Shown here piece after piece: positions 1 to 64,000 of a stretch of 64,000 nt of DNA. The DNA comes from Fragilaria crotonensis. Its lineage: Eukaryota > Bacillariophyta > Fragilariophyceae > Fragilariales > Fragilariaceae. A program made the position numbers and the translations under genes. Where the stretch lies: assembly GCA_022925895.1 (NCBI GenBank), contig JAKSYS010000340.1:1-64000 (forward strand), in the 5' to 3' direction. Position 1 is the stretch's first letter. The number at the start of each line of letters is the position of its first letter. The notes beneath the pieces were generated by a model. It had not been told where the DNA came from and did not search any database. It saw nothing but the letters and a program-made list of their open reading frames with translations.

Positions 1-540
1 ACGACAGTGTGTTACGTTACTGAACCACAATACTGTACGAATTCAAAGTTACTGGATGGAATACTCATTGAATTTGCTGTGAAACAGGTTGCTTGACAAG
101 TGCTATGATACTGTAAAATATACCGTGCGATGAACTGCAATACTGGGGCATGATAGTACCAGGTACCTGGTACGTACTTCATGAAGTTTCCTACGTTGGT
201 ACCATGGTACTGCATACTGTAGGGAAAAAAAGTAGTGATACGGAGTACGACCAGGTTGGGGTACTGTACGTCCAGTTTGCTGGAAGGTCCGGCAATACGG
301 GCGAAGTCCTGAATAAAGGAAGTATGGCTTGTTTCACCATGAGGCAATATATGGTAGGAGCACGTAGACTCAGTATTCTAAAATTTTAGTTGAACTGAGA
401 AACTGCCTCCAATCCTCCGGCAGTCTCCTCAAAATAGAACAAGAATTCGGTATGATCCATAAATCTATATCTTCGACAATCTGTTTCATTCGCATCTATT
501 TGCACTACGAGGCCGAAACGATGAAGAAGCAACGAGAATA
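1..540. other. Non-coding, GTAC-rich stretch
   Basis: I see no gene. Between about 145 and 260 the sequence is crowded with GTAC cores and small palindromes such as GGTACCTGGTAC, the same flavour of sequence as the 41-43 kb repeat block. The short open frames on both strands have no recognisable content. Confidence 0.5.
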
Positions 541-619
541 ATTGAAGGTGAGCTGCACGTTGAACAGATTCGTCTTTATCGGTCTTGCATTTCCGAAAGT
601 ACCGATAGCGTCTCAGACG

Positions 620-3600
620 TTATACTCCTGCTGCTGGCGTTTCATTCTTTGCTGCCATCAGAACAACGTCCTCTATTGCAGGCGAGACAAAGCTTTGCAC
701 AAAGCCAGCATCAAAGTCAACTACAGCTCGGTGGGTTTTGAATTCCTTCCTGACGCGTTCAATCCGAGGCAAGGTGAGTGCTGTAGGAATACTGTCCTCG
801 CAACTGTTCAGGTTTTGTTGATGAAGGACAAAGTATGCACATATGTATGATCGTGCCCGTCGTGAAAGCTTTCGCACTGTCACTGTTTTGAGGACATCTC
901 TGCTTGTACATTCTTTCACTAACGCCTTGAAAGATGTCTTTCCTTTTAGAATCCAGTGGCATTTTGCGGTAGACACTCTTCGACACCCCCAACTGTATTC
1001 AATTCCCTCGCCGGCCATTTCGGCGTGGAACTTTGGAGTGATGAGGACCGAAACTCCAAGTGCATGTCCCACATGCTGCAACGCTGTCATCTCTTCAGCA
1101 AAGTCAAGACACGATGCCATCAGATATTTTAAGCTCCAATTTTCGGCATCCTCCATATCTTCACCATCATTCTTGTCCTTCGCAATATCCATTGTATACT
1201 TGTCAATATTGCCTTCATCTATCCATCTCGCTCCCAAAGGACTTGCATGAGACCTTTCGGCTGGCCTAACCAACCTTTTTCTCCCTTGTCCTTTCCACTT
1301 TTGGATCCAAATTGTTATCCCTTGCAATCTGTTGTAATTCGGTCAGGCGATATTGGCGGCGATTGCTCAAGATATTGAGTGGAGCGAGCTCCGATTTGAG
1401 TTCAGCGATGGTTTTGTTTCGCATTCGCGGAATGCCTGCCGGAGATGGGAGTATGCGGTCATCACGGTTAAGTTCCCGTTCTTGTGGTGACATCCAGAAT
1501 GGACCATCATCCTCCGAGGTAAACACAAAAGATTGTGTGTCGCCAACGTTTAAGGTTCGTGCAGCATGCATCCCGAGGTACCCATCGTGTTCCTTTATTT
1601 TTGACTCACGCATTATTGGTTGTGCTCCTCCATAGCTTCTATTCATACTGTAAGCATCTAGACCGCCCGTCAATTTCTTTGAATGTCCCTGCGAATGATC
1701 AAACAGAAAACGAAGTCAAATTGGGGGTATATAACTTTGATGCAGTCGACGCAGTCCTCAAACTGCATGCTCATGTGATTGTAAGTCCAATACCCTTCGT
1801 TGTTTGCTCCCAATTGAAACTCACAACAAATGGCGATTCTTCCAGGTCTTTCTTGGACACTTGGCCATGAACTGCAATCGCTGCATCAAGGTCAACATAG
1901 TTATGACCACGACGAGTCTCATTTATTTCTTCCATCTGAATCCGACTGATCGGAACCCGAATCCGGTTTCACGCGATTGAATTGCGGAGAGCATGAGGCT
2001 CATTCCGTCCGTCTTTGGCAAAAGTGGACGTTGACCTAGTGGCCCAACCCATTGGCGTGATTTGAGCAGAAACTGGTTGAACACGCTTTCATCTTGGCCG
2101 AAGATCATCAGTGGTTTCAGACCTAGCGGCTTGCGAACGCTGAGGTTCCCTCCAAACATACCAAAGCCCATTTCCTCCGCAACCGAATGAAGAAAATCAA
2201 AATCGTCCACGTGGAATTCAATCATTTCTTTGCCCGAAGGCTGCTCTTGGTAAGAATATCCTTGACCTCCGACGTCGTCTGAAATTCTTTCTCTGACTTC
2301 CACTTTTCCACAGTTTCTCTTCTCACTTGAATCCATCGATGGGTTCGAGGTTCAAGCTTCGATAGGTATTTCGTGCAGAACTCGTTCCGGTGGAATACGA
2401 CATTGGGTCTCTCATGCCCATCAACAAAGAAGGATTTCTTGCGACTGTCGTAATGAAAGCCGAGACGTCGAAGCCATCGCCAGGTTGTCGTCAATGAGAT
2501 AGGAGAATCTAGATACGTCTGAAGGAGTGGGCAGCAGTCTTTAATTGTAGTACTAGATTCACTGTTCTCGTTTGTTGCATTCTCCTCCGTGTCATCGTCA
2601 TTCACCTGCGAACAATAGTTAGGAATTATCTTAGTGATCAGCTCGTTACGTGCCGATTCCACTGTTAGGTCAGCAAGGCTTCCAATACAGTAGTCAATCC
2701 ATGGTAATGTGATTTCTTCACGGAAGTACTCTAGAAGATCAGGGAGTGGTTTCTTTTGTTTATGTATCTTCGGGTCTGGTAACGGAAAGTGCTCGCGATT
2801 CGCTCGCAGTAGGATATTCCAGCCTGCAACTGTAAGCTTGCTGGTTGCGGCTTCAATGCCCATCCTATTGCTATCATAGACAGCCTGGGAGCAGCAATCT
2901 TCTACCCACCGAGCAGAGTTCATCTCCTCCAAGGCCATGATATATGCTAAGCAAAGAATGGAGCATCGCTGTCGTATTATGAAGATATCATACGGAGAAC
3001 AGAGATTGTCTACATCATGCTTATCAATGAGGTCTCTCCACCCGTCAGGACTTCTATTGACTTGCTGCAGCCTTTCTATACGTTGCTGAAGAACATCAAC
3101 AACGCTTCGGTTGTCGGTTGAGCTCCCAAGGAAGAGCTTTTTGCCTCCGGACTGTCCCAGTAGCTCTCTACCGAGATAATTGCGAATCAGATCCAGAAGC
3201 AAGTTGAGAAGCCTTTGCTTTCTTCTGACTACCAGGAGATTGTGCCGCAACAGCTGCACCTGCTTCAGCTTTCCTCTTTGCTCTCGATTGATATGAATTT
3301 CCGTCGTCAGATCCACAATTTCCGATGAACCACGTGCCACACTATAGCGATCATTTATTCCTGCGTCTTGCAACAGAGACAAGAAACATTTCTTTCCATC
3401 TGGCGGACGTTCGACCAATCCTCCGGGATCTGTTACGTAGTATCCCCAGATCTTTCGTTTTGGATTGCCGAAGATATCAAGGCCTTTGGCTGACCTCCGG
3501 AATCGGCCAGTATCATTCAATTCTGTGAAGTCATCAAGTGTTGCGCCTTCGCATGATGAAATTGCTTTGTTCAACATGCCTCTATCGAATCCAAGGGCCT

Positions 3601-3724
3601 TGAGAGTTGGAAACTGGGCATTGATTGCACGGAAATAGAGTTCGTCTGACAGCCATTTGTCTCGGTATCGTTGTTGCTTGGTGATTTCAAGCCAACACTG
3701 ATAATACGTTGCGAGCGTCTTCAT
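620..3724 (-). mobile_element. Worn DDE transposon, IS630/Tc1-like stramenopile type (transposase pseudogene)
   Basis: A full-length but broken transposase can be followed along the minus strand. The N-terminal part (3724-2222) ends in a conserved stretch containing WLRRLGF, VDGHERPNV and HRWIQ. The next part (about 2336-1680) holds the first catalytic aspartate in FGQDESVFNQF and later IPFxxxPKTDGMSLMLSA-like residues, then a region ending in EDCVDCIKV-YPQFDF, where the second aspartate is expected. The third part (1673-1266) has YGGAQP, GYLG and GPFWMSPQER plus a SAP-like ELKSEL helix. The last part (1327-620) carries KFHAEMAGEGIEYSWG with the final acidic residue, followed by RKLSRRARSYICAY. 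These blocks match, from memory, a transposase family common in diatoms, oomycetes and fungi. At least three frame changes separate the parts, so it is not functional as read. I could not find terminal inverted repeats by eye. Confidence 0.75.
2222..3724 (-). pseudogene. Longest open piece of the DDE transposase (N-terminal half)
   Basis: A 500-codon open frame beginning MKTLATYYQCW. Its first 380 residues are not a domain I recognise. They contain basic and Leu-rich helices (LLRHNLLVVRRKQRLLNLL) and an acidic, Asn/Ser-rich linker around residues 385-400. The last 100 residues carry the block VDGHERPNVVFHRNEF followed by PRTHRWIQV, which in this transposase family lies just upstream of the catalytic core. 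The frame then drifts, and the next 130 residues of the family pattern continue in another frame from about 2336 downward. It belongs to the larger element at 620-3724 and is unlikely to be a stand-alone gene. Confidence 0.65.
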
Positions 3725-3727
3725 TAT

Positions 3728-4085
3728 GTCTCAACTGCCGACCCTCGCAAGTTAAACTCTGCCTTGAAGTATATTATTGATCCAGTCGCAACAAAAGGCT
3801 CGGCAGTTACGAAGTGTAAGTTGGTGAAGTTGTCGTTACAATATCATGGTCCGAACAACTTTTTTTGGTGTGGTTTCGATCGTCTTGTTTCGATGTGCGA
3901 GGCTGCCATCCCCTGGCATAAAACGAAGACGTCACGGATTTTGTACTGATCCTACACGAGTTGCACTATATTTTGCTACGAAGCGAAACAAGCCATATGC
4001 GCGCCCGCCGGGAGGGAAACAAGTTCCGATCTATGTCTGGCTGGCGCAAAATTGGATGTGCCGGCGTGGTGGAGACACGGCTGAC
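3728..4085. other. No gene seen
   Basis: Flank of the DDE transposon. Only short open frames without recognisable content; the right transposon end may lie here but I see no matching inverted repeat. Confidence 0.4.
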
Positions 4086-4089
4086 GTCT

Positions 4090-4415
4090 GTAAGAAAATT
4101 TGCTTACAGCGAAAAAAAAATTGCTTACGGAATGAAATTGCTGACGGAATTTGCTTACCATAAGCAAATCTATTGTAAGCAGAAATTTGCTTACAAAATT
4201 TGCTTACTGGGAGATTAAATTTGCTTACGGGGACTGTCTTTTCTACGTAAAAACATACCAATTTTCAAACACCTAAATAAAATTTACTTACAGCAAAGAA
4301 GAATTTGCTTACGAAAATCAAATTTGCTTACAGAAAAAATTTGCTTACAAAATTTGCTTACCGGCATAATTTGCTTACTGATTTTGCTTACTGTCAAGAA
4401 AAATTTGCTTACGAT
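4090..4415. repeat. Interspersed 12-mer array, AAATTTGCTTAC
   Basis: About 14 copies of AAATTTGCTTAC or close variants occur in the same orientation, with irregular spacers of 0-40 bases, plus two or three inverted copies near 4160-4180. Read on the minus strand the unit is GTAAGCAAATTT, which begins like a 5' splice site. Short open frames through it simply translate the repeat (VSKFCKQI) and are not genes. Confidence 0.85.
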
Positions 4416-4589
4416 GCAGCAACCTTGCCGGCTCGGATGGATCATTACGATTGCTAAAATTCTCGCATCATGCAAATCGGAGCAAGGCTGGCGCGCAAAC
4501 TCAACTGCCCATAACGGTACGGCTGGAACGTGCATGGGCCGGACCTTCCTGTAGTAGACACTCCGATCAAATGTGAGGCACCCACTAGT

Positions 4590-4815
4590 ATATATGAATA
4601 TGCATATCGTGTGACTATCCGAACGACTATTTTGGATATGCATATTCATAGTCACAGGAATTCAGCGATATTCAATATGTAAAATATGCATAGTCAGTTC
4701 GGTCACCAGTATGCATATTTTGCAAATATGCATAGTCACACCATCTGCACAATATGCATATTTCCTTAATATGCATAGTCATGCTATACTGAATATGCAT
4801 ATTTTCATGCATATC
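4590..4815. repeat. ATGCATAT hairpin minisatellite, left copy
   Basis: Four or five units of about 45 bases. Each pairs TATGCATATTT with AAATATGCATA followed by GTCA, so each unit can fold on itself. A second array with the same unit and orientation lies at 15226-15400, on the other side of the hAT remnant and the tyrosine-recombinase retroelement. Confidence 0.8.
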
Positions 4816-4829
4816 CAATGCATATTTTT

Positions 4830-5245
4830 AACAGCAATTCCTGATACTAACATAGACCTCTAAGTACAACCTTCCATTTGTACAAGTGCTGATCAAAAAT
4901 CATCAACCTTTTAACAAAAATGTATGAGAGGGGTATCAACAATTTTAAGGATACAACCCAAGGAGTCCACCAAAAAGGTGCCATTTGGATTGTGTAGAAC
5001 ACCAGCAAAGGAAAGAATCAGGTAGGCAGGAAGTCACTTTATGCACATCTTTTAAGGTTAAGGGCTATGATGATTGCAATCTTTGTGATTCATCTGTCAT
5101 CAAAGCAAATGCGCAGAAAGAGCACTGTTCCATGTGCAATTGCTACTAGTTCTGGCAATGATTTCCCGGCATTTTTGATCGCAGCACCACAGGATATAGC
5201 ACAACACACAACACGCACACCAGGATGGTTGTAAGTTGAAAGTCT
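4830..5245. other. No gene seen
   Basis: AT-rich sequence without a recognisable gene; it leads into the hAT remnant. Confidence 0.4.
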
Positions 5246-5248
5246 AGA

Positions 5249-5805
5249 ATGGCACGCGGCAAACATGAAATCTGGAAGAGGTTTGGTGATCCATACCAGC
5301 CTGGTGGTCTTGGCGATGACAAGGAATCTTGTCCCAAGTCAAAGTACTGTAAGTGAATTGCAGCATCTGCTTGGCTTCAAGATCATTGGGACAAGTGCAA
5401 GAAGTGTCCACAAGCAAGCCATAGGACAACAGGATGCAGGATTTCAACCATCAAGGAATAAGCAGGTCGTAAGGTGTCAGATACATTTCGGTGAAGAAGG
5501 AGGAACTAGAGTACTATGAATGCTGCACACCAACAAGGTTCACCATCTAGCTTATGGTCAAGTTCGCCTACTGCAGCTACCAGGGGCGGATTGAGGGCCA
5601 TCTCTCCATCTGGCAATACTGACAATACTAGTTCATCATTGTTTTCTGGCGGATGCCAACACTTTGATTCTCTCAAGAAGGCAGGCAAAATGCAGAAGTT
5701 AAACGTGCTGTTTGCACCTGCCGTCCATGGAACAACCCCTTACTCCTTTCGGTCACCCAACATGGAAGGCATTCTCCCATGCATGTTTGATGGTAGTACA
5801 GCATA
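5249..5805 (+). pseudogene. hAT transposase remnant (BED-finger end)
   Basis: An ATG at 5249 opens MARGKHEIWKRFGD, then CPKSKYC at a GTAAGT, which could be an intron donor. The downstream sequence offers WDKCKKCPQ and HRTTGC, as in a BED-type zinc finger. At about 5690-5800 the words KRAVCTC and, in a shifted frame, TPFGHPTWKAF resemble the hAT signature (A-R-A-x-Y-A-T-G-T-P-F ... HPxWKAFF). Several frames are needed, so this is a decayed fragment. It could also be a host BED-finger gene remnant. The assignment is by motif memory only. Confidence 0.45.
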
Positions 5806-5809
5806 ACTG

Positions 5810-6237
5810 TTGTGATAGCAGCAGGTTCGCAATGCCCCATCCTATCCATGCATGTAGTACTAGTAGGTACTAAACTTTGCTTAGTACTACTAGCTAATAG
5901 TAGCAATACATCAAATGCCATCAGGGGTTCTCCCTTACTACAATAAAATGGTCCTAGTGTTTGTACAATTTTGTATTGTTGTATAGTCAAATCAATTTAC
6001 TCAATTGTTGGCAAATCTTAATCATTGTACTTGGTGTACTACCGTAGAACCATATTCTACTACCGGTGTTCAGCAATTTCAGTGGAACAGAAACCAGCAC
6101 ACAGTCTTTTTCCTACACATTGTTTTCCTGCATAAGCTTAAGTCAGAGTTAGAGATGAAAAACATAATTCTTAAAGGTTTCTCACTGTTCCCCCCTTGGA
6201 TTTTTGTATTCCTTACGCAGTAACGCTGACTAGCTAG
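5810..6237. other. No gene seen
   Basis: AT-rich spacer between the hAT remnant and a minisatellite. It includes clusters of TAGTACTA-type words around 5855-5900. Confidence 0.4.
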
Positions 6238-6535
6238 AGAGTGTGAAAGTCAGCCAATGCACAAGCCCCAAATATACAGGGTGCGGGGAGTCCCCTTGTA
6301 ATGCAAAATCTGAAGGCTGCGTTAGAGATGCAGAACAAATCATCTGGCAAGGATTGTTAAGGGTGTATCAGAAATGTTTTTGGCACCCTAGGATTTTATG
6401 TAGTGAGCTTTCTTATTGGTTGAAACACAAGTCAATGCATGAGCCCCCAAATATACAGGGTGCGGGGTCCCCTTTGTAATGCAAAATCTGAAGGCTGCAT
6501 TGGAGTTGCAGAACAAATCCTCTGTCAAGGATTAC
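6238..6535. repeat. ~160-base tandem repeat, copies 1 and 2
   Basis: Two copies of a unit containing AGTCAATGCATGAGCCCC, AAATATACAGGGTGCGGGG and GTAATGCAAAATCTGAAGG. A third, more diverged copy lies at 14004-14150, directly after the tyrosine-recombinase element, so the element appears to have landed inside this small array. Confidence 0.8.
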
Positions 6536-6857
6536 ATGGTCTGCGGTAGCCTAGTACTACAGTGCCTCCAGCGACACTAGCACCCAACAACACAGTATGC
6601 GGTACCGAGACACTACGCCGTTATTAACAAAGCATGCAGCCACGATGCACATGATATATTTTCTTCGGGTGTGGATACTGGATTGAACTACGAGGCAGGT
6701 CACCATTCGAATGCTCACACCAAAAAGAGCAGAAACGTGATCTCGCCGATCGAAGCTGGAGTGGGAAATTATTGGCTCACATCTATCCATCATCGGATTG
6801 ATTGTGCCATCTCCACACCAGCATCCCATCCAAGCAACTAGCTTTAATATTTAATTT
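6532..6857 (+). repeat. Split direct repeat A1 of the DIRS-like element
   Basis: 326 bases matching 13476-13801 with a single visible difference. It lies immediately before the first coding region, so it probably holds the promoter. Confidence 0.9.
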
Positions 6858-6860
6858 TCA

Positions 6861-9297
6861 ATGGTGTCCGTTTCATTTGTCGAAACTAACGCAGTCCTCA
6901 AATGGACCGATTTCTACGAGAAGAATAGGACCGACGGAGGTTCCATCCAGACGCTCTTCGAGGCAAACGCAACAGCCCTTGCCGCTCGGACGCGTAGTCA
7001 CCTCAACGACCCCAACAAGCTGACCGAGACTGTGGCGGGAAGCGATCACGGGAACATGATCCTCGTCCCCGGAGCCGAAGGAATCATGCAGCTTATCCAC
7101 CACGGGTTTGCCTGCAACACCGAATCGTCGTTTGTACTAGCCTTCGCCCACGGAAACCTGGGAGAAAGCACAACGTTCAAAGTCGTTGACAGAAACGAAA
7201 TGACCAGACCAGCTGTGCTGGAAGGGATCGCAGTCCCTAGCTTGGAAGGTATGATGAGCGCCGAGTCACCTGAGGAGTTTGGCGCCGTCGAGGCGGAGGG
7301 AAACAACATCCTTGAAGTCTACCCGAACCACTGCCTAGTTACGCCTAGCATTTTTGCCTCGGCGCAAGGATCCAAACTCATCGACTCGAAAGCCCTAGCC
7401 TACCACATCATCGAATCGTTTCAATTATCGGTCGAAGACGACGATGAACTGAGTACCGAAAAAGAGGAGGAAGCGGCCGGATTGGAAAGTACGCTGGCAC
7501 TGCTCTGGGCATCGAGCCACGGGCTCCTGAACGAAGTCAGACTGGAAGACGCCCCCGAGAGCACCATGATGAACCAGCACCTCATCAAGGGGGTCAGGGA
7601 CAAACTGGCGGGACGCGACGCAACGCTACCGCCCGGCCCCACCACCGCACCAGCGGCGAGGTCCGGAGGAGAAGCGACTAGCATGGAATTGATGGCAGCC
7701 TCTTCCCAAAGCATGGTGGCCCTACTGAGCAAATTCCAAGATGGAAGCGAGGCCGAGAGCCGTCGCAAGGAAGCTGACAAGTCGATATTCAAAACCATGG
7801 GCCCGACCCAACGCGACCTCTTCACGTCTCTGTGCACTCGACGGATGAACGTAGAGCCCGCGATGACCATGTTCATGAAAAGCCTCGCATCGAGCGCAAC
7901 GCCACAAAAGGCGTTTAACCTAATCCAGTCCGAAACCAGGGATTGGGAGGGACGTTCTCAGCCGGCGGTTTCCACAAGTTACTCTCCACGGATTCCTCTC
8001 GCAAGACCCTAACCGCGCAAACCCTGGCGGCTTCACCATCTTCATGTTCTATCCGAAGACGGTCGACCTCGGGGTCAAAGGCGAGAAAGGAAGCAACGAG
8101 CTCCTCCGGGAGTACCTCGGGATGGACGTGTCAGAAGCAACGCTCGAGTTCTACATGAAACAAGGGTTCTACACGCCCAGCTCGCCCACCGACCTCCGCA
8201 TCCAGCTCCAGACGGCGCTCGACATGCTGGAACTCCTGACGTGCGACGGGACCATCGCGGGAAAGGGGCTGGCCTTCATACTGGAACCAAAGCGATGGGC
8301 ACGCATGTCCACTGTCCTGAACGACCGATTCAAGACCGAGAAGGACTTTGGAGCCAAGTTCTGCTACACTCTGGATAGCCACCTCCAGACCTTCCTCAAC
8401 AAGATGACCAGGTGGGAAGACATTGCCACAGATGGCCAACCGCGTTACCTCACCAACAAAGCCGAGGAACTCCTTGAGCGCCTCGAGGATGGACAAGGAC
8501 TCAACATCATGCTGCCTGTTGCTCTGAGCAGCTCCATGACGGCCCCGGCCGGCAAGAAGCGCAGTGGAGCGATGGCAACGGTCACGCCGGATAAGACTAA
8601 GAAGAAGAAGGCAGCCACGCCTGGGGGACCCACACCCGACGAGCCCGACGCCATCCATGCGAACGCCGATACCGTCGCCGCGTGGTCCCTCCCAACAGGG
8701 ATCAAGTACCTTGACCTGTTCGACGCAAAGATGCCCGGTCTGAAGGGATGGCCGATCCTGCTGGACACGCGGATATCGAAGAAACAGAACCGCGCCCAGA
8801 AGGCGCCCATGTGCGTACGTTTCCAAGCACTGGGAAAGTGCAAGCAAAGCTGCACTCTGGCCCACATCGCGGCGACCGGCATGCCAGACGACGCTCGACA
8901 CAAAGCCGATTCATTGGCTGTTTCGCACCGCCTACACACCCGCCTGACAGGGCTGGCCATCGGGGACGGTGCCCATGCCAACAACCGATGGCCCGCCAAA
9001 ATTACCCCCCACCCACCCCGTGCTCCCGTCCCGAGAGATTCATTCATTGGCCCGACGGGCGCACAAACAAGGGGAGTACATATCGACAGAAAAGGGCTCA
9101 GCCAGTACGACAGAGCCCAACCCAGGCAGTGCCAGTATGGCAAGCCACGTGGTCGGAGCACCAGACACCGCTCGCGAACACACAGCAGCACGAAAGGGCT
9201 CAGCCAGTACGACAGAGCCCGACCCAGGCAGTGCCAGTATGGCAAGCCACGGGGGGCGGAGAGATCGACACCACCCGAAAGCGCCAGTCAGCACTAA
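6861..9297 (+). other. Gag-like region of the DIRS-like element
   Basis: Two long open stretches. The second has a basic KKRSG...KTKKKKAA segment and a small Cys/His cluster (CVRFQALGKCKQSC then LAH), like the zinc-finger end of DIRS/Ngaro gag proteins. Part of the fossil element at 6532-14003. Confidence 0.65.
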
Positions 9298-9412
9298 GGG
9301 GCTCGTCCAGTACGATCGAGCCAAACACAGGCAGTGCCAGTACGGCAGGCCACACAATCGGATCGCAGCGCCGCTCGAAGACGGGTCAAGGGCCACCAGC
9401 CAGTATGGCAGA
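9088..9412 (+). repeat. ~105-base minisatellite inside the element
   Basis: Three copies, and a partial fourth, of a block containing AGCCAGTACGACAGAGCCC and GGCAGTGCCAGTATGGCAAG, about 105 bases apart. They lie between the gag-like and reverse transcriptase regions. Confidence 0.85.
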
Positions 9413-9639
9413 TACCTTCCCACCAAGGCCCCGGGACCCAACCAAGTATTCAGTCCCGACCCGCCACGTTGCACACGGAACTGTAACGGCGACGGGCCTA
9501 CACCCCCGGGACAACAGCACCGCAGCCTTCCTCGCCGACGCCGCACTCGCCCGTATGGCGAGGCTGAAGTTCGAAGCCGCGGCGCGGGACAGGAAACCCA
9601 GCGCGGCCGAACTCGTGAGGAGTCGAGTCGCGACAGCCC

Positions 9640-11910
9640 CGGTTGGCAAACGACAGCCCTCTCCATGGGCCGCCCCAACCTCTCCCAAGCGCGACCAACC
9701 AACGAGCGCCACTAGGAAGGGGGGAGGAACGCAATGCGGGCAGACTCGAAGCCGCCGACCACGTTGACAGAGAAACACTAGGTGAGTTACTACCGAACGT
9801 CGTGCGCCCATACAAGATGAGTCCGCTCCCCAGCGACGCCGCGCTGTTCTTCCCCGAACCCCTCGAGGGTCCATGCGACGAATTCGCACCACCACCGTGG
9901 TTCCTGGAAGGAATAAAGAGGATCTGTGCCAACGAGTCACCCACTCCCACCAAGTCGCCCATTCGCTTTGACTTATCCGACCAGGCCGTCGAACACAACG
10001 CAAGGGTGATGGGGAGAGTCGGCTTCGACGTGGGCCGACTCATCAAGGAGAACGGATCGTCAACCCTCGGGTTCGGGTCCGAGTTCCGCCGAGTCGAGGA
10101 ATTGGAACCCCTACTGGGTAAGCATCCACATTTCGCCCAGCTCGCCAAGGTCCTGACCGAGGGGATGCAATACGTCTTTGACAGAGAGCTCAGCCCGAAC
10201 GAGAGAAAGAACGAGGTCAGCGCAATGATAGCCAGGGGGAACCACAAGTCGGCCCAGTCGGAACCAGAGCAGGTCGGCAAGCTGCTGGCCAAGGATGTTC
10301 TGCACGGCTTCTCCATACCGTTACCGATCGACGTGGTGACCAGGATCCCAGGCGCGATGGTACAACCCGGCCTGGCCCAACAGTGGACGGTCAACCCCGA
10401 GGGAGAGAGGGTGATCAAATACCGCCTGACACAGGACCTGAGCTCAACCTCTCGGGAAGCCGCGCCCACCTCCATTAATGCGCGTCAACATGGCTGCGTA
10501 TGTGGAAATGGTCTACGGGTGGTGCCTCCCGCGCATCATGCACTACGTAGTATCGCTTCGGTGGAAATACCCTCACTTGCGAATCCTGATCAGCAAGTAT
10601 GACTACAGCGACGCTTATCGGAGAATCGCCCACAGCGCCCAGGCTGCATCGCAGACCATCGCGATCAACGGAACCACGGCGTACCTATCCCTCAGACTGA
10701 CGTTTGGCGGGTCACCCAACCCCCCAACCTGGTGCATGTTCTCCGAGATGGTGACGGATCTGGCCAACGAGATAGGGCAGTGTACCGAATGGGACCCGGA
10801 GACGCTCCGTAGCCCAGCTCAGCCGGAAAGCCCCGAACCGATTCGCATGCCGGAAAGCATCCCAGTCGCTCGAGCGCGCCGCATGGCCGTCGTCCTGCCG
10901 ATGTCGAAAGCCGGCGGCAGAGTGGACGGTTTCATTGATGACCTCATCAATGTCTTCGCGGATACCCCGGACAACTGTCTACGGCAACCGCACGTCGTCC
11001 CCCTCGCAATGCATGTGACCAGTCGCCCTCACGCAGGGGACGCTAACGAACCGGTTCCCCGCCGACCCATCCTGTCCCTCCCGAAGCTGATCGCGGAAGG
11101 AAGACCCGAGGAAGTCCAGATCGTACTCGGTTGGCGCCTCAACACTCGCCTCCTCGAGATATCGCTGCCCGACGACAAGTAAGAGGCCTGGACCAGGGAC
11201 ATACACCATCTCATCCGCACCGGACGTTGCGGAGCGAAGGAGCTCGAGACCCTCGTCGGACGCCTCAATCACACATCCTACATTATGCCCAACGCTCGTC
11301 ACTTCATGAGCCGCATCCGTCAGGGGCTGGAGTCGAAAGGTAGGAAGGGACTGATGAGAGGAGTCAGCTCGGAGGCCATAGACGACCTCCACCTCTGGCT
11401 AAGCTTCCTAGCGCACGCTCACCGCTGGGTGTCAATGAACCTTTTGGTGACCCGCGAACCTGACAAGGTGTGCTGGTCGGACGCTTGCCCCCTGGGAATA
11501 GGGGGGTACAGTCTCTCTGGCCGCGCCTGGCGCTTGCGTATCCCCGAGGCCAGTCCGATTCGCAGCCACAAGGGGATCAACAACCTGTTGGAGTTCCTCA
11601 GGATGGGGATAAATATCTGGCTCGCCTGCCTCGAGTCCGAGGGGAACGAGAGCTGCATACTGGCCATCGGCGACAACACTTCTGCCATCGGGTGGCTCCA
11701 CAACTCCTCCCGTCTGGACGTCGCCTGGGGAGCGCACCGCGCCCACCTCCAGGTGGCGCGGAAGATTGCAACCCTACTCACGGAGTACCAGTGTTGCTTG
11801 GCGTCCCAACACCTAAAAGGGGAGCTCAATGTGGTCGCGGATCTCCTTTCCTTTGAGGGGAGCGAGCGGGGAAAGGACCACCCCATCGCGTTCGACAGTC
11901 CAGCCGACGA
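9640..11910 (+). other. Reverse transcriptase and RNase H region of the DIRS-like element
   Basis: Reverse transcriptase words DYSDAYRRI and FIDDLINV (catalytic DD) are followed by an RNase H region with WSDACPLGIGGY, IGDNTSAIGWLH and LNVVADLLS. These are typical of DIRS-superfamily pol. Part of the fossil element at 6532-14003. Confidence 0.85.
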
Positions 11911-12108
11911 CGAACTAACACAGCGATTCCTGACACAATACCCATCACAGGTACCGGCGAACTTCGTCATCTCGCAGCTGCCGACCGAGATACTATCCTG
12001 GTCCATGCAAGTGCTGCAAGTCGCCGAATTATCTTTGATGGCCGACAGGAGAGCAGCAATGAATCTTTCGACCGGACCTGGAGGAGATGGAGAGGGTACT
12101 GCGGGCAT

Positions 12109-13238
12109 GTGGGATACGCCTCTGACCCACTCCTCACTAAGCTATCCGACGACGAAAGGAACCTTTTCGTCCGGGCATTCCTCGGGTTCTATCGGCAAGC
12201 CGCATGGGACCCAGCTGGCAGACCTTCGGGAACGCGTCGCGAGCCAGTGGTCGCTAGCACTTTGCGGAAAGCCACAAGCAACCTGGCTGCGGCGTTTCGG
12301 AACAATATCGGGGTCAGCCCCTTGCACCTCCCGGGATCAGCGAACATGCGACCATTCGTCCGATCATGGTTGCAGGCCTGCGAGAACATCGATCCCCCCA
12401 AGCGACAGCAACGAGCAATTACCCTGCAACTTTTGCGATTCATGTTCAACCAGTCGGGAGCGGCAAGCGGAACAGACACGAAGGCCGCAGTCATCGCCGA
12501 GATAGCAATCGTCGCGTACTTCTACGCGATGAGGTCTTGCGAGATAACGGAGACGCCAACGCCGGGACGAACGAAGATCACAAGGCTTAGGGGAGTAACC
12601 TTCCGAGACGCGAGCCACCAAGAGATCCCACACACAGATCCCCGGACCAGTTCCGCCAGTCGAGTGACCGTGACGTTTGAGAATCAGAAGAACGGCCTCA
12701 AGATGGATCGGCGTACACACGAGAGGACAGGAGACCCGGTAATGTGTCCGGTCTTAAGACTCTCATCCCTTATCAAACGGATCCTAGCTGCCGACGACAA
12801 GGCGGAGCCCGACACACCCGTCAGTACGATTTGGAGCACTGGGGGCGCGGAGTTGTAACCAGCGAGGAACTTCGGCTGCACCTGAGATCAGCCTGCACAA
12901 AAGGAGGAGGGGTCGGAACGTTCGGGTACGGAGAAAGTGACATTGGGACCAGGTCCCTTCGGTCCGGCGCCGCAATGGGCCTATTCCTCATGAACCATCC
13001 AGTTGCGAAGATCATGATACTGGGGCGGTGGTCGTCAGACGCATTCCTTGTATACATTCGGCCACAGGTCCTCGAATGGACCAACCAACTGAGCGGCGAC
13101 ATGATCAGAAACGATACCTTCTTCGATGCAGCGGACTCAAGACGCTCCAGCGTGGACGACCCACTCACCCGAGAGAGAACGACGTTGCTACCCGACGGGT
13201 CCCGAACCAAAACCAGCAAGATTCACATCCATCACTGA
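12109..13238 (+). other. Tyrosine recombinase region of the DIRS-like element
   Basis: Contains AYFYAMRSCEIT (first Arg box), then IGTRSLRSGAAMGLF (second Arg box), then WSSDAFLVYIRPQ with the catalytic Tyr. This is the phage-integrase-like fold that DIRS elements use in place of a DDE integrase. Confidence 0.85.
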
Positions 13239-13275
13239 CGGAGCATGGTCAGTCGGTCAAAAGAAGGTTCAATGG

Positions 13276-14003
13276 CTGGACCGACCAAACTCCGGGGAGT
13301 TGGAGCTGAATTACCGCCGGGACGAAGTCCCTGGCAAAGCCAAAACACCAGACTCAGCATTATCTGTAGCAGCACACTCATGCATCAAAACTAAGTCCAA
13401 GGGCGGGCATCGGGCAATCCCAAACGAGGACGGAAGCGACAACAGACTGGTTTCGAAGCCGCGCAGCAAACTTCGTTACATGGTCTGCGGTAGGCTAGTA
13501 CTACAGTGCCTCCAGCGACACTAGCACCCAACAACACAGTATGCGGTACCGAGACACTACGCCGTTATTAACAAAGCATGCAGCCACGATGCACATGATA
13601 TATTTTCTTCGGGTGTGGATACTGGATTGAACTACGAGGCAGGTCACCATTCGAATGCTCACACCAAAAAGAGCAGAAACGTGATCTCGCCGATCGAAGC
13701 TGGAGTGGGAAATTATTGGCTCACATCTATCCATCATCGGATTGATTGTGCCATCTCCACACCAGCATCCCATCCAAGCAACTAGCTTTAATATTTAATT
13801 TCCCCAAGCCCACCCCTGGACCGACCAAACTCCGGGGAGTTGGAGCTGAATTACCGCCGGGACGAAGTCCCTGGCAAAGCCAAAACACCAGACTCAGCAT
13901 TATCTGTAGCAGCACACTCATGCATCAAAACTAAGTCCAAGGGCGGGCATCGGGCAATCCCAAACGAGGACGGAAGCGACAACAGACTGGTTTCGAAGCC
14001 GCG
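13276..14003 (+). repeat. B1 - A2 - B2 end of the DIRS-like element
   Basis: B1 (13276-13463), a 12-base spacer, A2 (13476-13801), a 14-base spacer, then B2 (13816-14003). B1 and B2 are 188 bases and appear identical. The element ends with CGAAGCCGCG at 14003. Confidence 0.9.
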
Positions 14004-14150
14004 AGTGAGCTTACTTATTGGTTGAAACACAAGTCAATGCACGAGCCCCCAAATACACAGGTTGCGGGGACCCCTTTGTCATGCAAAATATGAGGGTTAA
14101 ATTAGAGATGCAGAAAAAATGTTCTGCCAGGGTTTGTCAAGTTTGCATTG
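14004..14150. repeat. ~160-base tandem repeat, copy 3
   Basis: Starts AGTGAGCTTACTTATTGG and continues with GAGCCCCCAAATACACAGG, matching the unit at 6400-6535 with scattered differences. Confidence 0.75.
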
Positions 14151-14480
14151 ATGATACCGACGGTATCCATTGATTGAAGTGGGTATATATACCCATTGAC
14201 TAGTGTGCAATTTTGGGGTTATGCATGGAATCTTGTTCAAGAAGTCAATGCTGAGCTTGGAAACAAGTGAAGCTGTTCTAAGGATGCCATAAAAATACAA
14301 TCAACGCACACCAAGCAACCCACTCCAGTATGATTTTGTTTGATCTCAATGTCTGCCTAATGTTTATCATCCATTTAAGTGGAAACCATCAAATGTGCTA
14401 TAGTTGCAAATTGCCCACTAGTCGATCGGTTTGCATAATATCCATTACAATCAATGGGTGTCATCAGTACCGCCATAAAA
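14143..14480. repeat. Possible small inverted-repeat element
   Basis: An arm at about 14143-14222 (CCATTGATTG, then GACTAGTG and GCAATTT) reappears inverted at about 14400-14478. The left arm also has the palindrome GGGTATATATACCC. This could be a decayed MITE. Confidence 0.4.
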
Positions 14481-15225
14481 TCTTCATAATTCCTGACAGA
14501 GGCATTCTTGCATCTCCATTTCAGCCCTCTGACTTTGCATTTACAAAGGAACTCTGCACCCAGGACATGTTGTGGGATTGTGGCACATTGACTTGTTGTG
14601 AACTAGTCTATGAGTAAGCTTTGTACTACATACAATCCAGGGGAGCCATCAATCATCCCCAATGAAGCATTGACAGGACTATTTTTTGCAAGTCTGAACG
14701 CAGAATATGAATTAGAATGGCGGGGATTCTGCACCCATAGTTGGGGATTGTGATAATAAACATTGATTTGCGCCTCGCACCACACTGGTTTATGGTGCTG
14801 GATATTCAAACCTGCTACGAACAAAGAAGAATGTCATCAAAACTAACAGACCAAACTCAACAAAGTTTCTGCAAAGTCTTATTCAGCAGCATTTACTCTT
14901 GTTAGTACCATTTTTTCATCTCAAAGTCCAACCTCAGATTTTGCACCTTAAATTCTTCACCCTTCCCTGCAAATGAGGCAATGTTGAAGATGAAAATCGG
15001 AGGATTGTTTTTTATTTTGGTTCGGTCATCATTGTAATCCAGCAGGACGAATCTTCTTGTTCTCAAGTAAGGGGATTCACATGAATATACAAGAACCAGG
15101 AACTGCACTAAGTACTACTGTAGTACAAAGAACAAGGATCAATGAGATAGAGCTTTTTGTCCAGTAATAGCCGAGTAACTACTGGTAAAAATGTCGTACT
15201 GAGTACTGGAACACTGGAACTCGTA
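14481..15225. other. No gene seen
   Basis: AT-rich spacer with only short open frames of unremarkable composition. Confidence 0.4.
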
Positions 15226-15405
15226 ATATGCATATGCACCAAAATATGCATATTTTGCTGATATGCATAGTCAACACATTCCAGAATATGCATATTTCTG
15301 AAATATGCATAGTCATGTCAATCGTAGATATGCGTATTCTTGAAATATGCATAGTCAAGAGATCATACTATATGCATATTTCCAAAATATGCAAAGTCAC
15401 GGCGT
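15226..15405. repeat. ATGCATAT hairpin minisatellite, right copy
   Basis: Four units of TATGCATATTT / AAATATGCATAGTCA spaced about 45 bases, in the same orientation as the array at 4590-4815. Confidence 0.8.
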
Positions 15406-15678
15406 TGCTGCAAGTTGACTATCAAAAATCGTATAAAGTAAGCGGGTAACATCGTTCCCATATCATTGTAGACTAACTTACAGATTAAACGATAAAGCGT
15501 TCTCGATAAAAGAGTGAGCTAAACATTGCAATGCCTTGCTATTAGGGACTCAGTCACACCACGACCTGATGACCCGTTCTAGTCATCCATGGATCACGGT
15601 AACCGTACGTCCCCATACGGTGCCTTTTCTTCGGTCCCCTCAAGGTGATATCGCAATGATCTCAACTTGACCCAACCG

Positions 15679-17490
15679 TTAGTATGTAAACCTATCTAAT
15701 AGTTCATCTCGTCGAGGTTGTGGTAGCAGCTTCGTGAACAAATCGCTGAGGTTCGTTTTTGTACCCTCCTTTGCGACCCGCACAGTCTCGGCCGCCACCG
15801 CCTCCCGACAGCGATGATAAGCAATTGAGTGATGCTTCTTTTTCAAAACACTCTCAGGCAACGATGTATTCTTGTACACGGCCTCATTGTCGCAGAATAT
15901 GTTCGTTGGCCAATAAATTGGAACACCGAGCATTCTGAGCTTATACCTTAGTGATTCGATCAACTCGATCGCATTCTTCATCGCTTGGAATTCACTTCCA
16001 AACGTACTCGCCTCGACAGTGTTCTGCCGTTTGCTGTGCCAAATAATTGGCGCCTTGTTACAGAAAATCAGGATTCCGGTCTGAGATCGTCTGGTTGCTC
16101 GGTCGCTGCCATGGCTTGCATCGACGAAGCAATGTGTTGACATAGTATTGCCCCTTGGCTTTGGCATATCCCGAGGGATCGCTTCCTCGACACCGCGATA
16201 AAAATGATTCCAGTCATGCTTCCTGAACATTTTCTCATTTATCATCGGGTGCTGAGCGTCGAATCCCAATTTCCGTTTCGGGTGCTGTTTTAAGTAGCCG
16301 AACATTCGATACAGCGCCTCCAAATGCCCAACTCGGGGCAAGGCCAGATGAGCCGACATCAGGGATGCCTCCAATAGTATATCGACCCTCCCGATCTCCA
16401 CTGCCCAGCGTAACACGCCGATCAGTTCCTGATAATATTGTACCCCGTCGCTCTTCAGTTCAGCCGATACGTCGAGCTCCGGTTTGTAATCGACCGGCAA
16501 TGGAGTGTAGCATTTGGACGGTAGGCGCAGACCCTTCTTAGCCAATGCGTCCTCGACGTTCTTGACGGCCGCCGATACGTACTTCTCGGCGCTCATCGTC
16601 CAACACCATTTCCCATCAACTTGCATTCTACCAAGCTCTGCCCCAAGGTAAATCGCAGGAACTTCTATCTTATCATCCTTGAGCTTGAAGGTTGATTGCA
16701 GTCCCCTTAACGCATCCGCGGGGTCTGCTGATATCGACAGGATATCGTCAACATAACACAAAACTAACTCGTAATATTCGAAGCCATCAGACTTCACTGC
16801 CGGACGCAACCACACATCAGGGTCCGCTTTCGTTGGCGTGTACCCTATATCGTGTAGAGTCTCTGCTAGAAGAGCACGAAAAGCTGCGCCGGCTGACTTC
16901 AGGCCATACAATGCCTTTTTCACCAGAAATATAGTTCCAGCTTCAGACCCGAACTCTGCACCGGCACGAGTCCAGATCTTCTCCCTACAGTCCGCCGTCA
17001 AATAAGCATTCTGAATGTCGCATGCTAGGACCTGTAGGTCATTCAGTGCCGCGATAGTCAATGCGATGCGCACCGAATCACGTGACACCACTGACGCATA
17101 TGTCAGCGTACTTGGTACCTCGGTCGTATGCCCACCCGCAACAAAGCGAGCCTTTCGCCGGAAGTTTTCGCCCATTTTGACGTCAAAGATGAGATGACAT
17201 CTCACCTCTTGATATCCAATCGGCATCTCGGAGATGTCCTTTTCCCACGCTTCGAAAGCGGGCCTGACGTTGCGCATCTCTTTACAGATTGCATCCCACC
17301 AGAGAGTGTTGCCATTCTCTAGATCGAAGGCCCTCGCCTCCGCAACCGTCTTGGGTATCTTTATCCCGAACTTGTGCGTCCGGACCCAATACTTTGATTT
17401 AAGTTCCGTAGTGTGTAGGGCACCCACCACGCGAAAGCTTCAGAGATCCTCGCTTCAACTGCATATTCAGCAACCTGAACGGGGTAACTC
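15679..17490 (-). mobile_element. Ty1/copia retroelement remnant 1 (reverse transcriptase-RNase H)
   Basis: The 3' part of a copia pol gene. It has the reverse transcriptase blocks VVSRDSVRIALTIAAL, CDIQNAYL, KKALYGLKSAGAAF and LCYVDDIL, then RNase H with HCFVDASHGSD, FCDNEAVYKN and KKKHHSIAYH, and the closing LSDLFTKLLPQPRR. Integrase and gag parts are absent, so it is a truncated fossil. The remaining part is open over some 580 codons. I see no pair of long terminal repeats. 15540-15680 may be a remnant of the 3' end. Confidence 0.85.
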
Positions 17491-17870
17491 TCCTTCAAGT
17501 TATTTAATCTATGTGATTATCACTCGTTGTAAAGCGTGTAATAGTAGCCTATGAGTTAATCAAATCAATCACAAATAAAAAGTGAGTCCATTTGTAGAGT
17601 CCCAAACCGTACTGTCGCATACTTATACCGTATGGTATATCTCATGTATGAATCATATCACAATCACGTAATATTAACAGTCCCCGCGACTCCGATCTGA
17701 CTTATGTTAGTCGAAGTCGTAACCCCACATTCAGATAAACTCAATCGGATACCATAACAGAGGCCTCGACCTTGTACTTTAACGGGAAATCTGGTAAAGG
17801 TCTACTGGTTCTGGACAGTCTCCAATGCGTCCCCAAGGTAACGTCCCCGTGCCACATGTCCCCGGTGTGA
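17491..17870. other. Spacer between two copia remnants
   Basis: No gene. It may include terminal-repeat sequence of the neighbouring copia element, but I found no second copy in the window to confirm this. Confidence 0.4.
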
Positions 17871-17874
17871 TACA

Positions 17875-20800
17875 TCACCATAATAGCCTCTCAAGTAACT
17901 CCTTCATCTTCGGACCTGACATTAACTTCGTTAATATGTCGGCAAGATTGGTGCTTGTATCTTCTTTTGCAACTTTGATTGTCCCCGCAGCTATCGCTTC
18001 GCGGACCCGATGGAAATTTATCGCTGCATGCTTCTTCTTCAGGGTAGATTCTGGTCGCGCATTCGTAACCACTGCCGAATTATCACAGAAAACTGCGCAT
18101 TCTTCAACAATTGGTATGCCCATCATGCGCAACTTGTATCGGAGCCCCTCGATCATTTCGACCGCTATTCGCATCGCAAGCAATTCAGATCCGTAGGTCG
18201 ACGCTTCGACAGTATTCTGCCTCTTTGAAAACCACAATATCGGCGCCCGATTAACAAATATAATGATTCCTGAATGTGATCTACGTGTCTCTCTACATCC
18301 GGCGTGGTCAGCATCGACGAAACATGACATCATAACCTCTTTGCCTCGCGGTTCCGGCATGTTCGTAGGAATTGCTTCACTTGCCTCAGGATAAAACTCC
18401 GTCCAATCGCACTTCACGAATCTTTTACTCTTGTAAACCGGGACCGTATCGTCGAATACCATCGTCGATCTTCTATGCGCTTTTAAATACGCAAATATGT
18501 GGAATACCTGCTCGAGATGGCCCTCTCTTGCAGATACAAGGTATCGCGACATGATGGACACGGGCATCAAAATGTCGAGCCTTCCCAGTTCGCATATCCA
18601 GCGCAAAATACCAATCAAACCTTGGTAATAATTTAGTTGTCTGCTTCCCAGTTCTGCAGACATGTCGAGCTCTGGACGATAGCCACTTGCTAGTGGTGTC
18701 TTCGCGTTTGGCAACAATCTCATATCTGCCTCCGCGAGTTCACGTTCGACGTCTGTAATAGCCTTAGTCACGTATGATGTGGATTCGAAGGCCCACGTAA
18801 CCTTGTCCGGATCGTCACTTTCTGGGATTCGAAATTTCTTGACGTTCGCTCCGAGGTATGTGTCAGGTTCCTTCACACTTCCAGCCTTCAGAGTGAACCG
18901 CTTTCCGAGTGAGTCCATAAAACCTTTCGGGTCAATCCCTTGAAAACCAAATCATCGACGTACGATATGACGTATTCGTAGATTTTGTCCCCGTTTGGTC
19001 GCTTTGCACTTCGTAGCCATAGATCGGGATCAGCTTTGGAAGACACAAACCCAAGCTCTCTCAGATTTAAGGCTAAGTAATCTCGGAAGGATCGGCCACT
19101 CGACCTCAAACCATACAATGCCTTCGCAATGATGGCACGTTTCCCTGCATACTCTGGACCGAGCTGATCTGTGAATTTCGTCCACACTTTTTCTTTATTC
19201 GGGGCGGCAAGGTAAGCGTTTTGAATATCGCACGAAAGCACATCCAAGTCATTGAGCGCTGCCAAGAGAAAGAATAATCGCACTGTATCTCGACTGACCA
19301 CAGATGCAAAGGTATCCTCCTTCGACGCTTCGGTCATGCTGCCTCTCGCAACCAGCCTCGCCTTTCGAGTCAAATCCATCTTGACATCAAAAACGAAATA
19401 AGTTTCGACGAATTGGTAGCCGGGAGGCACGCTGTCCGAATCGTTCTCCAAGAATTCGAAGGCGGGGAAAACATTGCGAATCTCCTTCTCAATTGCCTTC
19501 TTCCAGAAGTCTGTCCCCGTTCTCTTGTCAATCGCGAGGGCTTGGGCGACGCTTTTCGGCAATTCCAAACCATACTTGTGGGTGACGGACCAATACTTGG
19601 TCTTAACCTTGTTCAAAATTCGATCCCGTTTCTTCAACACAAAGGGTACCCACCATCGAAAAGCAGGTTCTTGTGTCAAACCATTCATGACCGCGTAGTC
19701 GGCGACCTGAACTGGGTACGAATCCTTGATATCAGCAAGGGTTACCCAAGAGCTCGAACCATCCTTCCACTCGATTAACAGTTTCCAGCCGCGCGTCGTC
19801 CGCTTTGTGCGGGGTCCTGACTTGGTAGAATAATAGGATTGTTCTTCTGGTATCGCGTCGCCGGTCTTCTTATGGTCGATGATTTCCTTCAGCAACAAAG
19901 GTGGCGACCCTGGTCGTCCACCTGCGAATAAATGCACTCGGCTATCAAATTCGCTGTGTAAGTATCTTCAGTTCCATCCTCAAAGCATACGAGATACTCT
20001 CTCGTATCGAGGATGGGGTTCGGATTGGAGGATCCGATCGGCTTTCCGTCACTGTCTCGTTTTCGAGACTTCACAGTGCCGCGGAGCGTTTCACCACCGC
20101 GATCGGTGACAATCTGTGCATTCAAATATCTGTCAAATGCTTCAGGTGTATATTCGTCGGCGTCAGCTCGAAGTTGAGGAGCTGCGTCATCGTCGACGTC
20201 ATCCTGAAACAAATCAACTTGTGGTAGCACATTGTCTCCGATCTCCGCAAACACTTCCTCGTTAGATCGATCATTTCCGATCTTCGAGTTAATCGAATTC
20301 AGCAGCTCCTCAATCTCTCCACATTTATCAACCTTCTCCTCCGGGGTTAAGGACCACACGGTACTTCGCACTAGAGGCTTAGCAGACTTCGGAAGAAGAA
20401 ACACTGCGTCACCACCTCCGTAGTCTTCAGCTGGACCAAGCCAACAGGCCAATTTGCGTTCGTTGTCGTTATCAAGAAAAGCAACGACGTCATACCAACC
20501 GTGCATCACGTAAAGCGAAATATCTGGAGTCCAACCGTGAACCTGCTCGAACGCGCTTCTTCCATTCAAATCTGGGTGCGATCCAGCCATAAAAGAACGG
20601 AGTCTAGCGCACAAGTTTGCCAGGTAGTCCCAAAGCCGCCGTGGAGATTTTGTCTTATCTTGAAACCGCCTAATCATGCGCTTGAGTTCTCGAATGTCTA
20701 ATTCCGCCTTATTCTGGAATGGAGAGTAGGGCTCCGTGTACTTGGGATCAATCGAGTACCTGCGGATCCTCTTCTTCCATTCTTTCCACCCTTCCATTGT

Positions 20801-21490
20801 TGGATCGTTGTCACATAAAAGAGTTTCCGGTATCCCAACTTTCTTGACAAAATCGTCAAGCGCGTATATTGATTCGTTCTTCCTTTCCATCGGGTAAACC
20901 TTTGTGAACCCTCGACCGTTGCCAATAACATGGGCATAACGGTGCGATTCCAAGGACAAAACCTTCGGTTCCATGATGTCAGCATAAAACATTCCGCCCA
21001 TCCTTGGATAGCGAAGATGCGTCATTTGCGTTCTGAATCGTTTGGTGGCCGGGTTCGGGATCGATCGCACACCTTTCTGAGTTGTCACGTCAAGTGTCTT
21101 TTGTGCGGTCGCCAATCCTGTCATCCATCGCCGTGAAACATTTTCAGGTGTTACATGTGACGTTACGTCGCCCGTTCGTACCGCGTATGCCTTCGATTCA
21201 ATCAATTGAAATGGAAACTTCTGGACGGTTGCATCCAGTGAGATACGTCCAGCCTTGACTTGCCACATCATCGCAATTGGTCCTCACACCGTGCTGGACA
21301 GACGTATCATCATCACTTTCGTCGTCGTCCTCATCATTGTTACTACCGCTGACGTACGCACTCAGGTTGAACATGGTCTCCATCATGCTGTTGTCAACAT
21401 CTTCAATCCCTCCAAGGAGGTCCTCGTTAGCACCTTCATACTGATCATCATCGTGCATGATGAAGTTGCTGTTTCATTTGCAATGGAATT
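17875..21490 (-). mobile_element. Ty1/copia retroelement remnant 2 (integrase, reverse transcriptase, RNase H)
   Basis: A longer copia pol fossil of the CoDi type. Integrase lies at about 21270-19890 (FYADIMEPKVLSLESH, CDNDPTMEGW, EPYSPFQNKAELDIRE), reverse transcriptase at 19940-18890 (VVSRDTVRLFFLLAAL, CDIQNAYLAA, KALYGLRSSG, SYVDDL) and RNase H at 18900-17875 (CFVDADHAGC, FCDNSAVVTN, NLADILTKL). An acidic linker (21460-21200) precedes the integrase. The gag end and 5' terminal repeat are missing, and there are a few breaks. Its protein differs clearly from remnant 1, so the two are separate insertions and not a tandem copy. Confidence 0.85.
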
Positions 21491-21499
21491 TGCAAGGAA

Positions 21500-22200
21500 A
21501 TGCGAGTAGTAAAGAACTCGCATTGTAACAAAGGTTCAGGTCGTGTTCATCACCGAAAATTGTCTCAACGACCATGCCATGATACTGTCATAACGTACCA
21601 ACCCGTCATTCAACGTCAAAACTGGATTGCATACGCATAAACAAGTGTACCCCGGAGGTGCGTTTGGTTGTTGTGAAACGATCCGTGACACTGAGCGAGT
21701 AAGCCATGAAGAATGGTGTGATCAGATCATGGTCAACACGGTGTTCTTCGTGTTAAACTTGATTAACCCGTGGTTATAAGGTTACTTTTGTCCTATTGCT
21801 AATCCGCCAGAGGACAAAATGGATTCGGCGATCCGAAAACATTTTGTTTTTGTCCTACCGGTAGGACAAAATGTCGGGGGTTATGCTGGTAGTTGCTGCT
21901 CGACCACACAGAAGCCTTTCAGTTCCACGCATGCGTCAGCGGGCGAATTCGCAATTCTGCGTTCTGCGTTGTGTGTCTGGTTAAGATTCGTCCTAACTAT
22001 ACAGTATGCATATATCGTACACTCCGTACATCATTTTTTTGTTGGCACTTCGTCAGTCATTTTTTAAGTCTGCTGACCACGTACAACCCTCTCTTCGAAC
22101 AAATGAACAAATACGTCCTTCATCAATTCATGATAAAGATTGAGATCTTTATATAGAGAGACTCGAGAGTCCTTAGAAAGTCTTTCGAAAGCCCAAACAC
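21500..22200. other. Spacer with a 24-base perfect palindrome
   Basis: No gene seen. At 21848-21871 the half-site TTTTGTCCTACC is followed by its exact reverse complement. Similar TCCTACC words recur in the hairpins at 40950-41100. Confidence 0.6.
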
Positions 22201-22206
22201 GTTGTC

Positions 22207-22341
22207 ATGATCACCACTCGCATCAGCCTCTCACTCACTTTAATCACGGCCGTTTGTGGTGCTCGCGCAACTACTACGGAAATTCGTTCCTTGAATGGGT
22301 ATACTAGGAGAGGGAAGAGACAGCGTACCGGAAGCGATTAG
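22207..22341 (+). pseudogene. 5' end of a secreted-protein gene, cut by the MULE
   Basis: The ATG at 22207 opens a 44-codon frame starting MITTRISLSLTLITAVCG, a good signal peptide with likely cleavage after GARA, followed by a basic segment. The stop codon is supplied by the first bases of the MULE terminal repeat (22335 onward). This suggests that a host gene was interrupted. On the far side (27467 onward) the sequence stays open for a few codons but shows no known domain. It could be a chance open frame. Confidence 0.35.
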
Positions 22342-22376
22342 AATGCAAGGAAATGACGTCAACATTTTTGTCGCAG
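22335..22376 (+). repeat. MULE left terminal inverted repeat
   Basis: Pairs with 27425-27466. It contains TGACGTCA (22354-22361), a perfect bZIP/CRE palindrome. Confidence 0.85.
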
Positions 22377-22689
22377 AATCTGACTTTTCGGAATCCTCGT
22401 TTTATTGCGTCAACAGGAGCCATTTTCCAAGCAACCTTAGTCAAAACTTCGTCATGGATAAGGAAGATAAATCTGCCCGACATTTGTTTGAACAGTAATA
22501 AAAATCTTCGTGTGTTAATGTGATTATAACATTGAATACCCACAACTTCCGCCACAATTTACCACAGTTTTAACCTTTATGGTCCACACCATGGTTCGTT
22601 TGTTTTGGTTGCTTCAACCCCTGTTGCTTTGCCAAAATCCTCTTTCATGCTCACATTATGCTCTCTCCATTCGTTGTCCTGCCTTTAGG

Positions 22690-24855
22690 ATCCAGAAGAG
22701 TTAGTAGTTTCTCCTACAAAGCCTGTGGATGCTTTTTTAACCGCTTTCAAGACTGCGACGTGGATTGGGTCCCTCCCATTCAATGGACACCTTTGCTTAC
22801 CTTCCGAAGATTTCTGTGCTTCATCGGAAACGAAGCACAACCTGTTCGAGTACACTACTAGTTCCCTATACAAAGGCCCCATGAAGTTTATTGTGCGCTT
22901 CAGTCCATTGCTGTACCCTACTGTTGGAGGATTCGGCAAGGATTCTGGAGGCCAAAAACTTATCACTGATTTATGCCAAGCCGCCAGATCCCTTGGTAAC
23001 TGTGCCCTGATATCCAATGGAAGTAGTGCTAAAGCCTGCAAGGACCAACGCGTTTTGCTGTGCAGTAATGGCCGTAAGTATCATCATCGTTTGGATGTTG
23101 CGCAAGCCGATGCTTATCGTGTGACCACCTATATTGGAGACAAAAGGAACTCTCGTGGTTCCAATAACTCAGGAAAGGCATTGCGACGACGTAATTGCAC
23201 CCAACGCGATACAAGGTGTACTTGTTCTGCAAAAATTGTCATCCGACTAGACCAGTACAGCTTCCACCTAGTTTGTGGGGTCAGAGACAACCAGCATAGG
23301 GGTCACCCACCCATGCCTTCCAACGAGATAACCAATCGCAAACGTTTTCTGGACGCTCCTACCCTGGAAAATGCAGCTGCAATGGCTGCTGCCAATATCC
23401 TGCCCTCACAAGCTGCATTGTTCACCCGAAGCAGTACTGGTGAGCTATTTACCCGTGGACAGATGGCTTATGTTCAAGGTTTTTCCCGAATGGCACAAGA
23501 TTTAATGGATTATTCACCTCAGGGTGCTGCCTTACCCTCTGACATGTCACCGTCAGACAGTATGCTGAATTATCTCCAAAAAATTGGCGCATCATTTGTC
23601 TGTCTGTATCATAACGGGAATACGAAAGAAATTCGTGGTCAAAATCGCAAGGCGGCACGAACTGAAGGCAATCCTGTTGATGATGGGGTTAATCTAACCA
23701 GCCTTTCCATGGTGACCACAATGGAAAGCGCCCCAACCCATAAGTCTGTACCTCTGAGGTCACAGAGACAGCCGATTTCAAGGAATATGCCCAGAGAAGT
23801 AGGCACCCAGTTGGAGCAAGGGACGACCAGGACATTCTTATTGCATGTTGCTGGGTGTTGCCAGATGGTAGACGTCTCTTTCAAGCCTTTCCAGAAGTCG
23901 TTTGCATTGATGGGACACATGAGACAAACAATGAAAGCAGACCCTTGCTTACACTTTTGGTCAAGGATTCGACAGAAATGTGATGGTAGTGGTCAGATGC
24001 TTTGCCCCAAATGAAAGATCTTGGTTGTTCCGTTGGTTATTCCAAGAAGCACTTCCTGTGCTCTTAGGTACTCAAAATTGCGGTTGGTTAAGCTTGTCAT
24101 GACAGATGGCGACTCCCAAGAAATGGCGCAGGTCGACTACGCAATTGCGACATATTTTGTCAACGCAGTTCGTAGTCGCTGTGGATGGCATCTTGTTCAT
24201 CAAGGCTGGAGACAAGAATGCAGAGGTTTAGGCTTTCGCAAGGGCAAGAGAGATTCTGCAAGAAGTCAGGTGAGAGTAATTCAAAACTGGCTATATAGCT
24301 GGATGCGCCGCGGGGTAGACTCGAAAGAAGAACAATATGAAGTGTAAGTCACACTATTTTGGTCTCCACATGTATGTCGTTGACTGTACCTAACATGATC
24401 ACTGTGACTACAGAAGTAAGGCCCTATTAATTACTTATTTGAAGTCAGATGTTGTGAAGGCCATTTTCAGCGATGATGGTGGAGAGAAACTGTTGGACTT
24501 CATCCGTGGTTGTATCATCCCACATGAGCAAAGTTATTGTTTCTACTTGCGGAAGGGCATTAGGCACTTTGAGACCACCACGAACTCTGGTCATGAAGGG
24601 ACCAATCACGCCATCAAATCTGGTCCTTCCCGTGTACTTCCACAGCATGCAATTGACAAATCGGCCAAAATTCAGCTGGATATGGATTGTAACAAGTTCG
24701 ACCTCTATCGTCGTCATCTAGCTACCGCGTTGCTTGGAAGAGCAACATGGAGTACCTCCCTGACTGTGAACGACATTACTCTCCCAGCAGAATTCATGTT
24801 GAAATTTGCTATTCGGGAGTGCGAGAACTATGCATCTAACAACCGAATGATTTGA
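22690..24855 (+). pseudogene. MULE transposase, FAR1-like, spliced, frame-broken
   Basis: The coding stretch appears to begin after a splice-acceptor-like TTTAG at about 22690. An N-terminal FAR1/MULE DNA-binding region has KACKDQRVLLCSNGRKYHHR, then RCTCSAKI and FHLVCGVRDNQHRGHPP. The catalytic core follows with CIDGTHETNNESRPLL (first D), LVMTDGDSQEMAQVD (second D) and GHEGTNHAIK (final E). A clean 70-base intron (24344-24413, GTAAGT...CTACAG) joins EEQYEV to SKALLITYL in frame. Frame changes lie near 23.75 kb and 24.08 kb. The stop at 24853 falls inside the arm of the foldback repeat, and no SWIM zinc finger follows, so the C-terminus may have been clipped by that repeat. Confidence 0.8.
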
Positions 24856-25240
24856 ATTGGTAACTCGTACAACGCAGCGACATTAGTGTATTTTTTTCTA
24901 CCAGTAATGTCGACGCTTGTACAACGCGGCGACATTGGTGGATTTTTTCTACCAGTAATGTCGACGCTGCTGTACAGCACGGCGACATTGGTGGATTTTT
25001 CTACCAGTAATGTCGACGCTTGCTGTACAGCACGGCGACATCGACATTATTGTATTTTTCACCAGTAATGTCGACGCTTTTACACGACGGCGACATTGGT
25101 GGCCTTTTTTCTACCAGTAATGTCGACGCTTGTACAACAAGCCAACATTAGTGGATTTTTTTCAACCAGTAATGTCGTCACATGTACACGATGGCCACAT
25201 GAGTGGATTTTATGCTACCAATTCGATAATTTGCAGATTA
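24840..25240 (+). repeat. Foldback array, left arm (about 7 hairpin units)
   Basis: Units of 50-58 bases each hold CGACATTGGTGG and CCAGTAATGTCG separated by a T-rich loop, so every unit is itself a hairpin. The arm begins with AACCGAATGATTTGAATTGG, overlapping the transposase stop, and this boundary recurs inverted at the end of the right arm. Confidence 0.9.
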
Positions 25241-26389
25241 TTCAGGTTGCAACAAACAACGTTGTTATTCAGGGCTGTGAGTTGTCATTTCCTCCTACAA
25301 CTGCAGTTTTTAGATATAAGGATAGACAAAAAACATCCTTACATTGGTAAGAGTCCGTGCGTGATGACAAGCAGTGGTGATATCTTGGATTGAAAATAAG
25401 CATATCTCCCGGTCTCAGTGCGACAGCTATCCCTTGTTCTGCAAATCTCTAGTGCGTATAGCGAGATGATTGTTTTGTTTGCGCCCTCTAGTGCGTATAG
25501 CGAGATGATTGTTTTGTGGACATGCGTCAACTTGTTGATGGCAGCCTGTCTTGGAATCAATGTGAATACAGTGTCTCCACATGCCAATTCCAAACGGGCT
25601 CCAGAAATAGTGTCAACAACTTGCAGATTTTCAGCGACCGTTAGAACAATTGAATTACCCACATTACCTGGAAGGATTGCAGTTGTGTCCAGTGTTCCAC
25701 TATAGAAGATAGGTCTACTGCTCAAGAAGAAGGCTTTGCACAGTGCATGCCATGGTGATGAAGAAATGGTCGCAGGCAATCTATCTTCTTCTTCTTTGCT
25801 TTATCGCGTTTCATTGCCTGCTTGCTTCAAGGATAGCCGTACTGTCCTGACAAGTTGTACGCCACCTGACTCTGCAACTCGAACTAGTGTTCCTTGATTT
25901 GTACACGTTGGAAGCCTCGCTTTTCAGCTCTGTCAACATCAAAGATAGCGGAATTGTCGGTCTTCCCAACGGTACTACGCCTCATGATCGCTTCCCGTTG
26001 ATCTCGGATCTGCTGCTACCATGAACAATGTCACGGCTAGCGGTGTCCTTTTTCACAACTGTACTACGCCTCACAAAGGTTTCTCGCTGTCGTTGTTCCC
26101 AACGGTACTACGCCTCATGATCGTTTCCTCGTTGATCTCGGATCTGCTGCTACCATGAACAATGTCACGGCTAGCGGTGTCCTTTTTCACAACTGTACTA
26201 CGCCTCACAAAGGTTTCCGCGTTGATCCTTCAACGTCCGCTAACAATGAGATGGCAAATAATACACAGGAATTTCTGAAGTGCATTTCTGAAAAACATGT
26301 TCTTTGATGACGTTTGCGCCACTGACGCACTGAATTCTCGTAAGTGCCGCTGTGTTTTTGCGCAGCGTAAAAGTGGCGGCAAGCACCAT
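25241..26389. other. Unique core of the foldback
   Basis: No identified gene. It contains a 38-base direct duplication (TCTAGTGCGTATAGCGAGAT..., 25449 and 25487) and a tandem duplication of about 130 bases (near 25967-26097 and 26098-26228) with ACTACGCCTCA and CTGCTGCTACCATGAAC in both copies. A 146-codon minus-strand open frame (25779-25339) spans the first duplication; its product is unrecognised. Confidence 0.6.
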
Positions 26390-27222
26390 CGTGTACATGT
26401 GACGACATTACTGGTAGAAAAAAATCCACTAATGTCGCCTTGTTGTACAAGCGTTGACATTAGTGGTAGAAAAAAATCCACCAATGTCGCCGCGTTGTTA
26501 CTGGTAGAAAATCCACCAATGTCGATGTGTTGTACAAGCGTCGACATTACTGGTAGAAATCAGTAATGTCGCACAAGCGCGACATTACTGGTAGAAATTC
26601 ACTATGTCGCCGTGTGGTACAAGCGTCGACATTACTGGTAGAAAAATCCACCAATGTCGCCGCGTGGTACAAGCGTCGACATTACTGGTAGAAAAAAATC
26701 ACACTAATGTCGATGTCGCCGTGCTGTACAAGCGTCGACATTAGTGGTAGAAATCCACTAATGTCGCCGTGTGGTACAAGCGTCGACATTACTGGTAGAA
26801 AATCCACCAATGTCGCCGCGTGGTACAAACGTCGACATTACTGGTAGAAAAAAATCACACTAATGTCGATGTTGCCGTGCTGTACCAGCGTCGACATTAC
26901 TGGTAGAAAAAAATCCACTAATGTCGCCGTGTGGTACAAGCGTCGACATTACTGGTAGAAAAAAATCCACCAATGTCGCCGCGTGGTACAAGCGTCGACA
27001 TTACTGGTAGAAAAATCACACTAATGTCGATGTCGCCGTGCTGTACAAGCGTCGACATTAGTGGTAGAAAATCCACTAATGTCGCCGTGTGGTACAAGCG
27101 TCGACATTACTGGTAGAAAATCACACTAATGTCGCCTTGTTGTACAAGCGTCGACATTACTGGTAGAAAAAAATACACTAATGTCGCTGCGTTGTACGAG
27201 TTACCAATTCAAATCATTCGGT
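26390..27222 (-). repeat. Foldback array, right arm (about 15 hairpin units)
   Basis: Inverted relative to the left arm. The unit is GTCGACATTACTGGTAG, an A-run, then CCACTAATGTCGCCG and a GGTACAAGC end. From about 26.6 to 27.1 kb three unit types recur in the order A-B-C three times (endings CCGCGTGG, CACACTAATGTCGATG and CCGTGTGG), a higher-order repeat. It ends with ATTCAAATCATTCGGTT, the mirror of the left arm boundary. Confidence 0.9.
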
Positions 27223-27424
27223 TATCATACAACGCAACGGAGTGTCGTATCAAGTATGCTGTTACACGCATAACAAATTTCAAAAATTAACTGGCTGGCG
27301 TGAACAAAGGGTGGGCAGGCGTACTGGAAAACCCATGAAAGAAATGAGAAACGAAGATTCCATGTTATCTTCGGCCTACGCGTGTCACAGGTGCTCTACA
27401 TGATGGTCCCACGCAGCTTCATTA

Positions 27425-27466
27425 CTGTGACGAAAATGTTGACGTCATTTCCTTGCATTCTAATCG
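27425..27466 (-). repeat. MULE right terminal inverted repeat
   Basis: Reverse complement of 22335-22376; includes TGACGTCA at 27440-27447. Confidence 0.85.
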
Positions 27467-27684
27467 GATCCCCGAGTGTACCAGGTACTGAATGATATCA
27501 TACACTTAAAACATTGAATTGTTCACCTTGTCGTTGTCATCTTGACACCCAACGTGTGGGACGCGTGTTTTCTCTCATTTTCTGTTCCGTCACAAGAATC
27601 CATTACACTTGTTCACCAGCAGGAGTTCCTGGTAATAGTAGTCTGATTGACTGACAACTGCTTCCGTACACATCAAACGTCAAA

Positions 27685-29303
27685 ATGATGAAGACTGCAA
27701 CGACCATGCGGATGGCACGGGATTGTTATCTCCGAAGCCACTCTCGGCATGTTGTCAAGTTCAATACTGCTGCGGGTGCGACGTTGAGGCCTAGTTCAAG
27801 CATCGTCATTACGACACCTGCATCATTTACAACCTGCGACGATACAAGCACATGTGGTCGAAGTTACTTTGGAACAAATACTATCTTTGCCGACCGAGCG
27901 TTTGAAGGTGTTAGTGACGAAGTATCGAAACAGATTTTACATCATGCACGTCAGCCCCAAACTGCCGTTTCTTTGAAAACTTTACTCCAGACGGGACGAG
28001 GGGAATTCTTGCACAAGACGTACAAACAGCTAGATGAGGATGACAATCATCGAGGAGCGACTGGAAAAGTTCTGATGCAAGTGAGTCATTGATACTTTAT
28101 GTCACTGTGATTGTGTGCAAACTACAAATTCAATCTCACCACGCGTTCCTTCCCTGCCCTCACAAACATGCAATAGGTTGCTAGTTTTCTTCGCCGCGAA
28201 CTTCCCATCCGTTTGGCCCATCGCATTACGGATTTGGAGCGAGTCCCGTACATGAGCGAAATGCCCTCAGTGGTGGGAGTCAAGAAGCTGTACACCCAAT
28301 CCTTTCTTGAACTGATTGAATTCCACGAAAAAATCACAACCTTGGCGCACGAAGAAGAATTCAGTCAACTCATTGAACGCATTTACAATCGTCACTCCAA
28401 GGTCTTGGTGCAAATGGCACGCGGGGCTTACGAATTTCGTGATGCCATTCGATTGGGACAATTCAAGGAGTTGGACACTAGTCGTTCTGCCTTTGATCAG
28501 ATGGAATCGACTCATGAATTCCTCGATCGATTCTATTTATGCCGCATCGGCATTCGTGTCTTGATCGGACAGTACCTGGCTCTGCGTCAACCACCCGTCG
28601 AGAATTACATTGGACTCATTTGTTCTCACACCAGTCCGTACGAAATCGTCAAGCGAGCCATTGATGATGCCAGCTTCATGTGTACACGAAAGTACGGAGA
28701 TGCCCCAGAAGTTATCATGAGCGGACGACTGGAACAAACATTTCCGTACATTCCGACTCATTTACGTGAGTATACATGCAAACAATTGTCTGGCTCTGGG
28801 AGTACTTCAGTATTGCATTCTTCTGTACTTTTTGCGTTTGGTCTCTGGACTAACCTTTTTGTTTGTTTTTGTGGTTCTCAGATTACATTCTCCTCGAGTT
28901 GCTCAAAAATAGTATGCGCGCCACGGTCGATTGGCACGGGATTGATGGCGACTTCCCTCCCATCAAGGTGGTAATTGCGGATGGCGATGACAATGAAGAT
29001 GTGATTATTAAAGTATCTGATGAAGGTGGCGGTATCCCACGCAGCAACATGCGTAAAATTTGGTCGTATCTATTCACAACAGCAGACCCGGCTATTCAAC
29101 GAGGTATGGTCATGTTGAATCCAACTGACGATCATGCGATTGATTCGCCTTTGGCTGGGTTGGGATACGGACTTCCCATCAGTCGATCGTATTGTAGGTA
29201 TTTTGGCGGTGATTTGAGTATCATGAGTATGGAAGGACATGGTACAGATGCCTTTGTATACTTGGCGAGATTGGGGAATATGCGAGAGCCAGTGCCCATT
29301 TGA
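27685..29303 (+). CDS. Mitochondrial pyruvate dehydrogenase kinase family protein (3 exons)
   Basis: The exons are 27685-28080, 28177-28765 and 28882-29303 with GTGAGT...AG introns of 96 and 116 bases, giving 468 residues. The Arg-rich, Ser/Thr-rich first 25 residues (MMKTATTMRMARD...) look like a mitochondrial presequence. The N-terminal helical domain has ELPIRLAHRI and FLDRFYLCRIGIRVLIGQ. The GHKL ATPase part follows with ELLKNSMRATV (N box), VSDEGGGIPRSN (G1), GLGYGLPISRSY (G2) and EGHGTDAFVYL. Exon 2/3 joining restores HLHYILLELLKN, as in the family. These enzymes inactivate the mitochondrial pyruvate dehydrogenase complex by serine phosphorylation of E1-alpha. FLDRFYL favours PDK over the sister branched-chain ketoacid dehydrogenase kinase, but that alternative is not excluded. 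The gene starts 220 bases after the MULE. Confidence 0.92.
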
Positions 29304-29870
29304 AGACGATTCTGGTGAATGCTGCAAGGTAGAGGAAGGAGCGAAGTGTACATCGCCATTGTTATGTTAACGTGAAACACCACCGATTCTATAACTCGAA
29401 TACTGTTACAAACATATGGCAAAGCATCACTTCCCGTGATTCTCAAGGGTGGGCAGGGCATTCAATGAAAGCATTATTATATACATTTTTATAAACGAGG
29501 CATAATTCACAAAACGTACTCGGAAGTTGTTGATGTATGTCATACTGATGTATTATGCCTTGAACGCAATCGTGCAATTCAAGTTGTGCATTTTTCAGAT
29601 GCCCATCGTTTCCCAACAAAAGAAATGACTGGAGTTCTATCACGTCTCGAATATCCTGACTCATTTGTGCTATCTGTGCAAAACGCTCCGCTCCGAACCA
29701 TATCCACTACACTAATGTAATCGTACACCCCAACAATGCCCGAATACCATAAGGATGGCTATGCATGCAATTCTACTGTAGGTCAATCCGATCATATCTA
29801 TGAATCATAAAAATGTACTAGAGGATAGGCAATCATTGTCTCGTCCAGTAGTGACTTTCCTAAACAAGTT
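29304..29870. other. No gene seen
   Basis: 3' flank of the kinase gene; only short open frames without recognisable content. Confidence 0.4.
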
Positions 29871-29872
29871 GT

Positions 29873-30415
29873 TCACAAACCGTCAGTGGCAAGCCTTCCT
29901 GTTTGATTCTCCATAGTAGGCTTGTCGGAAGCATTACAATTTTGCATTGAAGACTGGAGGTAATGTGTGAAGATGATGAAACCACAACAAGGTGACAACG
30001 GATTGGGCTGTTTCTGGTCTAGGCCCCGCAACGTCAAATTTGTGCCAGTATGACTACGACGGTCTACATCTCGCCTGTTCGGTAACCATGTTAAGCTCGA
30101 AAAAGGGATCTTCGGAAGTGTTTCTTGGGTTGAAAACGCCAAGTCACTTCTATCAAAAACCACGAGTCTGGAGTTGACACCTTTCTGCGCCGAGGATAGT
30201 TTTTCGTGACTGTCCCGAATGCAGCAAACATACCCCGTCGCTATTCCGCACCTATTTTCATCCCACGAATACACGTCACCGACACGTGAGTCAGTGTAGT
30301 CAGTGCTGGAGGTCATTCTAATGTCGAATGTCGAATTCCATTTGTTCCGTACGACGTCGTCGTTTCGTTCAGCATTCGGAGTACTAGTCGTACAAGATAC
30401 CATCAGGGATTGCAT
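29873..30415 (-). CDS. Unidentified 180-residue open frame
   Basis: Starts at a true ATG (MQSLMVSCTTSTPNAERND). It contains SWDENRCGIATGYVCCIRDSH and SRLVVFDRSDLAFSTQE, which read like folded protein and not low-complexity noise. No domain is recognised, there is no signal peptide, and the last 50 residues look non-conserved. It could be one exon of a larger gene, a decayed gene or chance. Confidence 0.3.
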   Translation of the reverse strand: MQSLMVSCTTSTPNAERNDDVVRNKWNSTFDIRMTSSTDYTDSRVGDVYSWDENRCGIATGYVCCIRDSHEKLSSAQKGVNSRLVVFDRSDLAFSTQETLPKIPFSSLTWLPNRRDVDRRSHTGTNLTLRGLDQKQPNPLSPCCGFIIFTHYLQSSMQNCNASDKPTMENQTGRLATDGL

Positions 30416-30419
30416 TCAC

Positions 30420-31200
30420 GCTTCCATCATTCACATGTTACAAAACGGGTTCGCTATGATAGGCCCAATGCAAACTCTAGAAGAAGGTCCAGAGCGTTTT
30501 TCGAGCCGATATTGCCCCACGAAATGGTCCCTATGGCCTTTACGGAACCAGAACGCAAATATCTACTCTAGCACTCTACCAGAGAAATTTGTCGTACGGA
30601 TTGTACCTGTTCACCGTACACGCAATCGAAACAAATACTCCGATTTGTCTTGTTCCTTATTCTCGTAGACTACTGGTACACGCTACACCCTTAAGTGCCG
30701 CCTGAGCATTTGATACAGACAAAAATATTTTGTCTCAGCAGCATTCGAGCACACTCGTATCTATGTTGAAATGACCCCATATTTGTCGATGCAACCAAAA
30801 TGTCATGTCAAGATACTTCTATGAAAAGCCTTCTTTAGAATTTAGACATCGAAACGAAAAAAGCTTTCTGTTACCGCGTTTGCGTGGTGCATACTGGGAT
30901 TCTACATGATTATGCCCCCAACTTAGTTAGTCGTGTGACGCGGCTGCCCAAGAACATTTTGAATGCGATGAAAGTGGTCAGCAACGACATGTCATGTGAC
31001 TATTATATGCGGATGGTACTGGATTTCCATTCGTTCGATTTTACATGACATGCACGTACAGGTACAAAGATTATTTAGTGCTAAGAACTCATGCCCGGTC
31101 ATCACGCACATCAGTGCCTACCTCTATGCATTATGTCCGATTATAAATCAGCATGTACTCCTATTGCAAGTACCTGGTACTGGAGTCGAATGGATTGATT
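30420..31200. other. No gene seen
   Basis: Intergenic sequence left of the MITE; short open frames only. Confidence 0.4.
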
Positions 31201-31205
31201 GGTTT

Positions 31206-31360
31206 CGATTAGAATGCAAGGAAATGACGTCAATGATGACGTCACAGTACTGACCCTTTCACGTGCTACCTACGGTGATACAGTACTACAGTAAGACAGT
31301 AACATAGGGAGAGCATGCTCATTGGGTACGGCTTGACGTCATTTCCTTGCATTCTAATCG
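31206..31360. mobile_element. 155-base MITE with MULE ends and three CRE motifs
   Basis: Both ends carry the 28-base inverted repeat (starting CGATTAGAATGCAAGG) identical to the ends of the MULE at 22335-27466, so it is a non-autonomous relative. TGACGTCA occurs at 31225-31232, 31237-31244 and 31334-31341. The element sits about 460 bases upstream of the gene at 31819. Confidence 0.9.
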
Positions 31361-31818
31361 GATCCTACATAAATGTAGCAAAGACGAGGTCATGGGCATT
31401 GTTTAAATCTCATTATGACTGTGTCTTTTCGGCACTTTCCGCGAAGACGCTTTTCGGTCACGTTACCAGACATGAAACCGACATTCGAAGAATCATCAAA
31501 CGGACCCGGAAAGAAACATTTAAACGAATTAACTTAAATGTTAAGGAACACTTAAGCGCAGCTGGGGAATAAAGACGAAACCAAAGTTCCTTTAGTTCGC
31601 CCTGAAATGCCATTTTCATTTGCCCTGGAGCCTTCTAATTGGCTGATACAAATACCCTCGAATCGAAATTCTATCAAGTACGACCAGACGACATCCGAAA
31701 ATGCCGAGCTCCCAGGGCTACGATCAAGAACAATCAATTGTGCATCAATCATTCCTCCGAACGTCACACAACTTTCAATCATTTCTTCTTCTAAAACACT
31801 ACCTCCAACTACGCAGTC
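31361..31818. promoter_or_regulatory. 5' region of the 31819 gene
   Basis: Between the MITE and the ATG there is no gene I trust. The 80 bases before the ATG are pyrimidine- and A-rich (TTTCTTCTTC...), as in many diatom leaders. No clear TATA box is seen. Confidence 0.3.
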
Positions 31819-32322
31819 ATGTCTCCTTTCGCCGACACCTCTGAGCTGACCATCGATGCTGAATGGGACAACATGTGCGATATTGTGGAAACGAGCGAAG
31901 ATATGCCTTCTTCTTCGAAAGAAGTATGCAAGGTCCTCGAAGAGTGGACTTCTGACGACGAATCCGTCGACATGGATATCATGGAGGTGGATGAAGAGAT
32001 CGGATCTAACTTTCTCTGCGACGACCTTTTCGGAGAAGTTGTTTGTTCATCTCCGACCTCACCCCAAGACGAATTCATGGCAGTGGACAACTTCTCCGAG
32101 ATGTTCATGGTTTCTGACGGCGACGACAAACGTGTCGACCCTAGATGCCGAGAGGCCTTCCTCAAGCTCCAAGAGTCCATGAGACGCAGCCAAGAGACCA
32201 GAATGGCCCTCACCATCAAGTCCATTCAGGCCAACGATGACTATGCGCGTCGTCAAAGCATCATCGCCTCCATCGAGGCATCGTGCAAGCAGATCCAAGA
32301 TTCGTTCGCCCCAGCTTGCTGA
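31819..32322 (+). CDS. Acidic protein with C-terminal coiled-coil-like helix, unknown function
   Basis: A 167-residue single-exon frame from a clean ATG (MSPFADTSELTID). The first 110 residues are strongly acidic (EEWTSDDESVDMDIMEVDEE) and Met/Ser-rich. The last 55 form a charged amphipathic helix: DPRCREAFLKLQESMRRSQETR, then SIQANDDYARRQSII and ASIEASCKQIQDSF. This two-part design (acidic tail plus ESMRRSQETR-type helix) resembles small diatom proteins of unknown function that I recall, possibly nuclear acidic co-regulators, but that role is a guess. It has no signal peptide. Codon use looks coding throughout. Confidence 0.65.
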   Translation: MSPFADTSELTIDAEWDNMCDIVETSEDMPSSSKEVCKVLEEWTSDDESVDMDIMEVDEEIGSNFLCDDLFGEVVCSSPTSPQDEFMAVDNFSEMFMVSDGDDKRVDPRCREAFLKLQESMRRSQETRMALTIKSIQANDDYARRQSIIASIEASCKQIQDSFAPAC

Positions 32323-32329
32323 CCGGGTG

Positions 32330-33130
32330 CTCTCAAACTTTGGTTGTACACGAGATGCGCTGTTCCGCTTAATTGCGCGCTCTGATGTCGCTCGCATCTC
32401 TCCCAATCGATCCAACGACACCGGATGTACTCTTTTCACTATCCTAATGTATCACTAGTCTTCTATCAAACTACTTCATATTCCATGTGTTACATTTGTT
32501 ATTCCTTAAGATAGTAGTTCACCTGAAAACCTCGGATCCATGGTGGATCCTCTAAAACAATCGGTGGTTTGGTAATGGAAAATCTCAACGGTCGGCCTCA
32601 TTTATGCCAGTCTCGGCGGCAATTCCCGGTCATCTTGGGCATAAATCTCTAGTGGCAACTCGAGTTCAGGAGGGAATCTGTGCACATTTGATTCTCACGT
32701 TCGATTTCCTTCACATCCTTTGGGCTCTATCGTTCTTACAGATTCGTTGCCCAAGGATCGAATTTTCCTGATCAACTCAAACGCATCGTCGAGCCCACTC
32801 TTATGATTCAGTCGAATCTTGAATCTATGGCACTCAGTACAGTACTTTAGCGGCTATCCGGATCAATCTACCGAGACCACGCGGATCATGTTTATTTTTC
32901 GAAGCAACGAGTTCAAGGTCAATTTTGGCGGATCGCTGAGATGACTCACTTACTCATCGTGTCGTCAGTCGGGAGTCGGGAGTGGTTTTCTTGCGAGATG
33001 AAAATGAATTTTTAAAATTTGCTGTGACATCGGTGGAATCAGTCGCCATCTGGTTTTCGCTTGAGCTTCTCGTTTCCAGTTAGGAGTTAAAAAATTTCAG
33101 ATGCAGTTCTCAAGAATCGTTGTTCCCCTT
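32330..33130. other. No gene seen
   Basis: Intergenic. The only item of note is the inverted pair GGATCCATGGTGGATCC near 32536. Confidence 0.4.
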
Positions 33131-33134
33131 CTGA

Positions 33135-33290
33135 TATAAAAGCCGTCAGTGCACATCATCGGCTTCAGCGAGGGGCAATTCAGACATGTCATTGCGTTTA
33201 CATGCCGTCAAAGGCTACTACCGGGTGTCCGAAGTATTCAAGAAACACCAGAAAAGGGGTATCATCATAGGACTTAGACTATCATTGTGA
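33135..33290 (+). other. TATA box followed by a 34-codon open frame
   Basis: TATAAAAG at 33135-33142 lies about 44 bases before an ATG (33186) that opens MSLRLHAVKGYYRVSEVFKK and ends at 33290. The layout is promoter-like, but so short a frame may be a leader peptide, a first exon or chance. Confidence 0.3.
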
Positions 33291-33299
33291 GATGTGACA

Positions 33300-34620
33300 T
33301 GTTCTCTAGAGAACCAAATATGATTCGATTAATAGACGAATTGGAGTACCATGTTAGCACGTGTTCTCAGAACAAAAGAATACAGGGAGAAGTTGTGAGT
33401 ACTTCCACGATCTCACCTTCGGAATAAACTCGTAGCATTGTTTAAAGCGACAGCCCTCGATATCGTCCGCGACCTCTGGATTATGATTGTGACTATGACT
33501 AACTAGCCATGTCGATGCGGAATCCAGAGTTCTCCTTCTCTGTTCTTGTTCAAGGTCCGATACATGCCCCATGCTGACATGCTGACATCCTATTTTTTCA
33601 TAACTCCTTGACGTCGCCACCTGCATGCGCCTCCTGCGACTGTAGAGGACATATGACCGACCACCAATGATTGAAATTTGACATGGTGGGTGGGCTGTGG
33701 GCTCTCATTGCCGAGGTGACTACCGGTAATAACCCGCTCTGCTCAAATGAGACTTGCTCATTTTTTTAGCATAGAAGTACAAATGTCTGATGTAGATGGC
33801 ACAATGATCTTCCTGGTACTCGGAGTGCATAACTTCGTACTTGTGCGTTTGGCAACTGGCACAACAAGGTCATTGAGGGGATGAAGCATGCCGTTTTCTG
33901 TCCGCGTCGTCGCACAGTCATCTGGTGACTTGGAGAATGCAGAATTTCGATGGTTGGGGCGGATGATGCCTCCAGTTGTACTCCATCAGTCACACTTCAA
34001 AATGGGGAGCCTTTGTAACCGCGCGTAATTTCGCGACTGAATGTTCCGATCCAAAATCTCGTTCGGAGAACACAAGCAGCGTTCTTCTGTTCTTGATTTC
34101 TTCAGATGCCGTCCGGGACCTTTCATCTTTTTAGTTGACACCCGCAAAACAGCAAATGTTCTGCTTCGCATCAAATCCGAAACGACGCTTGAAGTTGATC
34201 ATTCGAAGAGAAATTCCATGCCAGAGAGAAGAGTATGCCTATATCCACACAGACCCTGCATTCGCACCACTGACACCTCGCGCACTACGAACATTTTGTT
34301 GTGCGGACACGGCATCTAGAGCTAATCCCAGCGTCCAGGAACTACACCACTAGAGTAATGTTATAAGCTGAATGGGAATGCTAAAGTCGGATCATTAAAA
34401 CTGACATTTTGTGTCAAAGTCCACACAATTGTGGCCGCAACTGTACTCTACTAGCACGGTCACCTCTCACATCGATTTTCTCCTGCACAGGAACTTTCCT
34501 TTCTGTACCAATACCCAGAAACGGAGAGCGAGCTTTGTGGGTATACGTGTAGGTGATATTTTCATCACATGGTGAGGATCGGATAACAAAACAAAAGGGA
34601 TGCCAGCAATCCGATTTGCA
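33300..34620. other. No gene seen
   Basis: Several short open frames on both strands (for example 33626-33354 minus, 90 codons) without recognisable features. Confidence 0.4.
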
Positions 34621-34632
34621 CTTTTCTCTCCC

Positions 34633-34926
34633 TCAAGTCGACCGAGATTTTCCACTTCTTGTTGCTCGCGTCGAACCCTTGGTCGTGACAGACTTTTTCT
34701 CAATAACCTTCTTCTTCAGCGTCGTCTTTTTGTTATTGTCGTCAGCGGCTTGCGGAGACCGAGACCCACCAAGAATGCCATTGTGACCACCTCGAACAAC
34801 GTTTCGGAACGGTGATTCACAACGCGCATTCTTGTCAAGACGACCATTCCTTCTCGGCATGAAGGCATGAGAGATTGACAATAGAGATACGAGAATCAGT
34901 AGTAGTGATGTGGAGATGAATCGCAT
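34633..34926 (-). CDS. Small basic protein with signal peptide and plastid-type cleavage motif
   Basis: 97 residues from the ATG at 34926. MRFISTSLLLILVSLLSISHA is a strong signal peptide and is followed directly by FMPRRNGRL. A Phe just after the cleavage site, then basic residues, is the hallmark of the bipartite plastid targeting sequence of diatoms (the ASAFAP-type motif). The mature part is Arg/Lys- and Gly-rich (RGGHNGILGG, then KKTTLKKKVIEKK), with no domain I know. It could be a small chloroplast protein, or the first exon of a longer one. Confidence 0.55.
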   Translation of the reverse strand: MRFISTSLLLILVSLLSISHAFMPRRNGRLDKNARCESPFRNVVRGGHNGILGGSRSPQAADDNNKKTTLKKKVIEKKSVTTKGSTRATRSGKSRST

Positions 34927-34929
34927 GGT

Positions 34930-35231
34930 TTCAATGTATTACAGTAGGGCGACGGTGAAGTTGATGGACACCGTTGAAATTGATGTTGAGGGTGGTGCCA
35001 TCAACGTGTCAACTCGCCGGATCGAAACAACTCGTTGATGCCACCTTTCCTCGCATGAATGTAAAACAGGTTCTGTGTTGCCTTTTACTGTTCAAAACAC
35101 TCCCAGTACTCCTGTTCAACAGTAGTATCGTAGCATCGTAGTATACTGCTTGCGACGTTACTCAGGACACCGGAGTATCACAATTTCAGAGAGAGGACTG
35201 TACCCAACAAAACCGATTGGCGGCAGCGACG
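34930..35231. promoter_or_regulatory. Shared divergent promoter region
   Basis: The 305 bases between the minus-strand gene starting at 34926 and the plus-strand gene starting at 35232 must serve both promoters. No clear TATA box is seen. Confidence 0.35.
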
Positions 35232-36476
35232 ATGAGCAGCACCGACAAGCACGCCCCAGACCATAATTGTTCATCTGCTGCTGCACAGTCTGATTCTGCT
35301 GCAATACACTTTTTACAAAACAACAAAAGCAATAAGAACCTGACGGCCGCTGAAAAGGAGGCCAAACGCGATCGGAAAAAGGAATTGAAACGGAAACGTC
35401 ATCAGGCAAGTTTGGATCGGAGGTTGCGACATGCCATTGTGGTGCGAAAGGATCCAATTGCGGCACAGAAAACACGAGAAGAACTTGCATCATTATTATC
35501 ACTGTCATCGTCTGCTGTAGAAAATCATGGCGATGAGGATTTCCAAATTTGTCCAAACGAAAAGGAGGCGAGAGAATTTGTCATTGATGTTTACTTTAGA
35601 ATGAAACAAAGCCAAACTTTGCCTGCGGGCGGCAGTGGGTGTTCGAAAGAGACAAGACATGCTCAAACAAACGAAGCTGTCACTTTGTTGCGACACATGA
35701 CCAAGGGAACACAGCGCAAGGGCATGTTTGACAACACTGATGCCTTGTGGGGATATGCTCGTCAAAAGTTTCACGAACGAGCCATGCTGGTCTATGCATC
35801 GTTTGCAAACCTGAATCCATGTCAACAACCAACAACAGGACTACCAGAGGAGGAATATACACGACGGAAGATTTCGTGGGAATTGTTGACATCCATTAGA
35901 ACTGTGTGCTCCGTTGGTTGTGGACCTGGTTGTGACGCAGTCGGAGTTCTGGCGTTCCTCAAAGTCTTCTCTCGAGATTCTCACTTGAATTCTATGGTTC
36001 TCATGGATTGGGCCATGGACAAGTGGAAAGTCCTTGTTAATTTTCTGGAGCCTCTCCTTGTTCCGACCTTGGTTGATTCCATCGAATGCATGTCGGGTGA
36101 CATTACCAAACCCCTCAACGACGACGTGAATAGTCCACTCCAGGCCCACACCTCGCAGATGGATTTGTACGTATTCTCGTACATTTTGACTGAAACGCGC
36201 GGCAAATGGGAGCAATTTGTTAAAGACTTGATCTCATCCGCCAAGCCGAATGCACTGTTTTACTTTGCGGAACCCACCCCGTGGCAACTCCATCATTTGC
36301 GAAATCATGTCCTACTCCAAACACGTCCGCTTGATTCTGCTACTGCTACTGCTGCTAATAATTCTACACCTCTTCTCGATTACATTTGGGTCGACTCATC
36401 CATGAACCAGTCTGCAGAATTGCAGGCCATGGATGGACGACTAGGTCCTGGTACACTCTTGGCTCGAAAGCTGTAA
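35232..36476 (+). CDS. Predicted S-adenosylmethionine-dependent methyltransferase
   Basis: 414 residues in one exon. I chose the ATG at 35232 (MSSTDKHAPD); the frame is open a little further upstream but without an ATG. Residues 25-75 are a Lys/Arg-rich helix (EKEAKRDRKKELKRKRHQ), possibly nuclear or RNA-binding. The methyltransferase fold starts near residue 220 with RTVCSVGCGPGCDAVGVLAF (motif I, SAM-binding Gly loop), then LMDWAMDKW (acidic ribose-binding strand), CMSGDITKPL and DLYVFSYILTETRGKW (motif IV region), then NALFYFAEPTPWQ. The substrate is unknown. The basic N-terminus would suit an RNA or chromatin target, which is inference only. It converges with the Cys-rich gene, whose end lies 240 bases away. 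Confidence 0.8.
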   Translation: MSSTDKHAPDHNCSSAAAQSDSAAIHFLQNNKSNKNLTAAEKEAKRDRKKELKRKRHQASLDRRLRHAIVVRKDPIAAQKTREELASLLSLSSSAVENHGDEDFQICPNEKEAREFVIDVYFRMKQSQTLPAGGSGCSKETRHAQTNEAVTLLRHMTKGTQRKGMFDNTDALWGYARQKFHERAMLVYASFANLNPCQQPTTGLPEEEYTRRKISWELLTSIRTVCSVGCGPGCDAVGVLAFLKVFSRDSHLNSMVLMDWAMDKWKVLVNFLEPLLVPTLVDSIECMSGDITKPLNDDVNSPLQAHTSQMDLYVFSYILTETRGKWEQFVKDLISSAKPNALFYFAEPTPWQLHHLRNHVLLQTRPLDSATATAANNSTPLLDYIWVDSSMNQSAELQAMDGRLGPGTLLARKL

Positions 36477-36719
36477 TGGTTCTTGTGATTGTCATTCACC
36501 ATTTCTGTGCGTATTGCGCGTCTGCCAACCGGTCAGGGTTGATGGATGGTCGCATGGCGTCTTTTTTGTTGCCATGACTGTATGTATGCACAATACTCCG
36601 AATCTTCTTTGAGACGACCGCAACAAGCTGCTAAAGATATAATCAAAATAACAATAAAAAAGGATATTTATAATATCATGTGTGAGCGTAGTATTTGTAC
36701 TCGCTAGTCGGCAACAACA

Positions 36720-37743
36720 TTACATGCCGAACACGAAATGGAAAGTTGCTGTACCGACAAGTGGGATCAAAAACGCCATAAGAACCGGCATCAATCCGGT
36801 CGACGACGAACCGACGGGACCTTGGAATGCAGGAGGTAGCGTGAGCACCGCGGCAGTAGGTTCGGTGGTACCCGATTTGGTGGGTGGGCTCGCCGTAGGC
36901 TCGGGCCCAGTGGCAGCAGGAGCGGGCGTGTCCGCTGGGGCGATGGGCTTGGTGGTACCAGAGGTCGTGGGTGGGCTCGCCGTAGGCTCAGGCCCAGTGC
37001 CAGAAGGAGCAGGCGTGTCCACTGGGGCAACAGGGTTGGTTGTACCAGAGGTCGTGGGTGGGCTCTCCGTTGGAACCGATCCAGGGCCAATGGAGGAGGT
37101 GGCGTGCCCACGGGGGCGACAGTACCCGTCACCTCCTCCTCCATTTTGAGAGTGGTAGTCCCGATTTCGCAGCCATAATAGGGAATGGCAAGAGGCCCCA
37201 AAAGCCCATTGAGGGCAGAATCGCCCAGGGATGTCCAACCTCCAAAAAGACGTGAGGTGCAAGGATCGGAGGTCGCACCGGCTTCGATGTTGGTGCGCAG
37301 TCGATTACCAAGTCAATGCCCCCGATAGTACATGTAGTCGGAGAGCATGATGTGCATTCTTCACCATTGATAGTGACAGCGCAGTAACTGTCGTCGAAGT
37401 CGTAGTCAAGTCTTAAAGTACCAGTGCGCCCTTCCGTGTAGGTCCATAGGAAGGTATCTTGATTATCGCCAAGAATATCATAAAGAGCTCCAGTCGAATA
37501 TGAGCCGCAAATGCCGAGAGCTTCGACGCAGTAGATGCACCCGGTAGCACATTCGGTCACGTAATTATAATCTGCGTCAGTTATACAATCATTGCACGCG
37601 GGTTGGTAGGGACAGTTGCAAGTCTCCGAAGGAGAAGCAGTGGAATTGGCACGTTCAAGGGAATCGTTACAATGATCAAACGATTGACCGGCAACGCGAC
37701 TGGCAAACCAAGCCAAAAGAATGTTTGCGGAAATCACTCGCAT
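36720..37743 (-). CDS. Secreted Cys-rich protein with Pro/Thr stalk and hydrophobic C-terminus
   Basis: Start ATG at 37743: MRVISANILLAWFASRVAGQ is a signal peptide. The mature domain is Cys-rich (CNCPYQPACNDC, CATGCIYC, LGICGSYS, ECTSCSPTTC) with WTYTEGRTGTLRLDYDF in the middle. A stalk then has three 30-residue repeats of the type SPPTTSGTTxPxAPxDTPAP, and the C-terminus MPVLMAFLIPLVGTATF is hydrophobic, like a GPI-anchor signal. So it is probably an anchored cell-wall or surface protein. Two frame discrepancies interrupt it. One, next to IDC near 37304, is a GCGC where the paralogue at 40.3 kb has GC. The other lies in a CCT run near 37105. The gene is either recently inactivated or mis-sequenced at short repeats. 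Full length would be about 340 residues. Confidence 0.65.
36830..37090 (-). repeat. ~90-base repeats coding the Pro/Thr stalk
   Basis: Three in-frame copies of about 87-90 bases (on the plus strand each holds GGTGGGCTCGCCGTAGGCTC or a close variant), giving the stalk of the secreted Cys-rich protein. Such repeats commonly vary in number between alleles. Confidence 0.8.
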
Positions 37744-37889
37744 TGTGATCTTCTTGTACAAGGGATGGCTCCTCTCAACAATTGTGTGACAAGATTTTTG
37801 TACGCCACCTTGGTCGACCGGGATCGGTGTCAAGATCCACGTATCCTGTGTACTCTATCCTCTTGTGCGTTTGTGACCATGTGAGCTAG

Positions 37890-38270
37890 GTCGTAGACCT
37901 ACAATATGACATATGTGCAGTGTAACTCCGACGACCGGATCCAAACATGCATACGAAGCATTCGCCCATTGCTTAAGCGCATGAGGCGAATCGCTTTAAA
38001 GGAATACTCGACAAGTCATTCACACCGCATGATTATGACCATGTCAGGATAAACAATTAGAGGAAATGCTTTCGTCGATTTCACTGGTTTCACGTTTAGC
38101 ACGCTCAATGCGATGTATAAGACGTCCGCAACCTTGACGCGCAATATCCGGATCCAAAGTCATCCTTATGACCCAATTGAAACTTGGAAACTAACGAGTT
38201 TACAAAAGTCATACTCGGATTTCTCCGACCTTCGAAAACAACGTGGCCCGTTGATGTTAGGAAATTGAGT
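37890..38270. other. No firm gene
   Basis: A 39-codon minus-strand frame (38163-38044, MTLDPDIARQGCGRLIHRIE) reads like a gene end but has no partner exon that I can see. Otherwise empty. Confidence 0.3.
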
Positions 38271-38275
38271 CAAAG

Positions 38276-38483
38276 TTCGTGTCTTTCATGAACGACATTC
38301 TTATCTTCAACAAGAATTGACGGCTGCTGAGTATTTGTGGGCTACGTCCTACGGACTTTCTAAACCTCCATACGCGCGAAAAAAGTACGTGCGTCGGTTT
38401 CAGTCACTGATTGAGACTTCAGGAGTTAAAGAAGTTTTGGGAAAGTTTGGCGCGACACAACCCTTTTTTGTTTTAGGCTAAAC
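38276..38483 (+). pseudogene. Unidentified gene fragment
   Basis: A 69-codon open stretch without ATG: KVRVFHERHSYLQQELTAAE, then WATSYGLSKPPYARKKYVRR and QPFFVLG, then stop. The composition looks coding and ends naturally. 60 bases on, another frame (38544-38822) begins with the similar MLKVRVYEKLLRCAHL, suggesting remnants of one duplicated gene. Function unknown. Confidence 0.35.
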
Positions 38484-38543
38484 ATTCGTCGAATACCGCA
38501 TTGTGCGCTCCGGCACTCAGCATCTTGGTTACGGGAAATCAGG

Positions 38544-39159
38544 ATGCTCAAAGTTCGGGTTTACGAGAAATTGCTTCGTTGCGCGCACCTTCAAACAAGT
38601 ATGTACGGAGCAAAAGTACAAATACCTGGTACTCCTGGAGTTGACTCCGGAGTGCTGTTGACATGTTGGAATGACATTAACACCATTGGACCGTTGGATA
38701 GAGATGCTACAGCATGTGCTGTCTTTTCGTCCCTCCTTGCACTCAACCTGGAGCACGACAGAGTGATCAGGCCTGCCCCGCGACATCACACTCGTGGTGT
38801 CACTTTTCGAATTTTACGTTGACTGCGACAACAATAAATTCTGTCTCGTCAAGGACAAGCTGAAACCTGTCATTTAACACTCCTTGGAACTGAACCTGGA
38901 CAACGTATTGAGGTGTTACAGCCTTTTGTTTGAACTGCACCACGCGATAAGTTCAGATTCGTCGATTGGAGGTGACGACAAAACCTTTGAAGTCGTCAAC
39001 TATACTACCAAATCTAAGCCCCAGCTAGAACTGACTGCAAAGGACAAACACACACTTCAAGATACTGTTGTTGAGGATTTGACGGAGGCCCAGTGGGAAG
39101 TGCTTGAAATGATCAGGATACAGCGAGCTTGTATCCAGTCCCTCCAAAACATTGACTAG
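38544..39159 (+). pseudogene. Unidentified gene remnants
   Basis: Two short frames: 38544-38822 (92 codons, containing TPGVDSGVLLTCWNDIN) and 38884-39159 (91 codons, ending LTEAQWEVLEMIRIQRACIQ). They read like protein but are interrupted, and I recognise no family. A Ulp1-type peptidase was considered for the first (DSGV where DCGV would be expected) but the match is too weak. Confidence 0.3.
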
Positions 39160-40340
39160 ACCAAATCTCTGCGACATTTTTTGAAACCCATCGTCAAGCT
39201 AGATATACCATCGGAATGATCCATCGTTGTTGTTCAGGTTACTGAGAGTTTTGATGGATATGTGGTTTTCCTCGGAGTAGGAGATCACCGCGACCGTCCA
39301 GTTAGGCTTCGCTCGCGCCTATGATGCCCTGGTGGAAGACCCTGCGGAGCGATGTCGAATAGAAGCCGTGGCATGACAGTATCTTCCCGACGAATTTTTG
39401 GAAAACGATCCCATGGTGATATCTTCACAACACAAATCAGCGTAGCAAGTGTCCCTTGATCGAAGGGAGGAAAAGGATCCTGAATATGAGAACTCTGGTC
39501 TTGGTTGCTTTATTTGGCCGCCTTTTTGCACAGACGATTCTATTGACGAGAAAGGAGCGATTCACCACGTTACGAGCATCCAGCTGAATCAACAACGCGA
39601 CAGCAGTTGACCATTGACCCATGACTATTCGTTGCCTGTGTTTGTCCTGGTGGACAGATGTTCTCCTTGGTGAGAGCAACAGACGATAACGTAGCAAAGT
39701 CCTCTACCTTTGTTGTCGTTGCCGACTTCAGTCGCGGCAATCTCTAGTACTAGTAGTACTTCTGGTCTTCTGGTACCTTCGATTGGATTAACGAGGAAAT
39801 TCCTGGCGCGGCCAAAGGAGGATTTCATGTGCCCCTAAAATTGACGTTGCTTAACATTCATATCTTTTCGAAAGGGCGATAATGTTTAGTTGGCCATAGT
39901 TTTTTAGATCTGCTCACATCTTCAGCTTTCGATCATCATACATGTAGGTAGAATGTGAATGTTGGAGCGTTTTGGCTTCAACACCGCTTCAACACCGCAC
40001 AGTTGTGCACTGGCAGTCTATTCTTGCCAGTTTCCCGCATCTCCCAGCAACGTTATGATGCTTATGATGGCAAAGGATCCTTTTCAAACGCACCATAACA
40101 ACGCGCCTTACAGTAGGAAGCAACTGTTCCTTGCTGGGAGTTGTATGGCGAGAAAACTTGATTTCACAGCACGTACCGAGCTGCACGTAGCACATGGAAT
40201 GTACCAAATTTTTTTTGTCACAAATCATTCCATTTTGTGTTGTGGACTCCGAGTAATTGCATTTTTTGTGGATCCCAATAACTGTCACCTGTTTTTCGTG
40301 AACGTGACATCATATTATTCTTTCCGATCAGAAAATATCC
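39160..40340. other. No gene seen
   Basis: Short open frames only. A plus-strand frame at 39959-40438 runs antisense into the Cys-rich pseudogene and is not credible. Confidence 0.4.
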
Positions 40341-40344
40341 TACT

Positions 40345-40735
40345 CTTTTCTAAAATTTGCGGTCGCACCTGCTTCAAGGTTAGTGCAGTCAATAGCTGCA
40401 TCTACGTTGCCGTCATTGCAATCATGCATAACACATGACGTACACTCCTGATTCCTGATCATCAATTTCGACTTTGCACGTACTACCGTCATAATAAAAT
40501 GCGAAAGTTCCAGCCATTGCGTCCTTCCGTGTACGTCCATTCTGAGAGGGCGCTCTGCCGGGAAGTGGTAAATGTGACTGTTTCCGAAGTGATGCCACAA
40601 GTACTTGTACCCAATAGTGAGTCGCAGTAGATGCAGTTGTCCGAGAAGCGAGCCGAGACGGAAGAATCACCTATCACACACAGAGGGCTTCGTACAATTG
40701 CATGAGCTCGTTCCAGCATTATAGGACGCTATGTT
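40345..40735 (-). pseudogene. Decayed paralogue of the secreted Cys-rich gene
   Basis: In changing frames the minus strand keeps CIYCDSLLG, CGITSETVTFT, WTYTEGR, YDGSTCKVEI, ECTSC and AAIDCTNLEAGATANF, colinear with the gene at 36720-37743 (CIYCVEALGICG, WTYTEGR, CTSC, VIDC). The Pro/Thr stalk and the signal peptide are lost. It documents a local duplication and supplies the reference for spotting the frame slip in the intact copy. Confidence 0.7.
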
Positions 40736-40939
40736 AAGGGAATTGTCACACTGGCTAGGAAAACGACATTGTTTGTACCTAATTAAAAATCTATCATGTG
40801 TGACGAAGAACTCGTATTTCATTCTCAAGGTCGCCTATGTAAAATGCGAAGAAGAGTCTGAGCATTGGTACTTCCGCATGTTCATCTACAGATTTGATTT
40901 TTTGAAATAAAAAATGCAGGGCAATGTGACGACGTCACG

Positions 40940-41100
40940 TTGTATGTGGTAGGATGAAAAAAGCCTCCACGCCTGTTTCATCCTACCGTAGGATGCAAAA
41001 TTGCCTCCTACCATCTTTTCCGGGTTTTTACGGTCGAATAACGTCAAAAAACGAATTTAACCGAAAAATCATCCTACCCTCCTACCATCCTACCCGAAAA
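40940..41100. repeat. TAGGATG/CATCCTA hairpin cluster
   Basis: GGTAGGATGAAA pairs with TTTCATCCTACC 16 bases on, then GTAGGATG, CCTCCTACC and three more CATCCTACC words follow. This could form a branched foldback in DNA or RNA. Confidence 0.6.
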
Positions 41101-41103
41101 TTG

Positions 41104-41515
41104 CTGAGTTAAGAACGCCCCTAAGAATAGTTCTACTATTAGTACGTAGTACATACGTAAAATCCTCACCAACGGCTTAATTAAGGCCCTCCAGCCTCCG
41201 GGTTGAGGAGTCCGGAGTCCGGAGTTATGCTATGTTATGTACCAGTCTGGCGGGCGGCCGTTGGCCGCGGTTGTTGCACGACGGTAGAGGAGGTCTGGTA
41301 CGATCTCTACCTGGTACGGAGTACAACGTTTGTACCATGACATATGCCATAAGCATATATCTGTTATGGAGGTAGCGATTTGAATGCAACGAAACTACGT
41401 CACGGGAAATGTCACAGAATTTTGCTCAGTGAAATTTTGATTAAAATTAGTCGCAAACCTCATTTTGGAGTCTCACAATCAACCTTACGTTATTAATATA
41501 TGCTGGATATTCCTG
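41104..41515. other. Non-coding, with a diverged MULE-like end
   Basis: At 41383-41413 GCGATTTGAATGCAACGAAA resembles the terminal repeat of the MULE and MITE at reduced identity. Otherwise the stretch is GTAC- and TCCGGAGT-rich. Confidence 0.4.
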
Positions 41516-41516
41516 G

Positions 41517-42925
41517 TAAGATGGCTGAACCGTTTGTACGTAATGGAGATACTAAAGCTGCTTATGCTTTGATTTGACACAGTGCTTGAGCTGCAAATGT
41601 GCACCATGTACTTTTCTACCACATGCAAGATTGCTGAACTGTTTGTACGTAGTGGAGGTGCTAAAGCTGCTTATGTTTTGAATTGACTTGCTGTTTCACG
41701 TACCACCACAGCTGCTACCTGGTACCGGTAGTCAGGGCTCAGTGATAAGTTACTACCACAGTGGTAAACTGTGGTGAGGAACTACTGCAACTGCGGCCTA
41801 ATACCACCCTGAAAGTTAACTAACTAACTACAGTACAATACTACCTCATTCCTACTGTATATTTCACTAACTACTGCGCATACTGGTAGTAGTAATAGTA
41901 CTTGTACCATTTTATACATAATGCCAAGCTCAGGAACTGTTACTGATTACTGATTATGGTGACTATGATGCTAGGCGTGTACTGTAGTAGAATCTTCCGG
42001 TAGTCGGTTCCGATTGACAGTGTGCCATGGCCTTGTGCACTGATCCCTAACATCCCCCAGTCGCGGTAACCTCCGTACTGTCCACGGAACTGTTTCTAAT
42101 TACTGTGCTTTGAGGCCTACTATCACCGCAGTACTGTGTGCATTATATATACTGCTGCTATCACTGTGCACTGTGCACTGTGCACTGTGCACTGTGCACT
42201 GATCCCCAACATACAGTGCTTGAGCCGCAAATGTGCACCATGTACTGTACTTTTCTACCACATGCAAGATTGCTGAACTGTTTGTACGTAGTGGAGGTGC
42301 TAAAGCTGCTTATGTTTTGAATTGACTTGCTGTTTCACGTACCACCACAGCTGCTACCTGGTACCGGTAGTCAGGGCTCGGTGATAAGTTACTACCACAG
42401 TGGTAAACTGTGGTGAGGAACTACTCGTACTGCAACTGCCGCCTAATACCACCCTGAAAGTTAACTAACTAACTACAGTACCTCATTCCTACTGTATATT
42501 TCACCAACTACTGCGCATACTGGTAGTAGTAATAGTACTTGTACCATTTTATACATAACTGCTAAGCGCAGGAACTGTTACTGATTACTGATTATGGTGA
42601 CTATGAGACGTTAGGCGTGTACTGTAGTAGAATCTTCCGGTAGTCGGTTCCGATTGACGGTGTGCCATGGCCTTGTGCACTGATCCCCAACATCCCCAGT
42701 CGCGGTAACCTCCGTACTGTCCACGGAACTGTTTCAAATTACTGTGCTTTGAGGCCTACTATCACCGCAGTACTGTGTGCATTATATATACTGCTACTAT
42801 CACTGTGCACTGTGCACTGTGCACTGATCCCCAACATCCCCCAGTCTCGGTGGTCCGTACTGTCCACGGAACTGTTTCTAATTACTGTGCTTTGAGGCCT
42901 ACTATCACGGCAGTACTGTGTGCAT
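41517..42925. repeat. Large tandem duplication, unit about 630 bases
   Basis: Two nearly identical full units (about 41580-42211 and 42212-42825), with a partial unit on each side (41517-41579 and 42826-42925). Each unit has CAAGATTGCTGAACTGTTTG, TACCACAGTGGTAAACTGTG, a TAACTAACTAACTA run and a GTGCACT heptamer tract that differs in copy number between units. There is no credible open frame. The high identity means recent duplication. Confidence 0.9.
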
Positions 42926-43400
42926 TTTTTACACTGTAACTAACGACACCGACTCTGGACATTGGACATGTAGTTTTCTACTGCAAAATTTGTACCATGG
43001 AATCTGGAATTCAAAATACATTTTCCAGTATTTCTAGACAGATCGAACAAACTGGATATGGCATTAACGGAGTACTTGTACATAAAATTGTTGTCCGTTC
43101 TACACAACGATTCGTACCACGTTATACAATATACATTTCTGGACACAGTGTAAAAAAGTTTTCATGTAGATTTCTACTGAAAAATTTGTACCATGTACTT
43201 TTCTACCGCAAATGCTACGTCAGTACGTGGATTAAAAAATAAATATATACGATTACTTTTGAAAATACAGTACGACAATATCTGAGTTATCTTAGGTATA
43301 TATAATAACAAGGTGATAACAGACCGTGGTATGTTTGAGACGTGAGACACGACGACACGACTGATAAACACCGCGGGTGCGATAGCCTTCGAGAAACTAC
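42926..43400. other. No gene seen
   Basis: AT-rich spacer. It contains a diverged repeated phrase TTTTCTACTGCAAAATTTGTACCATG / TTTCTACTGAAAAATTTGTACCATG (near 42972 and 43170), related to words in the adjacent tandem block. Confidence 0.4.
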
Positions 43401-43475
43401 CTCACCAGCACCTTGCCGAGTTTGACAATTTCATTGTTCGCTTCCTGGTACCCCTTTTCAAAAGTCAAAAGTAAC

Positions 43476-45787
43476 ATGTCGCCCCTTTCCTCCGATGACG
43501 ACCTGGCGACGATGATGTTGATCAGAGAGGCCGACTATGACGATCCCGTCAAGGTTCGTGCCCTGTTGCGAAATGGGAGCGATTTGAATCGCGAGTATAC
43601 AGTCTTGGGTAAAACAGCCTTGACCATGGCATGTGATGCCATGGGCAATTTGGAGGTACTTCGCGAGTTGCTGAAATGCGACACGGTGGATGTGAACTGG
43701 CCTGATAGAGAGGGCGAGAGAGCCCTAACAGTGGCAATTAGGAGTGGCAACTTGGACGCCGTTCGCGCGCTGCTGAAACACAGCAATGTGGAATTTGACA
43801 GTGAGGCTTATGGTGCCCTGTCTATAGCGCGCGATGCTGGAAATTTGGATATAGTTCGCGAGTTGTTGAAACGAGACGATTTCAACTTGAACCACGTGTA
43901 TGATGACGGTGACACAGTCCTGACAATGGCTTGCGAAATGAACAATTTGGATCTTGTTTGCGAGTTGTTGAAACGCGACGATTTAAACGTGAATCACGAG
44001 TATGGACATGGTGACACAGTCCTAAAGTTGGCTTGCGAAATGAACAGATTGGATGTTGTTTGCGAGTTGTTGAAACGAGACGATTTCAACGTGAACCACG
44101 TGTATGAACGTGGTGACACAGTCCTATCAATGGCTTGCGAAATGAAGAACTTGGATGTGGTCCAAGAGTTATTGAAACACGACAAATAAGATGTAAACCT
44201 CACCGATCATCAAGGGCGCACAGCCCTGATGAAAGCTGCATCATGCAGTTCAAATTGTGACATTGTTCGCATGTTGTTGAAACACGATAATGTGAACGTG
44301 AAGGTCCAGGATACGTTTGGTGACACTGCCCTAGCAATCGCGTGCAGCAGTCCGAACAATTTGGAAATAATTTGCGAACTGTTGAAGCATGCTGATGTGA
44401 ACGTGAACTGCCTAGATAACCACGGTGAGACACCCCTAATTATGGCCAGCTCAAGGGGTCATTGGGAGGCTACTCGTGAGTTGTTGAAGCTTGATACGGT
44501 GGATGTGAACTGGCGGGATCAAGATGGTCGCACAGCCCTGACAAGAGCGTGCCTTGCTGGCAAACTTAACATACTGCGCGAATTGTTGAAACACGACAAG
44601 GTGGATGTGAACTTCCAGGATAGCAGCGGTCACACAGCCCTGACAAGGGCGTGTGATGTAGGCAACTTGAACGTACTGGGCGAGTTGTTGAAGCACGACA
44701 ACGTCGATGTGAACGTCCAGGATAGCCGCGGTCGCACAGCCCTGACAAGGGCGTGCGAAAGGAATAATTATCAGATTGTTTGTAAGTTGTTGATGCACAA
44801 CAAAGTTGACGTTAACCTCAGAGATCGTACCGGGAGATCAGCTCTGGATATCATGTGCACAGCTAAAGATTTTGACATTTTTTCCTTGTTGTTGAGACAT
44901 GCGGATGTGAACGTGAACGGTCAAAATGAACGTGGCGAGACAGCCCTTATGATTGCCAGCTCGATGGGTCGTTCAGATGCTATTCGCGAGCTGTTGAAAC
45001 ACAACATGGTCGATGTGAACTGCCGGGATCGAAATGGTCGCACAGCCCTGACAAGGGCAAGCAGTGCAGGCTATTCGGACGTGATTCGCGAGTTGTTGCA
45101 ACACGACAAAGTTGATGTTAACGTCCAAGATAGCAGTGGTCACACAGCCCTGACAATGGCGTGCGAAAGGAACAACTTCAGTGTCGTTCGGAGATTGTTG
45201 ATGCACGACAAAGTTAACGTTAACCTCAAAGATCATAGAGGGAGAGCAGCTATGGATATCGCCTCCAGTGCTGAAAATGGGGCCATGATTTCCTTGTTGT
45301 TGAGACGTGCTGATGTGGACGTGAACGGCCAAAATGAACTTGGTGAGACAGCCCTTATGATTGCCAGCTCAATGGGTCGTCTAGATGCTATTCGCGAGCT
45401 TTTTGAAACACAACGTGGTCGATGTAAACTGCCGGGATCGAAATGGTCGCACAGCCCTGACAAGGGCATGCAGTGCAGGCAAGTTGGACGTGATTCATGA
45501 GTTGTTGCGACACGACAAGATTGATGTGAATGCCAAAGATCATAAAGGTCGAACAGCCCTTGACTTGGCAATCCGCAATAACCATTGGAATGTCATTGAC
45601 GTATTGCTTGAATACGAGGTGGATGGCAACTCTAAAGTTGCACACGGAAACTCGACCCTCATCTCAGCCTGTCTCAAGGGAAGATTGGACATGGTTTGCA
45701 AGTTGTTGGAGCACAGGAGGGTGGATAAGAGCATCAGGAATAAAGGGTGATAGGCAGCTCTGGATGTTGCTCAAAATATCGAGTTGA
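43476..45787 (+). pseudogene. Ankyrin-repeat gene, copy 1 (about 19 repeats, broken)
   Basis: Starts MSPLSSDDDLATMMLIREADY, as in the other two copies. Repeats of about 33 residues follow the pattern GxTALTMACxxxNLDVVRELLKHDKVDVN. It has roughly three more repeats than copy 3, added in the GDTVLxMACEMNNLDLVCELLKRDD block. It is broken by an in-frame TAA at 44187 (copy 3 reads TTC at the matching place), a one-base gain in a T run near 45402, and a stop with a small deletion near 45748. The role of such proteins is unknown: they have no other domain, and ankyrin stacks mediate protein binding. Confidence 0.85.
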
Positions 45788-45789
45788 TT

Positions 45790-46338
45790 CACTTCTTGTC
45801 TACATGATCATGACAAGTATTGCTGGCGCCAAAAATCGGAAGCAAAGAAGAAGAAGAGCCGTAGAGAGTAGTTGATTCCATGATGCAGGAAAAGAGGTGC
45901 GTGGTTGGTCGCAAGGTTTAGTACTTGGAGGCGCAGACCTTGTAGGACCAGATTCTACATGAACAAGAGAAAGGGCTTTGTTAAGTAAATGCTGTATTGG
46001 TACAAAACAAAAAATAGGTTAGCAACTCGTTCAACCTTTAATCAAGTCAAAAAAACCACTTCCCAAGGAACGGAGGTAACGAATCGATACGCCATCAATG
46101 GGATCCCTCTGTAGGTGATTCATTTGGACAAAATGACAATGCTTTGAATTAGTTCGCGGACAATAAGGTCGACCATTCCACACTGCACCAGAATGCTCGC
46201 CAACATCTTAGTCAACTTGGGTTTGTGTTGTCGACACGCCTTTGTAATTGCGGATTTGGGTTGAGAACAGCAAGCATCCCAACGCTGCGTGGTGCAATGG
46301 AAAACGCAAGAGATCTAGAAAAGCGTGTCTACAAACGC
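45790..46338. other. Spacer shared by all three duplicated units
   Basis: No gene. GAATCGATACGCCATCAATGG and flanking sequence recur after the second (about 53777) and third (about 56785) ankyrin genes, marking this as part of the duplicated segment. Confidence 0.8.
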
Positions 46339-46527
46339 ACTCGTTGTTTTCTTGTAAATAAAATAAAATAAAAATTGAACTAATTAGAGGGTTGTCACCG
46401 TGTTTCAGCCGGTAGGCTGATACCGTGTACCCCGTCCCGGCGGTCGAAACCGCGAGGACTGCTATTATCTAGACAAAGAAACCGAAACGGGACTGAAAAA
46501 AGACGTGATCCGTGACTGACGCATAGA

Positions 46528-48516
46528 TCAAACGGGACTGAAAAAAGATGTAATCAGTGACTGGCGCGACGTTCCATCTTTCGTTAACTCAGCAGACGAC
46601 TGTTTGACTTTTCGGAGCCAGCGCCTACGCGTTGCCGGTGGACCTTCCAATAGCTTGGAAAGAGGACGTTGGCAGTAGTGTTGGTCGCCTGTGCGAAGGA
46701 GATGCGGACGTGAGTGGTAGTACTCGATCTCAATTGCTTCAGCCGTGGAGGATAAATGGGTGCTTGACGTGGAGTCATGGAGGCAACCGTTCCGCGCAAT
46801 CCAAAGTCGACGAGTATGCTGACATAGAGCGGAGATGATTCGTTGCATACGGGTGTGTCCAGCACGTGGATCGCAAGTGGGGGTATGCATGTCGAGAATG
46901 GCCAATTCCGACCAGTCCCGAGCGAGGAAACCTTTAACAGCCGAGTTCCATCCAATTTGTTGTTGCGACGATAGAGCGGAAGTGATCCCGGGATGAAAAT
47001 GGGAGGGGTACTGAGTGATAACCGGTGCAAACTCGGAATCTGAAGTAAGCACATGGCAGATGCCCTCAACGATCAGATACCGAATAGGATGAGGATCTGT
47101 TGTTAGGATATCCGAGCGAAAGGTGGAAAGACTTAAAGCAGATGCGGGATTAGCCGTACATCTAAGAAAGTGATGAGGCGTTTCGTCGGCCGCTTTGCAG
47201 CATGGGCAAAGCTTTAAAGTAGTGTCCTTGATGGATGCCTCGCGAAAACGTTGTATGCCGAGAGGAAGTACCTCATGAATGAACTTGAAGTGTTGTGTTC
47301 GAAGCGTTGGGCGGAGTTTGCGAAAATGGTGTCCAAAAGTGTGAAAATCGACAAGGTCCCAAGCCGCATCAGTCCATTGTTCTGTCTTTTGTATCTCGGT
47401 GCGCTGATGGTATCCGTTTATATGGAACCGGACACAATCATCATAATGTCCTGTGACCGGTGAGCCATTAATGAACAACGTACTCCCATTGTCCTGCCGA
47501 TGGTCCACCAATGATCTGGATCGAAGGCGTCCATGTTCACGATATCGGGTAGCGAGAAAGTCCGCATCAATATTCAACCTAGCGGGAAGTGGAAGTCGAT
47601 CGTAGGATATCGAAACATCCTGATGGGCTTTAACCCATATTGGTCGGAAGGAGCGTTTGAGTGCGCGAAGTGACGACGATATAATGGATATAAGATCGGC
47701 ATCCGAGGGCATGCGAATGAAACGGCGACGACCGCAAAATTGATGGAAACGACTGATAGCTGAACGACTGTCGGTGTACCAATTGAAGGAGCACCGATGT
47801 TTCAATCCCCAGAATGCCGACAAGGATGACAGCAACAGCAGGGCGGATGCACATCCACCGAGTTCACTACGAGTGGATGAATGAGTGTCAGTGGAACCAT
47901 CCACCGGGCCGGAACATGTGAACAAAACCTGTTTACCGGTGCTAAGAATCCAGCCATGCGTAGCTGAGTTTTTACTTAGTCCCCCATCGGAGGCAAGATG
48001 CAGCCGAGACTTGGATCGAAACGCGCGCCACACTTGAAGGTCAGAAGCTTTCTGTTGAAGACCGTCTAAAAGACGACGCTCTGTTCGTGATGGAAGGGAT
48101 GAAATGTAAGAAGAAAAATCCTCAGGAAAAGACTGCGGCGACGCTGTGGTGGCTGAAGGAGTAGGACATTTTTCCTGGGGGACTTTCCAATAGGGCGGAT
48201 AGCGAAGGTAAGACGAACGAAGGAACCGTTTCCATAGTCGCTGTTGGGCTTTTGATGGTTGGGTCTGTCGAGGCCACTTGGTCGAAGTCTCAAAATCATA
48301 CGGGCGACTGCCGTCGAGGTAGCACAGAAGAATACGATTCGGGTGATCGGGATCGCACATGTCTGCTAGAGTAGCGACTTGGAGCCAAAGACGGACGAGA
48401 TTTAAGTCCTGTTGTTGCGCAGGTGTGTACCTCTTCAAATGTTCCGACTGCATGATGTATTCATCCTTCGGGCCATGGAGTGGATCTAGATGAAGGTCCG
48501 AAATCTCGAGATGCAT
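46528..48516 (-). CDS. LINE RNase H and zinc-knuckle C-terminal part
   Basis: About 660 codons, open. RNase H motifs run in order: HLASDGGLSKNSATHGWIL (first Asp), STRSELGGCASALLLL (Glu), FNWYTDSRSAISRF (third Asp), IWVKAHQD and NIDADFLATRYRE. A C-terminal CPCCKAADETPHHFLRC is the CCHC-like knuckle of LINE ORF2. The protein ends RQSLITSFFSPV, which fits a PCNA-interacting (PIP) box, QxxIxxFF. It is probably the downstream part of the single polyprotein that starts with the reverse transcriptase and not an independent gene. Confidence 0.8.
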   Translation of the reverse strand: MHLEISDLHLDPLHGPKDEYIMQSEHLKRYTPAQQQDLNLVRLWLQVATLADMCDPDHPNRILLCYLDGSRPYDFETSTKWPRQTQPSKAQQRLWKRFLRSSYLRYPPYWKVPQEKCPTPSATTASPQSFPEDFSSYISSLPSRTERRLLDGLQQKASDLQVWRAFRSKSRLHLASDGGLSKNSATHGWILSTGKQVLFTCSGPVDGSTDTHSSTRSELGGCASALLLLSSLSAFWGLKHRCSFNWYTDSRSAISRFHQFCGRRRFIRMPSDADLISIISSSLRALKRSFRPIWVKAHQDVSISYDRLPLPARLNIDADFLATRYREHGRLRSRSLVDHRQDNGSTLFINGSPVTGHYDDCVRFHINGYHQRTEIQKTEQWTDAAWDLVDFHTFGHHFRKLRPTLRTQHFKFIHEVLPLGIQRFREASIKDTTLKLCPCCKAADETPHHFLRCTANPASALSLSTFRSDILTTDPHPIRYLIVEGICHVLTSDSEFAPVITQYPSHFHPGITSALSSQQQIGWNSAVKGFLARDWSELAILDMHTPTCDPRAGHTRMQRIISALCQHTRRLWIARNGCLHDSTSSTHLSSTAEAIEIEYYHSRPHLLRTGDQHYCQRPLSKLLEGPPATRRRWLRKVKQSSAELTKDGTSRQSLITSFFSPV

Positions 48517-48749
48517 GTTGTTGTTTCAAGAAACTGACGCACCGACAGTATCCATGACGGTGTTAAATAAGAGACATGTCGGTTGGGTTGCTCCAAGAGA
48601 TAGAAATCCACTCCTGCCTCACGCTGCGAGTAATCTAAATTCAATCGAATTAGGTTGCCAGCTTCCGAATCACTATACAGGGCGTTGCGCAGAAACTTAA
48701 GAGTCTCGATACCCATTTCTGTCCGCAGATCATACAAGCCCAGTCCACC

Positions 48750-50447
48750 GAGTTCAAGAGGGCCATATCGTAAGGCAGTTGGAATGGTGCTGCGAATATG
48801 CAGGCGTTGAAGGATGACTCGACTTATTTGTGACTGGACCTTGGATAGTTCCTCTTCGTTGGTGGCGAGCTGCCAAGCTATATCTCATCGATGGAATATA
48901 AATTGAACGATGGAAAATAGCCACATCCGTTTCAGTCAACCGTGGGGATCGTAGACGTCGAGCGAAAGTGTCTGCTTTTTCTTTCAGAGCAGCAAGGTGA
49001 TCAGTAAAATCCCCCATAGGATTTATAAGAACTCCCAACATTCGGATTGATTCGGTCGGTGATGTTTGCTTGATAGCGTGGCGAGTTAATGATTTGCCTT
49101 GAGTCAAGGAGATAGACGGATCAGTCGGTAGCATCCGTCGCAAAACTGGACGCCCATGCTGCCATTCCCATTGAAGAACAAAATAAGAACATTTCTTCAA
49201 ATTGAGTTTTCCTCCCGACATGTAAAGAAGTTTTTTCCCAAGACTGTGCGACACTCTCAAGGCGAGCAATAAGATCGCTATAGGAGTCTCCATCGGTTGA
49301 CGACGAGGTAAAACCAACTGACGTGTCGTCCACGAACGCGTCCGATGACCGTGAATGTGATCTGCCACCAGCGACGGGGTCAAAATGCATGCGATGGGGA
49401 ACCATTCGGTCGAAGGCATGTAGAAGGAGAACAACGAGAGATAGCCAGACTGCCGGTGATGCACCGCTGCCTTGACCAGTTCCAAATAAGGGAGCAAAAG
49501 GAGTTCCTGAGTAATTGGATTCCGAGACGCCATATGCTGTCTTTACCGTATACCGCATAAATTGCAGAGCCTCTGCATGGAGGCGAACCGCGTTCTTGGG
49601 CATGCCACATCTGCGCGCAGCCAACATACCAAGCGCGACGATGATTCGGTCATAGCACGCTGAAGCATCATTGTCAAAACGAGCCATATCGTGACGTAGT
49701 ACTCGACATAAATCTGTTGTGAGCTGCGTGAGCATGATGGGATCGATCGCAGCCCGACGTGGGATGGAACCGTGTTGAGAGTCGTGCAGAAGGTCCAATT
49801 TACATGCGTGACGGACCAACCGATGGCCCCACTGAAGTTTCAAAAAAGAAGTTGTAATCCGCCTCGAACAGGTGGACAATTCTTAATCGGTTAATGCAGG
49901 GTTTTCCAACGTCTTTTTCAATCATGACGTTTGTAGCTCGACACCATCGTGGAATTGCAATCCCGCGAGCAACGACTATATTAATGAAATAGACAAAACA
50001 CTTCAGTAATATCGGGTCCTGTATCAAAGCTCGGTAGTGTCCAAGATGACGACCGCTTGGTGAAGTTGATGTCTGCTCTTTCCATCCGGTAAAACCTCGA
50101 ATAACCTCATCCGATGATATCTCAGTAGGAATATCACCATGCGTACGTACGTGCGTTGGAATGACAAAAGAGGCCAGAAATTCCCGAAGATAGTTGTCAG
50201 AACCATGCCACTGCTCGGGTACGATGCCTGATAGGAGGTCTTCGGACTGTGGGGATAAGCTCGTGAAGGTCAGTGCATCATGGATTATACCATGACCGCA
50301 GGGAGACTCGGACGCGGCACGAAAAGACTCTTTGTTATAATCAAGGATGTGTTTTTCAAGTTCCTCACGAGTAAAGACTGTTTCCCATGGAATATCCGTA
50401 TGTTCTTGGGTAATTTGGTAAGCTGAATATCCAGATTCATGTGCCAT
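48750..50447 (-). pseudogene. LINE reverse transcriptase part, frame-broken
   Basis: Begins near MAHESGYSAYQITQ. Reverse transcriptase motifs: TSPSGRHLGHYRAL, RATNVMIEKDVGKPCINRLR, FDNDASACYDRII, GTGQGSGASPAVWL and the catalytic AFVDDTSVGF, followed by GKLNLKKCSYFVLQW and RMLGVLINPMGDF. The phrases NDASACYDRI and GTGQGSGASP are characteristic of a LINE lineage common in diatoms. Three overlapping frames cover it; two of the switches coincide with AAAAAA runs (near 49842 and 49235). Confidence 0.8.
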
Positions 50448-50606
50448 TGAGGACGGTGGAACAAGAACTTTGGAAAGGCTAGACCGCTCCGATGGTTTTG
50501 TTATCCGTCGGATGTGTCCAAACGTTGTTCTAGTCGTTTCTCTCCCGATATTGTATTCATCACTATCTTTGCCTTGCGTCGTGAGGATGACTCGTTGTTT
50601 TCTTGT

Positions 50607-51070
50607 CCTTGATCTTTTTCAGCATTTCCGCCGCATACATCGTTGTTCGTTCTCGGGGCTTGGCGACTCACAAGGTAATAGTTCTTGATGCAGTACCCCA
50701 TCACTCGTCCAAGTAGTCCAAGTAGCACCAATCACATGAGTTTCGCGAACCCCTTATTGATAAGCTGAGGCAAGGTGGAGTCGTCCAATGCGTTCAACGG
50801 TGACAATTGCATTTCTGACCATGGCGTTGCGGAATTCCACTCGAAAAGAGTGGTTTCATGCCCCGTACGTTGGTCATGTCGTGAATTGTCAGGGACCGAA
50901 ACGAGCATGTTGCTACTAAGCCATGTCGACTCCCAACAACTCATGACGCATAGCCAAGGACAGGGCTGTCATGGGTTTGGAAATAAGCCGCGAAGGAAGG
51001 ACCCCACTATGGTCACAGTAACGATGATCATCGCATTCTTTGCTGCCTACATCGATTCTCAATGTGATCG
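50607..51070 (-). pseudogene. Truncated PrsW-like protease copy, unit 1
   Basis: Minus-strand pieces match the 3' end of the gene at 57041-60057: LLGLLGRVMGYCIKNYYLVSRQA, and FEWNSATPWSEMQLSPLNALDDS with LPQLINKGFAKLM. The match fades at about 51070. It is the right end of duplicated unit 1, separated from its ankyrin gene only by the LINE. Confidence 0.85.
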
Positions 51071-51189
51071 GACAGTTGCAATGCATTGCTTTTGATGTAG
51101 ACCAACATCCTTGCACGATCTGTTTCAAAGCATAAAAGCGTTGTCGATGAAGCTTGATGAAGAGATTGTCATGCAGAGAAGTAGACGGT

Positions 51190-51770
51190 ATTGTATACAC
51201 CCATACCCATATACATCATATAATGTATGACAGTATGACACATACATATAAATCAATTACTCCAAGTACGCCTACAAGTACACGTACTGTTTGGCATGTG
51301 ATATGATATATGATACTAGTGGGTACCTCCCAATTGGTCGGACTTTTGGAATACGTGTACGGTATGGGTTGTGCACGGTTGTGTGTACTGTTTGTACAGT
51401 TCAGTACTATACGCAAGTAGTGCAGTACCCCAGAGTGGTCATACTCCGTAACAGACGCACGCACTGACGCAACTACGTATATGCAAATCTTACCGACATC
51501 GCTTACGGAGTACTCCAGTATGCATGTATGACATATATCATACTCCGAGTATGAGACAGTATTCATTTGATCCAGTACCCCAGAGTGGTCATACTCCGTA
51601 ACAGACGGACGCACGCACGCACACACGCACACAATATAGTAGGATATGATAAAACGTATGTGTGTATACAGTATGTAGATTGGAGATGGGAGGATAGGAG
51701 TACTTGTAGGATTTATGTAAGAACGTATGGCACGTGAGACGTCAGACACAAAACACGACTTGATAATTCC
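51190..51770. other. AT-rich spacer with a 43-base direct repeat
   Basis: CAGTACCCCAGAGTGGTCAT with following bases to the ACGCACGCAC run occurs at about 51423 and 51572. A 177-codon minus-strand open frame here is low-complexity and unlikely to be a gene. Confidence 0.6.
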
Positions 51771-51863
51771 ACTTCTCGGAGTACATTAGCACTGTGCGCC
51801 GAGTTTGACAATTTTCTCCCTTCCGCAAACTGGTTTCCCATGTGTTCAGAAGTCAAAAGTAAC

Positions 51864-53587
51864 ATGTCGTCCCTTTCTTCCGATGACGACCGGGTGAGGA
51901 AAATGTTGATCAGGGAGACCGATTATGGCGATCCCGTCATGGTTCGTATCCTGTTGCGAAATGGGACCGATTTGAATCGCCAGTATACTGTCTTGGGTAA
52001 AACAGCCTTGACCATGGCATGTGATGCCATGGGCAATTTGGAGGTACTTCGCGTGTTGTTGAAACACGACACGGTGGATGTGAACTGTCCTGATAGTGAG
52101 GGCGAGAGAGCCCTCATCGTGGCAAGTAGGAGTGGCAACTTGGGACGCCGTTCGCGAGCTTCTAAAACACGACAGAGTGGATTTGAACATCCAGGGTTAT
52201 ACAGCCGTGTTAAAAGCCCGCGATTTTGGAAACGTGGATATCGTTCGCGAGTTGTTGAAGCGAGACGATTTCAACATAAACCACGTTTACGAACGTGGTA
52301 ACACAGTCCTAACAATGGCTTGCGAAATGAACAATTTGGATCTTGTTTGCGAGTTATTGAAACACGACAAATTCGATATAAACCTCAGAAATCATGAAGG
52401 GCGCACATCCTTGATGACAGCTGTATCCCGCCGTACAAATTGTAACATTGTTCGCAAGTTATTGAAGCACGATAATGTGAACGTGAAGGTTCAGGATATA
52501 CATGGTGACACTGCCCTAGCAATCGCATGCAGGCATGTGTGGAATTCGAGAATAATTGGCGAACTGTTGAAACAAAAGGATGTGGACGTGAACTGCCTGA
52601 ATAACCATCGTGAGACACCCCTTATTATCGCCAGCGCTAGGGGCCATATACGGGGCTATTCGCGAGTTGTTGAAATTTGACATTGTGGATGTGAACGTCC
52701 AGGATCAAGATGGTCAAACAGCCCTGACAAGGGCGTGCGTTGCAGGCAAAGCTAGCGTACTGGACGAGTTGTTGAAACACGACAGGGTGGATGTGAACAT
52801 CCAGGATAGCAGCGGTCACACAGCCCTGACAATGGCATGCGAAATGAACAATTCTCATATAATTCGTAAGCTGTTGATACGCGACAAAGTTGACGTTAAC
52901 CTCAGAGATTGTAGAGGGAGGACAGCACTGGTAATCTCGTGTAGTCTGGAAAATTGGGAGATGGTTTCCTTGTTGTTGAGACGTGGTGACGTGGACGTTA
53001 GCTGCCAGAATGAACTTGGCGAGACAGTCCTTATGGTGATTGCCAGCTCGAGGGGTGGTTCAGATGCAACTCGCGAGTTGTTGAAACGCAACACGGTGGA
53101 TGTGAACTGCCGGGATCGAAATGGCCGCACAGCCCTGATAAGGGCCAGCAGTGCAGGCAACTTGGAAGTGATTCGTGAGTTGTTGAAACACGACGAATTA
53201 AATGTGAATGCAAAAGATCACAAAGGTCGAACAGCCTTTTACTGGGCGAGTCCCAATAACCATTGGGGTGTTTATGATGCATTGCTGGAATACGACGAGG
53301 TGGATGTCAACGCCAAAGGTGCACACGGCAACACGGCTCTTATCTGGGCATGTCTCAAAGGAAGGTTGGACATTGTTTGCAAGCTGTTGAAAGACGGGAG
53401 GGTGGATGCGAGCCTTAGGAATAAAGCAGGGTCGACAGCTCTGGATGTTTCTCGAAATCTCGAATTGATTGAAATCACGGCGTGTTTAGAGGAGCATGCC
53501 AAGTCTGGTTTGCGTCGCAAGTGGGAAGCGAATGTCGAAATAGATAGGAAGAAGAAGCAAAGCCGTCGAGGGTATTTGGTTGAATGA
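51864..53587 (+). pseudogene. Ankyrin-repeat gene, copy 2 (two frame slips)
   Basis: Starts MSSLSSDDDRVRKMLIRETDY. About 16 ankyrin repeats, colinear with copy 3, including RALLKHD, GDTALAIACRH, GHTALTMACEMNN and GRTAFYWASPNNHWGV, with the same basic tail (RKKKQSRRG). Two one-base discrepancies break the frame: a GGG for GG in CAACTTGGGACG near 52140, and one extra base in ATACGGGGCTA near 52655. Both are in G-runs, so an otherwise intact gene with base-calling errors is a real alternative to a pseudogene. Confidence 0.8.
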
Positions 53588-53589
53588 TG

Positions 53590-54060
53590 CAAGAAAGGAG
53601 GGGCTTGGTTGGCTGCAGTATTATCTTCTTGGAGCCGCAGGCCAGTTCGGATGAGATTCAGCATGAACAAGATAGTGTGCTTTGTATAGTAAAAGGTGCA
53701 TTGTTGCATGACTAAATGTAGGTTTGCCACTAGTTCAACCTTTGATTAAGTCAAAATGCAAGTTCAAAGATAGGGAGGTGACGAATCGATACGCCGCTGG
53801 TGGGTCCCTCTAGACTCTTGACGTATTTGGCCAAAAACGACCGTAATTTGTATTAGTTCGCGGTTAGGTATAGTAGATCGACCCTTCTACTCAGCACCAG
53901 AATGCTTGCCAACATTTCAGTTCACGTTGGCTGGATTTCAGTTCACTTGGCTGGTACTGGTGACACGCCGTCTAGTTGCGGACTAGGTACAGAACTGAAC
54001 ATCAAGTATCCCAATGCTTTGTCGTACAATGGAAAAGGCAGTAATCTAGAAAAGCATTTC
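53590..54060. other. Duplicated spacer, unit 2
   Basis: Matches 45850-46338 and 56580-57030 with scattered differences and a small internal duplication of TTGGCTGG words near 53935-53955. No gene. Confidence 0.7.
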
Positions 54061-54069
54061 TGAAACGCA

Positions 54070-54410
54070 TTCGCATTTCATCGTGTCCTTGGTCTTTTCA
54101 GCATTTCCGCTGCCGCGAGTTCGGCCGGACAGGCCGCTTGCTTTCCAGCATACGTTGTCGTTCGTTTCCGCGCTTGGCGGCTCACAAGAGAGTAGTTCCC
54201 GTATTGATTAGCTGCGGCAATGTAGAATCATCGGCTACGTTCCACGGTGACAGTTGCATTTCCGACCATGGCGTTGCGGAATTCCACTTGAAGAGTGGTT
54301 TCATTTCCCGCAGGTTGGCCGTGGCATGAATCAGCACGACCGGAACGACGCCCAATACATCGCGCATCGCCAAGGCCAGTAACCTCTTTACGAATACCTC
54401 CGTTAGAATA
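54070..54410 (-). pseudogene. Truncated PrsW-like protease copy, unit 2
   Basis: Minus strand: VVLIHATANLREMKPLFKWN, then TPWSEMQLSPWNVADDSTLPQLIN, matching the 3' exon of the gene at 57041-60057. A piece of about 70 bases coding GFAKLMWLVLLGRVLG is missing. The match ends near 54410. Confidence 0.85.
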
Positions 54411-54851
54411 CCAAAAGACGACCGCGGACACGGTTCGATTTACAACAAAATCAACGGTCATCACCTGGTGCCGCGTTGTGACTTTTGTGATGCTGTCACG
54501 CTCGCACCAGCACATCATGTGTATGCATAGTGTTGCGAAGTGCGAAGTACCAGGTACTTGTAATGTGTACATTACACACCACTGTGTATCTTTGAGAAGA
54601 TTTGGATTTAAGATATTTTTGAATGAAAGGGAATCTACAAATTTAGATAAGAAGATTCACCAGGCGATTGCATGTGCATTAAGGCGCCTGTAACACCCCT
54701 TGCAATAGCCTGCTTTGCAGTCCAAGAACATAGCCTTGGAGGGCTGCCAAGATGAACACTTTGCCGGGTTTGCCAATTTTCTCGTTGCTGTCTGGTATCC
54801 CTTTTGTTCAAAAGTATTATCGCAAAAGTCTTGTGCAATTTAGAATTGAAC
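54411..54851. other. Junction between units 2 and 3
   Basis: 54411-54740 is unique sequence; from about 54750 the upstream region common to all three ankyrin genes begins (CCGGGTTTGCCAATTTTCTC, compare 43415 and 51800). Confidence 0.6.
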
Positions 54852-56576
54852 ATGTCGTCCCTGCTCTCAGATGCCGACCAGGGGAGGATGCTGTTGATCA
54901 GAGATTCCGATTATGGCGATCCCGCCAAGGTTCGTGCCCTGTTGCGAAATGGGAACGATTTAAATCGTCTGAATACTATCTTGGGTAAAACAGCCCTTAC
55001 TATGGCATGTGATGCCATGGGCAATTTGGAGGTACTTCGCGAGTTGTTGAAACACGACAAGGTCGATGCGAACTGCCCTGATGGAGCGGGCGAGAGGGCC
55101 CTCATCGTGGCATGTAGGAGTGGCAACTTGGACGCCGTTCGCGAGCTTTTAAAACATGACAAAGTGGATTTGAACCGCCAGGGTTGTAGAGCCTTGTTAA
55201 TAGCGCGCGATGATGGAAATGTGGATATAGTTGGCGAGTTGTTGAAACGAGACGATTTCAACGTGAACCACGTGTATCAAGATGGTGACACAGTCCTAAC
55301 AATGGTGTGCGACATGAACAATTCGGATATTATTCGCGAGTTATTGAAACACGACAAATTCGATATAAACCTCAGAAATTATGAACGGCGCACAGCCCTG
55401 ATGACACTTGTATCGTGCCACACGAATTATGACATTGTTCGCATGTTGTTGAAACACGACAATGTGAACGTGAACGTCCAAGATATATATGGTGACACTG
55501 CCCTGGCAATCGCGTGCAGCAGTCCGAACAATTTGGAAATAATTCGCGATGTGTTGAAGCTTGAGGATGTGGACGTGAACTGCCTTAATAACCATTGCGA
55601 GACCCCCCTTATCATGGCCAGCTCGAGGGGTCACTTGGAGGCTGCTCGCGAATTGTTGAAACTTGACACGGTGGATGTGAACTGGCGCGATCGAGATGGT
55701 CGTACAGCCCTGACAAGGGCGTGCGTTGTAGGCAAACGTAGGGTACTGTACGAGTTGTTAAAGCACGACAAGGTGGATCTGAACGTCCAGGATAGCAACG
55801 GTCACACAGCCATGACAATGGCGTGCGAAATGAACGATTTTGATACTGTTCGCAGATTGTTGATGCACGACAAAGTTGACGTCAACCTCAGAGATCGTAG
55901 AGGGAGAGCAGCTCTGGCAATCGCCTCCAGTGCTGAAAATTGGCGGATGGTTTCCTTGTTGTTGCGACATCCTGATGTGAACGTGAACGGCAACAATGAA
56001 CTTGGCGAGACAGCCCTTATGATTGCCAGCTCGATGGGTCACTTGGAGTCTATTCGTGAGTTGTTGACACACTGCAACCCAGTGGATGTGAACTGCCAGG
56101 ATCGAAGTGGCCGCACAGCCCTGATAAGGGCGTGCAGTGCAGGCAATATGGAGGTAATTCGCGAGCTGTTGCAACATGACGAGATTGATGTGAATGTCAA
56201 AGATCGTAAAGGTCGAACTGCCTTTTACTGGGCGAGTCGCAATAACCATTGGGATCTTATTGATATATTGCTTGAATACGACGTGGTGGATGTCGACGCC
56301 AAAGGTGCACACGGCAACACGGCCCTTATCTGGGCATGTCTCATGGGAAGGTTGGACGTTGTTTGCAAGCTGTTGAAAGTTGGGAGGGTGGATACGAGCA
56401 TCAGGAATCAAGCAGGATCGACTGCTCTGGATGTTTCTCGAAATCTCGAATTGATTGAAATCGCTGCATGTCTAGATGAACATGACAAGTCTTGCTTACG
56501 CCAGAAATCGGAAGCGAAGATCATGCAAGAAGGTGTCGAATTGGAGAGAATGAAGAAGAAGAGCCGTCGAGGGTAG
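54852..56576 (+). CDS. Ankyrin-repeat protein, copy 3 (intact, 574 residues)
   Basis: Single exon from the ATG at 54852 (MSSLLSDADQGRMLLIRDSDY). Sixteen ankyrin repeats fill residues 15-545, for example GKTALTMACDAMGNLEVLRE, GDTVLTMVCDMNNSDIIRE, GRTALTRACVVGKRRVLYE and GNTALIWACLMGRLDVVCK. A charged tail (RQKSEAKIMQEGVELERMKK, then KSRRG) closes it. There are no signal peptide, membrane segments or catalytic domain, so it is a soluble binding protein with unknown partner. The repeats are unusually alike (LLKHDKVDVN recurs), which favours repeat gain and loss; copies 1 and 2 differ in repeat number. It converges with the PrsW-like gene, whose stop lies 465 bases away. Confidence 0.88.
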   Translation: MSSLLSDADQGRMLLIRDSDYGDPAKVRALLRNGNDLNRLNTILGKTALTMACDAMGNLEVLRELLKHDKVDANCPDGAGERALIVACRSGNLDAVRELLKHDKVDLNRQGCRALLIARDDGNVDIVGELLKRDDFNVNHVYQDGDTVLTMVCDMNNSDIIRELLKHDKFDINLRNYERRTALMTLVSCHTNYDIVRMLLKHDNVNVNVQDIYGDTALAIACSSPNNLEIIRDVLKLEDVDVNCLNNHCETPLIMASSRGHLEAARELLKLDTVDVNWRDRDGRTALTRACVVGKRRVLYELLKHDKVDLNVQDSNGHTAMTMACEMNDFDTVRRLLMHDKVDVNLRDRRGRAALAIASSAENWRMVSLLLRHPDVNVNGNNELGETALMIASSMGHLESIRELLTHCNPVDVNCQDRSGRTALIRACSAGNMEVIRELLQHDEIDVNVKDRKGRTAFYWASRNNHWDLIDILLEYDVVDVDAKGAHGNTALIWACLMGRLDVVCKLLKVGRVDTSIRNQAGSTALDVSRNLELIEIAACLDEHDKSCLRQKSEAKIMQEGVELERMKKKSRRG

Positions 56577-57040
56577 TTAATACCATGATGCAAGCCAACA
56601 GGGGCGTGGTCGGTCGCGAGGTTTAGCTTCTTGGAGGGGCAGACCTTGTAGGAAGACTTTCATCATGAACAAGAGAATGCGTTCGTTAAATAGATGGTGC
56701 ATTGTTGCATGACTAACAATAGGTTTGCAACTCATTCAACCTTTTGATCAAGTCAAATATACCTCTTCCCAAGTAATGGAGGTGACGAATCGATACGCCA
56801 TCAATGGGATCCCTCTGTATAGGTGATTTACTTGGACAATCCTTTGAAATCGTCCTTGGTTGAGAAGGTCGACCTTTTGACACTGCACCAAAGTACTCGC
56901 AAACATCCAAGTCAACTGTGGATGGTACTTGCGAAACGCCTTTGCAGTTGCTGACGGGGTTCAAAAAGTAAACATCCCAATGCTGCGTGGTACAATGGAA
57001 AAGGCAGTAATCTAGAAAAGCATGTCTACAAACGCATGAG

Positions 57041-60000
57041 TTATTTCTTGTCCTTGGTCTTCTTCAGCATCTCCGCCGCCGCCAGTTCGGCCGAAAAGGC
57101 CGCTTGCTTTCCAGCATAGGTCGTTGTTCGTTTCCGTGCTTGGCGACTCACAAGGTAATAGTTTTTAATACAATACCCCAACACTCGTCCAAGAAGAACC
57201 AACCACATGAGTTTGGCAAACCCCTTATTGATTAACTGCGGCAATGTAGAATCATCGGCTGCGTTCCATGGTGACAATTGCATTTCCGACCATGGCGTTG
57301 CGGAATTCCACTTGAAGAGTGGTTTCATGCCCCGCAAGTTGGCCATGCCATGAATCAGCACGGCCGGAACGAGCATTTGCCACTGGGCCATGTTAACGCC
57401 CAACACATCGCGCTTGGCCAAGGCTAGGGCTGTCATGGTGCCGCACAATTCTTGAATAGGGAATGCGCCGCGAAGAAAGGCGTACAAGGACTTGTTGGAA
57501 TGACCCTTCTTGGTGTACATGAGGATGCGACGGGAACTGTCGCAAAGCTTCATCCCGAGACTGACGGCGAGCATGTGAGTCACGTAGGAGTTGATATTTG
57601 TGACATCTTGATCTCCGGGATTCTTGGACGCAGCTTCGGCGACTCGCCGTTTGCGCTTTTTCTTGGAATTTTTGCCGGTCGCGGAAGCCTTCGTGAGCCA
57701 ATGGAAGTTTCGAGGCAGGCGAACACTGAGCTGCAAGATCTTTAATTTGACATATTCCTCGATAATGGGACTTGACACACAGCTTGATAAAAAGTCCGCC
57801 GCGAAGAGAGTGATTCGTTTCGGACGATATTTGCTTTCTCTCAATACCCACGGCAGCACCAACGTCGGAACCTTGGGAGACAGCTTGAAAATGTTGCGCT
57901 CCCAGATAACAAAGACGCCAAGGCGAACCGCTGTCGTCATCAATATCTCCAATACAAACGCCAATGCATAGCCCACTGTGAAGGACGTATAGAAGGAGGT
58001 AATCTGTTGATAATGTTAGGTATCATCCGTTGCAATCAATCGTATACACTCCACAGCATCAAGCATCAATGTCAGTGCAGACAGCAGACGTACCACTGAA
58101 TTGATATCATTTTCTCGTGCATCACAAACGAGCAAAAAGTTGGTCATCGGAACGATGGTACAAAGGGCAACGAGACGAAGATTGTCATAGAAATGGCGAT
58201 TGTACTCGGAGAGTGGCTGCAAGTTGCGTGGCGACACGGCACAGTACGCGAGTGTAGCAACGCTGACAAACAAGAGCGACAGTTTCTGTATCGAATCAAA
58301 GTTGATGCGCGAGGTGGCTTCCGCCAATGTTATGGGCTGTGGTGAAAAGGATCATGTTAGAATCAGTCGACTCGTCGTTCTCAATTTTCAAGTAATTCCA
58401 TAACTCACCACTTCGGGAACGACAATCAGTTGCTGCTGCTCGAACGGTGTAGCCGTTTCCGCGACTTTAGTTGCAGCATGCGCATGACTTGGTGGTACCT
58501 GTAGTCGCTGTTGTGGATAGCCCCAGGCAGCTGCATACTGCGTGGCCAACATCTGCTGCTGCAGCTGCTGCGGATTGGAGTATAGTTGTTGTTGTGGCTG
58601 CTGCTGCTGCTGCCCCTTGTGGTAGGGTGGCATAGGGCTGCTGTTGGTGCGGTTGCTGCACATTTGAATATGCTTGCTGTTGTTGAGAAGTGTAATAGGG
58701 CATGTAAGGCGGATATCCTGGACCGTATGATCCCACGAATGGATCAGTGGGCTGTTGTGGATGGTTGGGAGGAGGAAACTGTTGGCCATTTGAGTTTGGG
58801 TAGCCATATTGCTGGTGTTGTTGCTGCTGCTGATGTTGTGGAAGGTATAGATCGGGACGAGGTTGATTATTGTAGCCCCAACTCGAAAGTGGTGGAGCAA
58901 CCAGTGGTTGGAGTTGTTGTGGTAGTTGGTGCGGTGAAGGAGGAATGATTGTGGGTGCCTGTAGGGCTTCTCCGGAATCCGAACTTTCACCTTCCGCATC
59001 ACTCATGTAGACTGGTAAATTGGGCAATGTGTAGCCGAGTCCATCATCCGTGTCCGTCATGCCATCGTGTTCATCGTCCGAGGACGAACCTGGCTGTATC
59101 AGTAACTGCTGCTCCAAGCGTCGTCGTTCTTCATCTGCACGCCGTTGCATTTGCTGCATCTTTTTTGTATTTGCTACGATCCTTACTTGTCCAGAGAGGA
59201 CGGACTGCATCTTGTTCTTGATTATTCTGTTGAGGAGCAGGCGGCTGTGTTTGTCGTTGGTTTTGATTGTTCGTTGCCTGCACCGCGGCAACATTACTGC
59301 TGGTCGTTAGTTCGTCGGGGGTGGGAGGCAGTTGTTGGCTTTGATACGGGTGAGCGGGTGGCAAATCCAAGTCTTTCTCAAACATGATTGGTTGTTGTGC
59401 ATTCTGAGGTCCGTTTGCATCAAGATCTTGTTGGTAAAGATATTGAGGAGGTAGTTCTGGAGGTGGGTCGAGCCTTCGGTGGTTGAACGGGTGGTCCGGT
59501 GGAATTGGGTCTCGCGCCGTATTTTCATCAGGTTTTAACGTGGGTGTTGCAGTTGCGACAAATGGATGTTGTCGTTGCTGATTGTGGTTCTGGTGCTGCT
59601 GATGATTTGATGCCGACGTTGGTAGAGGGAAATTGATATCGTCACCACGTGAGGTTGCACTCTTCGTTGTCATGTAGTCTGTCTCGTCCAGCATCTGTTG
59701 CAATTTCTTAAGAGTTTGCAAAGGTTGCGATGCAGTAGGATTGCCATCTTGATCTGTAGGATTTGTTCCATGGATGTTGGATTCGTCCGTCATGATCTCC
59801 TCCTCCGCAATGCCATCCGCCTGCGACCATTCTCCCGGTGCCGGGTTTGCGTTCAACTCGTGCTCACGTTCATTGAATTCACCTAATATCGGTTGTTGTG
59901 ACTGTCCGATAGATGTGTCACCATTTGCGATTGGTTGTATGTTGGATGAAGGCGTGATTTCGATCGAAGCATCAGTCCGTTGTAATGATAGTGATGACGG

Positions 60001-60057
60001 CACCATGATGAGGAATCCCACGAGCAGCAAGCCCACACGCGATGGAAATTGTACCAT
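57041..60057 (-). CDS. PrsW-like intramembrane protease with long Gln/Pro-rich N-terminus
   Basis: Start ATG 60057 (MVQFPSRVGLLLVGFLIMVP, a signal peptide or anchor). Residues 25-540 are low-complexity Gln, Pro and Asn-rich with a short RRADEERRRLEQQ coiled coil. Introns at 58337-58408 and 57976-58047, both 72 bases, precede the membrane part. This holds several hydrophobic segments, SSPIIEEYVKLKIL (the EExxK motif of PrsW peptidases), AFPIQELCG and VLIHGMANLRG (HxxxN motif). PrsW relatives cut membrane proteins inside the bilayer. The family's second-motif His appears replaced by Gln (PIQE), so activity is uncertain. Two one-base slips, at an A-run near 59167 and a G-run near 58613, break exon 1; they look like sequencing indels. 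Length would be about 955 residues. Confidence 0.7.
58580..58860 (-). repeat. CAG/CAA-rich tract coding poly-Gln
   Basis: Runs of CAG and CAA codons (GCTGCTGCTGCTG on the plus strand near 58600 and TGTTGCTGCTGCTG near 58820) inside the protease gene. Such tracts are prone to length change. Confidence 0.7.
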
Positions 60058-60658
60058 GATTTGCAAAATGACTTTTAAGGATTGTCTGTACAATGTTCCA
60101 ATGTTCTAACACTACGATATCACAATCATCCTCCTGGAGTACAATAGTTCAGCATCACTCTCTAGACTCTAGACTATCATCAATGATACGAAGAGGTCGA
60201 TGAATGTGCTTTTTTGTCACGTGTTTGCTGTGAGCATTTGACAGTGCTTGTACAAGTACTGCTACTACTCAGATTTCGTCGTTCTCGGACTTTTCAACTG
60301 TTTGAGTCTCGTGAACGACATGAACACCACTTGCCCACCGCGACATGACTCGGAAATACTGACATTACTCCATGCTGCATAGTAGAATACTGAATACTAC
60401 TACTACATAAAAATCTACGTGCACTACAGTACACCGCTACCATGTGGTCTGTCAACATCCGGCATCGGGGGCAAGTTTTGAAAACGGCGCGCCCAAGATT
60501 TCGCGCCACTCCGTTCCACCCTCCGAATTGACGTGGATTGACAATTGGTGCTATTTGTTGTTTGCCCTTCCTCTTCCTTTGTGTGATATCAGAGGACTAT
60601 AAGTTCCTGTTGTTGAGCGTTCATCCTCCAAAACAAGACAGCAGCCATCAAGCTTCAC
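60058..60658. promoter_or_regulatory. Divergent promoter region of the PrsW-like and DHFR-TS genes
   Basis: 600 bases between two divergent ATGs. No open frame is credible. It contains an E2F-like site at 60499-60507 near the DHFR-TS side. Confidence 0.5.
60499..60507 (+). promoter_or_regulatory. E2F-like site TTTCGCGCC
   Basis: Perfect match to the E2F consensus TTTSGCGC, about 150 bases before the DHFR-TS ATG, with a second GC-palindrome GGCGCGCC 12 bases upstream. E2F sites control S-phase nucleotide genes, including DHFR and TS, in animals and plants. Confidence 0.5.
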
Positions 60659-62427
<1,769 letters not shown>

Positions 62428-62700
62428 AAAGGGTAGCACGTTGTGTTGAGATGATTATGGCACTCGTGGCAAACATCGTAACAGATTCGTTTTCAACCAT
62501 GTAATGCAGTACATCCCTGGAAACTGCATTGTTATCATCATATCACATGCCACAGAACTTTAACAAGACGCCCCTAGACCAACAGACGATTTCCATCTAG
62601 AAATGAACAATCCATGACAAAATGAGATAGGGCGTGGTGTACAAAGTGCTTTCTAGAGTATATTGACAATGCCTGCTCTATCATAAATGCATATATATAA
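62428..62700. other. Short convergent spacer
   Basis: 273 bases between the DHFR-TS stop and the stop of the minus-strand CER-like gene; no gene. Confidence 0.6.
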
Positions 62701-64000
62701 CTAATGGATAGCCCTGTTTCGCAAGCCATAGGAAAGAGCCTTCTTCCACATGACTTCCACGTCATCTAAGTTGATGTCTCCAATTTCGTCCGTGTCGCGC
62801 TTGTCGGCCATGTTCAACAAACATCCGGCGTGACAAGGGTAGATGTGATTTTCGTCGTGACTCATACATACGTCAAAGTGTCCCTTGAGGAAGGCGCTGC
62901 TGCTCGTATCAGTCATTTGGAGCAGTCCAATTTGAATGTGTTGGATCAATGGGCAGACCTTCTTGACGTTGATGGGGAAGAATGGGACCGTGTAGTCCAG
63001 AATAAGCCGTGTTTTGTAATGGTTTTCGCTTCCTTCAAAGGCTTTGGCGTATTTGTGTCCATAATAGAACTTTCCCACCACCACAACCTTGTAGTCGACA
63101 ATGTCTCCTAGGTTGCTGGTGTACGAGATGTTGGGATGCTTCATTGCGTGGTATCTGGAGTAGATACGAATCTTCAAGTTGGGTCTGTTTTTCAGTAGCA
63201 ATTGGCAGACGGCAGTTCCGACCTTGCCGTTCGCTCCAATGAAGAACAGCTCGTTCAGGTCAGGAATGTCCGCAATTTGGTGGTACACGGACGCCGTCGT
63301 CATGGTGTCACCGGTCCAAACGCGAATATTCTTGTCCTTGAGGTACGGGTCATTCTTGACTAGCTCCACTATTTCAACTCCTCCGTCGTTGAGTTGCTTC
63401 ATTTTATTCAAATTCCCTAGGCCAAAGCACTGGGTGTTGCATTTTTTGTGCTGGTCTCTCATCAGTTGGATGATGTCTCGATTGATGGCAGCATAGTTCT
63501 TGGGCGACATGTAGTCCCACGGACTCCTCACTATGCACATGACGCGTCCAATGTACTTCTGTTGCACCAAGAAACGGGAACAGGAATAGCTTGAAATGAA
63601 CAATCGCGAAAACAAGCAGATGAGGTGCATCAGAAAGAACTCCAATGCGATCGGCAAAAAGGAGCGACGGTACGTATCGTAGATGTTGTAGATCGACCAC
63701 TCCGGGCACGTGAGAAGGTGTCCGAGGCCTCCATTGTGACCGATGAAGACAACGTCTTGTTGCTTTGGCGGCAGCAGGTTGTCCGCCGGTTTTGAGTACT
63801 CGCGTGCCGTTCCAAAGAGGTAGTCCCAAATTGGCATGAAGAGCGCATAGTTAGCGTTAAAGTAGAAGTGGTGACCGAGGTGGTACTCAGGGGTGTAGAA
63901 CAAGTATTTGAGGGGAGAATACTTGTGTGTCATCGCCCAATGACGTATGCGGACATTGGTGTGTCCCCAGGCGTTGATGGCATCAAAGAGGATCAAATAT
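62701..64000 (-). CDS. CER1/CER3 (WAX2)-like protein, 3' part, runs off the window
   Basis: Stop at 62701-62703 and open to the right edge (about 432 codons visible). The visible N-terminal part keeps the end of a fatty-acid-hydroxylase-type domain, EYHLGHHFYFNANYALFMP and WDYLFGT, with its clustered His. The C-terminal part has a Rossmann-like LFFIGANGKVGTAVCQLL and the WAX2 C-terminal signature PCHAGCLLN followed by DVEVMWKKALSYGL. In plants CER1 and CER3 together turn very-long-chain acyl-CoA into alkanes in the endoplasmic reticulum. The role in a diatom-like alga is not established. The upstream His boxes and start lie outside the window. Confidence 0.85.
   Translation of the reverse strand, partial: YLILFDAINAWGHTNVRIRHWAMTHKYSPLKYLFYTPEYHLGHHFYFNANYALFMPIWDYLFGTAREYSKPADNLLPPKQQDVVFIGHNGGLGHLLTCPEWSIYNIYDTYRRSFLPIALEFFLMHLICLFSRLFISSYSCSRFLVQQKYIGRVMCIVRSPWDYMSPKNYAAINRDIIQLMRDQHKKCNTQCFGLGNLNKMKQLNDGGVEIVELVKNDPYLKDKNIRVWTGDTMTTASVYHQIADIPDLNELFFIGANGKVGTAVCQLLLKNRPNLKIRIYSRYHAMKHPNISYTSNLGDIVDYKVVVVGKFYYGHKYAKAFEGSENHYKTRLILDYTVPFFPINVKKVCPLIQHIQIGLLQMTDTSSSAFLKGHFDVCMSHDENHIYPCHAGCLLNMADKRDTDEIGDINLDDVEVMWKKALSYGLRNRAIH

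Follow-up and report, generated by a model that had tools for sequence, protein, structure and literature searches.

The window (the whole 64,000-nucleotide stretch of Fragilaria crotonensis DNA analysed here) carries a mobile element with a decayed MULE transposase gene, followed by two inverted arrays of short units on either side of a second, broken gene, ORF2. Its features are the following.

About 22330-27471: mobile element, decayed and non-autonomous; its copies are alike out to the TIRs.
22330-22376, plus strand: 5′ TIR, starting GGAAGC-GATTAG; it matches 27425-27471 at the 3′ end over 47 bp (91.5%).
22716-24837, plus strand: decayed MULE transposase gene, frame disrupted, without its C-terminal part.
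24838-24840, no strand: junction where about 1.1 kb of transposase C-terminal sequence, including a SWIM-like C-x-C...C-x-H motif, was lost; the homology of relatives ends at 24837.
24841-24863, plus strand: left arm extended outwards by an inverted copy of 27201-27223 (identical by eye).
24867-25220, minus strand: left array, about 7 units of about 52 bp, with the dyad CGACATT, about 21 bp, AATGTCG.
25221-26385, minus strand: core of 1.17 kb, a broken ORF2 antisense to the transposase, with residues ~166-305 missing and internal stops.
25955-26217, minus strand: tandem duplication in the ORF2 N-terminal region, 134 bp, 2.0 copies.
About 26386/26392-27200, plus strand: right array, 14-16 units, the inner spacer R1 being fused to the outer spacer R2.
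26573-27186, plus strand: three-unit higher-order repeat, period 156 bp, 3.9 copies.
27201-27223, plus strand: sequence next to the right array, from which the left extension was copied.
27224-27471, plus strand: 3′ element end with its TIR (27425-27471), ending CTAATC-GGATCC.
31201-31365: short MITE with the same TIRs and without arrays, 153 bp between TIR motif ends.

A preliminary description had seen the mobile unit as a giant foldback. This view had to be rejected: homology to C786, C114, C361, C860, C130 and other contigs begins at about 22325-22337, and outside the TIR ends the flanks differ from copy to copy. The real ends are the short TIRs at 22330 and 27471. Long inverted arms forming the ends of the mobile unit, the trait of FB-type foldbacks, were not found at this element; the arrays are internal spacers between its genes, not its ends. 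A 26-bp TIR core has 317 matches in the genome at up to 3 mismatches, against 0 for a reversed-pattern control. The TSD of 8-11 bp that is a trait of the MULE superfamily was not cleanly found among the 22 paired ends examined, the best signal (10 bp, identity 34% vs 26% when shuffled, z=2.7) coming from 47 offset/length settings. Since the MULE-Diatoms group is likewise recorded as ‘No TSD’, the name MULE-transposase element is preferred here to canonical MULE.

The element is multicopy, as had been anticipated, and not a single local expansion: array matches amount to 68 on 22 contigs of the same assembly, the window included. All 13 annotated elements with type-A or A′ arrays (from 12 of these 22 contigs, C57 contributing two) have a match to the element's 5′ or 3′ end segment as well. 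This association stands against an independent foldback transposon, inserted in the MULE with ORF2 as its own gene and the arms as its ends. Such an origin would agree with the exchangeable array-ORF2-array block of C361 and with an array stretch at C54:75.1-76.6 kb, outside the C54 element (a TIR match lies nearby at C54:74071), but it looks very improbable.

The transposase DNA of the window is 94-99% identical to that of C57 (two copies), C786, C54, C169, C114, C361, C388 and C860. The MULE assignment made earlier is upheld by this homology and by the C54 copy, which matches PF10551 MULE (E=5.5e-12) and PF21056 (E=1.3e-12); in the window itself, the ORF (22725-24014) has a disrupted frame and matched only FAR1, weakly (E=0.018). 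A SWIM-like C-x-C...C-x-H motif can be recognised by eye in the C-terminal ORFs of C48, C183 and C54, with no Pfam match. Between the equivalent of 24837 and the array, about 1.05-1.1 kb is present in C54, C169, C114, C361, C388 and C860, and the sequence of the left extension is matched in C54 solely at the 3′ side (C54:76949-77008). The right end, copied in inverse orientation, has rebuilt the left junction of the window, and the transposase C-terminus was thereby removed.

The inverted relation between the two array regions was found, and the outer coordinates first proposed proved right to a base (24841-24947 / 27117-27223, 107 nt, 94% complementary). Unit numbers of about 7 and about 15 agree with a left array of 6.7 copies (24867-25220, period 52) and with the 14-16 units of the right array, whose main tandem block (26573-27197) holds 12 copies, with more units back to 26392. 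The three-unit higher-order pattern is also present as described; the core, given as 1.15 kb, is there at a slightly larger measured size. For an 18-base half-motif, 22 matches lie in the window, 6 of them on the minus strand (left) and 16 on the plus strand (right), where 100 shuffles give an expectation of 0.03. There are 4 exact CGACATT...AATGTCG dyads on the left and 11 on the right, or 6 and 15 when each half-site may have up to 1 mismatch. The inverted design is real at both levels. The further statement that every unit is a hairpin stands for the dyads and for the folding (z -4.8 to -5.5 for the in-register unit 24921-24972; best-phase z -4.6 and -4.7 for the arrays), but a perfect hairpin is not seen in every unit. 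The irregular unit lengths come mostly from the T-run in the loop, which has 2-6 T in the window and 6 in 16/17 runs of C57a and 15/17 of C54; its variation in the window may be homopolymer error.

How this arrangement arose can be read from the fullest relative, C388 (10.5 kb), which has, in order, the transposase gene, an array, ORF2 in reverse orientation, an array, ORF3 (with DUF6824) in forward orientation, an array and the element end, with an array in every spacer past the transposase gene. Window positions 25955-26498 correspond to the core running into C388 R1 (20655-20111), and 26869-27471 to C388 R2 running into the 3′ end (16158-15564), R1 and R2 being separated in C388 by about 4 kb that include ORF3. 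Loss of ORF3 has fused two spacers into the long right arm of the window, and the foldback results from the arrays flanking ORF2 pointing opposite ways. This anatomy, with TIR ends, internal arrays, a broken ORF2 and a fused right array, is held with high confidence.

The idea that the core might be non-coding or captured host DNA was ruled out by intact antisense copies of ORF2. The core matches the intact C54 ORF2 at 25272-25457, 25477-25827, 25764-25922 and 25853-25969 (68-94%), and its 134-bp duplication is found in about three copies in C388, C860, C198 and C376. Stretches of at least 350 residues without stops make up 8 of the 112 ORF2 matches. The dN/dS ratio is 0.31 for C54-C388, about 0.09 for C54-C411 and 0.14 for C388-C411, the latter two with saturated dS; the C361 value (0.71) was left out because of two stops and a disrupted frame. 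Judged from these coding features, ORF2 is a real gene. It has no Pfam match above the cut-off, TET/JBP included, and its PDB matches are non-significant (E 0.38-2 for chains named Oxidoreductase and WelO5, E 1.4 for another). The motifs SHxDxDFF and PGDMLxFNPxYxHCLxSR are conserved in the three A1 sequences reaching that region and in C411. The intact copies display an HxD...H...R pattern, which may correspond to residues of the 2OG-Fe(II) dioxygenase type, and ORF2 may be oxygenase-like. A search of IMG/VR viral contigs gave 14 pattern matches for ORF2, 0 of them confirmed. ORF2 also adjoins a DEAD-box helicase gene in C411, C121, C783 and C84. Around it, no inverted repeats of the sought size were found in L066 (C411) and L062 (C84), and L060 (C121) has only 4 short inverted pairs, all within a small array of 52-bp period lying well to the right; C783 was examined by TRF only. 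Since ORF2 stands beside the helicase with no inverted arrays found round it in C411, C121 and C84, the arrays are not its obligatory partner.

A second family, with a transposase about 71% identical to the first, has kept the layout around ORF2 with a different 73-bp dyad unit, unrelated in sequence to the first-family unit; in C48 and C183, inverted 73-bp arrays lie on either side of ORF2. In six standard elements of this family, 76/88 left half-sites, matched at up to 2 mismatches, are followed by a partner 15-40 bp further on. Both 9-bp half-sites are perfect in 74 of these 76 dyads, with a spacer of 16-19, mostly 18-19, while the left arrays have another unit interior and linker than the right ones. 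Exact first-family dyads are of type A (82), type A′ (34) or mixed (1), from 20 of 26 extracted arrays. The third stem pair, scored in 142 distinct units, is A-T in 92, G-C in 38, G-T in 4 and a non-pair in 8; mixed third pairs (4 G-T and 2 A-C of 142) lie partly in array-edge units. In left-arm orientation, A-C mismatches are commoner than G-T, an observation set aside as evidence, the independent events being too few. Throughout 62 Mb, 95 exact A dyads and 636 exact B dyads were found, against 0 for controls, with near neighbours at every dyad place among the 50 A and 50 B places listed.

Natural exchange between the families is seen in C361 and C114, where a first-family transposase C-terminus (92-94% to other first-family copies, 98% mutual, 67% to the second family) continues up to the array edge and is followed by second-family arrays, C361 also having a second-family ORF2 remnant. 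In these exchanged arrays, one half-site carries an uncompensated change and 2/26 dyads are perfect. ORF2 and the left array run opposite ways at 12/17 second-family places with both matched, and the same way at 5/17 (C305, C130, C63, C93 and C41, judged by match positions).

Neutral satellite growth would explain such arrays through amplification and homogenisation of palindromic units, placed in inversion by inverted duplication and devoid of function. The array lengths, which vary freely among copies, the left arm of the window re-made from the right end, and the lack of arrays in C198 and C376 (probably a single insertion, since their flanks are identical) all agree with it. It is nonetheless rather unlikely, given identical positions and dyad design in families with unrelated units, and half-sites that stay perfect while linkers drift. 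Seven array stretches have a CpG o/e of 1.13-1.68, compared with 0.59-0.72 for three transposase genes. The window also has other transposons that show no CpG depletion (Copia stretch, 1.21; 6.9-13.2 kb element, 1.0), and the array enrichment may reflect mere amplification of CpG-bearing units.

Seven single-unit folds were weak (window:26897-26948, and an L026 slice and L058:5860-5931, these two as DNA and both RNA strands), some of them being out of register, and an all-phase scan, with about 13-15 phases and a maximum of 4 windows for each, was used instead. Best-phase z is -3.9 to -5.1 for first-family arrays; in the second family, it reaches -7.5 and -8.0 for the left arrays of C48 and C183. 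The right arrays of these two (-1.3, -0.9) fold no clearly better than shuffles, yet 31/31 dyads found in them are perfect (36 left half-sites seen). The C361 arrays give -1.2 and -0.15, and control tandem repeats -0.3 to -2.3. A role in RNA, as hairpin arrays or, in line with the preliminary description, long dsRNA feeding or titrating small-RNA silencing, or as intergenic terminators or insulators, would fit the well-folding arrays and their location between genes. The unstable right arrays argue against RNA hairpins as a conserved property, half-sites and spacing being conserved and stability not, and such a role is quite unlikely. Half-sites that change together, at a near-fixed spacing, favour DNA sites for a dimeric protein.

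This protein might be the transposase itself, bound to the dyads for joining the ends or enhancing transposition. CACTA elements have subterminal repeats, an analog of transposase-binding arrays. All five short array copies annotated (C586, C428, C241, C878:58k and C785) consist of left array, short core, right array and 3′ end, without a transposase match in the genome search, which speaks for such a role. However, same-TIR elements too short for arrays are common (at least 18 pairs of 152-165 bp among 100 TIR matches listed of 317), C361 and C114 combine a first-family transposase with second-family arrays, and the left array is distant from both ends in full-length copies, which makes a transposase target unlikely.

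That relatives keep the layout with different repeats suggests docking sites for a protein of the element's own. The arrays could be a VANC-like target for an element-encoded anti-silencing or regulatory protein, a reading which we regard as a serious possibility, short of probable. Each dyad would be a DNA site for a dimeric protein, either ORF3 with its DUF6824 or ORF2; bound to a dense array, it would label the spacers of its element as open or not silenced, as VANC does on VANDAL arrays, and co-evolution of unit and binding protein would give different units in related families. The CpG content of the arrays would agree with this reading; the uncompensated half-site change in C361 and C114, the few mixed third pairs, the ORF2 copies beside a helicase with no inverted arrays found round them, and the array-less C198 and C376 weigh against it. 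A more elaborate version, a non-plant, sequence-specific anti-silencing MULE in which dyad arrays with co-evolving half-sites would aim an ORF2 eraser and/or an ORF3 binder, array and ORF2 forming an exchangeable module and the inverted arms letting the ORF2 cassette flip, is speculative and unlikely as a whole.

The VANDAL/VANC anti-silencing system is defined by a VANC-type protein that binds the motif and brings about hypomethylation. In Arabidopsis, VANDAL MULEs have tandem arrays of such motifs in their non-coding parts, and these are the targets of VANC (PMC5735166, PMC10398659). In both cases a MULE has extra genes, and fast-diverging tandem arrays of short, family-specific motifs occupy non-coding spacers; here, unlike in VANDALs, the arrays are inverted around one gene in elements with TIRs, and the VANDAL motifs are not presented as dyads in the account cited (PMC5735166). 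The MULE-Diatoms (group 37) are listed with a MULE transposase, a SWIM-type zinc finger, ‘No TSD’, 1 ORF and 123-124-bp TIRs, further motifs being absent (PMC6446971). The present element shares the transposase and the lack of a clean TSD, but has 2-3 genes, 47-bp TIRs and dyad arrays. Rehavkus, another MULE relative, has a minisatellite ahead of its 3′ TIR; it differs by a PHD finger, a 9-bp TSD and one ORF, with no inverted partner array mentioned in that survey entry (PMC6446971). Tm1 Mutator/Foldback elements of Meloidogyne, as described, similarly associate a Mutator-type transposase with inverted arms that vary in length and contain tandem repeats, in MITE-like and transposase-encoding groups, but their arms are terminal, with mostly 14-bp units and 9-bp TSDs (PMC3169594), whereas the arms here are internal, with dyad units of about 52 or 73 bp. 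Heterogeneous fungal DNA transposons carry a TET/JBP dioxygenase accessory gene, proposed to serve silencing escape, MULE/MuDR not being among the carriers named in the cited text (PMC12730594). ORF2 would be a comparable accessory gene by its residue pattern and non-significant PDB matches, although, unlike those genes, it lacks a Pfam match.

Self-recognition sites arrayed in the spacers of MULEs are known from Arabidopsis VANDALs (PMC5735166, PMC10398659). If the favoured reading is true, the diatom elements would provide a second, structurally distinct case, with a clear dyad code, units of three types, modules swapped in nature and a candidate gene for an eraser, in which the co-evolution of a transposon target motif with its reader protein would be directly testable. 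They would also indicate that the placement of arrays can produce a foldback as a side effect.

The two inverted arrays of about 52-bp dyad units were confirmed where the preliminary description had placed them, flanking a core of 1.17 kb. Their outer pair (24841-24947 and 27117-27223, 107 nt) is 94% complementary, and the proposed three-unit higher-order repeat was confirmed as well (period 156, 3.9 copies). The window contains 22 matches to the half-motif, six of them minus-strand (left) and 16 plus-strand (right), where 0.03 would be expected. When the 62.1-Mb assembly was searched for the unit, the left array gave 68 matches on 22 contigs including the window. A mobile foldback had also been considered, which was not borne out for this one, since its arms lie inside shared inverted ends and are thus internal to a 5.14-kb element. 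Homology between window 21.0-29.0 kb and the fetched relatives of this element (the first family) mostly begins at 22325-22337 and stops at 27471-27489, the exceptions at the 5' end being contig C342 (from 22314) and contigs C198 and C376 (interrupted).

The element ends are mutual inverted copies (47 bp, 91.5%) and show no clean TSD. A 26-bp core of the terminal repeat occurs 317 times in the genome (167 + 150; reversed control 0), and inverted pairs spanning 152-165 bp number 18 among 100 matches listed of these 317. By eye, the terminal six bases take mainly three forms genome-wide (GGAAGC, GGATCC and GGTTTC), MULE ends having one GGAAGC and one GGATCC, and short elements mostly GGTTTC and GGATCC.

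Features of the window
15679-21271: retrotransposon of Copia type; its 15679-17430 part matches RVT_2 (E=5.9e-19)
22716-24837: broken transposase, from relatives' homology
31201-31365: short MITE with terminal repeats as in the MULE (TIR pair 31207-31359), one of the 18 short inverted pairs
43413-56576: clustered ORFs of ankyrin-like repeats that contain tandem duplication of periods 102 and 408; the single ORF tested matches Ank_2 (E=1.1e-31)
60895-62427: DHFR and thymidylate synthase genes, adjoining on one strand, perhaps a protist-type pair

The transposase copy of contig C54 matches PF10551 (E=5.5e-12) and PF21056 (E=1.3e-12). In six first-family relatives, homology to the window transposase breaks off at 24837, beyond which lie 1.05-1.1 kb that code a C-terminal ORF with a SWIM-like motif, and then the array. 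By transposase features, MULE-Diatoms are the nearest described group; the accessible part of their description gives SWIM, one ORF and "No TSD" (PMC6446971), and the window element likewise lacks a clean TSD. To judge by its gene content, DUF6824 genes for example, the host may itself be a diatom. Tm1 and Rehavkus, as portrayed in the accessible parts of their sources, share with the window element repeats within or close to the arms, but differ in repeat position and TSD. No MULE with inverted arrays of dyads in its interior was seen among the matches listed (open-access titles and abstract openings).

The core of the window is a broken minus-strand gene, ORF2. Its open stretch reaches 367 aa in C54 and 493 aa in C388 (lengths of open frames, starts not fixed), and eight of its 112 matching stretches in the genome are stop-free over 350 residues or more. 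ORF2 evolves under purifying selection, with dN/dS of 0.31 between C54 and C388, and about 0.09 and 0.14 against C411, where dS is saturated. No Pfam family was found for it, and none of its PDB matches reaches significance (E 0.38-2; one other at 1.4). A HxD...H...R pattern is conserved, which we take to be that of 2-oxoglutarate oxygenases. At C411:1-5000, telomere-like CCCTAACCC repeats precede an intact copy of ORF2 and a gene for a DEAD-box helicase.

The C388 element (15564-26045, 10.5 kb) reads 5' TIR, transposase, left array, antisense ORF2, right-hand array R1, ORF3, right-hand array R2 and 3' TIR. This order, found in the sole copy, among those read, that is complete for both right-hand arrays and ORF3, appears to be the ancestral layout. 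ORF3, between the two right-hand arrays, matches DUF6824 (E=1.5e-16); weaker relatives (26-37% identity) occur on contigs of a second family, such as C175, C451, C77, C93, C305, C105, C48 and C183, and on the helicase-element contigs C84 and C592. Window 25955-26498 aligns unbroken from the core into R1, and 26869-27471 from R2 through the 3' end; the window right array is R1 joined to R2, a join that explains its greater length and the absence of ORF3. Just outside the left array, 23 bp (24841-24863) are an inverted copy of 27201-27223 and their C54 counterpart is matched at the 3' side only, from which we infer that strand switching or inversion re-formed the left junction out of right-end sequence. 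The same derivative is found at C57 (two copies) and C786 with flanks differing between loci, and was thus mobilised after its formation. The C57 pair, inverted and sharing its 5' flank, is counted as one insertion; it lies in a large inverted duplication (C57:16248-45399, identical 5' flank), which may be an assembly artefact, and one copy ends abruptly at element position 27260. Past the C54 element's 3' TIR, further A-type dyads and array units of 51-bp period (C54:75085-76646) perhaps belong to a neighbouring element.

First-family half-sites are of two types, A (CGACATT/AATGTCG) and A' (CGGCATT/AATGCCG), with a spacer of mostly 21, irregular in the window and C786. Counted over 20 of the 26 extracted arrays, exact dyads comprise 82 A, 34 A' and one mixed. 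At the third stem pair, 142 scored cases drawn from 145 distinct units (of 220) give 92 A-T, 38 G-C, four G-T and eight unpaired. A arrays in left-arm orientation have more A-C than G-T mismatches, from few independent events. The T-run of the unit loop varies from 2 to 6 in the window (24893-27170) and from 3 to 6 in C786, perhaps by homopolymer error or slippage, and equals 6 in 16 of 17 runs of one C57 copy and 15 of 17 of C54.

The second-family transposase is about 71% identical to the first, and an unrelated 73-bp unit (dyad type B) forms inverted arrays at the same positions in C48 and C183, a layout read as far as the right array.

Second-family arrays of C48
3849-4304: left array
5787-7165: right array

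In six standard elements, 76 of 88 left half-sites are partnered, both half-sites (GACTATTTG/CAAATAGTC) being perfect in 74 of these 76 dyads, with a spacer of 16-19, mostly 18-19; interior and linker sequences differ between left and right arms. Exact dyads number 95 (A) and 636 (B) genome-wide, with none in controls, and all 50 A and all 50 B places among the matches listed are clustered.

Such dyads could act as RNA hairpins or as DNA sites. Best-phase folding is far stronger than in shuffles for first-family arrays and the C48 and C183 left arrays (z -3.9 to -8.0; -0.33 to -2.34 for three tandem repeats in the window that are unrelated to them). No clear folding was found for the right arrays of C48 (z -1.33) and C183 (z -0.87), nor for either of the two C361 arrays (z -1.2 and -0.15). 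Half-sites and spacing are retained where fold stability is not, which favours putative sites for a dimeric DNA-binding protein. A counter-example to strict dyad symmetry is provided by C361 and C114, where 2 of 26 dyads are perfect.

These two contigs also combine modules of both families. C361 has a first-family transposase as far as the array edge and otherwise arrays and an ORF2 remnant of the second family, its two remaining first-family units adjoining the 3' end; C114 has a first-family transposase with second-family left-array units (those two parts read). Array type thus does not track the transposase, and goes with ORF2 in C361. With 40 of 77 candidates scored, 17 second-family places among the matches listed were matched for both ORF2 and left array.

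Direction of ORF2 relative to the left array (match positions only)
Opposite, 12 of 17: C48, C77, C175, C183, C451, C878, C495, C31, C105, C765, C304, C150
Same, 5 of 17: C305, C130 (20.6-23.2 kb), C63, C93, C41; these may share one event

Against an obligatory ORF2-array link, ORF2 adjoins a helicase in C411, C121 and C84, with no inverted arrays round it; C198 and C376 are without arrays. That the arrays are needed for transposition is opposed by the common short elements, which share the element's terminal repeats and have no room for arrays. CpG o/e is 1.13-1.68 in the arrays versus 0.59-0.72 in the transposase genes, which fits predicted unmethylated arrays; unit composition alone could be its source, and the Copia element of the window reaches 1.21. 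According to the accessible parts of two sources, VANC proteins of Arabidopsis VANDAL MULEs bind rapidly diverging tandem motifs in VANDAL non-coding regions and lift silencing (PMC5735166, PMC10398659). By analogy, we propose that the arrays may be self-recognition sites for an element-encoded protein: the element's own protein would recognise, as VANC does, the arrays in its spacers.
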